From an uncultured Ignavibacteria bacterium (GTDB lineage Bacteria; Bacteroidota; Ignavibacteria; Ch128b): a stretch of DNA of 43,229 nucleotides. This document shows positions 1 through 43,229 of this stretch, piece after piece. The position numbers and the translations under genes are program-made. The stretch lies in assembly GCA_937944105.1 (NCBI GenBank), contig CALDZP010000012.1, forward strand, positions 1 through 43,229, given 5' to 3'. The notes below the pieces were generated by a model. The model saw nothing but the letters and a program-made list of their open reading frames with translations. It had not been told where the DNA came from and made no database searches. Numbering within the stretch: the stretch's first letter is position 1; each line of letters opens with the position of its first letter.

Positions 1-23
1 CACATGTTTCTTTTTTGTGAAGG

Positions 24-113
24 ATTGCTTCGAGCCAGCCAAAGGCTGTCTCTCGCAATGACAAACTAATTGGGACTGTAATTGCGAGTCCCGATTTAAA
101 TCGAGAAAGCAAT
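24..113. repeat. REP-like twin hairpin element
   Basis: Two adjacent imperfect hairpins are each bounded by ATTGC and GCAAT. In the first (24-59), outer arms 24-28/55-59 enclose GAG/CTC (32-34/50-52) and CAGCC/GGCTG (36-40/44-48) around an AAA loop. In the second (81-113), outer arms 81-85/109-113 enclose the perfect palindrome CGATTTAAATCG (92-103). Paired GC-containing hairpins in an AT-rich intergenic region resemble dispersed REP/BIME-type repeats. Whether copies occur elsewhere in this genome cannot be seen from the window. Confidence 0.6.
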
Positions 114-2010
<1,897 letters not shown>

Positions 2011-2019
2011 AAAAATAAA

Positions 2020-3531
2020 ATGAGAAAATTGATACTCATCATTGCTTTAACTTTGCTTCATTCTTCAATCTTTTCATTTCAAAATCAAGACAATAATTAT
2101 GAATTGAGATTGCGAAAAGCAATTGAACTTGTTTTTAATTTTCAATTCAAAGAAGCTGAGCAAAAATTGCTTGAACTCTCTGAAATTAATAAATCAGACT
2201 CAAGACCATTTTTATATCTCTCCAATATTTATGTCTGGAAATTTATTGGTGATCAACAAAAATCGGATTTCGAAAAGTTTGAGAACTTCAGTAAGCAGAC
2301 AATTCAAAGAGCTGAAAATATCTTAAAAACAAATCGTGATGATTTATGGTCATTTTATTCTCTATCAAGTATTTATGGTTATCGATCTCTGATGTACTTT
2401 ATGAATCGAGATTACCTGGATGGTTTATGGTCTGTAAAAAAATCCATTTCATGGACTGATGATCTAATTAAAAAGAATCCCAATTTCTACGATGGTTATT
2501 TATGGCGAGGAATTATTTATTTTTCTTTACATCAAGTTCCCTCAGCGTTTCGAAGTTTTTTATCAATCGTTGGACTTGAAGGTGATATTAAACAGGGCTT
2601 AAAAGATATACAATTAGTTTCGAAAAAAGGTGATTTGGCAAAAGTAGAAGCAAATTATTTCCTTTCTCAATTTTATTCTTCCTCTCTAAATGATAATCAG
2701 AAAGCTTATGAACTTTTAAGGGATTTGAGCTCAAAATATCCCGACAATGAATTATTTGTTTATTCGACTGCTGTTGAATTGATTAAATTACACAGAATAG
2801 ATGAAGCAAAAACTCATCTTTTTAGAATTGTCAAAAACAATTCTGTTGAAATTAAAGCTATCAAGGAATTGAGTTATTTTTTATTAGGCGATTGTTTCTT
2901 TTACCAGAATGAATTCAAAGATGCAATTACCTACTATGAAATTTTTTTGAATCAATATAAACAAAATCAATATAAACCAACCGCCTGTTTTCGGGCTGGA
3001 CTTTCGTTTTATTTTATTGATGATAATAAAAAAGCTACATATTATCTGGAGAAATGTACTTCAATTAATTCGAAAGTAAGCGAAGATAAATTTTATCAAC
3101 GATATGCAAAAAAGATTTTGAATTCTAATTTTGATCAAAAAATTTTAAAAATTTTCCTTGCCTGGAATTATCTTAGATCTGGCAAATTTGAATTAGCTAT
3201 AAGTCGTTTTGATGAAATTTTAAATTCTAATAAAAACAATGATTTGAAAATTGTTTTGAGGTATTTAATAGGGTTAAGTTATTATAAAATGAATGATACA
3301 ACAAACTCGAAAAAAAATTTCAATGAAGTTATAAGAATGAATTCAAAAGACGAATTGTGGGCAAAAGCTTTTGCATATTTATATCTGGCAAGATTAGAAT
3401 TCAGCTCAAGAAATTATCAGGCCTCAGATAACTATATAACTAAAATACTGGATATGGATAATTTCGATTTTGAGAATTCTGTAAAATCGCAGGCAAAAAA
3501 TCTTAGAGAAAGGATTAAAAATAATTTTTGA
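2020..3531 (+). CDS. Secreted TPR-repeat protein
   Basis: This 503-residue protein begins with a signal peptide (Lys-Leu charged start, hydrophobic core LILIIALTLL, ending near residue 20). It continues as an all-helical array with the A/Y/F spacing of tetratricopeptide repeats, clearest at about 260-345 (SYFLLGDCFFYQNEFKDAIT) and 380-490 (LAWNYLRSGKFELAISRFDE). It is likely a periplasmic or envelope scaffold that binds another protein. It follows pyrG by 9 bases, but a role in nucleotide metabolism does not follow from that. No enzymatic motif is visible, and a specific function cannot be assigned. Confidence 0.75.
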   Translation: MRKLILIIALTLLHSSIFSFQNQDNNYELRLRKAIELVFNFQFKEAEQKLLELSEINKSDSRPFLYLSNIYVWKFIGDQQKSDFEKFENFSKQTIQRAENILKTNRDDLWSFYSLSSIYGYRSLMYFMNRDYLDGLWSVKKSISWTDDLIKKNPNFYDGYLWRGIIYFSLHQVPSAFRSFLSIVGLEGDIKQGLKDIQLVSKKGDLAKVEANYFLSQFYSSSLNDNQKAYELLRDLSSKYPDNELFVYSTAVELIKLHRIDEAKTHLFRIVKNNSVEIKAIKELSYFLLGDCFFYQNEFKDAITYYEIFLNQYKQNQYKPTACFRAGLSFYFIDDNKKATYYLEKCTSINSKVSEDKFYQRYAKKILNSNFDQKILKIFLAWNYLRSGKFELAISRFDEILNSNKNNDLKIVLRYLIGLSYYKMNDTTNSKKNFNEVIRMNSKDELWAKAFAYLYLARLEFSSRNYQASDNYITKILDMDNFDFENSVKSQAKNLRERIKNNF

Positions 3532-3739
3532 ATTTATCTAAATTGTTTGATGGGTATTAATCAAATCATTTTTGGTTTAAATAATATCAACTGTCTTCAT
3601 TTTTTATTTTAGGAATTTAAAGGTTTTGGGAATAACGAAAAATTCTCATAGAAAAGACTTAATTGATAAAAAAAGATAAAAAAATCATAGAAAAATTGAT
3701 AAAATTTTAGTCTTTAACTAAATTGCACGCACAATTGAG
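3532..3739. other. Intergenic region upstream of purN
   Basis: This 208-base AT-rich stretch separates the TPR gene from the purN-rodA run, so the operon's promoter should lie here. I found no TAnnTTTG -7 element, no purine-riboswitch-like conserved core and no GC-rich terminator hairpin. Confidence 0.4.
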
Positions 3740-4369
3740 ATGAATTTTAAAAGCTTTAAGATCTGTGTATTTGCGTCTGGTCGTGGTTCGAATTTGCAGG
3801 CAATCTTGAATGCGATTGATAATGGAAAGCTTGATTGTGAAGTGACATTTGTGCTTAGTAATAATTCTGATTCTGGTGCTTTAGAAATTGCGAGAAGTAG
3901 AAACATTCCCGCTTTTCATCTTAGTGAAAAAAAATTTCATAAAAATAGTTTTGAAGAATCTTTAATGGATTTACTCGATAAATTTAATCCTGATTTAATT
4001 GTACTGGCGGGCTATATGAAGCTCATTCCAGAAAAGGTGATTAAAAAATTCAGAAATAGAATTATAAATATTCATCCAGCTTTGTTACCGAAGTATGGTG
4101 GAAAAGGGATGTATGGTATGAATGTTCATAAAGCAGTTTTTAATGCTAAAGAAAAAATTTCTGGTGTAACTATTCATCTTGTTAATGAAAAATATGATGA
4201 AGGAAAAATAATATTTCAAAAAGAAATCGATATCTCAAATTGTAAATCTCCCGAAGAAATCTCTGAAAAAATTCTGGAGATTGAACATCAAGTTTATCCT
4301 GATATTATTCAAAAAATCATCGAAGGTAAAATTTTATTGACAGAAGATGCTGGGCAATCTAAAAATTAA
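3740..4369 (+). CDS. purN: Phosphoribosylglycinamide formyltransferase
   Basis: Transfers a formyl group from 10-formyl-tetrahydrofolate to glycinamide ribonucleotide, step 3 of IMP synthesis. The N-terminal phosphate-binding motif FASGRGSNLQAI and the catalytic Asn-x-His in INIHPALLPKYGG are intact, as is the later Asp in VNEKYDEGKII. At 209 residues it has the usual length of the folate-dependent PurN class (PurT is ATP-dependent and unrelated). Its 3' end overlaps purH by 23 bases, which suggests translational coupling of the two purine genes. Confidence 0.96.
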   Translation: MNFKSFKICVFASGRGSNLQAILNAIDNGKLDCEVTFVLSNNSDSGALEIARSRNIPAFHLSEKKFHKNSFEESLMDLLDKFNPDLIVLAGYMKLIPEKVIKKFRNRIINIHPALLPKYGGKGMYGMNVHKAVFNAKEKISGVTIHLVNEKYDEGKIIFQKEIDISNCKSPEEISEKILEIEHQVYPDIIQKIIEGKILLTEDAGQSKN

Positions 4370-5885
4370 AAGAGCTTTAATAAGTGTTTATGATAAAACA
4401 GGTTTGCTTGAACTTGTGGAAGTTCTCAATCAATTTAATATTGAAATTTTTTCTACAGGTGGAACTTTTGATTTTTTAAGTCAAAAATTTAATACTATTA
4501 AAAACTTAAGTGAAATTACTGGAATTACATCACTTCTTGATGGTAGAGTAAAAACACTTCATCCACTTGTTCATTCTGCAATACTTGCTAAAAAAGATTC
4601 TGAAAAACACCTTGATGAACTAAAAGCAGCCGGGATTGAACCATTTGATCTTGTAATTATTAATTTCTACCCATTTGAAAATGTTATAAACAATCAAAAT
4701 TTGTCAGAAGATGAAATAATTGAATACATAGATATTGGTGGACCTACCCTTGTTCGTTCAGCTGCTAAAAATTTTAATTCGGTTGTAATCATTTCATCGA
4801 TTAATCAATATCCAGGATTAATTGAAGAATTAAAAAATAATTCTGGTAAGATAAATATCAATCTAAGGAGACAATTTGCGGCAGAAGCATTTCAAAATAT
4901 TGTTAAATATGATATTGCAATCAGTAATTATTTTAATCAAGATAAAGTAATGAATATCTCTCTAAATCTTGAAAAAGATTTACGATATGGTGAGAATCCT
5001 CATCAATCTGCAAAATTATATGGTGATTTCTTCAAATCCTTTCAACAATTACACGGTAAAGAACTTTCTTATAATAATATTCTTGATATTACTTCTGCTG
5101 CAGAATTAGTTTTTGAATTTGACAAAATTGCTTGTGCAATAGTTAAGCACAATTCACCATGTGGAGTTGCAATTGGCAATTCGATAAAAGAAGCTTATGA
5201 AAAAGCTTTAAAATGTGATCCTGTTTCTGCATTTGGTGGAATTGTTGCTTTTAATAAATCAGTTAATGCAGAAATAGCCAATCAGCTAAATAAAATTTTT
5301 CTCGAAGTTATAGTTGCCCCAGATTTTGATCAAGAAGCTTTAGAGATATTAAAAAGCAAGAAAGACAGGCGAATTATTAAAGTGAATGATAATTTCAAAT
5401 CAATAAAAAGTTTTTTGCACACATACGAATTAAAAAGTGTCCCAGGTGCAATTTTAATTCAATCCAAAGATGATTGTGTTTTAGTGAATGATTTTCTCGA
5501 GTTTGTAACAGTTTCTCAACCAGATCAAAGAGAGATAGATGATTTGAAATTTGCTTTTACTGTTTCAAAGTATGTGAAATCTAATGCAATTGTTTTTGCG
5601 AAAAATGGTATGACATTAGGCATTGGTGGTGGTCAAACCTCTAGAGTAGATTCAGTTAAAATTGCTTTAATGAAAGCAAAAGAATTTAATCACGATTTAG
5701 ATGATTCTGTTGTTGCTTCAGATGGATTTTTCCCTTTTTCTGATTCAATAGAAATTGCAGCATCAGCTGGTGCTAAAGCTTTCATTCAACCTGGTGGATC
5801 AATTCGTGATTCTGAGGTTATTCAATTTGCAAACGATAACAAATTAAAAATTGTATTAACAAGAATTAGACATTTTAAACATTAG
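4347..5885 (+). CDS. purH: Bifunctional AICAR transformylase / IMP cyclohydrolase
   Basis: Performs the final two steps of IMP synthesis. The N-terminal methylglyoxal-synthase-like cyclohydrolase domain (about 1-140) starts RALISVYDKTGLLELVEVL with the STGGT loop. The C-terminal transformylase domain contains LRYGENPHQSA, the catalytic Lys-His in AIVKHNSPCGVAIG, and DPVSAFGGIVAFN. The length of 512 residues is typical. The chosen ATG lies inside purN; no later start would preserve the domain. The gap to mreB is only 8 bases, which ties purine synthesis to the cell-shape genes. Confidence 0.97.
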   Translation: MLGNLKIKRALISVYDKTGLLELVEVLNQFNIEIFSTGGTFDFLSQKFNTIKNLSEITGITSLLDGRVKTLHPLVHSAILAKKDSEKHLDELKAAGIEPFDLVIINFYPFENVINNQNLSEDEIIEYIDIGGPTLVRSAAKNFNSVVIISSINQYPGLIEELKNNSGKININLRRQFAAEAFQNIVKYDIAISNYFNQDKVMNISLNLEKDLRYGENPHQSAKLYGDFFKSFQQLHGKELSYNNILDITSAAELVFEFDKIACAIVKHNSPCGVAIGNSIKEAYEKALKCDPVSAFGGIVAFNKSVNAEIANQLNKIFLEVIVAPDFDQEALEILKSKKDRRIIKVNDNFKSIKSFLHTYELKSVPGAILIQSKDDCVLVNDFLEFVTVSQPDQREIDDLKFAFTVSKYVKSNAIVFAKNGMTLGIGGGQTSRVDSVKIALMKAKEFNHDLDDSVVASDGFFPFSDSIEIAASAGAKAFIQPGGSIRDSEVIQFANDNKLKIVLTRIRHFKH

Positions 5886-5893
5886 GATTAAAT

Positions 5894-6919
5894 ATGGGAT
5901 TATTGAACATTTTTTCATCGGACATCGCAATTGATTTGGGCACAGCGAACACTCTAATTTATATTAGAGGAAAAGGAATTGTATTAAATGAGCCGTCAAT
6001 TGTTGCATTTGATAAAAATACAAAAAGAATAATTGCTGTTGGAAACCAAGCAAAAGAAATTCAGGGAAGAGAACACCGAGATATAAAAGTGAGTCGTCCC
6101 TTAAGAGATGGGGTTATTGCAGATTTTGAAATTGCAGAAGGTATGCTCAGAACTTTTATAAAAATGAGTAAAGGTGGTTTGCTCCCAAGTAGAAGAATTG
6201 TCATTGCTGTCCCCACAGGAATTACAGAAGTAGAAAAGCGAGCGGTTAGAGATTCAGCAGAACATGCTGGGGCAAAAGAAGTTCACTTAATTGCAGAGCC
6301 AATGGCTGCAGCGATTGGAATTGGTTGTGATGTTGAATCGCCAGTTGGTAATATGATCATAGATATTGGTGGCGGAACGACAGAAATTGCAGTGATTGCT
6401 TTATCTGGTATTGTGACTGATGAATCCATTCGAATTGCTGGTGATGAAATGAATAACGCAATTCAACAATTTTTTAAGAAAAACTACAATATTTTGATTG
6501 GTGAACGAACAGCAGAAATGATTAAAATTCAAGTTGGTTCTGCGATGCCATTAAAAGAAGAAATTACCATTCAGGTAAAAGGTAGAGATCTTGTTCAGGG
6601 AATCCCAACATCTGTAGATGTTAGTTCAGAAGAAATTAGAGAAGCATTGCGTGAGCCAGTTGATCAAATTATTGAAGCAATAAAAGTTACACTTGAAAAA
6701 ACACCACCAGAATTAAGTGCCGATATACTTGATAGAGGAATTTTATTAACAGGAGGTGGTGCTTTGCTTAAAGGCTTAGATGAGAGAATTAGATTGGAAA
6801 CGAATTTACCAGTTCATGTTGCCGAAGATCCACTAACAGCTGTGGTTCGTGGTGTTGGAAAAGTTCTCGAAAATTTTGATAAATATGAACGCGTCTTAAT
6901 TCGAAGTAGAAGATATTGA
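5894..6919 (+). CDS. mreB: Rod shape-determining actin homologue MreB
   Basis: MreB forms membrane-associated filaments that organise lateral-wall peptidoglycan synthesis. The protein has actin-fold nucleotide-binding motifs: IAIDLGTANTLIY near residue 11 (phosphate 1), MIIDIGGGTTEIAVI (phosphate 2) and GILLTGGGALLKGLD (adenosine motif). Its 341 residues match the family. An AGGA at about 6 bases upstream supports the ATG. It heads mreB-mreC-mreD-mrdA-rodA and follows purH by 8 bases. Confidence 0.98.
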   Translation: MGLLNIFSSDIAIDLGTANTLIYIRGKGIVLNEPSIVAFDKNTKRIIAVGNQAKEIQGREHRDIKVSRPLRDGVIADFEIAEGMLRTFIKMSKGGLLPSRRIVIAVPTGITEVEKRAVRDSAEHAGAKEVHLIAEPMAAAIGIGCDVESPVGNMIIDIGGGTTEIAVIALSGIVTDESIRIAGDEMNNAIQQFFKKNYNILIGERTAEMIKIQVGSAMPLKEEITIQVKGRDLVQGIPTSVDVSSEEIREALREPVDQIIEAIKVTLEKTPPELSADILDRGILLTGGGALLKGLDERIRLETNLPVHVAEDPLTAVVRGVGKVLENFDKYERVLIRSRRY

Positions 6920-6920
6920 G

Positions 6921-7742
6921 ATGATTTACTGGATTGTAAGATTTGTAAATAATTACAGGCAATATGTTATACTCACTATCTTAATTCTATTTTCACTCTT
7001 TCTGCTAAGTCTCAATCCATCAAAACAAATTACAACTCTTCGTAAAGGTTCTTTCTTAATTTATGCTCTCTTTAATTATATTAAAACACCGATTGATGAA
7101 TTCGTTTACTACAAGAAAGAGAATGAAATTTTAAGACGAGAAAACTCAGAATTGAGTCAAAAGCTATTTGAGCTTAAAGAATTTGAAGATGAAAAAGAAG
7201 AGCTGTATGATTTGCTTGAATTTAAAAAACAAAATCCCATTAATTATAAAACTGCAAAAATTATACTTAAATCAAAAGATGTTGTTGAAAATAAACTTAT
7301 TCTAAATAAAGGATTAAGAGATGGCATTAAATTAAATGCTATTGTTTTTAATTCTAAAGGTTTAATTGGTTATATATCTGATTTAACAGGTAATTATTCC
7401 GTTGTTCATACAATTGCAAATCATAACCTGAGAATTAGTGTAAAGAATGAGCGAACAAAAGCTTTAGGCATATTGAACTGGGATGGTGAAAAATTTAAAG
7501 TCTATAATGTTAGTAAATCGGCGGATGTAAAAGAAGGGGATATTTTTAGTACATCTGAGTACAGTTCTCTTTTTCCGCCAGATATTCCTGTTATTAAAGT
7601 AACATATGCATCAAAAGAATCAGAAACTCTTTTTTTTGACATTACCGGTAAAGCTCTTTCGGAGATGGAGGATATCAATTATTGTATGATCGTTGAACCT
7701 GATCAAAACACTTATAATTTAAGATTTATCAGAAAAAAATGA
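6921..7742 (+). CDS. mreC: Rod shape-determining protein MreC
   Basis: MreC is a bitopic inner-membrane protein whose periplasmic part activates PBP2-RodA. One transmembrane segment is visible at about residues 15-32 (YVILTILILFSLFLLSL). It is followed by a charged coiled coil at about 62-110 and then the beta-rich MreC domain (LKSKDVVENKLILNKGLRDG). The protein has 273 residues. Its start lies one base after the mreB stop and its stop overlaps mreD by four bases (ATGA). Confidence 0.95.
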   Translation: MIYWIVRFVNNYRQYVILTILILFSLFLLSLNPSKQITTLRKGSFLIYALFNYIKTPIDEFVYYKKENEILRRENSELSQKLFELKEFEDEKEELYDLLEFKKQNPINYKTAKIILKSKDVVENKLILNKGLRDGIKLNAIVFNSKGLIGYISDLTGNYSVVHTIANHNLRISVKNERTKALGILNWDGEKFKVYNVSKSADVKEGDIFSTSEYSSLFPPDIPVIKVTYASKESETLFFDITGKALSEMEDINYCMIVEPDQNTYNLRFIRKK

Positions 7743-8224
7743 TTAATAGATATTTTACTGCCGGTATACACTTGAGCTTGATTTTAATTTTGCAACTTAC
7801 ACTTGTAGAATTAATTTCTTTCCAGAACTTTAAGCCTGATTTAATAATGATTGGATTAATTTATTTTACATTAAGATTTGGACAAATTCCAGGAGTGATT
7901 GCTGCTTTTTTTGTGGGTTTGTTTTTCGATATTTTAAGTAATGGAATAATAGGTGCAAGCTCACTTTCTAAAGTTATTGCTTGTTTTATTGCCGGTTATT
8001 TTAGTGATCAAGATTCAGAAAGAGTGGAGATATCGATTAATTTTTTTGTGATTGTTTTTTTCATTACAGTAATTGAGAAAATAATTTATATTTTTGTTGC
8101 GGTTAATTTAGATTTCAAATATTTATTAATTTATCTTGTCAATTTTGGATTGATTCCTTCAGTTGTAACTTTGATATTCAGTCTTTTAATTTTATTATTC
8201 CCTAAAGAAAAAGAATTAAGATAG
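7739..8224 (+). CDS. mreD: Rod shape-determining protein MreD
   Basis: A 161-residue polytopic membrane protein with about five hydrophobic segments (for example LSLILILQLTLVELI, GVIAAFFVGLFFDIL and SVVTLIFSLLILLFP). MreD sequences are poorly conserved, so the call rests on size, topology and position between mreC (ATGA overlap) and mrdA (6-base gap). The motif FFDILSNGIIGAS matches the FFDxxxxxxxG pattern typical of MreD. Confidence 0.9.
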   Translation: MINRYFTAGIHLSLILILQLTLVELISFQNFKPDLIMIGLIYFTLRFGQIPGVIAAFFVGLFFDILSNGIIGASSLSKVIACFIAGYFSDQDSERVEISINFFVIVFFITVIEKIIYIFVAVNLDFKYLLIYLVNFGLIPSVVTLIFSLLILLFPKEKELR

Positions 8225-8230
8225 TAGAGA

Positions 8231-10012
8231 ATGAGAGAGCTTTCACCTCAAATTAGGACATCGATTATAAATATTTTGACAATTGTGATTTTCTTTTCAT
8301 TGGGGTTCAGGCTTTATCAGATACAAATAGTTGAAACAGAAAAATTTCAAAAAACATCTGAAAAAAATGCAATAAAAGAAAAGGTTATCGAACCATACCG
8401 TGGAATTTTTTATGACCGTAATTGGAAAGTTTTAGTTGACAATCAACCGAGTTTTACTCTTCGAATAACGCCATATTATTTTGACACTTCGTTAATTCCA
8501 ATTCTTGAAAAATATTTTAATTTAAAACATGGTTACATCAAATACATTCTAAGAGTTAATAAAAGTTTTTCTCCTTTTATTCCGATAAGAATTCAACGTG
8601 GGCTTAGCTTTGAACAAATTAGCTGGTTAGAAGAAAATAAAGAATACTTAACAGGTGTTGATTATTCAATAGATATGCAGAGAGCTTATCCTGCGGGAAT
8701 CAGAGGTTCTCATTTATTCGGATATTGCAAAGAAATTTCTCGAAAAGAATTAGAAGAGAAAAAAGAATTTTATATAATGGGTGATTTTGTTGGACATAGT
8801 GGATTAGAAAAATATTATGAAGATTATCTCAGGGGTAGAAAGGGTAAACAGTTTATTTATGTTGATTCAAAAGGTAGAGAAATTAATCCGGTTAATGGAG
8901 GACAAAACGATATCAAACCAGTTTCTGGATATAATGCTCAATTGACCATTGATGGAGATTTACAAAAATTAGCGGAGGAATTATTAGAAGGGAAAAGTGG
9001 AGCAATTGTGGCTATTGATCCGGATAATGGTGAGATTTTAGCATTGGTAAGTAAACCAGATTTTGATTTATCTCATTTTGCAAGCATGACTCCTGCTTCA
9101 ATCTGGCGTGAATTGAATTCGGACAAAAGAGTTCCCTTATTTAATCGTGCAACAATGTCAATTTATCCACCAGGTTCTTGCTTTAAACCAGTTAATGCAG
9201 TTGCAGCATTGAATGAAAATGTGATAGATGAAAAATTTACTTATGGATGTGGTGGTGGTTTTTCTTTTGGTAATCATTTTTATAAATGTATGGGTACTCA
9301 CGGTCCATTGAATGTTGTACATGCAATTGAAAAATCTTGCAATACTTTTTTCTTTAATTTAATTCTTAAGAATGGTTTTGAAAGATGGACAAAATATGGC
9401 AGCCTTTTCGGTTTTGGTAAAAAAACTGGAATAGATATTTATGAAGAGACTTCCGGTATTTTACCTTCAATTGAATATTACAATAAAATTTATGGAATTA
9501 ATCGCTGGACTAAAGGTTATATCGTTAGTCTAGGAGTTGGACAGGGTGAACTTGGGGTTACACCACTTCAAATGGCAGTTTATGTTGCAACAATTGCAAA
9601 TGGTGGAACATGGTACAGACCTCATGCTGTAAGAAAACTATTTAATCCTGAGGCTAATCCACCAGAAATTGTTATACCAATAGAAGGGAAAAAACTTCCT
9701 GTAAAAGATGAAGCAATTGAACTTGTTAGAAAAGGAATGTATCTGGTTGTAAATGGCGCTGGTACAGCAACTCATGTTCGAATACCAGGTATTGAAGTTG
9801 CTGGTAAAACCGGTACTGCACAAAATCCACATGGTAAAGATCATGCCTGGTTTATTGGATTTGCACCTTTTGAAAATCCTAGAATTGCTATTGCTGTTAT
9901 AGTTGAAAATGCAGGATTTGGTGGTACCGTTGCTGCACCAATTGCAAAACAATTAATCGAGTTCTATTTGAAGGATAGTAAAAAGAATGATAAAATTCTT
10001 GCGCAAAGGTAA
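8231..10012 (+). CDS. mrdA: Penicillin-binding protein 2 (elongasome transpeptidase)
   Basis: Class B PBP that cross-links peptidoglycan during cell elongation. An N-terminal transmembrane anchor lies at about residues 11-27. The pedestal/dimerisation domain follows, with [12 protein letters not shown] and the [11 protein letters not shown] region. The transpeptidase domain holds the active-site Ser316-x-x-Lys319 in PPGSCFKP, Ser369-Cys-Asn371 and Lys526-Thr-Gly. A Cys follows the nucleophile where Thr is more usual. The 593 residues fit PBP2 rather than the FtsI subfamily, and so does the position directly before rodA. Confidence 0.97.
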
Positions 10013-11252
10013 GTTTAAATCTGAAAGCGTTGAATATAAGTTAACCGATAAAGTAGACTTTTATTTACTTATATCTTCGTTGATAATTATTATTTTTGGT
10101 TTACTTTCCATTTATAGTTCGACTTTTAATATTCCATCTTTACATACAAATTTCTATAAACAACTGTTTTTTGCAATCATTGGAGTATTTGCTGGAATAT
10201 TTGTTTATAATCTTTCTTTGAAGGTATTCAATTTGGTAGCCGTTCCGTTTTACATTTTATCACTAATACTTTTAATATTTGTTTTATTCCTAGGAAAAAA
10301 AGTTTCTGGAAATCAAGCATGGCTTAATCTTGGTGATTTTTCTCTTCAACCATCAGAAATTTCGAAGTTTGCTGTAATTTTAATGCTTGCTCATGTTTTT
10401 GCTAAGAAAAATTTTAATGTTAATACACTCAAAGGTTTTTTACTTATTTCAGCTATTGTTTTTGTACCAGCATTATTAATAATACTTCAGAAAGATATTG
10501 GAACGGCAATTGTCTTTTTTTCCATTTTGATATTTGGATTATTCTGGAATGGATTATCTGGTTTTTCTGTTTTTGTTTTGGTAAGTCCTGTAATTGTCGC
10601 ATTTTCATCTTTATTAGGTTTTATTCCACTAATTATATCATTAATAGGTGTCATATTAATTCTTTTTTATTTTAAGAGGGAGATGTTTCTATCAATTGGG
10701 ATTCTATCTTTAAATTTAGCAGCTGCTGTTCTTGTAGAGCTTTCCTTTCTTATTCTATCACCTCATCAGATTAATCGAATAAAGAATTTTCTCGACCCAA
10801 ATTTTGATCCTCTTGGTAGCGGTTATAATGCTTTACAGGCAAAAGTTGCTATGGGTTCTGGAGGACTATTTGGCAAAGGATTTCTCGCCGGTAGTCAAAC
10901 TCAATTAAAGTTTATTCCCGCTCAATGGACGGATTTTGTTTTTTGTGTTGTTGGAGAAGAATTTGGTTTTATAGGTTCAATCTTTATTCTTGTTTTATAT
11001 TTTATTGTAATTACAAGAATGTTACACATAGCAAAAACCAGTGATTCTGTCTTTAGAAGTAGTGTAATGATTATGTCTGTTTCTGTTTTGTTGACACACA
11101 TTTTTATTAATATCGGGATGACGATTGGTTTAGTCCCGGTTATTGGCATACCTTTACCATTGATGAGTTATGGTGGTAGCGCACTTGTTACAAATATGAT
11201 GATGATAGCCACGGCTTTAAATTTTTATCGACATAGAACTTCGTACGCTTGA
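9987..11252 (+). CDS. rodA: SEDS peptidoglycan glycosyltransferase RodA
   Basis: Polymerises glycan strands from lipid II together with PBP2. The 421-residue polytopic protein has about ten membrane segments. SEDS signatures are present: [19 protein letters not shown], the conserved Asp-containing loop [18 protein letters not shown], and the C-terminal [16 protein letters not shown]. It overlaps the end of mrdA by 26 bases. Its stop codon overlaps the putative -33 element of the next operon, so it ends this transcription unit. Confidence 0.97.
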
Positions 11253-11280
11253 ACCATTTAATTCGAATTATTTAATTTTG
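11249..11280 (+). promoter_or_regulatory. Bacteroidota-type promoter of the TonB-receptor operon
   Basis: TTG at 11249-11251 is separated by 21 bases from TAATTTTG at 11273-11280. This fits the Bacteroidota primary-sigma consensus TTG-N17-23-TAnnTTTG. A start site near 11287 would leave a leader of about 30 bases with the GTGAGG ribosome site before ATG 11318. Confidence 0.6.
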
Positions 11281-11317
11281 AAAAAATATAATTAATAAAC
11301 TTCAAAGTGAGGTTGAG

Positions 11318-14161
11318 ATGATCAAAAAAATAATTTTTCCCTTCCTGACTTTAGCCATAATGGGACAATTTCTTTTTGCTGGTAATACTGGAAAAATTGC
11401 TGGTAAAGTAATTGACAAAGATACAAAAGATCCCATCCCTTTCGCTAATGTCATTGTCGAAGGTACACAACTTGGTGCTGCAACTAATCTCAATGGTGAA
11501 TTTGTAATTTTAAATGTACCACCTGGAGTTTATACTGTAACGGCATCTGTTGTAGGATATCAGAAAAAATCAATTACCGAAGTTAGAGTCAATGTTGATT
11601 TTACTACAAGACTTGAATTTCAATTGTCTCAAGGTTCAATTGACTTACCACCTGTTGTTGTTCAAGGTGAACGTAATCCTTTAATAAGACAGGACTTAAC
11701 AAATCCTGTTGCCTCAATAACAAGTGATAAAATTGATGAGTTACCAGTTGATCAAATTGCAGATGTCATTAAACTTCAAGCTGGAGTAGTAGTTGGTAAT
11801 GATGGTGATATTCATATTCGTGGTGGCTATGGAAATGAAATTGCCTATACTTTAAATGGAATTACTCTAAATGACCCTTATGGAAATAGAAGGTCGGTTG
11901 GACTTGCAACTAATGCCGTTCAAGAAGTTTCTGTTTCAAGTGGAACATTCAGTGCAGAATATGGAAATGCTTTAAGTGGGGTCGTTAATTATGTAACTAA
12001 AGAAGGTCCATCGAAATATACTGGTAGTTTTCGTACTTATAGTGGTGATTATTTTTCAAATAGAAGAGATTTGTTCGAAAATATAGAAGACATAGATCCA
12101 TTAAATAGATTCAGGACGGAATTTACATTTGGTGGTCCTGTACCATTTTTGCTTTCCAGATTCGTTAATTTCTTTATCTCGTCAGTTTATGAAGATTTTA
12201 AAGGTTCTTTATATGGAAAAAGATTGTTCAGAACTACAGATTCATATTTAGAAAGAAATAATTTTAGATCCGGTGATCCAAGAAGTGGTAGATCAACTGA
12301 TCCATACTTTTTCAATCCATATAGCAAAGATTCATCTGGTTTACCGACTGGAGATGGCAAATGGATACCAATGAATTGGTCTCGTTCTTTTAATTTTCAG
12401 GGCAATTTAATTATTAAACCGCTACCCACTATAAAGTTCAAATATGAATATGTTTTTGAAAAGGGAACTTCACAAGATTTTGAGAGATCTTACAAATTTA
12501 ATCCCGATGGTAGGCCAACAAATTATTCAAATGGATACATTCATGCTTTTGATTGGACTCACACTGTTTCGAATAATTTATTTTACACATTGAAGTTATC
12601 TTACGGAACAAATTATTATAAGTCTTATCTTTATGAAAGTCCATTTGATGAAAGATATCTCCCATCACTCTACCTTAGAACATTAGGTAATACTACATTT
12701 TTAACGGGTGGAACAAACAACGAGAGATTTTTTAGAAAAACTCAAACTCTCGGAATAAAAGGCGATTTGGTTGCACAACTATTTGATGTTCATGAAATAA
12801 AAGCTGGTTTCGAAATAAGAAAACATAGATTGAATGTAGAAAGTTATACTGTTCAGGTTGGTTACATTAATCAACAAGGATTATTCACAACACTAACTCC
12901 ATCAACTTTGTTGTATGATTCTGTTCAACTTATAAGAAGGATTCCTTCTGACACTTCTCTTTACACAAGTTACGAGAGATTGCCAGTTCAAGCGGCTGCA
13001 TATATCCAAGATAAAATAGAATTAGCCTCATCAATGATTTTGAATGTTGGAGTAAGATATGAATTTTTCAATCCAGCAGCACAATACAATCCATTTGTAA
13101 GTAAAGACTTAAGTGAATTGAAAGCAGGTTCAATTACAAAAAATGCGACTGATGCAAAACCAAAACATCGATTAAGTCCAAGAATTAGTGTCTCATACCC
13201 AATAACAGATCGCGGAGTAATAAGATTTTCTTATGGACATTTTTACCAGATCCCTTCACTGGCAAGTTTGTATCGAAATCCATTTTATTATGTTGCTAAT
13301 TTTGGTGAAAATCCTACTTTTGGAAATCCAAATGTGGAACCTCAAAAAAGTGTGCAATATGAACTTGGTTTGCAACAGTTATTGCTTGATGACTTAAAAC
13401 TTGAAGTTACTGGATTTTATAAAGATGTGAGCAACTACATTTATACTCAACAGATTTATACAAATGAAGGACGAGCATTTTATTTATTAACAAATCTTGC
13501 TTATTCAAGTAGTAAAGGTATAACTATTTCTTTATTGAAACGAAGGTCTCCACAAGATTTCTTTTCTGCAACAATTGATTACACATTTTCACTTGCTGAA
13601 GGCAATAGGACCTATCCTTCCGATGAAATTTTCTTTAGTGAGAAAAGTGGAAAGCAAAGTGAAACATATCTTGTCCCATTTAGCTTTGATAGAAGTCATG
13701 TAATCAATACAACTTTAACATTTACTCAACCAAATAATTGGATTGCTTCATTGATAGGATATTTTCAAACCGGTACACCATATACACCGGTTTTTCCTTC
13801 AAACATTGTTGATATTACTTTTGAACAAAATTCTGCAAGGCAGCCAATTCAATGGAATGTAGATTTTAAGTTTGAAAAATTCTTTATGATAGGTAATCTT
13901 AAGCTTTCTATATTTACTCAAATTGAAAATCTATTTGATACTCAAAATGAGCTATATGTTTATGCTTCCAGTGGTCGCGCATTAAGTGCAATTGAAGAAA
14001 AAGATATAAATATTGTATTCTCTGATTTAATTAAAAGAATTAGGCGTGGTGATCCAGGTTTAATTCCACTCAAAGAAATTGAACGATATTATTCTCTCAG
14101 ACCTGAAAGAGTAAATAGACCGAGAGAAGTTCGTTTAGGTTTTCAATTAATTTTTAACTGA
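11318..14161 (+). CDS. TonB-dependent outer-membrane receptor with carboxypeptidase-regulatory-like domain
   Basis: An outer-membrane gated channel for energised uptake. A signal peptide (about 1-21, ending FLFAG) is followed by a CarboxypepD-regulatory-like beta-sandwich (about 24-110, GKIAGKVIDKDTKDPIPFAN). The plug domain (about 125-230) contains IHIRGGYGNEIAYTLNGI and YGNALSGVVNYVTKEG. A long 22-strand-type barrel runs to a C-terminal Phe-Asn. The 947 residues are normal for the SusC-like/CarboxypepD class. GTGAGG lies 8 bases before the ATG. The next gene starts 21 bases downstream. The substrate is unknown, and no SusD lipoprotein gene is present, so a polysaccharide-uptake role is not supported. 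Confidence 0.9.
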   Translation: MIKKIIFPFLTLAIMGQFLFAGNTGKIAGKVIDKDTKDPIPFANVIVEGTQLGAATNLNGEFVILNVPPGVYTVTASVVGYQKKSITEVRVNVDFTTRLEFQLSQGSIDLPPVVVQGERNPLIRQDLTNPVASITSDKIDELPVDQIADVIKLQAGVVVGNDGDIHIRGGYGNEIAYTLNGITLNDPYGNRRSVGLATNAVQEVSVSSGTFSAEYGNALSGVVNYVTKEGPSKYTGSFRTYSGDYFSNRRDLFENIEDIDPLNRFRTEFTFGGPVPFLLSRFVNFFISSVYEDFKGSLYGKRLFRTTDSYLERNNFRSGDPRSGRSTDPYFFNPYSKDSSGLPTGDGKWIPMNWSRSFNFQGNLIIKPLPTIKFKYEYVFEKGTSQDFERSYKFNPDGRPTNYSNGYIHAFDWTHTVSNNLFYTLKLSYGTNYYKSYLYESPFDERYLPSLYLRTLGNTTFLTGGTNNERFFRKTQTLGIKGDLVAQLFDVHEIKAGFEIRKHRLNVESYTVQVGYINQQGLFTTLTPSTLLYDSVQLIRRIPSDTSLYTSYERLPVQAAAYIQDKIELASSMILNVGVRYEFFNPAAQYNPFVSKDLSELKAGSITKNATDAKPKHRLSPRISVSYPITDRGVIRFSYGHFYQIPSLASLYRNPFYYVANFGENPTFGNPNVEPQKSVQYELGLQQLLLDDLKLEVTGFYKDVSNYIYTQQIYTNEGRAFYLLTNLAYSSSKGITISLLKRRSPQDFFSATIDYTFSLAEGNRTYPSDEIFFSEKSGKQSETYLVPFSFDRSHVINTTLTFTQPNNWIASLIGYFQTGTPYTPVFPSNIVDITFEQNSARQPIQWNVDFKFEKFFMIGNLKLSIFTQIENLFDTQNELYVYASSGRALSAIEEKDINIVFSDLIKRIRRGDPGLIPLKEIERYYSLRPERVNRPREVRLGFQLIFN

Positions 14162-14182
14162 ATTTCTTGAGGAGAAGAAATA

Positions 14183-17100
14183 ATGAAAAGTAAAATTAAA
14201 ATCTCATTTATTTTGTTAATTTTTATATCATTTAATCTTTTGTCGCAGAAAAAAGATCAGTATGGTAATTACATACTTAAAGAACTTACGGAAAAACAAG
14301 CTCTTGAATTATTTGGTAAACCTGGTGAACGATTGGCTAAATCTCTTGGTAATCCTAAATTAATTAAAGAAAGTATTATTCAAGGGAATAAAGTAAAAAC
14401 AGTTTTATTTAATTATGGTTCAATTTGTGCACCAAATTATTTAGGAAATATTGCTGATCTTGTGTGGAATGGACTCGGTTATGGATTTGAGTTTGGGCCA
14501 CTGGCTGCTGCCGAGGTTGTTAATGATAGAGGTGATACATTACACATTGTAGATGATTCATTTATCAGAACATTCCAAGGTGATTATGATCCATCAGGTA
14601 CGATAAAATGGGGTTGGTTACCAAAAGATGGATATGTTGATCCAAATCAAAATGAAATAGCAAGATTAAATTCACCTGATAATAACGGAGATGGAAAACC
14701 TGATAGCTGGCCAGAAAGTTGGTATAATCCAGGAGCCGGGAAATATTTATGGCCTGCATTTCTTGGTGATCAGGCAACAGCACCTGACGAAGAAGTTTAT
14801 TTTGTTATTGATGATTACACAAATGCAGAATTTCCCTACTATCCATTTCCAGATGATTCATCCAAACGAGGTCTTGGCTTAGATATGGAAGTCAGAGTGT
14901 TACAATTCAATAATCCATTAGCAGAGGATATAGTTTTTTTGGTTTATCAAACGACTAATGCAAGTCCTAAAACTTTACCAAGAGTTTACTTTGGAATGCA
15001 TGGTGATCCACATGTAGGGGGACCAAACAACTATTCAGATGATAGAGCATTCTTTATTCCACCTTTAGGACCATTGGCTGATCCTTACCCACAACGTGCA
15101 AGAAGCATGGTTTATGCATGGGATGATGATATGAAAGGGGATGGCGGAAAATGGTGTGGTTATTTTGGTTGGAAATTTTTAGAAAGCCCGAGCCAACATT
15201 CAGATTTAAAAGATAATGATGATGATGGAATAATTGATGAATCTCCATTTAATGACGCTGGATTTTACATTGATGGGATTCAATATCCTTTGAATTATGG
15301 GATTTCAGATGTTGCAAAATATACTGAAATTTATGGCGCACCTAAACCAAGATGGTCTGGTGATGAAGATGGTGACTGGGATCCTGCAATTCATGATATC
15401 GGTATTGATGGGATTGGACCAGATTCTCCAAACTATCCAGGACCTGATTATGGTGAAGGTGATGGTAAACCAACTCAGGCATGGTATATTGATCAAAATG
15501 AAAATGGAAAATATGATGTTGGTGAACCAATTTCTGAAATTCGTTTACCAGGTTATAAATGGGCTGGTTCTGAACCAAATTTTGGATTACGAGATATTTC
15601 TGAATCAGATCAGCTTGGGTTAACGAGTTTTCATGCTGCCGTCTATACTAATTCTCTTCCAAATGTTCCAATGAATGATGAGTTAATGTGGGAGTGGTTA
15701 TCAAGTGAGACAATAGATCCAAATCAGGAATTACTTAATCAACCGGGAGATAATGTTTTTAATTTCGGAACAGGACCTTTCAAACTTGAGCCTGGTGAAA
15801 CACAGAGATTTTCTATGTGTATTTTGTTCGGTGAAAATTTAAACGATCTGGTATTAAATGCAGAAATTTCAACCAGGATTCTTGAAGCGGATTATAGATT
15901 TGCGCAACCTCCCGCAAAACCAATTGTGACTGCTGTTCCTGGTGATGGAAGAGTAACTCTTTATTGGGATACAAGAGCAGAAAATTCTGTTGATCCACTT
16001 ACAGGATTAAAAGATTTTCAAGGGTATAAAATTTATCGAAGTCAAGATCCAAAATTTTCTGATGTATTTAAAATTACTGATGGCAATGGTGTTCCATATA
16101 TTGGTGTTCCCTTGTTTGATCCCAATACAGGTAAATATGCTCAATTTGATTTGATTGATTCATTAAAAGGTTTTCATCCAGTGGAATATATTGGCAGAGG
16201 TGTCAAATATTGGGTAGGTAATAATACAGGACTTGTTCACGAATATGTGGACTCAACTGTTAAAAATGGAATCACATATTATTATGCTGTGGTTTCTTAC
16301 GATGGAGGATCATTAGTGCCAGGTAAGGAATTACCGCCATCGGAGTCTCCAATGGTAATTATTCAGGATCCAATTACTGGTGAATTAAAGTTCGATGTTA
16401 ATACAGTAATGGTTACACCTGGACCACGTGCAAAAGGAACATTAACTAATTTAAACGATAATCTTTCAATTCAACATGAAAGTGGAATTGCCACTGGTAA
16501 AGTATATGTTAAAACTTATGATAGTAAAGCTGTAAAAGATCAGAATGAATATAGGATTGAGTTTGTAACCAACAACTCCTTTAATTTAATAAATGAAACT
16601 GGAGTAACTGACAGGATAATTTCAAAAGACACAGTTTTAGTAAATCTCACGAATCAAAATATCATTTTAAGTAGTGTAGTGGTAAAAGATGAAGCTGGCA
16701 ATATAATTCCTTCTAATAAATATTTTGTTGCAGCAACTACAGGTAAAATTCGTGGTGCAAATCATGGTGATTTGCCTTCAGGTAATATTTATTATGTGAC
16801 ATATAAATATTATCCAGTTTATCAAAGCTCTTACATTAATGGTGAAGATGCAAATCCGTCTTTTGATGGAATGCGAGTTTTTCTATTTAATGATACTTTA
16901 GGAATTGATAGAAAAAATTCTGGCTGGCATCCCGAGAAAAAAACTAATTTGAAGGATACAATTCTCTGGGTACCAAGAACAGTTTCACCAGCTAATCCAC
17001 ATTTGCCTACTGATTTAGATTTTAAACTTGTATTTACAAGTATGGATACAACTGCTTCTGGTAAATACGTTTCACCTGGAGATACAGTAATTAATCAATC

Positions 17101-17740
17101 GAATCAAAAAATTGTTTGTCCGTTCAAAATCACAATTATTACGCCTGATACAATGCTTGGTCGAAAAGCAGATTATCTTATTTTTGAAGGTATAGCGGCA
17201 ACTCGAGGCAATGGTAGATGGGATCCAGGTGAAGATATAATTTTGTTCCCGCGAGTTAGAGATAGGTTAAGAACTTCTTACCAGATAACATTTAGTTTAC
17301 CATCAGGTCAATTTATTCCACCTCAAGGAGATGTTTATTTTTTAAGAACAACTAAACCATTTAAAGCTGGTGAAAAATATTCATTTAGAACTATTGGTGA
17401 AAAATATGATAAACAAATTGCCAGAAATCAGCTTGATAATATTTATGTAGTTCCAAATCCTTATGTAGCATTTTCGGATGCGGAGCAACCGGCTCGTCAA
17501 CCAAATAGAAGAGGTGAAAAAGTTCTTCAATTTAGAAATCTACCAAAAGAATGTACAATAAGAATTTATACAATAGCCGGTGAACTGGTTCAAACAATTT
17601 ATAAAAATGACGATGGAAGTATAGTTAACTGGGATTTATTAAGTTATGAAGGTCAAAGAATTGCTTATGGTGTTTATATTTATCATGTTGATGCACCAGG
17701 TATTGGCGAAAAGATTGGTCGATTTGCAGTAATTAAATAA
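14183..17740 (+). CDS. Large secreted surface protein with Fn3 and T9SS-type sorting domain
   Basis: This 1185-residue protein of unknown function starts with a signal peptide (about 1-21, IKISFILLIFISFNLLSQ). The N-terminal half is rich in Trp, Gly and Asp and holds several Ca-binding-loop-like segments: DNNGDGKPD, DNDDDGIIDESPF, DEDGDWDP and DQNENGKYDVGEP, with NGRWDPGEDI later. A fibronectin type III-like region lies at about 573-715 (VTLYWDTRAENS...YYYAVVSYDGG). The C-terminus (about 1090-1185) has VPNPYVAF, RIYTIAGELVQTI and GVYIYHV, which resembles FlgD-Ig/T9SS type A sorting domains. AGGAG lies 8 bases before the ATG. Its position between a TonB receptor and PorV suggests surface display, possibly acting with the receptor. 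Confidence 0.8.
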   Translation: MKSKIKISFILLIFISFNLLSQKKDQYGNYILKELTEKQALELFGKPGERLAKSLGNPKLIKESIIQGNKVKTVLFNYGSICAPNYLGNIADLVWNGLGYGFEFGPLAAAEVVNDRGDTLHIVDDSFIRTFQGDYDPSGTIKWGWLPKDGYVDPNQNEIARLNSPDNNGDGKPDSWPESWYNPGAGKYLWPAFLGDQATAPDEEVYFVIDDYTNAEFPYYPFPDDSSKRGLGLDMEVRVLQFNNPLAEDIVFLVYQTTNASPKTLPRVYFGMHGDPHVGGPNNYSDDRAFFIPPLGPLADPYPQRARSMVYAWDDDMKGDGGKWCGYFGWKFLESPSQHSDLKDNDDDGIIDESPFNDAGFYIDGIQYPLNYGISDVAKYTEIYGAPKPRWSGDEDGDWDPAIHDIGIDGIGPDSPNYPGPDYGEGDGKPTQAWYIDQNENGKYDVGEPISEIRLPGYKWAGSEPNFGLRDISESDQLGLTSFHAAVYTNSLPNVPMNDELMWEWLSSETIDPNQELLNQPGDNVFNFGTGPFKLEPGETQRFSMCILFGENLNDLVLNAEISTRILEADYRFAQPPAKPIVTAVPGDGRVTLYWDTRAENSVDPLTGLKDFQGYKIYRSQDPKFSDVFKITDGNGVPYIGVPLFDPNTGKYAQFDLIDSLKGFHPVEYIGRGVKYWVGNNTGLVHEYVDSTVKNGITYYYAVVSYDGGSLVPGKELPPSESPMVIIQDPITGELKFDVNTVMVTPGPRAKGTLTNLNDNLSIQHESGIATGKVYVKTYDSKAVKDQNEYRIEFVTNNSFNLINETGVTDRIISKDTVLVNLTNQNIILSSVVVKDEAGNIIPSNKYFVAATTGKIRGANHGDLPSGNIYYVTYKYYPVYQSSYINGEDANPSFDGMRVFLFNDTLGIDRKNSGWHPEKKTNLKDTILWVPRTVSPANPHLPTDLDFKLVFTSMDTTASGKYVSPGDTVINQSNQKIVCPFKITIITPDTMLGRKADYLIFEGIAATRGNGRWDPGEDIILFPRVRDRLRTSYQITFSLPSGQFIPPQGDVYFLRTTKPFKAGEKYSFRTIGEKYDKQIARNQLDNIYVVPNPYVAFSDAEQPARQPNRRGEKVLQFRNLPKECTIRIYTIAGELVQTIYKNDDGSIVNWDLLSYEGQRIAYGVYIYHVDAPGIGEKIGRFAVIK

Positions 17741-17757
17741 AATTTATGGAGTTTGAA

Positions 17758-18786
17758 ATGAGAAAAATAATTTTCATCATAGTTTTTATTGGAATTTTAA
17801 ATTCACTCTCATTTGCTCAGCTTGAAAGAAGTACTTCTAAAGTTGGAACAACTGCAGCGACATTTCTCAAAATTAATGCAGGTTCTCGAGCAATTGCTAT
17901 GGCAGGTGCATTTGCTGCAATGGAAAACGATATTTATTCAATTTATTATAACCCAGCAGGAATTTCCAGGATTACCGGTACTGGTGCTTCTGCTTTTAAT
18001 CATGCTAACTGGTTAGCAGATATGTCATACGATTTTGCAGCCCTTGCATTAAATCTTGGTGATATTGGAAGTATAGCTCTGAGTTTAATATCCTTTAGTG
18101 TACCAGAAGAAAAAGTCAGAACTTTTGATAATCCTGAAGGTGATGGTAGGTATTGGGATGCCAGTTCACTGGCATTGGGATTGTCTTATGCCAGAAATTT
18201 GACTGATAATTTCTCAATTGGGTTCAATTTCAAATATATTCGTGATCAGGTCTGGGATATGAGTGCAAGCTCAATTGCAATTGATGCGGGAACAATGTAT
18301 ACAACGCCTTTCAATGGATTAAGAGTCGGTGCAAGTATTTCTAACTTTGGTACAAAGATGAAGCTTGAAGGTAGAAACACTTATTTTAATGTAGATCCAA
18401 ATAATAATCCTAACTCAGGCCCAAATAATATTCCTGCCGAATATAGACTTTCATATTATGATATACCTCTTTCATTTCGTGTTGGTCTTGCTATGGAAGT
18501 TGTTAAATCGGAGTTGCTTGTTGTAACTACTTCACTTGATGCTGTCCATCCAAATGATAATACGGAGTATTTAAATTTTGGATTGGAATTGAATTTCAAT
18601 AATTACTTTTTTGTCAGAGGTGGATACAAATCGTTATTCTTAAGAGATAGTGAACAAAGCTTTACATTTGGATTCGGTTTGAATTATCCAATAGTTAATG
18701 AAATAGCTCTATCATTTAACTATGGATTTGCTGATTATGGAAGGTTAAAAAATGTTCAATTTTTTGATTTAGTTGTGAGATTTTAA
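17758..18786 (+). CDS. PorV/PorQ-family outer-membrane protein
   Basis: A predicted FadL-like beta-barrel of the PorV/PorQ family; PorV carries T9SS substrates to their attachment complex at the cell surface. After a signal peptide ending SLSFAQ, the family signature appears (FLKINAGSRAIAMAGAFAA and DIYSIYYNPAGISRI), then alternating beta strands to a terminal Phe (LVVRF). I chose the ATG at 17758 rather than 17746 because GGAG at 17748-17751 then sits 6 bases upstream, and the protein starts MRKIIF as a normal signal peptide. The neighbouring sorting-domain protein is a plausible client. Ignavibacteria often hold several paralogues, so this may not be the sole PorV. Confidence 0.88.
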   Translation: MRKIIFIIVFIGILNSLSFAQLERSTSKVGTTAATFLKINAGSRAIAMAGAFAAMENDIYSIYYNPAGISRITGTGASAFNHANWLADMSYDFAALALNLGDIGSIALSLISFSVPEEKVRTFDNPEGDGRYWDASSLALGLSYARNLTDNFSIGFNFKYIRDQVWDMSASSIAIDAGTMYTTPFNGLRVGASISNFGTKMKLEGRNTYFNVDPNNNPNSGPNNIPAEYRLSYYDIPLSFRVGLAMEVVKSELLVVTTSLDAVHPNDNTEYLNFGLELNFNNYFFVRGGYKSLFLRDSEQSFTFGFGLNYPIVNEIALSFNYGFADYGRLKNVQFFDLVVRF

Positions 18787-19548
18787 ATGAGATCTCAGGC
18801 GGTCGTTTCTAAGAAAAATAAATTAGATTCGACCGCCAATTTTATTTTAAAGGTCAATAAAATCTTAATAAATACCTTTGGTAAACCATCAAGAAACTTA
18901 AATTCAAGTCCAGTAGATGTATTAATTGCAACAATCCTTTCGCAGAATACAAACGATATTAACTCTCATAAAGCATTTTTAAGACTCAAAAGGAAGTTCC
19001 CTAAATATGAAGATATTCTAAATGCTGATCTTAGAACTATTGAAAACACTATTAAGATTGCTGGATTGGCAAAACAGAAATCTCAAACCATAAAAAATAC
19101 ACTTCGAGAGATTTACAATAAAATGGGCTCTCTTTCTTTTGATTTTTTAAATAGTCTTGATATAGATGATGCTCTAAATTATCTCTCATCATTCAAAGGA
19201 GTTGGATTAAAAACAGCTGCTTGTGTTTTACTTTTTGGGTTGCATAAAAATATTTGTCCAGTTGATACTCACATCCATAGAATATTAAATAGAGTTGGAA
19301 TTGTTAATACAAAGGATAGAAATAAAACCTTTAAATTAATTAATGAATCCTTACATGATGGAATTGCACATGAGTTTCATACTAATTTAATTAAACTTGG
19401 AAGAACAATATGTTTAAGTCAAAATCCTGTGTGTTATGAATGCCCTTTGAAAAATATTTGCAAGTTCGAAAAGAAAAATTTTATTAAGAAAGGCTATAAA
19501 AAGAATCAAAGTAAGAAATCAGATTTTTTATTATTGGATTCAGTTTAA
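18787..19548 (+). CDS. nth: Endonuclease III-like DNA glycosylase/AP lyase
   Basis: Base-excision repair enzyme that removes oxidised pyrimidines. The helix-hairpin-helix is FKGVGLKTAACVLLFG with catalytic Lys142, followed by the essential Asp160 in PVDTHIHRILNRVGI. The C-terminal [4Fe-4S] ligands are Cys209-x6-Cys216-x2-Cys219-x5-Cys225. At 253 residues it is slightly longer than E. coli Nth because of N- and C-terminal basic tails. The ATG directly follows the porV stop with no gap or own ribosome site, so translation is probably coupled to the surface operon. Confidence 0.94.
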   Translation: MRSQAVVSKKNKLDSTANFILKVNKILINTFGKPSRNLNSSPVDVLIATILSQNTNDINSHKAFLRLKRKFPKYEDILNADLRTIENTIKIAGLAKQKSQTIKNTLREIYNKMGSLSFDFLNSLDIDDALNYLSSFKGVGLKTAACVLLFGLHKNICPVDTHIHRILNRVGIVNTKDRNKTFKLINESLHDGIAHEFHTNLIKLGRTICLSQNPVCYECPLKNICKFEKKNFIKKGYKKNQSKKSDFLLLDSV

Positions 19549-19725
19549 AGTGAGTTCACTCGTTTAAGTTCTATGCTTGAAATTATATATTTAAAAAATT
19601 TTTTATGGTTGGTGATTGATAAAGTATAGAATACAATTTAGTACATAACAAAAATTAATTTTCTACTTCAGGAAAAATATAAGCCATTAAGTATAACTTA
19701 GATTTGAAAATTTACTATTGAGAAA
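19549..19725. other. Convergent nth/polA intergenic region
   Basis: The 3' ends of the surface operon and polA meet here. A short inverted repeat AGTGA-GT-TCACT lies at about 19550-19562, and an all-AT palindrome around AAAAAATTTTTT at about 19592-19605. Neither is a convincing intrinsic terminator, since no GC-rich stem is followed by a T tract. Confidence 0.35.
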
Positions 19726-22479
19726 TTAATGTGCATCCAACCAATTATCACCGATTCCAATATCGACTTTAACCGGGACTTTTAATTTAATCGCATTTTC
19801 CATTTCTTTTTTTACAATTTTTTTGACTTCATCCAGTTCATCTTTGTGAACTTCAAAAACAAGTTCATCATGAACCTGAATGATCATTGCCGATTTTAAT
19901 TTTTTTATTCTGAATTCATTGGAAATATTGTTCATTGCAATTTTAATCATATCGGCAGCTGTCCCTTGAATGGGCATATTAATAGCCTGTCTTTCTTCAG
20001 CAGAGCGTACCGTTGCATTTTGTGAGTTAATGTTTGGGAGATATCGTCGTCTCTTTTTTAATGTTTCAACATACCCATTTTTATGGGCGAATGATTTTGT
20101 TTCTTCAAGGTACTTTTGCACATTTTTGTAAGTCTTGAAATATCGATCTATTAATTCTTTTGCTTGCGTTTGTGGAATTCCGAGACGTGTTTTTAATCCA
20201 AAAGGACCAATCCCATAAAGAATTCCGAAATTTACTTCTTTTGCTTTTCGTCGCATTTCGGGAGTTACTTTATCAATTGGGACTCCAAAAACTCTTGATG
20301 CAGTTGATGCGTGAATATCAACATCATTTTCAAAAGCTTCTATTAAATTAGGGTCTTCGCAAATGTGAGCGAGGATTCTCAATTCAATTTGTGAATAATC
20401 GGCACTTAAAATTTTCCAGTTTTTATCTGGAACAGCAAAAGCTTTTCTTATTTCTTTTCCAAGTTCAGATCTAATTGGAATGTTCTGGAGGTTCGGATCA
20501 CTGGATGAAAGTCTTCCAGTGGAAGTAATTGTCTGATTATAATTGGTATGAACTCTACCGGTTCTTTTGTTAATCAATTCAGGTAATGAATCAACATAAG
20601 TATTTTTCAATTTGACAAGTTGTCTGAAGTTAATCAAATATTCTATTATAGGATGTGTGAATCGAATCTGTTCCAATGATTGAATGTCAGTTGAGTAACC
20701 GGTTTTGGTTTTCTTTGTAGGTTCTAATTTTAATTTTTTAAATAAAATCTCTTGTAGTTGTTTTGTTGAATTTACATTAAATTTTTCACCTGCTAATTCG
20801 TAAATCTTAAATTCTATATTAGAAATTTGTTTTTCCAGTTCAAGACTTAAATCCTGCAAATCATCTGTATTGATGTAAACACCTCTTAATTCCATTTCAG
20901 ATAAAGTTTTTACTAAAGGAAATTCAATTGATTCGCATAGTTCAAGTAATTGTTTAGATTTTAATTCATCTTTTAATATTAAATACAACTTATAGGTTAT
21001 GTCGGCATCTTCACACGAATAAATCTTAAGATCATTAACAGGGACATTCCACATCAATTCAGAATTTTTTTTATCGCCAATTAGTAATGAAATTTTGTAG
21101 GTATCGTAGTTTAAATATTTTTTAGCGAGATCATCGAGACCTGTAACATTATCTGGATTCAAAATATAAGAAGCTACCATTGTATCAAAGAAAGGTAATT
21201 GAACATTTATATTATAATTGTATAAAACATTAATATCATATTTAATATTTTGTCCGATTTTAAGTTTTGAATTGTCTTCCAGAATACTTTTGAAGAGCTC
21301 TAAGTTTTTTCTGTCTTTATCATTTACATTAAAATTTTTGTGATAATCAAGTTTATAAAAATAGGCTTCATTTTTTTTAAGACAGAATGACAAACCAACT
21401 AAATTTGCATCGATAGAATTTAAGTTATCAGTTTCCGTATCAAAAACAATAAAATCGGATTCTTTTGCTTTATTAATAAAGTTTTCAATTTTTTCTTGAG
21501 AATCTAGGAGAATATATTCAGTGCCTGAAATTTCTTTTATTTTGATTTCTGATTGTTCATCAGTTAAATCAAAAAGAGTTGGGGTCTTAGATTGAATTTT
21601 AGTATTTAAAATATTTTCCAATCTTTTATTAAAGGTTTTAATTTCAAGTTCATTTAATAAGTTTTCAATGGTGCTTACATCAGGTGATTGAATTTTCAAA
21701 GTTTCAATATTAATGTTTAATGGTATATTCTTTTTAATTGTTACAAGTTCACGAGAAAGATATGCTAACTCTTTACCTTCAAGCAATTTGTTTTTTAATG
21801 CCTCTTTGGTAATGTTATCAATATTGTTATAAATATTATCAAGGGAACCAAATTTTTGAATTAACTCAAGAGCAGTTTTTTCACCGATTCCTTTAACGCC
21901 AGGAATGTTATCGGTTGGGTCACCTGTCAAGGCGAGAAAATCAATAAATTGTTCTGGTTTTAAACCATATTCATTCTCTACTTTATTGACATCATAAACT
22001 TCAGCATCTTCAACAGACTTCTTTTGAGGTTTATATACATAAATTCCATCATCTACCAATTGAAAGAAATCTTTGTCTGGTGTTACAAGATATGTACTGA
22101 CATTTTTCTTTTTAAATTGATTAGATAGTGTACCAATGATATCGTCGGCTTCATAACCAGGAGCAGTTATTATTTTTATATCAATGGCTTGAAGAATTTT
22201 TTTTATGTAATCAAGCTGATAAATCATATCATCGGGAATCAATTGCCGATTAGCTTTGTATTCTGGGAATTTTTCATGTCGGAAAGTTTTTTCTTTTGTA
22301 TCAAATGCGACGGCTATATAATCAGGTTTTTCATTCTCAAGGATTTTAATTAAAGAAGAAAGAAAACCATAAACTGCACTGGTATTTTGATTCTTTGAAT
22401 TTCTGAGTGGTCTCGATATGAAAGCAAAATAGGCTTTATAAGCCATTGACATTCCATCAATCAAAAACGCTTTTTTCAT
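19726..22479 (-). CDS. polA: DNA polymerase I
   Basis: Replicative gap-filling and repair polymerase of 917 residues with three domains. The 5'-3' nuclease (about 1-290) includes GMSMAYKAYFAF, GYEADDIIGT and LTGDPTDNIPGVKGIGEKTA. The 3'-5' exonuclease (about 325-510) keeps its acidic residues in VFDTETDNL, GQNIKYDINVL and YSCEDADITYKL, so proofreading is probably active. The polymerase has LSADYSQIELRILAH (about 693), the O-helix RRKAKEVNFGILYG and VHDELVFEV (about 871). Phe in the O-helix is the usual dNTP-selective form. The gene starts 7 bases after the permease gene on the same strand. Confidence 0.98.
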   Translation of the reverse strand: MKKAFLIDGMSMAYKAYFAFISRPLRNSKNQNTSAVYGFLSSLIKILENEKPDYIAVAFDTKEKTFRHEKFPEYKANRQLIPDDMIYQLDYIKKILQAIDIKIITAPGYEADDIIGTLSNQFKKKNVSTYLVTPDKDFFQLVDDGIYVYKPQKKSVEDAEVYDVNKVENEYGLKPEQFIDFLALTGDPTDNIPGVKGIGEKTALELIQKFGSLDNIYNNIDNITKEALKNKLLEGKELAYLSRELVTIKKNIPLNINIETLKIQSPDVSTIENLLNELEIKTFNKRLENILNTKIQSKTPTLFDLTDEQSEIKIKEISGTEYILLDSQEKIENFINKAKESDFIVFDTETDNLNSIDANLVGLSFCLKKNEAYFYKLDYHKNFNVNDKDRKNLELFKSILEDNSKLKIGQNIKYDINVLYNYNINVQLPFFDTMVASYILNPDNVTGLDDLAKKYLNYDTYKISLLIGDKKNSELMWNVPVNDLKIYSCEDADITYKLYLILKDELKSKQLLELCESIEFPLVKTLSEMELRGVYINTDDLQDLSLELEKQISNIEFKIYELAGEKFNVNSTKQLQEILFKKLKLEPTKKTKTGYSTDIQSLEQIRFTHPIIEYLINFRQLVKLKNTYVDSLPELINKRTGRVHTNYNQTITSTGRLSSSDPNLQNIPIRSELGKEIRKAFAVPDKNWKILSADYSQIELRILAHICEDPNLIEAFENDVDIHASTASRVFGVPIDKVTPEMRRKAKEVNFGILYGIGPFGLKTRLGIPQTQAKELIDRYFKTYKNVQKYLEETKSFAHKNGYVETLKKRRRYLPNINSQNATVRSAEERQAINMPIQGTAADMIKIAMNNISNEFRIKKLKSAMIIQVHDELVFEVHKDELDEVKKIVKKEMENAIKLKVPVKVDIGIGDNWLDAH

Positions 22480-22486
22480 AGTTATT

Positions 22487-23899
22487 TCACTGTTTCTTTT
22501 TTACAAAATACTTCCAATAAAAATAAAAAGGAATTCCAAATGAAATTAAGATTAAACCCATCATAGCGTTACTTGTATCGGAATAAAGTGTATTACCTAC
22601 GAAGAGTATAGAAAAAATTACAAAAGCTGCTGGTAAAAATGGATAACCAATGACTTTATATGGTCTACTAACTTCAGGCATTTTTTTCCTTAAAACAAAA
22701 ACACCAAATGCTCCCATTCCATAGAATAACCATGATGCAAATATTACGTAATCAGAAATTGTATCAAATGTTCCAGTTAAAGTTAAAATGCTTGACCAGA
22801 TTCCTTGAACTATCAAAGAAGTTCCTGGAGTTGAAAATTTTGGATGAGTTTTACCAAGAGGTTTAAAGAATAATCCATCTCTTGCCATTGCAAAATGAAC
22901 TCTCGCTGTAGCTAAAATACTTCCATTTACTGCACCAAAAGTTGAGATAATTATTGCAAGGGAAATAATTGACCCGCCCATTGGACCAAATAAGGTTTCT
23001 GCCAGAGTGGCTCCAACAAGTGGAGATTTTGCTATTTTATCAATTGGTAAAATATACATGTAAGCAATATTTATGATAAGATATACACCCATAACAATTA
23101 GAGTTCCAAAAGCTAAAGCTTTAGGAACATTTCGTTTTGGATTTTTAACTTCACCAGCGACAAAGGTTACATTATTCCATCCGTCATAAGCCCAGAAAGC
23201 GCCTGCTAATGCAAGACCAAACATTGTCAAGACATTATATTCATTATGAACTGGTAGTGCATCGCTGGTGAGATTTTCTAAACTTCCATTACCAAAAATA
23301 AATGCAGCGAAAGCAAGAAGAAGGATGGAAGCAATTTTAACAAAAGTAATGAATGTTTGGACTCCGCCACCAAAAATTACTCCAACATAATTTATTCCAG
23401 TAATGAATAATAAACATAAAATCGCCACTGCTTTAGTTCCAAAATCTGCTAAAGGATAAATATTGCCTACTAAAGGAATATAAATTGAGAATTTTTGAAC
23501 ATCTTCTGAAAATTGAGGATACTTTATGAAATAACCTAAGTACTCTGAAAATACCACTGCTATTGATGCCTGACTCCCAGTTTGTATAACAGCAAGAATT
23601 GACCATCCATAAACAAATGCAATGAAATCACCGTACATTGTTTTAAAGTACTTATATTGTCCTCCTGTTGCATCAATCATCCCAGCAACTTCGGCATTTG
23701 TTAAAGCACCGATGAGAGTAAAAACTCCCGCAACAACCCATGCAAGTAAGACAAGTTCAGGTGACATAAGTTGCTCAGCCATGATAGAAGGTTTTCTAAA
23801 AACTCCAGAACCTATCATTGACCCAGCAACTATCATTGTAGCAGCAGTTACAGAAAGTCCCCTCACCAAGCCATCAGAGGTTTTTTCTAATTGTTTCAT
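22487..23899 (-). CDS. APC-superfamily amino acid permease
   Basis: A 470-residue inner-membrane transporter with about 12 hydrophobic helices. Helix 1 holds the unwound substrate-binding motif GSMIGSGVF of the amino acid/polyamine/organocation superfamily. Later motifs include FWAYDGWNNVTFVAGEVKNPKRNVPKAL and TARVHFAMARDG, typical of the L-type (LAT-like) branch. Substrate is probably a neutral amino acid, but this is inferred from family only. On the minus strand, GAGG lies about 9 bases before the ATG. It is the first gene of a permease-polA pair. Confidence 0.88.
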   Translation of the reverse strand: MKQLEKTSDGLVRGLSVTAATMIVAGSMIGSGVFRKPSIMAEQLMSPELVLLAWVVAGVFTLIGALTNAEVAGMIDATGGQYKYFKTMYGDFIAFVYGWSILAVIQTGSQASIAVVFSEYLGYFIKYPQFSEDVQKFSIYIPLVGNIYPLADFGTKAVAILCLLFITGINYVGVIFGGGVQTFITFVKIASILLLAFAAFIFGNGSLENLTSDALPVHNEYNVLTMFGLALAGAFWAYDGWNNVTFVAGEVKNPKRNVPKALAFGTLIVMGVYLIINIAYMYILPIDKIAKSPLVGATLAETLFGPMGGSIISLAIIISTFGAVNGSILATARVHFAMARDGLFFKPLGKTHPKFSTPGTSLIVQGIWSSILTLTGTFDTISDYVIFASWLFYGMGAFGVFVLRKKMPEVSRPYKVIGYPFLPAAFVIFSILFVGNTLYSDTSNAMMGLILISFGIPFYFYWKYFVKKKQ

Positions 23900-24198
23900 T
23901 TTTTTCCTCGTTTAATTTTTGAAATTATAAAAATTGATAAGTAATTCAAATAAAATTTTGTTCTGGTCTGATAATTCTTTTTATAGCTAACTTTTGAAAA
24001 TAATTTTTATTAAAGTGTAGTGTTTGTAAATTTTAATACCCTTTAATCTTAGAGTCTACTTCAATTAATCATTTGAAAATTATAAGAATGAAGTGAAACC
24101 AATAAAATTTTTAATGATGAAAATTAATATTAGAATTTTTTATCGTGATATTTAATTTCATTTCAAATCGCTAAATCAATCTTTGTATATTTGCAACA
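23900..24198. other. Divergent permease/alr promoter region
   Basis: A 299-base AT-rich region between divergently transcribed genes. On the plus side TATATTTG (24186-24193) sits immediately before alr. On the minus side only the GAGG ribosome site of the permease is clear, and no TAnnTTTG match was found. No small ORF, RNA gene or strong inverted repeat is evident. Confidence 0.45.
24186..24193 (+). promoter_or_regulatory. Putative -7 element of alr
   Basis: TATATTTG matches the Bacteroidota -7 consensus TAnnTTTG and ends 5 bases before the alr ATG. The expected start site falls at or next to the A of the ATG, implying a leaderless or nearly leaderless mRNA. A TTG at the right distance is missing (TTTC is present instead), so the call is tentative. 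Confidence 0.4.
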
Positions 24199-25314
24199 AT
24201 GAGACCGACTTATGCAGAAATAAATTTATCGAACCTGATTTTTAATTATCAATCAATTGCAAAAAAAGTTGGGCAAAATGTTCATATTATGCCTGTTGTT
24301 AAAGCAGATGCTTATGGACATGGTATGATTCAATGTGTTGAAGCCTTATTAAAAGTAAAGTCAAAACCAAAATATTTTGGTGTTGCATTAATTGAAGAAG
24401 CAATTGAGCTTAAGAAATTTTTTCCTCAAGAAAAAGTTCTTGTATTTGGTAAGATTTATGAAGATGATTATAAGTTAATTTTGAAATATGGTATTACTCC
24501 AACGGTTTATGATTTTTTAACATTGAAGAGTTTGACTGAGTATGCCAAAAATCAAAGGAAGCAAATCCCCGTACATATTAAAGTTGATACAGGAATGGGG
24601 CGTGTTGGAATTCAACCCGATGAGATTGATGGGTATATTGATTTTTTAATTAAAGAAAAATCGATAAAACTTGAGGGAGTTTATACTCATTTTGCTACTT
24701 CTGATACTGCCGATAAAACATTTGCAAAAATTCAACTTGAAAGATTCAATCAGGTTTTAGATAAAATCAAGAGTAAGAATTTAAAGGTTAAGTATTTTCA
24801 CGCTGCAAATAGTGGTGCAATATTAGATCTCCCTGAATCTTATTTCAATATGGTTCGTCCTGGCATTTCCTTATATGGTTATTATCCCTCAAATGAAACT
24901 TCGAAATCAATTCCATTAAAGCCTGTAATGTCTATTAAAACTAAAGTTTCGTTTTTAAAATGGGTGGAAGCTGGGACGAGCATTAGTTATGGTAGAACTT
25001 ATTTTACCAGGGAAAAAACTCAAATTGCAACTTTACCAATTGGTTATGCGGACGGTTATAATAGATTGCTTTCTAATAAAGGGAAGGTGATTTTTAATAA
25101 TAAATTATTTGATGTTGTTGGTAGAGTGACGATGGATCAAATTATGGTTAATTTTGAAATGGAAAAAATAAAATTAAATGATGAAGTGATTGTGCTTGGT
25201 TCTCAAGAAAATGTTAAATTTGATGCAGATGATATATCACAAATTATTAACACTATTCCTTACGAAGTTTGTACATCTATATCAAAAAGAGTAAAAAGAA
25301 AGTTCACATACTAA
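24199..25314 (+). CDS. alr: Alanine racemase
   Basis: PLP enzyme that converts L-alanine to D-alanine for peptidoglycan. The N-terminal TIM barrel carries the PLP-binding Lys35 in PVVKADAYGHG. The second catalytic base is Tyr264 in ISYGRTYF, and VGRVTMDQIMVNFE belongs to the C-terminal beta domain. At 371 residues it has the expected length. No Shine-Dalgarno sequence precedes the ATG, consistent with the promoter motif lying only 5 bases upstream. It begins a long run of closely packed genes that ends with folC. Confidence 0.97.
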   Translation: MRPTYAEINLSNLIFNYQSIAKKVGQNVHIMPVVKADAYGHGMIQCVEALLKVKSKPKYFGVALIEEAIELKKFFPQEKVLVFGKIYEDDYKLILKYGITPTVYDFLTLKSLTEYAKNQRKQIPVHIKVDTGMGRVGIQPDEIDGYIDFLIKEKSIKLEGVYTHFATSDTADKTFAKIQLERFNQVLDKIKSKNLKVKYFHAANSGAILDLPESYFNMVRPGISLYGYYPSNETSKSIPLKPVMSIKTKVSFLKWVEAGTSISYGRTYFTREKTQIATLPIGYADGYNRLLSNKGKVIFNNKLFDVVGRVTMDQIMVNFEMEKIKLNDEVIVLGSQENVKFDADDISQIINTIPYEVCTSISKRVKRKFTY

Positions 25315-25315
25315 A

Positions 25316-26731
25316 TTGGATTTTGTAAAATTTTACATAGTTCAACTCGTTAAAAGTGCAGCTTCTCGAATCAGGTTTATTGATAAAGAAAAGGAAAAGC
25401 TTCTTTCTAAACTTGTTGCACGAATTGAAAATAGTAAAGAACTTTTCCCCGATCTTAAATTGATGGAACGAGTTGTTGAACTCGAGGAAGTTGCATCAAA
25501 ATTGATTTCCATCTATCGAAGATTAAATAAATCACACATTGACCTCGAAAAAATTAGCTATCAATTTGTAAGTGATAGAGATGCAACTCAATCAATTTTA
25601 AGAAGATTTGTTCAAGGAAATTTTAGAACTGGCATAATAAAATCCAAAAGACCAAAAATTGTTTTCGATGATACAACATTCACTATTTATGAACTTAAAG
25701 AACCCGATGAAGTAGAAAATGAAACATCAAAAAATGTGAATGACATAAAGCCGAAAGTCGATTTATTGGAGTTTTTGGATTTTAAAGATGAAGAAATTGT
25801 ATCATTAAAAGTAGATGGTTTTACAGAACAAATTCATATTGATGAATCTGATAGAAATAACTTAAACAATCAAGAATCAGGGCTTGAAGAAAAATTAGAA
25901 ATAGAACCATCTGAAAAACTTGAAATTGAGAATGGCATAGCGAAAAAATCTTTCGAGAAGCAAAAAAAAGATAAAGAAATAGAAAAAGGTGAAGAAGATC
26001 TGGTTTTACCTCTTGACTTTGATTGGGACAGCAATAAAAAATTAGATACAAATTCAGAAAAAGACTTTGAAGAAAATAAATCTACTCAAGATGAAGATAT
26101 CGAACATAAAAAAATAGAATCGAAAGAAATTCAAACCAAATTAGATGATATATCCACAATTAATAGTGAAAATGAGCTCGACTCTCAGAAAATTCAAGAC
26201 GATATTAATAGTGAACTTTATGATCGAAATGTTACAACCGAACACGAATTAGGAACTCAAAATATAGAAGAAGATAAAGGTGTAACTAATGTTGAAGAAG
26301 ATGAATATTCAGAACTTTCAAAGCAATTTTCTAATTCTTTTGAGGACAAAGATGAGAATTTGTACCTTGATTTCGAGAAGATGATCTTGGATAACATTCT
26401 TGAAGTAGATGAATTATTAACAAAAATAATTAAACAAAAAATCGATGATGAAGCTCATTTAAAAATTATTCAAAAAGCTTATAGGTGCTTTCAATTAGCA
26501 AAAGAGTTAGAATTTGATTTAATTTCAGAATTAATTAAAGTTTACTGGTTATCACTTGTAGCAATTCGAGATCAAAAATTAATAATTGATAAAACAGTTT
26601 CTGAATTAATTAGAAGCACTCTTATAGTTTTAGTTACTTTAATAAAACAAAGAGAAATTGATCTCGAACCATTCATGCAAAAACATAATCAATTAAAAGA
26701 AAAATTAATATCAATAGGTTATGAGGTATAA
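25316..26731 (+). CDS. Unknown protein with acidic low-complexity centre
   Basis: Not recognised. The 471-residue product has three parts. A basic helical N-terminus (about 1-115) includes VKSAASRIRFIDKEKEKLLS. A highly acidic Glu/Asp/Lys/Asn-rich linker (about 125-345) is probably disordered. A helical C-terminal domain (about 350-471) includes EVDELLTKIIKQKIDDEAHL and STLIVLVTLIKQREIDLEPF. No signal peptide or membrane helix is present, so it is probably cytoplasmic. The start is TTG one base after the alr stop, with no ribosome site; the first in-frame ATG is near residue 48. It lies between cell-wall and sugar-nucleotide genes, which does not define a role. Confidence 0.65.
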   Translation: MDFVKFYIVQLVKSAASRIRFIDKEKEKLLSKLVARIENSKELFPDLKLMERVVELEEVASKLISIYRRLNKSHIDLEKISYQFVSDRDATQSILRRFVQGNFRTGIIKSKRPKIVFDDTTFTIYELKEPDEVENETSKNVNDIKPKVDLLEFLDFKDEEIVSLKVDGFTEQIHIDESDRNNLNNQESGLEEKLEIEPSEKLEIENGIAKKSFEKQKKDKEIEKGEEDLVLPLDFDWDSNKKLDTNSEKDFEENKSTQDEDIEHKKIESKEIQTKLDDISTINSENELDSQKIQDDINSELYDRNVTTEHELGTQNIEEDKGVTNVEEDEYSELSKQFSNSFEDKDENLYLDFEKMILDNILEVDELLTKIIKQKIDDEAHLKIIQKAYRCFQLAKELEFDLISELIKVYWLSLVAIRDQKLIIDKTVSELIRSTLIVLVTLIKQREIDLEPFMQKHNQLKEKLISIGYEV

Positions 26732-26732
26732 T

Positions 26733-27800
26733 ATGAAAACATTTGCTGTTATAATGGCTGGTGGAGTCGGATCAAGATTCTGGCCAAGAAGTAGAGAAAA
26801 AATGCCTAAACAACTTTTGAAGATTTTTGGCGAAAATACAATGATTCAAGATACTGTAAAACGAATTAATAAATTAATACCATTTGAAAATATTTTTATA
26901 GTTACGAATAAAACTCAAAAAGATGAAATCAAAAGACAGATCCCAGAAATTCCAGCTCAAAATATCATAATTGAACCCTTTGGAAGAAACACCGCAGCAT
27001 GTATTGGACTTGCATCTATAATTATAAATAATTTTCATCCTGATGCCGTTACAATTGTTCTACCTTCAGATCATATCATTCGTGATGTTGATGCTTTTAT
27101 AGATATTATGAGGCGTGCAACTGAATTTGCTTATAAAAGAAAAGGTTTGGTAACGATCGGAATTCAACCCACTAGACCTGAAACTGGTTATGGTTACATT
27201 CAAAGAGAAGAGTCAGAAATTGAAGAAAATATTTTTAAGGTGAAAACATTTGCTGAAAAACCAAATTATCAGACTGCTGAGAAATTTTTGGAAAGTGGTG
27301 ATTTTCTCTGGAATTCCGGTATGTTCATCTGGCGTGTGGATGTTATTCTGGAAGAATTTAAAAAACATATGCCAGATCTATATGAAGGACTTGAAAAACT
27401 TCAGAAACATTTGATGAAAGATGATTTTCAAAAACAAGTTGAACTAGTTTATGGTATGTTAAGGAGTATTTCAATTGATTACGGTGTAATGGAAAAATCT
27501 GACCGTGTTTATGTAATTAGAAGCACATTCGGGTGGAGTGATGTTGGAAGCTGGGAAGAAGTTTATCAGTTAAGTCATAAAGATGAGAATGGTAATAGTA
27601 TTCATGGCAATTGTTTTTTAGATGATGTCAAAAATTCTTACATCTTTTCAGATGATAAATTTACTGCTGTACTCGGTCTTGAAAATTTGATCATAATCAA
27701 TACTGATGATGCGCTGCTTATTGCAAATCGAACTCATTCGCAAGATGTTAAAAAAGTTGTTGATTATTTGAAAATGAAGAAAATGAATGATTATCTATGA
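26733..27800 (+). CDS. manC: Mannose-1-phosphate guanylyltransferase
   Basis: Makes GDP-mannose from GTP and mannose-1-phosphate for polysaccharide or glycan synthesis. The nucleotidyltransferase signature VIMAGGVGSRFWPRSREKMPKQ is at the N-terminus. FAEKPNYQTA, FLWNSGMFIW and SIDYGVMEKS, followed by FGWSDVGSWEEV, are family motifs. The protein has about 355 residues and lacks the C-terminal mannose-6-phosphate isomerase domain of bifunctional forms. I chose ATG 26733 over 26721 because GAGG at 26723-26726 then has 6-base spacing and the protein begins MKTFAVIMAGG. The 3' end overlaps the next gene by ATGA. Confidence 0.94.
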   Translation: MKTFAVIMAGGVGSRFWPRSREKMPKQLLKIFGENTMIQDTVKRINKLIPFENIFIVTNKTQKDEIKRQIPEIPAQNIIIEPFGRNTAACIGLASIIINNFHPDAVTIVLPSDHIIRDVDAFIDIMRRATEFAYKRKGLVTIGIQPTRPETGYGYIQREESEIEENIFKVKTFAEKPNYQTAEKFLESGDFLWNSGMFIWRVDVILEEFKKHMPDLYEGLEKLQKHLMKDDFQKQVELVYGMLRSISIDYGVMEKSDRVYVIRSTFGWSDVGSWEEVYQLSHKDENGNSIHGNCFLDDVKNSYIFSDDKFTAVLGLENLIIINTDDALLIANRTHSQDVKKVVDYLKMKKMNDYL

Positions 27801-28423
27801 AGAAACTTATTACAGAGGCTGATATCAATAAGCTTATCAAGCAGGGCATTAAAGAAATTTTCATAGATCCTGATACAATTTTAACTCCTTTGGCAAAGGA
27901 TTTATTAATCCGTGAAAAAATTGAAATAAAAACCTCGAGGAATTCTACACAAGAAATTTCTAATTACACTGAAAATAAAACAATTGTAATTGGTTCTGAT
28001 CATACAGGATACAGAGTGAAACAAGAGTTAATAAAATTTTTAGAATCGAAGGGTTATAAAGTAATTGATGCTGGAACAAGCTCTGAGCAATCTTGTGATT
28101 ATCCAGATTTTGCATATGCAGTTGCTTATGCGGTTAAAGATAATAAAGCTCAGCGTGGAATTATGATTGATGCAACTGGTATTCCTTCGGCTATTGTTGC
28201 TAATAAAGTCAAAGGAATTCGAGCTGCAGTCGGATTTAATGAATATGCGATAAGAAGTTCAAGAGAACACAATAACTCAAACGTTCTTACTCTTGGAGCG
28301 AGAGTTTTTGATATCGAAATTTTGAAATCTTTCATAACTATCTGGTTGAATACAGCATTTGAGGGTGGAAGACATCAAAAACGCCTTGATAAAATCTCAG
28401 AAATTGAAAACCGCAACCAATAA
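27797..28423 (+). CDS. RpiB-family sugar-phosphate isomerase-like protein with EutT-like N-terminal extension
   Basis: Residues about 62-208 are a LacAB/RpiB fold: VIGSDHTGYRVKQEL, REHNNSNVLTLGARV and the phosphate-binding GGRHQKRLDKI. The family loop that normally reads CGTGxGxSIAANK is DATGIPSAIVANK here, so the catalytic Cys of E. coli RpiB is Asp125 (codon 28169-28171) and two Gly are Ala and Pro. Nor is there a Glu where mycobacterial RpiB carries its alternative base. Residues 1-48 (ITEADI...TILTPLAKDLLIREKIEIK) resemble the N-terminal segment of EutT. It may still isomerise ribose-5-phosphate, act on another sugar phosphate, or be non-catalytic. ATGA overlap with manC. Confidence 0.8.
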   Translation: MKKLITEADINKLIKQGIKEIFIDPDTILTPLAKDLLIREKIEIKTSRNSTQEISNYTENKTIVIGSDHTGYRVKQELIKFLESKGYKVIDAGTSSEQSCDYPDFAYAVAYAVKDNKAQRGIMIDATGIPSAIVANKVKGIRAAVGFNEYAIRSSREHNNSNVLTLGARVFDIEILKSFITIWLNTAFEGGRHQKRLDKISEIENRNQ

Positions 28424-28439
28424 TTAATTTATCCTTAAT

Positions 28440-29204
28440 ATGATGTTCCAAACCATTGCTGAAGTTATTGATAAAAAAATTTTAACTGATCAAATAATAC
28501 TTCTTTCATTCAAATCTAAAATTCTGGCTGAGAATGCAAAACCTGGTCAGTTTGTTAATATTAGAGTATCAGAAACATGTTATCCTTATTTAAGACGACC
28601 CTTTTCATTTTGTGATGTCGAAAATGATTTAATTAAAATTCTTTTCACAGTTTCTGGCCAGGGAACAAAAGCACTGGCTGAAGCTATCATTGGGTCAAAG
28701 TTTGACATAATTGGTCCATTGGGGAATGGTTTTACTTTGGTCGATGACTTTCAGGATGCAATTTTTGTTGGAGGTGGTTTAGGCATTGCGCCTTTTCCTT
28801 TTTTAACAAAATTTATTTCAAAGAATAAAAATATTTATACTTACATTGGTGCGAGAAATAAAAATTATATTGTAACTTATGGATTAAAAAATTATCGAAT
28901 TGCTACAGATGATGGAAGTTTAGGTTTCAAAGGAAATGTCGTTGAATTATTGAAACAGGATTTGGTTAATAATTCTTTCAGAGAAAAGATAAAAATATTT
29001 GGGTGTGGACCTACTCAAATGCTTCGATCTTTAAAATTATTGTGTGAAGAATTTAATTTGAATTGTGAGGTATCCACAGAAGCTGCAATGGCATGTGGAT
29101 TTGGAATTTGCCAGGGATGTCCGATTGAAAGTGCAGATTCTTCTGGTTATAAACTCGTTTGTAAAGATGGTCCAGTTTTTAATATAAATGAAATTAAGTT
29201 ATGA
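28440..29204 (+). CDS. pyrK: Dihydroorotate dehydrogenase electron transfer subunit
   Basis: FAD and [2Fe-2S] subunit that passes electrons from dihydroorotate oxidation by PyrD to NAD+. The N-terminal FAD-binding barrel contains LRRPFSFCDV. The NAD-binding domain contains VGGGLGIAPFPFL and KIFGCGPTQML. The cluster ligands are spaced C-x4-C-x2-C-x13-C in MACGFGICQGCP and the following VCKDGP. The protein has 254 residues. Two ATGs at 28440 and 28443 are equally possible starts. It overlaps pyrD by ATGA, which fits a stoichiometric complex. Confidence 0.95.
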   Translation: MMFQTIAEVIDKKILTDQIILLSFKSKILAENAKPGQFVNIRVSETCYPYLRRPFSFCDVENDLIKILFTVSGQGTKALAEAIIGSKFDIIGPLGNGFTLVDDFQDAIFVGGGLGIAPFPFLTKFISKNKNIYTYIGARNKNYIVTYGLKNYRIATDDGSLGFKGNVVELLKQDLVNNSFREKIKIFGCGPTQMLRSLKLLCEEFNLNCEVSTEAAMACGFGICQGCPIESADSSGYKLVCKDGPVFNINEIKL

Positions 29205-30121
29205 GTGAAGTAAATCTTAAAGTTAATCTGGGGAAACTTGTATTAAAAAATCCAGTGCTTGTTGCAAGCGGTACATTTGGATATGGGATTGAATCTCACG
29301 ATTTTTTAGATGTAAATCAACTTGGTGGAATTATTACAAAATCTTTAAGCTTAAAGCCAAGAATTGGAAATCCTCCCCAGAGAATTGCTGAAACTCCATC
29401 GGGAATGTTAAATACTATCGGGCTTGCAAACATTGGTGTAGAAAGATTTATAATGGAAAAACTTCCTGAATTAGTAAAATTAAATACAACTATTATTGTA
29501 AATATTGCAGCAAGCACTGTTGATGAATATGTTGAATGTGTTAAAATTCTGGATAGAGAAAAAGTCGATGCATTTGAAATAAATGTTTCTTGTCCGAATG
29601 TTAAAGAAGGGGGACTTGAATTTGGTAGGGACTTAAATAAAGTGGGAGAAATAACAAGTAAAGTCGTTGCATCAACAAATAAGCCTGTTATTATCAAACT
29701 CACTCCCAATGTAACTGCGATAAGTGAATTTGCAAGAGTGGCAAAAGAAGAAGGGGCAACGGCAGTTTCCGCTATTAATACTTTTATTGGAATGGCTGTT
29801 AATGTATATACTAGAAAACCTAAGTTAAGTAGAATTACAGGTGGACTTTCGGGACCAGCAATAAGACCACTTGCATTGGCTAAAGTTTTTGAAATTATTC
29901 AAAAAGTTGATATTCCTGTAATTGGTATCGGAGGAATTACAAATTTCGAAGATGCGTTGGAATTTTTAATTGTTGGTGCAAAAGCCATTCAAATAGGTAC
30001 TCATAATTTTGTTGACCCATCGTCTCCTATAAAAATAATTGAGGGAATAAAAAAACATCTTATCAAATTTGACTTAAATGATATAAATCAACTAATCGGT
30101 ACATTACAAGTAGATCAATGA
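29201..30121 (+). CDS. pyrD: Dihydroorotate dehydrogenase, class 1B catalytic subunit
   Basis: FMN enzyme that oxidises dihydroorotate to orotate in pyrimidine synthesis. The barrel contains NPVLVASGTFGYG, the active-site Cys in EINVSCPNVKEGG (Cys as catalytic base marks soluble class 1 enzymes), KPVIIKLTPNV, and VIGIGGITNFEDALEFLIVGA for FMN phosphate binding. The 306 residues and the adjoining pyrK identify the NAD-dependent class 1B form. ATGA overlaps occur at both ends, with pyrK and folC. Confidence 0.97.
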   Translation: MSEVNLKVNLGKLVLKNPVLVASGTFGYGIESHDFLDVNQLGGIITKSLSLKPRIGNPPQRIAETPSGMLNTIGLANIGVERFIMEKLPELVKLNTTIIVNIAASTVDEYVECVKILDREKVDAFEINVSCPNVKEGGLEFGRDLNKVGEITSKVVASTNKPVIIKLTPNVTAISEFARVAKEEGATAVSAINTFIGMAVNVYTRKPKLSRITGGLSGPAIRPLALAKVFEIIQKVDIPVIGIGGITNFEDALEFLIVGAKAIQIGTHNFVDPSSPIKIIEGIKKHLIKFDLNDINQLIGTLQVDQ

Positions 30122-31398
30122 ATTATCTTCAAACATTAGATTTTCTTTACTCACTTCAAAAAACTGGAATTAAATTTGGACTGGAGAAAACATCTAAACT
30201 TCTTGAATACCTGGGAAATCCACATAAAAAATATAAAACGATTCATATAGCAGGTACTAATGGAAAAGGATCAACATCAACCTTTATTGCTTCAATCCTA
30301 TCGCATATGAATTATAATGTAGGTTTATATACATCACCCCATCTTTTGAAATTTAACGAGAGAATTAAAGTTGATGGGACGGAAATTGAAGACGAATTTA
30401 TTATTCAAATTTTTAAAGATCTTAAAGATAAAATCTTAGAACTCAATCCAACTTTTTTTGAAGTGACGACAGTTATTGCTTTCAAATATTTTGAAGAGCA
30501 AAAAGTAGATTATGCTGTAATTGAAACAGGTATGGGAGGTAGATTGGATGCAACAAATGTAATTGAGCCTGAAATTTCAGTTATTACTCGAATTGATCTC
30601 GATCATAGTGAATATCTTGGTGATTCGATTGATAAAATTGCATCTGAAAAGGGCGGAATTATTAAAGAGAATAAACCAGTAGTGGTGGGTAGTAATAATG
30701 AATTTGTTAAAAGAGTGATGAAAGAGATTTCAAAAACAAAAAATTCAGATTGCATTTTTGTAGATGAGAGTTATTTCTCTGAGATGATATCAAAAAATTT
30801 TAATGAATTGCGAGTAAGAGTTGTTTCAGATATAACAGGGTATGAATACTGGATAAAATCTCCGCTTATAGGGGATTATCAAGTTGAAAATATAAAGAAT
30901 GCAATAGCAACTTTTGAAATTTTATTCCCGCTACAAAATTTATCTAATGAAATTTCTAATGGTATTAGTAAACTAAAATTTCCGATTCAAGGAAGATTTC
31001 AGTTAATTAAATCTACACCACAAATTATTCTTGATACAGCTCATAATTCAAATGCAATTAGAAATTTTTTACTAAGCTTAAATTCATTGATTCCTTATTC
31101 AAAGGTTGCAATTTTTGGTATAATGAAAGATAAATCAATTGATGATGTAACTGAATTAATTGAAAATTCTTTTGATACGATTTATTTATGTCAGGCAAGA
31201 ATAGAGAGAGCGCTCGATGTGAATTCACTTGCTGAAAAATTTTCAAAATCAAAAATCAAAAAATTTCCTTCAGTAAAATTAGCTATTGAAACAGCAATGA
31301 AGGATGTAGATAAAAAAAATTTTATTGTAGTTTTTGGTTCAAATTATATAGTTGGGGAAACACTTGAATACTTAAAAGATGAAAAAATTTATGGATAG
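30118..31398 (+). CDS. folC: Folylpolyglutamate synthase / dihydrofolate synthase
   Basis: Mur-ligase-family enzyme that adds glutamate to folates and may also make dihydrofolate from dihydropteroate. The ATP-binding P-loop HIAGTNGKGSTSTFIASIL lies near residue 42. Other family motifs are YTSPHLLKFNERI, VIETGMGGRLDATNVI and ITRIDLDHSEYLGDSI. The C-terminal domain has LDTAHNSNAIRNFL. The 426 residues are typical. It is the last gene of the alr-folC run. Monofunctional or bifunctional activity cannot be decided here. Confidence 0.96.
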   Translation: MNYLQTLDFLYSLQKTGIKFGLEKTSKLLEYLGNPHKKYKTIHIAGTNGKGSTSTFIASILSHMNYNVGLYTSPHLLKFNERIKVDGTEIEDEFIIQIFKDLKDKILELNPTFFEVTTVIAFKYFEEQKVDYAVIETGMGGRLDATNVIEPEISVITRIDLDHSEYLGDSIDKIASEKGGIIKENKPVVVGSNNEFVKRVMKEISKTKNSDCIFVDESYFSEMISKNFNELRVRVVSDITGYEYWIKSPLIGDYQVENIKNAIATFEILFPLQNLSNEISNGISKLKFPIQGRFQLIKSTPQIILDTAHNSNAIRNFLLSLNSLIPYSKVAIFGIMKDKSIDDVTELIENSFDTIYLCQARIERALDVNSLAEKFSKSKIKKFPSVKLAIETAMKDVDKKNFIVVFGSNYIVGETLEYLKDEKIYG

Positions 31399-31402
31399 CT
31401 AC

Positions 31403-31432
31403 TTGAAATTAATTTCTATTTCACTAATTTTG
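31403..31432 (+). promoter_or_regulatory. Bacteroidota-type promoter of rho
   Basis: TTG at 31403-31405 is followed after 19 bases by TAATTTTG at 31425-31432, a full match to TTG-N17-23-TAnnTTTG. Transcription from about 31438 would give a 5' leader of about 120 bases before rho. A perfect palindrome, GAAATTAATTTC (31405-31416), fills the start of the spacer. Confidence 0.55.
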
Positions 31433-31556
31433 TGTAGAAGAAATTCCACTTATACCCACTGTAAAGTTTTCAAATTATTGAACTAATTATGTTCCTCAGA
31501 ATGAGTGTTTTTTCTGACCAATGTAATTTAAGTAAAACAAATCAAAGGGATAACCT

Positions 31557-32804
31557 ATGGACATAACTGAACTCAAGAGTAAAAAAATTGTCGAGTTAAA
31601 CAAATTAGCAAAAGAACTCGGAATTGAAGATTACTCTGACTTAAGGAAGCAAGATTTAATATTTAAAATTTTAGAAAAACAGGCTGAAAAGGAAGGTTAT
31701 TCATTCAGTTCTGGTGTACTTGAAGTTTTACCAGATGGTTATGGTTTTCTGAGATCACCAGATTATAATTATCTTTCTTCGCCAGACGACATATATGTAT
31801 CACCTTCACAAATTAAAAAATTTAATCTTAGAACCGGTGATACAATAGCAGGTCAGGTAAGACCACCAAAAAATGGCGAAAGATTTTTTGCATTACTTAA
31901 GGTTACCTCCGTAAATGGCGAAGATCCGGATAAAGTTACTCACCGAAGACTATTTGATAATCTTACACCTTTATATCCAGAGAGAAGAATTCAGCTTGAA
32001 ACTGTTCCCGGTGAATATTCAATGAGAATTATGGATTTGTTAACTCCAATTGGATTTGGTCAACGTGGGTTAATCGTTTCACCGCCAAAAAGTGGTAAAA
32101 CAATTTTGCTTCAGAAAATTGCAAATTCCATCACCAGAAATCACCCTGATGTAAAATTGATTGTTCTTCTTATTGATGAAAGACCTGAAGAAGTAACGGA
32201 CTGGAAAAGAACAGTAAAAGCTGAAGTAATTTCTTCAACTTTCGATGAACCCGCCGAAAGACATGTTCAGGTCTCAGATATTGTAATTGAAAAAGCAAAA
32301 CGACTTGTTGAAATGGGTAATGATGTTGTTATTTTGCTTGATAGTATTACCAGACTCGCAAGAGCAAACAATACAGTAATTCCTCATTCAGGTAAAATAT
32401 TATCCGGTGGTGTTGATGCTTATGCACTTCATAAACCAAAACGATTTTTTGGTGCTGCAAGAAACACCGAAGAAGGTGGAAGTCTCACAATTATTGCAAC
32501 TGCTTTAATCGATACAGGCAGTCGTATGGATGAAGTTATTTTCGAGGAATTCAAAGGCACTGGTAATATGGAAATTGTTCTGGATAGAAATCTTGCTGAT
32601 AGAAGAATCTTTCCTGCTATTGATGTTAATCGTTCGGGAACCAGAAAAGAAGAATTATTGCTTAAAGAAGATGTATTAATGAGAATATGGTTATTGAGGA
32701 AAATTCTTAGCGATCTAACACCAGTTGAAGCTATGGAATTTTTGCTTGATAAAATGAGAGGTACAAAGAATAACAAAGAATTTCTTGAATCAATGAACAG
32801 TTAA
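31557..32804 (+). CDS. rho: Transcription termination factor Rho
   Basis: Hexameric RNA-dependent ATPase that terminates transcription. The N-terminal Rho-N helical domain (about 1-45, [20 protein letters not shown]) is followed by the RNA-binding cold-shock-like domain with [16 protein letters not shown]. The ATPase core has Walker A at about residues 176-182 (PPKSGKT), [13 protein letters not shown], the Walker B region [14 protein letters not shown], and [20 protein letters not shown]. It has 415 residues and lacks the large N-terminal insertion seen in many Bacteroidota Rho proteins. AAGGGATAACCT precedes the ATG. The long leader fits known Rho autoregulation in other bacteria, which is an inference here. 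Confidence 0.98.
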
Positions 32805-32808
32805 TAAA

Positions 32809-35049
32809 TTGAAAGTCAAAGGGTTATTCTTTTTAATTATTACATGCATAAGAATTTATGGACAGGATTTAACTTCATATCCCTGGCCTTTATCTCCAAC
32901 TAATCAATCTAAATTAATATCCGGTACCTTCTGCGAATATAGAAGTACATCAGCTTCAGGACATTATCATAATGCTGTTGATATTCCTGCACCAGCAGGA
33001 ACTCCAGTTCTTGCTGTTTTGCCGGGAACTGTTATTACATCTTATTCAGGTGATCCTACTGGTTATGATAATTATATAAGGGTAAGAAGTATTATTGATG
33101 GAAAGAATAAAGACATAACTTACTATCATACTAATCCCGTAAAAGCTGTTGGTCAAACTGTGAATACCGGTGATGTTGTTTCTACAATTGCAATTGATCA
33201 TGTCCACTTGATCGAATATTATCTCGGAAATACATCTCTTGAAGTTAATCCCATTAGACCTGATGGTGGGCTTTCTCCACTTGTTGATATCTGGAAACCA
33301 ACGATTAGAAGTGTTAGGTTTTTTGTTGACGGTACAACAACTCAACTTTCACCAAATTTTATTGGGGGAAAAGTAGATATTGTTGTTAATATTCAGGAAG
33401 CAAATTGGTCTGGTTCTTCATCAGGAACTAATAACGGAACATATGCGATAGGTTATAAAATTTTATCAGCGGACACGCAAACTGTTATTTATAATCCCCC
33501 CAGTAATTCTTTACGATATAGATATTATATTAAACCGTACAATGATTATGTCAATTATAATTATTTCCAGCCGGAAGCATCTACAACAAATCATGTTTAT
33601 ATAATTACAAATGGAAACGGTGCAGATGATGTTCACCAAACAAGAAGAGTTCTAAATAATTTCTGGGATGCAGATCAATTGCCAAATGGTAATTATGTCG
33701 TTATGGTTTATACTTATGACACTAGAAATAATGCAGATACAGTTTTTATAAGAATCACTAAGACAGATATAGATTTAACTCCTCCTTCGCAAACTAACTT
33801 AAGCAGAATTGTATCCGATACATCAAACAAAATAACAATCTCCTGGGAAGAAAATACAACACCAGATTTAAAAGGACATCGATTGTATTTTTCATTTAAT
33901 AATTCAAGCTGGACTTTGAGAGATAATGAAAATGTTTTGACAGCTAATGTAACAAGTAAAACTTATGATTATAACATGAACAAAGATATATATTTTAAGA
34001 TTTATCCTGTAGATACGGCACCAAATGCAAATGTTGGTATGCAAAGTGATGTTTATGGAATTAGAATTAATTCTGGTAGACCAAAAATTTTAATTGTCGA
34101 TGGTTTTACTAGAACTAATGGAAGTTATAAACAACCTTATCATGATTTTGTTTATTATTATTCAACAAGTTTCAATTCCGATTTTGAATCGGCTTCAGCA
34201 AAAGCGATTGAAAGTGGTTTGGTGAATTTATCAAAATACGATGCTGTAATCTGGTTTGTGGGAGATGAATCTATCGCAGATGAGACATTCAATTCGAATG
34301 AACAAAACATAATCAAGCAATACCTTATCAATGGTGGAAAAATTTTTATCAGTGGTTCTGAAATTGGTTACGATTTAGATGCAAATGGTTCAGTTTCTGA
34401 TAAAGATTTTTACAATAATTATTTGAAAGCAAAATTTATTGAAGATAATTCGGGTAGTCTAAGTGTATCTGGTGAAGCAGGTACAATCTTTCAAGGAATA
34501 AATTTTAATTATGGATTGGTTTCTTATGGCTCACCTTATAATGAAGATTATCCAGATGCAATTGATACTTTGAATGGCAGTGAAATTTTACTTCGATATG
34601 GAAATAACAAAGTTGCAGGGATTGGATTTAAAGGTTTTGTTCCAGGTGGAATAAGCCCCTGTAATATTATTTACATAGGATTTCCTTTTGAAACAATCAT
34701 AACTTCTCAGGCAAGAAAAGATTTAATGACAGCAATATTAAATTATTTTAATCTACTTACTGAAGTAAATGATTATTCGCCAGAATTCAATTTTGAAGTA
34801 TACCCTAACTATCCAAACCCATTCAATCCGAAGACTACATTTACATTTTCTATTCCCGAAAAGTCATTAATCAAAATTCAAGTTTTTGATGCACTTGGAA
34901 GGTTAATAAGAATAATTACTGAAAAAGAATTTAATAGTGGAATTCATCAAATTGAATGGGATGCAAGTGATCTATCTTCTGGAGTTTATTTTATAAAAGT
35001 TGATTATAATCGTAAAAGTAAAATTATAAAATCAATTTTGATGAAATGA
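32809..35049 (+). CDS. Secreted M23 peptidase with Fn3-like, Rossmann-like and T9SS sorting domains
   Basis: A signal peptide (about 1-18) is followed by a LytM/M23 metallopeptidase domain (about 25-165). Its zinc and catalytic residues are intact: His54-x3-Asp58, and His131-x-His133 in IDHVHLIEY. This suggests an active peptidoglycan endopeptidase. A linker and Fn3-like region (about 325-420) lead to an alpha/beta domain (about 424-650) starting KILIVDGF, with YDAVIWFVGDES and GGKIFISGSEIGYDL, resembling glutamine-amidotransferase-like modules. The C-terminus (about 664-746) has the T9SS type A sorting signature YPNPFNPKT...LGRLIRIIT...SGVYFIKV. The start is TTG, 4 bases after rho, without a ribosome site. 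It overlaps the next gene by ATGA. Confidence 0.88.
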   Translation: MKVKGLFFLIITCIRIYGQDLTSYPWPLSPTNQSKLISGTFCEYRSTSASGHYHNAVDIPAPAGTPVLAVLPGTVITSYSGDPTGYDNYIRVRSIIDGKNKDITYYHTNPVKAVGQTVNTGDVVSTIAIDHVHLIEYYLGNTSLEVNPIRPDGGLSPLVDIWKPTIRSVRFFVDGTTTQLSPNFIGGKVDIVVNIQEANWSGSSSGTNNGTYAIGYKILSADTQTVIYNPPSNSLRYRYYIKPYNDYVNYNYFQPEASTTNHVYIITNGNGADDVHQTRRVLNNFWDADQLPNGNYVVMVYTYDTRNNADTVFIRITKTDIDLTPPSQTNLSRIVSDTSNKITISWEENTTPDLKGHRLYFSFNNSSWTLRDNENVLTANVTSKTYDYNMNKDIYFKIYPVDTAPNANVGMQSDVYGIRINSGRPKILIVDGFTRTNGSYKQPYHDFVYYYSTSFNSDFESASAKAIESGLVNLSKYDAVIWFVGDESIADETFNSNEQNIIKQYLINGGKIFISGSEIGYDLDANGSVSDKDFYNNYLKAKFIEDNSGSLSVSGEAGTIFQGINFNYGLVSYGSPYNEDYPDAIDTLNGSEILLRYGNNKVAGIGFKGFVPGGISPCNIIYIGFPFETIITSQARKDLMTAILNYFNLLTEVNDYSPEFNFEVYPNYPNPFNPKTTFTFSIPEKSLIKIQVFDALGRLIRIITEKEFNSGIHQIEWDASDLSSGVYFIKVDYNRKSKIIKSILMK

Positions 35050-36260
35050 TTAAATTAAAAATTATTCCCTTACTGTTAGTTTTTAGTCAATTACTTTTTT
35101 CTCAGCCACGAGAATTTTCAAAATTAGATCGAGAGAAAAATGTAACATTTAATGAAAAAATATTTTATTCTTATTGGCTAAATCCAGTTCAATTCGATGA
35201 AAATTTAATACTTAACTATAATATCCGATATGACTTTTTGTTATTCGAAAAGGTGCAAAATAGCAAATCTGCATCCGATACATTTCAAGCCAGAATTAAA
35301 GTAATGCTTGAGCTCGAAAGTCCAGATTTGTTTATTCCTATTAGAAACATAGAAGAAGTAACGATCAAAACTAAAGATTTCGAACAAACAATATCAAAAA
35401 AATTTTTTTATACAAGTAATTTTTCAATCAAAGTTCCTGCTAAAAAATATAAAGCTACACTAACAATCATAGACCAAGTTAGAAATAAAGAATTCAACTT
35501 TAAACCTTTTGAAATTGATCTTGAGGATACTACAAACTTTCAAACTATTTTCATTAAGGAATCAGATTATAAATTGCTTTTTTCACAGGAGTTAAGAAAT
35601 AGATTTCACAACTTTTTACCTTTTAGCTCTGAAAAATATTTATTAATTCTTCCTGATAAAGAATTCTTCAATGAAATCACAATAAAAGATAACTTTGTAA
35701 AGTATGATTTAAAGAGAAAGGAAAATGTTGGGTTACGTTACTCGATTTATAATATCGATACACTCGATTTAATTGAGGGAGTTTATGATTTGATTTGGAA
35801 GGGAACAAATAAAAATTTTAAAAAATTTTCTGTTTTATGGATTGATAAACCAGAATATCTTAAAACATTAGATCTTGCTATTAAAATTATGGGTTATTTA
35901 TTTGAAGATAAAGAAGTTCTTAATAAAAACTTCATTGATAAAGCTGAACAAAACAGAAAGTTTTTCGAATTGTGGAAAAAATATGATCCAACTCCACTAA
36001 CTCCTTTTAATGAATTAATGGCTGAGTTTTATAATAGAGCAGATTATGCTTCAGTTCAATTTAAAACAGTCTCCGAACCTGATGGTGCTCAGACTGATAG
36101 AGGCAAAATATTTATAATTTATGGCTATCCTGCAACTATTGAAAGAAGTTTTCTTAAGGATGGAAGGTCGGTTGAAGTCTGGACATATAATACAAATAAA
36201 AATCTCAAATTTACATTCGTAGATGAAAACAAAAATGGAAATTTCAGATTACAGAAATGA
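35046..36260 (+). CDS. GWxTD domain-containing protein
   Basis: This 404-residue protein has a signal peptide (about 1-20, IPLLLVFSQLLFSQ), a beta-rich central part, and a C-terminal GWxTD-family domain (about 295-404). The domain has LWKKYDPTPLTPFNELMAEF, then TDRGKIFIIYGYPATIE and VEVWTYNTNKNLKFTFVDEN. The name-giving Gly-Trp-x-Thr-Asp reads Gly-Ala-Gln-Thr-Asp here, so the Trp is lost. The biochemical role of this domain is not known to me. It is probably periplasmic or outer-membrane associated. ATGA overlaps occur on both sides. Confidence 0.85.
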   Translation: MIKLKIIPLLLVFSQLLFSQPREFSKLDREKNVTFNEKIFYSYWLNPVQFDENLILNYNIRYDFLLFEKVQNSKSASDTFQARIKVMLELESPDLFIPIRNIEEVTIKTKDFEQTISKKFFYTSNFSIKVPAKKYKATLTIIDQVRNKEFNFKPFEIDLEDTTNFQTIFIKESDYKLLFSQELRNRFHNFLPFSSEKYLLILPDKEFFNEITIKDNFVKYDLKRKENVGLRYSIYNIDTLDLIEGVYDLIWKGTNKNFKKFSVLWIDKPEYLKTLDLAIKIMGYLFEDKEVLNKNFIDKAEQNRKFFELWKKYDPTPLTPFNELMAEFYNRADYASVQFKTVSEPDGAQTDRGKIFIIYGYPATIERSFLKDGRSVEVWTYNTNKNLKFTFVDENKNGNFRLQK

Positions 36261-37201
36261 TTAAAATTGCTATTACTTGTGGCGACATAAATGGAATTGG
36301 TCCTGAGATTACTATTAAAGCAGTAAAGAATATTAAAGGAGAATACAAATTTTATTTAATTGGTCCTAAGAATATCTGGCTAAATTTAATTTCTAAAATT
36401 AAGCTCGATGACTTTTCAAATTTAGAATTTGTGGATCTGGGTAGATTCACTCAGAATTTAGGTTCGCCAACCATTACTTCAGGTAAAGTTGCATTAAAAG
36501 CAATTAACGAAAGCTTGAAATTATGGGATGAAAAAGTAATTGATGTAATTGTGACTTCCCCAATTTCAAAAGAAGCAATTATGAAAGCTGGCTCAAAATT
36601 TCCAGGACATACTGAAATGTTCGCTAATCATTTCAAAACAAAAAAATACTCAATGATGTTTTTATCGAATTCTTTCTTTGCAGCATTAGCAACTATACAT
36701 ATTTCTTTAAGAGAAATTTCAAAAAATTTAACGAAAGATTTAATTGAAACAAAGATTAATGTAATAAGACAATCATTAATTTCTGATTTTGGTATTAAAA
36801 GTCCCAAAATTGCCGTTCTCGGTTTAAATCCTCATGCTGGAGAATCGGATTTGATAGGTACAGAAGAAACCGATATTCTTTTACCAGTAATAAAAAAATT
36901 AAGTGCTCACAAATTTGGTATTTATGGTCCTTTCTCACCCGATGGTTTTTTTGGTCAAAAAGAATACAAAAAGTTTGATTGTGTTTTTGGAATGTATCAT
37001 GATCAGGTTTTGATTCCATTCAAATTATTAAATTTTAATAGTGGTGTGAATTTTACAGCTGGTTTACCACTTATCAGAACCAGTCCCGATCATGGTACAG
37101 CATTTAATCTTGCTGGTAAAAATTTAGCAGATCACAGAAGTATGCTTGCTGCCATCAAATATGCAGTTAAAATTTATAAATGCAGGAATAATCTGAAATG
37201 A
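36257..37201 (+). CDS. pdxA: 4-hydroxythreonine-4-phosphate dehydrogenase
   Basis: NAD-dependent oxidation of 4-phosphohydroxy-threonine in the deoxyxylulose-5-phosphate-dependent route to pyridoxal phosphate. Family motifs are ITCGDINGIGPEITIKA at the N-terminus, SPISKEAIMKAGSKFPGHTEM (metal-ligand His), LGLNPHAGESDLIGTEE and GMYHDQVLIPFK, with the C-terminal RTSPDHGTAF. The protein has 314 residues, a normal length. It overlaps the GWxTD gene and ftsE by ATGA. No pdxJ is seen in the window. Confidence 0.96.
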   Translation: MIKIAITCGDINGIGPEITIKAVKNIKGEYKFYLIGPKNIWLNLISKIKLDDFSNLEFVDLGRFTQNLGSPTITSGKVALKAINESLKLWDEKVIDVIVTSPISKEAIMKAGSKFPGHTEMFANHFKTKKYSMMFLSNSFFAALATIHISLREISKNLTKDLIETKINVIRQSLISDFGIKSPKIAVLGLNPHAGESDLIGTEETDILLPVIKKLSAHKFGIYGPFSPDGFFGQKEYKKFDCVFGMYHDQVLIPFKLLNFNSGVNFTAGLPLIRTSPDHGTAFNLAGKNLADHRSMLAAIKYAVKIYKCRNNLK

Positions 37202-37869
37202 TCCTTTCCTTTGAAAATGTTCATTTTGATTATAATGGTCATTCAATCTTGAAAGGTGCAACATTTTTAATGGATTCAGGTGAGTTTCTTTATTTGATTG
37301 GTCCAAGTGGTGTTGGAAAAACAACTGTTCTAAAATTAATTTACATGGATTTGAAACCAAAAAGTGGGGTCGTTGCTATTGGTGAATTTAATTCTCAATT
37401 CATGAAAGAAAGATATATTCCAATGCTCAGAAGAAAATTGGGAATAATTTTTCAAGATTTTAGATTATTAACTGATCGTACGATAGAAGAGAATTTAGCT
37501 TTTGTATTACATTCTGTTAATTCTCCAAAAAAAGAAGTTAAACGTAAAATATTCAATGCACTCTCGCTGGTTGGATTAAGTCATAGAAGAAATTCTTATC
37601 CCTCCGAATTATCTGGTGGAGAACAACAGAGGGTTGTAATTGCTCGTGCTATTATCAATGATCCAATTTTAATATTAGCAGATGAACCAACAGGAAATCT
37701 GGATCCTGATACATCTAAACAAATAATGGAAATTTTAAGAGATATTAATACAAGTGGAACAGCTGTTATGGTAGCAACCCATAATTATGAACTTGTTAAA
37801 AAATTCCCCGCTAGAATTCTCAAACTTCAAAATGAAAAGATTTCTCCAGTAGATATTAATGAACTTTGA
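37198..37869 (+). CDS. ftsE: FtsE-like ABC transporter ATP-binding protein
   Basis: Cytoplasmic ATPase of an FtsEX-type complex, which in other bacteria controls periplasmic peptidoglycan hydrolases at division. Walker A is [13 protein letters not shown], the Q-loop lies in [21 protein letters not shown], the signature is [15 protein letters not shown], and Walker B is [16 protein letters not shown]. The [14 protein letters not shown] stretch and 223-residue length fit FtsE, although LolD/MacB-type ATPases are similar. No ftsX follows; the next gene, adk, is on the opposite strand and overlaps the ftsE end by 14 bases. Confidence 0.85.
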
Positions 37870-38515
37870 CCTGAGTTAATTTCTCTAAAATGGTTTGTGT
37901 AATTTGCTCTATTTCACCAAATCCATCAATTGAAATAAAGCAGGCATCATTTTCACGGTAATATTTTTTTACAGGTAGAGTTGATTTTTTATAAACCTCA
38001 ATTCTTTTCCTGATAACATCTTCTTTATCATCATCTCTCTGATATATTGTACCTTTTGCTCCACAATTAGGGCAAATGTCATCGAGTTTATCGTAAAGAA
38101 GATTAAATAAAGCCCCACAATTCTTACAGGATCTACGATTTGTGACACGTCTTATGATTTCTTCTTCATCAAGATTAAAATCAAGAATTATTACTTCTTT
38201 AATATTTAGTTCTTTGAAAATTTTATCCAATGCTTTGGCTTGCTCAACTGTTCGTGGAAAACCATCCAGAATAAATCCATCCTTGCACTTAGTTGAGCTT
38301 AATGTATCCTTTACAATTCCAATCATTATGTCATCAGGAACTAATTGCCCTGATTCCATAATTGATTTTGCTTTCATTCCAAGTTCTGTTTGATTTGCTA
38401 CAGCTTCTCTGAGCATATCGCCAGTTGAGATATGAGGGATATTAAATTTTTGGGAGAGAATTTTTGCCTGAGTTCCTTTTCCAGCACCAGGTGGACCAAA
38501 AAGAATTAAATGCAT
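37856..38515 (-). CDS. adk: Adenylate kinase
   Basis: Interconverts ATP + AMP and 2 ADP. The P-loop FGPPGAGKGTQAKIL is at residues 5-19 or so, followed by HISTGDMLREAV and DGFPRTVEQAKAL. The LID domain is the zinc-binding kind: Cys-x2-Cys in SCKNCG and Cys-x2-Cys in ICPNCG. The protein has 219 residues. GGAG sits about 6 bases before the ATG on the minus strand. The coding end overlaps convergent ftsE by 14 bases. Confidence 0.97.
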   Translation of the reverse strand: MHLILFGPPGAGKGTQAKILSQKFNIPHISTGDMLREAVANQTELGMKAKSIMESGQLVPDDIMIGIVKDTLSSTKCKDGFILDGFPRTVEQAKALDKIFKELNIKEVIILDFNLDEEEIIRRVTNRRSCKNCGALFNLLYDKLDDICPNCGAKGTIYQRDDDKEDVIRKRIEVYKKSTLPVKKYYRENDACFISIDGFGEIEQITQTILEKLTQVKVH

Positions 38516-38662
38516 ATCAACTCCATTTATAAAGAATTTTTATGCAATATAAAAAAAGAGCTAAAGGGGTTGAAATTTTGTTAATGAAATTAAGAAATCC
38601 TTTTATAAGTCTATTAATCGTTCTTAACCATTCCTCATTTTTTAAAATTTGTTGTTAATTGT

Positions 38663-38670
38663 TAACTTTG
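38663..38670 (+). promoter_or_regulatory. Putative -7 element of the transketolase genes
   Basis: TAACTTTG matches TAnnTTTG and ends 15 bases before the chosen ATG at 38686, predicting a leader of about 10 bases. No TTG at 17-23 bases upstream was seen; a TTTG at 38648-38651 is too close. The call is tentative. Confidence 0.4.
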
Positions 38671-38685
38671 AAAAATTTTACAAAC

Positions 38686-39519
38686 ATGAAAAGTCATAAA
38701 GAATTAGAATTAATTTCAAATCAACTTCGCATAGATATCATCAAAGCCATTTCAAGAGCAAAATCAGGACATCCAGGTGGTTCACTTAGTGCAATAGATA
38801 TAATAGTTTATCTATTTTTCAATGAAATTAATCGGACAAAAGATAATGCTTTTAGTCCTGATAGAGATAGATTTATTTTATCAAAAGGGCATGGTGTTCC
38901 AGCGCTTTATGCAGTATTTGCAAAATTAGGTTTAATTTCTTATGAAGAATTAATGAATTTGAGGGTTCTGGGTTCTCGTACTCAGGGACATCCAAGTTAT
39001 TTGGATCTACCTTATGTTGAAAGTTCCACTGGTTCGCTTGGGCAGGGATTATCAGTTGGAATTGGAATTGCAATTGCTGGAAAATTAGATAAGAAAAATT
39101 ATAATGTTTATACGATGATTGGTGATGGCGAAATGCAAGAAGGACAAATATGGGAAGCATTACTCTCTGCACCAAAATTTAAGCTTGATAATTTGTGTGT
39201 TATACTTGATTATAATAAAAGTCAAATAGATGGTTATGTTAAAGATGTTATGAATTTAGAACCGATAAAAGAAAAATTAATTGCTTTCCGCTGGAATGTT
39301 ATTGAAATCAATGGACATAAATTCAATGAAATTGAAAAGGCAATTAATATCTTTAAACAAACTAAAGAAAAACCAACTTTTGTGATTGCACATACGATTA
39401 AAGGTAAAGGTGTATCTTTTATGGAAGATAATGTTGAGTGGCATGGAAAAGCTCCAAATGAAGAAGAAACAAAATTAGCACTTCAAGAACTTCAAAAATT
39501 GCTGGAATCAAATGGGTAA
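38686..39519 (+). CDS. Transketolase, N-terminal subunit
   Basis: Half of a split transketolase, the thiamine-diphosphate enzyme moving two-carbon units in the pentose phosphate pathway. It carries the TPP-binding part: KSGHPGGSLSAIDI, LSKGHGVPALYAV, GSLGQGLSVGIG, and the TPP motif IGDGEMQEGQIWEAL with later DYNKSQIDG. It has about 277 residues from ATG 38686. An upstream in-frame TTG at 38659 is less likely because it lies before or inside the putative promoter element. It overlaps the C-terminal subunit gene by 8 bases. Confidence 0.93.
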   Translation: MKSHKELELISNQLRIDIIKAISRAKSGHPGGSLSAIDIIVYLFFNEINRTKDNAFSPDRDRFILSKGHGVPALYAVFAKLGLISYEELMNLRVLGSRTQGHPSYLDLPYVESSTGSLGQGLSVGIGIAIAGKLDKKNYNVYTMIGDGEMQEGQIWEALLSAPKFKLDNLCVILDYNKSQIDGYVKDVMNLEPIKEKLIAFRWNVIEINGHKFNEIEKAINIFKQTKEKPTFVIAHTIKGKGVSFMEDNVEWHGKAPNEEETKLALQELQKLLESNG

Positions 39520-40447
39520 ATCAACTCGATTAGCATTTGGCGAAACTTTAGCACTTTTAGGTGAACAATATCCAAATATTGTTGTGCTTGACGCTGACTT
39601 ATCAAAGTCAACAATGTCAAATTTATTTGCGAAGAAATTTCCAGACAGATTTTTTGAGATGGGAATTCAGGAAGCAAATATGATTGGTATTAGTGCTGGA
39701 TTAGCTTTATCTGGTAAAATTCCCTATGCATGTAGCTTTGCATGTTTTATTACTGGAAGATATGATACAATAAGAGTTTCAGTTGCTTACAATAAAGCTA
39801 ATGTAAGAATTATTGGAACCCATGCGGGAATTGGAATAGGCGAAGATGGAACAACACAAATGGGTCTTGAAGATATTAGTCTTATGAGATCACTTCCAAA
39901 TTTTAATGTTTGTCAACCTTGCGATGAAATTGAAACAAGAGAGTTAATTAAATACAGTGTAAATCATGTTGGACCAATGTATATACGATTAACACGTCAA
40001 AATCTTGATAAAATTTTTGATGAAAATTATAAATATGAATTTGGAAAGGGGGTTCAACTTACTGATGGTAATGATGCAGTAATATTTGCAACTGGTGCAC
40101 TTGTGAGTGAAGCTTTCAAAGCTTCAAAGATATTAAAAAACAAAGGTATTAATTTAAGGGTTATCAATATACATACAATAAAACCAATTGATAAAGAGAT
40201 AATTATAAAATCTGCCCAGGAATGTAAATTAATATTTACTGCTGAAGATCATAATATTATCGGAGGGTTAGGAACTGCTGTTGCCGAAGTTTTATGTGAA
40301 AATTATCCTTCAAGAATTATCAGAATTGGATTACCTGATGTGTTTGGGGAATCCGGTACCCCCGAAGCTCTTTATAAAAAATATGGTTTTGATTCGGAGA
40401 GTTTAGCCAGAAAAATAGAATCTCACCTGAAAGAAGAAAAACAATAA
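39512..40447 (+). CDS. Transketolase, C-terminal subunit
   Basis: Supplies the pyrimidine-binding and C-terminal domains of the split transketolase. It begins STRLAFGETLALLGEQYP and contains VVLDADLSKSTMSNLF and the family segment FFEMGIQEANMIGISAGLAL with its activating Glu. GTHAGIGIGEDGTTQMGLEDI and TAEDHNIIGGLGTAVAEVL follow. The 311 residues are usual for separate C-terminal subunits. Translation is probably coupled to the N-terminal gene by their 8-base overlap, favouring equal amounts. Confidence 0.93.
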   Translation: MGKSTRLAFGETLALLGEQYPNIVVLDADLSKSTMSNLFAKKFPDRFFEMGIQEANMIGISAGLALSGKIPYACSFACFITGRYDTIRVSVAYNKANVRIIGTHAGIGIGEDGTTQMGLEDISLMRSLPNFNVCQPCDEIETRELIKYSVNHVGPMYIRLTRQNLDKIFDENYKYEFGKGVQLTDGNDAVIFATGALVSEAFKASKILKNKGINLRVINIHTIKPIDKEIIIKSAQECKLIFTAEDHNIIGGLGTAVAEVLCENYPSRIIRIGLPDVFGESGTPEALYKKYGFDSESLARKIESHLKEEKQ

Positions 40448-40493
40448 AGTAATAAGTTAATAAAATTTTAATCATTTACTCATTTCGATAAAT

Positions 40494-40958
40494 TTAATTT
40501 GAGTTCCTAAGTCCATTAAAAAATATTTGAAGTAAGCTTTTACTTTCTTTTTCCAGTAGACCATTAAAGGTTTTAATCCGGTGATTTAGATTTCGATTTT
40601 CTGTTATATTAAGTATAGTACCACAAGCTCCAGACTTTGGATCAAAAGCCGAAAAATAAAGTTCTTCAATTCTTGCATTTACTAAGGCTCCTGCACACAT
40701 TGGGCATGGTTCTAAAGTAACATAAATTTTACATCTTTCTAATCTAAAGTCTTGCAAATAATTTGCAGCTGATGTAATTGCAATCATTTCTGCATGTGCG
40801 GTAGGATCTTTTAAACTAATAGTTTGGTTGTGTCCTCTTCCAATAATTTTATCATCCAGGACAACTACAGCACCAACAGGGACTTCATTTTTTTCGAAAG
40901 CTTTTTCCGCTTCTCGCAAAGCTTGTTTCATGAAAAAAATATCTTTCTCTGAAAACAA
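40494..40958 (-). CDS. tadA: tRNA-specific adenosine deaminase
   Basis: Converts A34 to inosine in tRNA-Arg(ACG), widening its decoding to CGU, CGC and CGA. The zinc-dependent deaminase core has His55-Ala-Glu57 and Cys85-Pro-Met-Cys88. DPKSGACGTILNITENRNLNHRIK matches the TadA C-terminal half, which separates it from guanine or cytosine deaminases. The start is TTG at 40956-40958 with AGGA 7 bases upstream; the first ATG is codon 10. The 154 residues match TadA. It follows the lipoprotein gene by 11 bases. Confidence 0.92.
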   Translation of the reverse strand: MFSEKDIFFMKQALREAEKAFEKNEVPVGAVVVLDDKIIGRGHNQTISLKDPTAHAEMIAITSAANYLQDFRLERCKIYVTLEPCPMCAGALVNARIEELYFSAFDPKSGACGTILNITENRNLNHRIKTFNGLLEKESKSLLQIFFNGLRNSN

Positions 40959-40969
40959 TTTTTTATCCT

Positions 40970-41554
40970 TTATTTATAATTTTCGCTAATAAATTTTTGA
41001 GAAACCCATAGTGGTCTTTCAAATCTTCCATCAGATCTATCAAAAATAGCAACACCCTCAATAGTTGGTACATCTTTTAATCTTCTAAAGTCTATGTGGG
41101 AATTTAATACTTTATTCTCTTGTGAAATTCGTTCAGGATTTATTGTTGTGAGACCTTTGTAAATTCCGAAAACACTAATTTCACTACCACGCCCAATATA
41201 TTTAAGAGGTTTTGGATAATCACCTGATTTGGGTAGCGGCGAATCAATTAAAATTCGATAAAATCCATATTCATTATCTTCAAATGGATTAGTAAATAAA
41301 ATAAAATCATTATTAAATTCTTGGATTACTACACCAAATACACGAATTTTATTTTCTTTAAATGAATCGGGATTTAATCGCAGGGCATTGTAATCTACAT
41401 TGAATAAAGTTGTTTGAGTGAATGTCTGAAGCCTTCTTAAAAATACCTCTTCTTCTGAGGGACCGGGTTCCTCGAATAAATAATTCAATAAACTACAGGC
41501 ACAAAAGTGAACAATAATTAAGGTAATTAAAATATAGAAAAAAAGTTTATTCAT
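40970..41554 (-). CDS. Putative small lipoprotein, unknown function
   Basis: Not recognised. The 194-residue product begins with a hydrophobic segment (LFFYILITLIIVHFCACS). Cys after Phe-Cys-Ala could be an acceptable but non-ideal lipobox, so it is either a lipoprotein or a membrane-anchored protein. The mature part has two similar beta stretches, NKIRVFGVVIQEF and SEISVFGIYKGL, that could be the strands of an OB-like fold; this is only a pattern impression. It is probably co-transcribed with tadA. Confidence 0.6.
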   Translation of the reverse strand: MNKLFFYILITLIIVHFCACSLLNYLFEEPGPSEEEVFLRRLQTFTQTTLFNVDYNALRLNPDSFKENKIRVFGVVIQEFNNDFILFTNPFEDNEYGFYRILIDSPLPKSGDYPKPLKYIGRGSEISVFGIYKGLTTINPERISQENKVLNSHIDFRRLKDVPTIEGVAIFDRSDGRFERPLWVSQKFISENYK

Positions 41555-41606
41555 AAATATTAGCTCAATTTTTATTGTAAATATAAAATTTTTGAATTTG
41601 ATTTAA

Positions 41607-41637
41607 TTGAAAGTCATATACTTGCTAATTATATTTG
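41607..41637 (+). promoter_or_regulatory. Bacteroidota-type promoter of tRNA-Arg(TCG)
   Basis: TTG at 41607-41609, a 20-base spacer, then TATATTTG at 41630-41637. This is a full match to the Bacteroidota primary promoter. The predicted start near 41643 lies about 38 bases before the tRNA. Confidence 0.6.
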
Positions 41638-41681
41638 CATCGGATTTTTTTAGTTTCAAGATAAAATTTTGATCTAGTAAC

Positions 41682-41755
41682 GCACCCGTAGCTCAATTGG
41701 ATAGAGCATCAGACTTCGGATCTGAGGGTTGAGGGTTCGAGTCCTTCCGGGTGCG
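41682..41755 (+). tRNA. tRNA-Arg (anticodon TCG)
   Basis: A full cloverleaf can be folded. The acceptor arm is 41682-41688 with 41748-41754, and the D arm is GCTC/GAGC. The anticodon arm is TCAGA-CTTCGGA-TCTGA with anticodon TCG, and the T arm is GAGGG-TTCGAGT-CCTTC. The discriminator base is G, followed by CAA, so CCA is not encoded and must be added after transcription. It is closely related to the tRNA at 41972. Confidence 0.95.
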
Positions 41756-41971
41756 CAAGTATCTGTTCCTTTATCTTTTTGCTGTTAGCATAATCCATCT
41801 ATGGTGGATGGTTCGTTTATAGCATTTTATTGATTTTACTTTTTGCAAAAGATTGTTTGAAACGGTTCTTTATTTTTATGTGTTTGTAGCCTTATCTACA
41901 AAGAGCGTACAGATTAAATAGAAAATTTGATAAACCAGTTTAGTGAATGAGTTTATACTTGAAAGTTTGTT
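41756..41971. other. Spacer between the two tRNA-Arg genes
   Basis: 216 bases without a gene. It contains a perfect 7-base-pair hairpin, TTTGTAG-CCTTAT-CTACAAA (41883-41902), and a shorter CCATC/GATGG repeat at about 41794-41811. Before the second tRNA, TATACTTG (41954-41961) is one base off TAnnTTTG, with TTTG 24 bases further upstream; it may be a weaker separate promoter. Confidence 0.45.
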
Positions 41972-42048
41972 GCGCCCGTAGCTCAATTGGATAGAGCATC
42001 TGACTACGGATCAGAAGGTTGAGGGTTCGAATCCTTCCGGGCGCACCA
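41972..42048 (+). tRNA. tRNA-Arg (anticodon ACG)
   Basis: Complete cloverleaf with acceptor GCGCCCG/CGGGCGC, anticodon arm TCTGA-CTACGGA-TCAGA (anticodon ACG) and T arm GAGGG-TTCGAAT-CCTTC. The discriminator is A and the 3' CCA is encoded (42046-42048). A34 is the substrate of TadA, whose gene lies about 1 kb upstream on the other strand. This tRNA reads the CGU, CGC and CGA codons after conversion to inosine. Confidence 0.96.
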
Positions 42049-42261
42049 GAAATTTATTCTTGAATTTATTGCCCTTCAAATTTTATTAATATATAAAATT
42101 CAAATTAGTTAAAGTTTTTTTGATTTTTGGGTTATTCAAAATTTTATCCTTTTTGTGGGTTTACATCTTACATAAATTCAAGATACTTTGGAAGAATCAA
42201 ATCTTAAGCCTTAATCTTTTTAGTTTTTTCCTAACTAAAAATTTTTACTTTGGGTTAAAAA

Positions 42262-42292
42262 TTGATTGTAAGCCTTTTGTTGCATATATTTG
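42262..42292 (+). promoter_or_regulatory. Bacteroidota-type promoter of arsR
   Basis: TTG at 42262-42264, a 20-base spacer and TATATTTG at 42285-42292. The spacing and -7 octamer are the same as in the tRNA-Arg(TCG) promoter. The predicted start is near 42298, about 40 bases before the arsR ATG. Confidence 0.6.
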
Positions 42293-42314
42293 CATGCAAA
42301 ATTTTGCATATATT
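42280..42314. promoter_or_regulatory. Putative ArsR operator
   Basis: A perfect 12-base palindrome, TTTGCATGCAAA (42289-42300), overlaps the last bases of the -7 element and the expected start site. It is flanked by two direct copies of TTGCATATATT (42280-42290 and 42304-42314) spaced 24 bases apart. A repressor bound here would block RNA polymerase, which fits autoregulation by the adjacent ArsR protein. Binding itself is inferred. Confidence 0.55.
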
Positions 42315-42339
42315 ATCATTAAATATTTAGTGATTTAAA

Positions 42340-42747
42340 ATGGTTAACATTCTTAATTTATTAAAAGCTTTAACTGATGAAACAAGATTAAGAATAATTA
42401 ATCTTTTCATTAAAAGTGGTGAAAATCTTTGTGTATGCGAATTAATGGATGCACTCAAACTACCGCAATACACTGTTTCAAAAGCACTCGCTGTTTTGAG
42501 AAGTGCTAATCTTTTGTCTACCGAGAAAGAAGGTACATGGGTTTATTATAAACTGAATAAAAATAAACCTGAGTATAAAAAATTGTTTTCTTTTTTAAAG
42601 TCCTATCTTAATCTTGATGTTTTCCTGGAAGACGAGATAAGATTAAATGAACGATTACTTTTAAGAGAAAATAATAAATGTGTTATTGGAATTATTCCAG
42701 AGAAGAACTTATTGAAACTTATCAAGCAAAAAACTAAAGTATCATAA
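42340..42747 (+). CDS. arsR: ArsR-family metal(loid)-responsive repressor
   Basis: A 135-residue winged-helix repressor that releases DNA on binding thiophilic metal or metalloid ions. The N-terminal helices (LKALTDETRLRIINLFI) lead to the metal-site motif LCVCEL with Cys31 and Cys33. The recognition helix lies around YTVSKALAVLRSANLL and the wing is EKEGTWVYYKL. A further Cys114 in the C-terminal tail might be a third ligand. The motif fits arsenite/antimonite sensing best, but cadmium or lead cannot be excluded. A palindrome over the promoter supports self-repression. Confidence 0.9.
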   Translation: MVNILNLLKALTDETRLRIINLFIKSGENLCVCELMDALKLPQYTVSKALAVLRSANLLSTEKEGTWVYYKLNKNKPEYKKLFSFLKSYLNLDVFLEDEIRLNERLLLRENNKCVIGIIPEKNLLKLIKQKTKVS

Positions 42748-42760
42748 AAGTGAGGTTGTT

Positions 42761-43006
42761 GTGAATATATTAGAACCAAAAATTGTGGAACTTATTGCAA
42801 TTGGTTCTTCAATTGCAGGTAATTGTCTTCCTTGTCTTCGTTATCATTTTGCTGAAGCCATAAAACTTGGCTGCACAATTCAGGAAATTGAAGAAGCAAT
42901 TAAAATAGGGAAAATGGTCAAAGAAAAACCAATAAATGATATTTATAAGTTAGCAGATGATTTAATCAGCAGAGAAAAAGAAAAACTAACTATGGAGAAT
43001 AAATAA
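42761..43006 (+). CDS. AhpD-like / carboxymuconolactone decarboxylase-family small protein
   Basis: An 81-residue helical protein with Cys-Leu-Pro-Cys-x3-His (NCLPCLRYH) after a helix containing Glu, the redox motif of AhpD-like peroxidase-reductase proteins. It is shorter than AhpD and corresponds to a single family core. The start is GTG with GAGG 5 bases upstream. It follows arsR by 13 bases and is one base ahead of the zinc-ribbon gene. Small proteins of this family commonly accompany ArsR in metalloid-response operons; the actual substrate is unknown. Confidence 0.82.
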   Translation: MNILEPKIVELIAIGSSIAGNCLPCLRYHFAEAIKLGCTIQEIEEAIKIGKMVKEKPINDIYKLADDLISREKEKLTMENK

Positions 43007-43229
43007 ATGCCAACTTATGAATACCACTGTAAAGATTGCGGTTATTATTTTGATGTAAGAGCAACAATAAAAGAAAAAGAAGAAGGACTAAAAATTCATT
43101 GCGAGCAATGTGGAAGCGATAACCTCCAACAAGTGTTTGGTGGTTTCGCAATTCTTGGCGGACAAACAGTAAATGTCAAATCTAGAAACTCACAAAACAG
43201 CGGCGGTGGTTGCTGTAGTGGTTTTGGAA
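43007..43229 (+). CDS. FmdB-type zinc-ribbon protein (cut by window end)
   Basis: The reading frame opens with ATG directly after the previous stop and runs off the window without a stop, so at least 74 residues are visible. It starts PTYEYHCKDCGYYFDV with Cys8-x2-Cys11, and IHCEQCGSDN supplies Cys32-x2-Cys35: a two-knuckle zinc ribbon of the FmdB regulatory-protein family. A Gly/Ser-rich end with a Cys pair (GGGCCSGF) is also usual in the family. The molecular role of these proteins is poorly defined. It is co-transcribed with arsR. Confidence 0.85.
   Translation, partial: MPTYEYHCKDCGYYFDVRATIKEKEEGLKIHCEQCGSDNLQQVFGGFAILGGQTVNVKSRNSQNSGGGCCSGFG

Follow-up and report, generated by a model that had tools for sequence, protein, structure and literature searches.

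A conserved receptor–cargo–PorV gene triplet suggests a possible T9SS-dependent surface nutrient-capture complex

A TonB-dependent receptor, a large secreted protein (the cargo) and a PorV/PorQ-type outer-membrane barrel are encoded side by side in a 43,229-nt stretch of DNA from an uncultured Ignavibacteria bacterium (the window), and the same triplet recurs several times per genome in two bacterial phyla. The trio suggests an undescribed way of assembling surface nutrient-capture complexes; a search of the open-licence literature, preprints excluded, found no description of the triplet. We consider it reasonably probable that the three genes specify one complex, in which a SusCD/BtuBG-like receptor would work with a surface partner that the T9SS exports and a dedicated PorV/PorQ-type barrel retains. 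The proposal builds on the gene order and its conservation, the shared history of the three genes, the occurrence of the cargo in SprA-bearing genomes only, the predicted fold of the cargo, and the sugar-degradation genes that lie beside some subtypes of the triplet. Points that weigh against it are the low sorting-domain score of the cargo, the lack of sugar-related neighbours in the window's own subtype, the presence of the supersandwich fold in YidC, a receptor–PorV pair with no cargo between, the coexistence of SusD and cargo over the genomes sampled, and a cargo–SprA association counted irrespective of relatedness.

In the route that we infer from these observations, the cargo would leave the cell through Sec and then through the general T9SS translocon SprA by means of a C-terminal domain that resembles type A. 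The barrel encoded beside it would receive this one cargo and retain it on the surface, in the way that PorQ is reported to bind PorZ, or SprF its type B cargo. Contact between cargo and receptor would place the N-terminal supersandwich domain at the receptor, where it might capture a ligand in a lid-like manner. A glycan or oligosaccharide is the most likely candidate for this ligand, which the TonB-dependent receptor would then import.

Gene layout and shared history of the triplet

The receptor, cargo and PorV genes adjoin on one strand, as the initial annotation had it, with open reading frames at the coordinates of Table 1 and families assigned by profile. The intergenic gaps, measured from ORF coordinates, are 21 bp between receptor and cargo and 5 bp between cargo and PorV. 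All genes from 385 to 19548 are co-directional and both flanking genes lie close to the trio, so that the transcript covering it may be longer than three genes. The single promoter initially proposed for the three genes finds no support: 43 promoter-like sites occur in the region where 48.4 are expected, which is no excess over chance.

Table 1. Positions of the triplet, its flanking genes and the cargo features in the window
Feature	Positions	Strand	Description
RodA/FtsW-family gene (rodA), upstream flank	9987-11252	+	PF01098; ends 65 bp before receptor
TonB-dependent receptor gene	11318-14161	+	ORF, 947 aa; CarboxypepD_reg-like, plug, 22-strand-type barrel family
Large secreted cargo gene	14183-17740	+	ORF, 1185 aa; family unnamed in both Pfam and NCBIfam
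Cargo: probable Sec signal peptide	14183-14245	+	residues 1-21, next residue Gln, without lipobox; judged by eye
Cargo: predicted supersandwich domain (galactose-mutarotase-like), with acidic insertion	14318-15895	+	residues ~46-571, end approximate; AlphaFold2, VIA
Cargo: Ca-loop-like motif 1	14678-14704	+	residues 166-174
Cargo: Ca-loop-like motif 2	15212-15238	+	residues 344-352
Cargo: Ca-loop-like motif 3	15491-15517	+	residues 437-445
Cargo: fibronectin-III-like region	15917-16363	+	residues ~579-727, boundaries approximate; Foldseek fibronectin hits
Cargo: T9SS type A-like C-terminal domain	17435-17737	+	residues 1085-1185, seven predicted strands
PorV/PorQ-family outer-membrane barrel gene	17746-18786	+	ORF, 346 aa; NF033709 202.6 bits
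HhH-GPD base-excision (endonuclease III-like) gene, downstream flank	18787-19548	+	PF00730; begins directly after PorV

The three genes are linked in relatives as well. In 36 of the 50 loci yielded by one unselected search, receptor, cargo and PorV follow one another on a single strand; a contig end truncates 13 others, and in the last one a gap of 390 bp sets the receptor apart. Identical gene order is found in all 20 regions from other classes of the phylum, chosen, like the 50 loci, blind to their neighbours. Marinimicrobia contribute four full triplets and three cut ones among seven. Regions L089-L148 of the wider set were hand-picked from hit lists, some with PorV coordinates already visible. 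Counted across genomes, the triplet is conserved and multi-copy, with median gaps of 14 and 13 bp. Pairwise distances of receptor, cargo and PorV are correlated (r 0.887-0.948) over 79 distinct triplets, a set reduced from 87 to 82 by length and then by duplicate removal, the window's own triplet standing outside it. In 191 of 283 genome comparisons the three genes single out one and the same best match, and the topology of the PorV tree, the only one to which the window's triplet was added (by hand), matches the cargo subtypes. The three genes share a common history.

Gene linkage by itself is no proof of contact, and the trio could also be one expression unit with separate functions, in which the cargo, served by a PorV-type carrier of its own, acts as an independent surface adhesin or scaffold while the receptor carries out import alone. 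The cargo does contain fibronectin-like regions, Foldseek lists adhesion proteins for it, and PMC12618676 describes type B cargos linked to SprF as adhesins. We regard this explanation as unlikely, however: wherever the upstream side of a cargo locus is visible, its neighbour there is the receptor, in 84 of 84 full triplets as well as in the case with the 390-bp gap, and the receptor–cargo distances show the strongest correlation of all (r 0.948).

Receptor, SprA and SusD

The receptor exceeds the Pfam cut-offs for PF13715 (CarboxypepD_reg-like), PF07715 (Plug) and PF00593 (TonB barrel), in agreement with its first description as a TonB receptor of the CarboxypepD type. It falls below the SusC/RagA subfamily level, scoring 65.5 bits against TIGR04056 with a cut-off of 368.25. 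It also matches PF25183 at 69.8 bits (cut-off 30), which we take to be an Oar-like family. Under an Oar-type explanation, for which there is a precedent (PMC6434023), the receptor would be needed for the secretion of its partner. This appears quite improbable, since the score against the ordinary TonB barrel PF00593 is higher (93.9 bits) and SprA, the T9SS translocon, is present in all 109 cargo-bearing genomes sampled and in that of the window; with SprA always there and a PorV-type carrier adjoining each cargo, a second exporter is unnecessary. These 109 genomes are among 296 sampled from the phylum, and the association is counted per genome irrespective of relatedness.

The absence of a SusD partner was correctly noted at the outset: PF07980 and PF14322 have no match locally or anywhere in the 99% complete genome. 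Simple exclusion between SusD and the triplet is rejected by the counts over the 296 genomes (both 55, cargo only 54, SusD only 100, neither 87; p 0.63, kinship ignored). A negative association emerges only within the 228 SprA-positive genomes (55/54/96/23 in the same order; p 1.6e-6, kinship again ignored). Among genomes of the same class, SusD is found in 13 of 73 and the cargo in 43 of 73.

The cargo and its linked barrel

The cargo belongs to a family of roughly 1200 residues that is unnamed in Pfam and NCBIfam; a profile search gave no match to any Pfam family, and homologues are present in 58 of 61 genomes. The AlphaFold2 model is beta-rich with hardly any helix. Its N-terminal domain aligns with a galactose-mutarotase-like supersandwich (Z 19.9, rmsd 2.9, 257 residues) in VIA, which re-aligns only structures ranked by Foldseek, so the comparison extends over the folds in that ranking; nearly all VIA rows listed for the domain are of the supersandwich fold. 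The top Foldseek hit for the domain model is the YidC periplasmic domain, which shares this fold, and the supersandwich resembles that of GH15, GH94, GH116 and GH65. We rejected a glycoside hydrolase of the GH15/GH94/GH116 kind, as the cargo has no Pfam GH match and its model no catalytic helical domain. Homology to SusD was likewise rejected on the lack of a Pfam match, the absence of both SusD families from the genome and the beta-rich predicted fold. The three Ca-loop-like motifs were recognised by sequence pattern; the supersandwich domain is probably calcium-stabilised. The fibronectin-III-like region has a weak profile match to an Fn3-like chain (E 0.6).

The C-terminus of the cargo scores 17.1 bits against the type A sorting domain TIGR04183, below the 23-bit cut-off, and a match of this type at E <=0.01 occurs in 8 of 38 cargo homologues. 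On the other side, the genome encodes SprA, and residues 1085-1185 form seven strands in a predicted model of medium confidence, the number expected of a T9SS type A domain. T9SS type A domains terminate in two hydrophobic residues and Lys, and so do 79 of 79 cargos. PorZ appears among the weak matches of the C-terminus by profile and Foldseek, the solved PorZ structure at E 0.032. A lipobox-like pattern occurs in only one of 79 cargo homologues and is absent from the window's cargo.

The third gene exceeds the cut-off of 90 for the PorV/PorQ family NF033709 more than two-fold, while remaining below both the PorV equivalog NF033710 (78.8 bits against 250) and the PorQ equivalog NF033711 (80.2 against 220). 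These shortfalls, together with a weak match to FadL/TodX (E 0.0014), would suit a channel of the FadL type, one that admits small or hydrophobic molecules in cooperation with the receptor and carries no cargo. Such a role seems to us improbable in view of the NF033709 score, the match of the family profile to the solved PorV of the SprA complex (5.2e-24), and the constant position of the barrel, which adjoins each cargo and always lies downstream of a protein with a T9SS-like C-terminus. Nor is the window's copy the general PorV of its genome: a separate PorU–PorV pair lies on contig C69, its PorV passing NF033710 at 255 bits, and a separate PorQ is found elsewhere. The copy is a paralogue alongside these, consistent with the dedicated export role first ascribed to it. 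Contig C23 of the same genome carries a receptor–PorV pair with no cargo between.

Known systems and the genomic neighbourhood

The triplet shares with SusCD/RagAB a TonB-dependent receptor that begins with a CarboxypepD-like domain, a co-encoded large surface partner, and several copies per genome, some adjoining glycoside hydrolase genes; it differs in that the partner is not SusD in family or predicted fold, is no lipoprotein and has its own PorV-type barrel. The dedicated surface system proposed in the initial annotation gains from the conserved multi-copy triplet, the paralogous PorV, the correlated distances and the SprA-only cargo, but any likeness of the cargo to SusD could extend no further than its role, because family, fold and anchoring all differ. 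The BtuB–BtuG vitamin B12 importer likewise joins a TonB receptor to a surface partner that is rich in beta structure and not a SusD: BtuG, a propeller-shaped lipoprotein, covers BtuB as a lid (PMC10404256). The triplet's cargo ends instead in a T9SS-like C-terminus and has the gene of a carrier linked to it; a lid role would be a putative one here.

Type B cargo genes with their own FadL-family shuttle gene (PorP/SprF) directly downstream, in many pairs per genome, offer a further parallel (PMC12618676 and PMC9143113); in the triplet, by contrast, the domain is type A-like, the barrel is of the PorV/PorQ family and a TonB receptor belongs to the unit. A surface protein with a PorV/PorQ-type barrel is also known from the T9SS attachment complex, where PorQ binds PorZ and the retained C-terminal domain of PorZ sits on the barrel, according to PMC10202324. 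PorZ and PorQ are there single general components, whereas the triplet has one pair per receptor and its cargo domain would be retained in similar fashion.

A broader reading is more tentative, and we place it slightly short of even: the FCB group might possess a second capture architecture parallel to SusCD, in which each TonB receptor has a T9SS-exported supersandwich subunit, the uncleaved C-terminal domain of which is bound to its own PorV/PorQ-type barrel, so that PorV-type proteins serve as dedicated anchors, one per receptor, rather than as a single general carrier. If true, the T9SS would assemble receptor complexes beyond secreting enzymes and adhesins, and type A-like cargos would have private PorV-type carriers, whereas one general PorV is said to serve all type A cargos in PMC12618676. 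The unnamed family, found in over a third of the sampled genomes, would gain a role, and a class with few SusD-bearing genomes would gain an uptake route.

The neighbours of other triplet subtypes include GH3, GH13, GH16, GH94 and LacI genes. GH16 and GH3 accompany one subtype, whose ligand would be expected to be a beta-glucan, and LacI and GH13 another, for which an alpha-glucan would be expected. GH, CBM, LacI and T9SS-tail genes occur among triplet neighbours and, in a comparison of the 25 commonest families, are absent from a control of 79 random ORFs (taken from 147 drawn, from 6 genomes); both sets number 79 and are phylogenetically non-independent. At least 18 of 79 triplets have a sugar-related neighbour, a lower bound since the GH94 and CBM9 clusters stand outside the count and CBM20 was excluded for its mixed single-linkage cluster. 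GH94 lies near four triplets (L116, L122, L136 and L142). In the window's own subtype, sugar-related neighbours number 0 of 17, and its triplet is flanked by rodA and a DNA-repair gene instead. This HhH-GPD gene is conserved beside 13 triplets, all of the window's subtype.

Arrangement and history of the triplet

The three genes lie head to tail in the window, with 21 bp between receptor and cargo and 5 bp between cargo and barrel. A single promoter common to them, assigned in the initial annotation, could not be shown, and the co-directional run extends beyond the three genes. The receptor does not reach the SusC level (65.5 against a cut-off of 368), and the barrel passes its family cut-off only, missing those of PorV proper and PorQ proper.

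Genes of the triplet in the window
Gene	Positions	Strand	Remarks
TonB-dependent receptor	11318-14161	+	CarboxypepD_reg-like domain, plug and barrel, all above cut-offs
Cargo, 1185 residues	14183-17740	+	without Pfam family
PorV/PorQ-family barrel	17746-18786	+	family score 202.6, cut-off 90

Linkage of the triplet is kept across genomes. With the cargo as query, public genomes yielded 50 loci, with records named Ignavibacteria, Melioribacteraceae or Marinimicrobia, others merely Bacteroidetes, Bacteroidota or Chlorobiaceae. The full same-strand triplet, in which the cargo has the receptor as its immediate upstream and PorV as its immediate downstream neighbour, is present in 36 of them; another 13 are truncated by a contig end at one side or both, and in one (region L077) the receptor ends ~390 bp ahead of the cargo's called start. 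Adding regions hand-picked from related genomes (L089-L148, n = 60, eight of which had no strong cargo ORF and were left out of the count) brings the distinct cargo ORFs to 101, of which 84 belong to full triplets and 16 are contig-cut, the remaining one being that of L077. In 20 regions selected from other classes of the phylum blind to their gene neighbourhood, the receptor-cargo-PorV order is always present, with wider receptor-cargo gaps in L193 (1.7 kb) and L185 (0.5 kb). The seven Marinimicrobia loci comprise four full and three contig-cut triplets. Median gaps over 79 triplets are 14 and 13 bp.

The three genes have a common history. Pairwise distances across the 79 distinct triplets correlate at 0.948 for cargo and receptor, 0.887 for cargo and PorV and 0.900 for receptor and PorV. 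Between 13 multi-triplet genomes, the same best match is found for all three genes in 191 of 283 comparisons, and cargo and PorV agree in 213, with ~90 expected by chance. Co-expression of the three without contact is an unlikely reading; we moderately favour, leaving the ligand aside, one surface complex in which the receptor is joined by a T9SS-exported partner that has a carrier of its own. In a PorV tree of 48 rows, the triplet PorVs group with moderate support (87/87): those of cargo subtype 1 and of subtype 2, to which the window's copy belongs, form well-supported clades, 3 and 4 are joined, and 6 is split in two. The tree leaves several deep forks open, and the placement of general PorV and PorQ, both on long branches, is unsure.

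The window's genome, with 21 PorV-family matches and 20 plug domains, carries additional triplets: they lie on contigs C45, C76 and C88, C68 has one with its receptor truncated at the start of the contig, and C61 has a divergent copy. Two contigs are exceptions. On C59 a cargo-like gene with PorV lies at the contig edge; on C23 a receptor adjoins a PorV-family gene with no cargo between (L089:8111-11912), and a shorter cargo-like ORF of 657 aa lies ~3.8 kb upstream of the pair. The arrangement may be a disrupted triplet or an independent receptor-PorV unit. Elsewhere, one strand carries two complete triplets in tandem, one of subtype 1 and one of subtype 2, ~100 bp apart (L133:3644-18753), suggesting that triplets multiply by tandem duplication.

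Probable export of the cargo and its likely carrier

The cargo is very probably exported by T9SS. It begins with a signal peptide, judged by eye; the window's copy has no lipobox, and its C-terminus resembles a T9SS type A sorting domain but, with 17.1 bits, stays under the 23-bit cut-off. Seven strands are predicted in the C-terminal domain, and type A domains are seven-stranded according to a section of PMC12618676. Each of the 79 cargos terminates with two hydrophobic residues and Lys. SprA, encoded in the window's genome, occurs in all 109 cargo-bearing genomes of 296 sampled from the phylum, against 119 of the 187 cargo-less ones (kinship ignored), which fits the cargo being a T9SS substrate. 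Another likely substrate in the window (32809-35049) is an M23 peptidase-domain protein whose T9SS sorting tail scores above the cut-off.

The genome also encodes PorU (1003 bits, cut-off 420). The gene after it is a PorV above the equivalog cut-off of PorV (255 against 250), and PorQ, likewise above its cut-off (243.7 against 220), is encoded separately. The window's PorV copy is thus not the general PorV of the genome, and the linked barrel is likely the dedicated carrier initially proposed; we give little credence to its being a FadL-type channel. On contig C69, PorU and the general PorV are in a row with a gene for an inactivated M6-like T9SS-dependent protease (L094:5092-13542).

No SusD is found in the window's genome. 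SusD and cargo are independent over the whole 296-genome sample (p 0.63) and negatively associated only among SprA-positive genomes. The suggestion that the cargo takes a SusD-like place as surface partner of the receptor is probably right; an export role for the receptor like that of Oar (PMC6434023) seems improbable.

Predicted cargo fold and proposed complex

The AlphaFold2 model of the full cargo is beta-rich (pLDDT 73.7). Residues 46-741, folded alone (pLDDT 75.6), match the galactose-mutarotase-like supersandwich of GH15, GH94, GH116 and GH65 enzymes (Z 19.9, rmsd 2.9, 257 residues; full-length model, Z 19.8), and the helical catalytic domain of these enzymes is absent from the cargo model. 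For the domain model Foldseek ranks first the periplasmic domain of YidC, a protein not known to act on sugars, so function cannot be read from the fold by itself. Fibronectin and PorZ are also matched by the full model. Ca-loop-like motifs number 1.87 per cargo on average (n = 79), where shuffled sequences give 0.04; the window's copy has three.

In the mechanism we propose, the cargo would leave by Sec and then, through its C-terminal domain, by T9SS, and would be passed to the linked barrel, which would anchor it. The supersandwich domain would capture ligand at the receptor, and TonB would drive import through the receptor. The proposal has precedents. Type B cargos have a cognate SprF shuttle gene directly downstream (excerpts of PMC12618676 and PMC9143113), PorZ has a domain retained on PorQ, and such domains are suggested to be shielded from cleavage by cognate PorV-like barrels (both in portions of PMC10202324); BtuG forms a lid on BtuB (part of PMC10404256). 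Among open-licence papers, none was found that describes the triplet. Its separate elements are of known kinds; the combination of a TonB receptor, a type A-like cargo and a private PorV-type carrier is new.

Neighbours of the triplets

Within 300 bp of triplets and on their strand lie 79 flanking proteins: 23 have a T9SS tail, 12 are HhH-GPD proteins, seven have LacI-type sugar-binding domains, and GH16, malectin and CBM20 count six each; each of these families numbers fewer than two among 79 random ORFs of related genomes. Representatives of the neighbour clusters include GH13, GH3, GH16, GH94, LacI, CBM9 and an FGGY sugar kinase. Subtype 6 has GH16 and most GH3 neighbours, and subtype 3 mostly LacI and GH13. 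In the window's subtype 2, none of 17 triplets has such a sugar-related neighbour, and an HhH-GPD gene is kept beside 13 triplets instead. A glycan ligand is therefore a tentative reading, at slightly less than even chances, that applies to the family and is weakest for the window's own copy.

T9SS-tailed proteins of a mixed cluster, sometimes with CBM20, lie beside 28 of the 79 triplets; the longest (L051:2778-6590) has FG-GAP repeats and DUF5689. A protein of 625 residues that contains a PPIC-type rotamase domain (L141:9990-11864), whose cluster occurs near 10 triplets of four subtypes, may be a periplasmic chaperone for the triplets.
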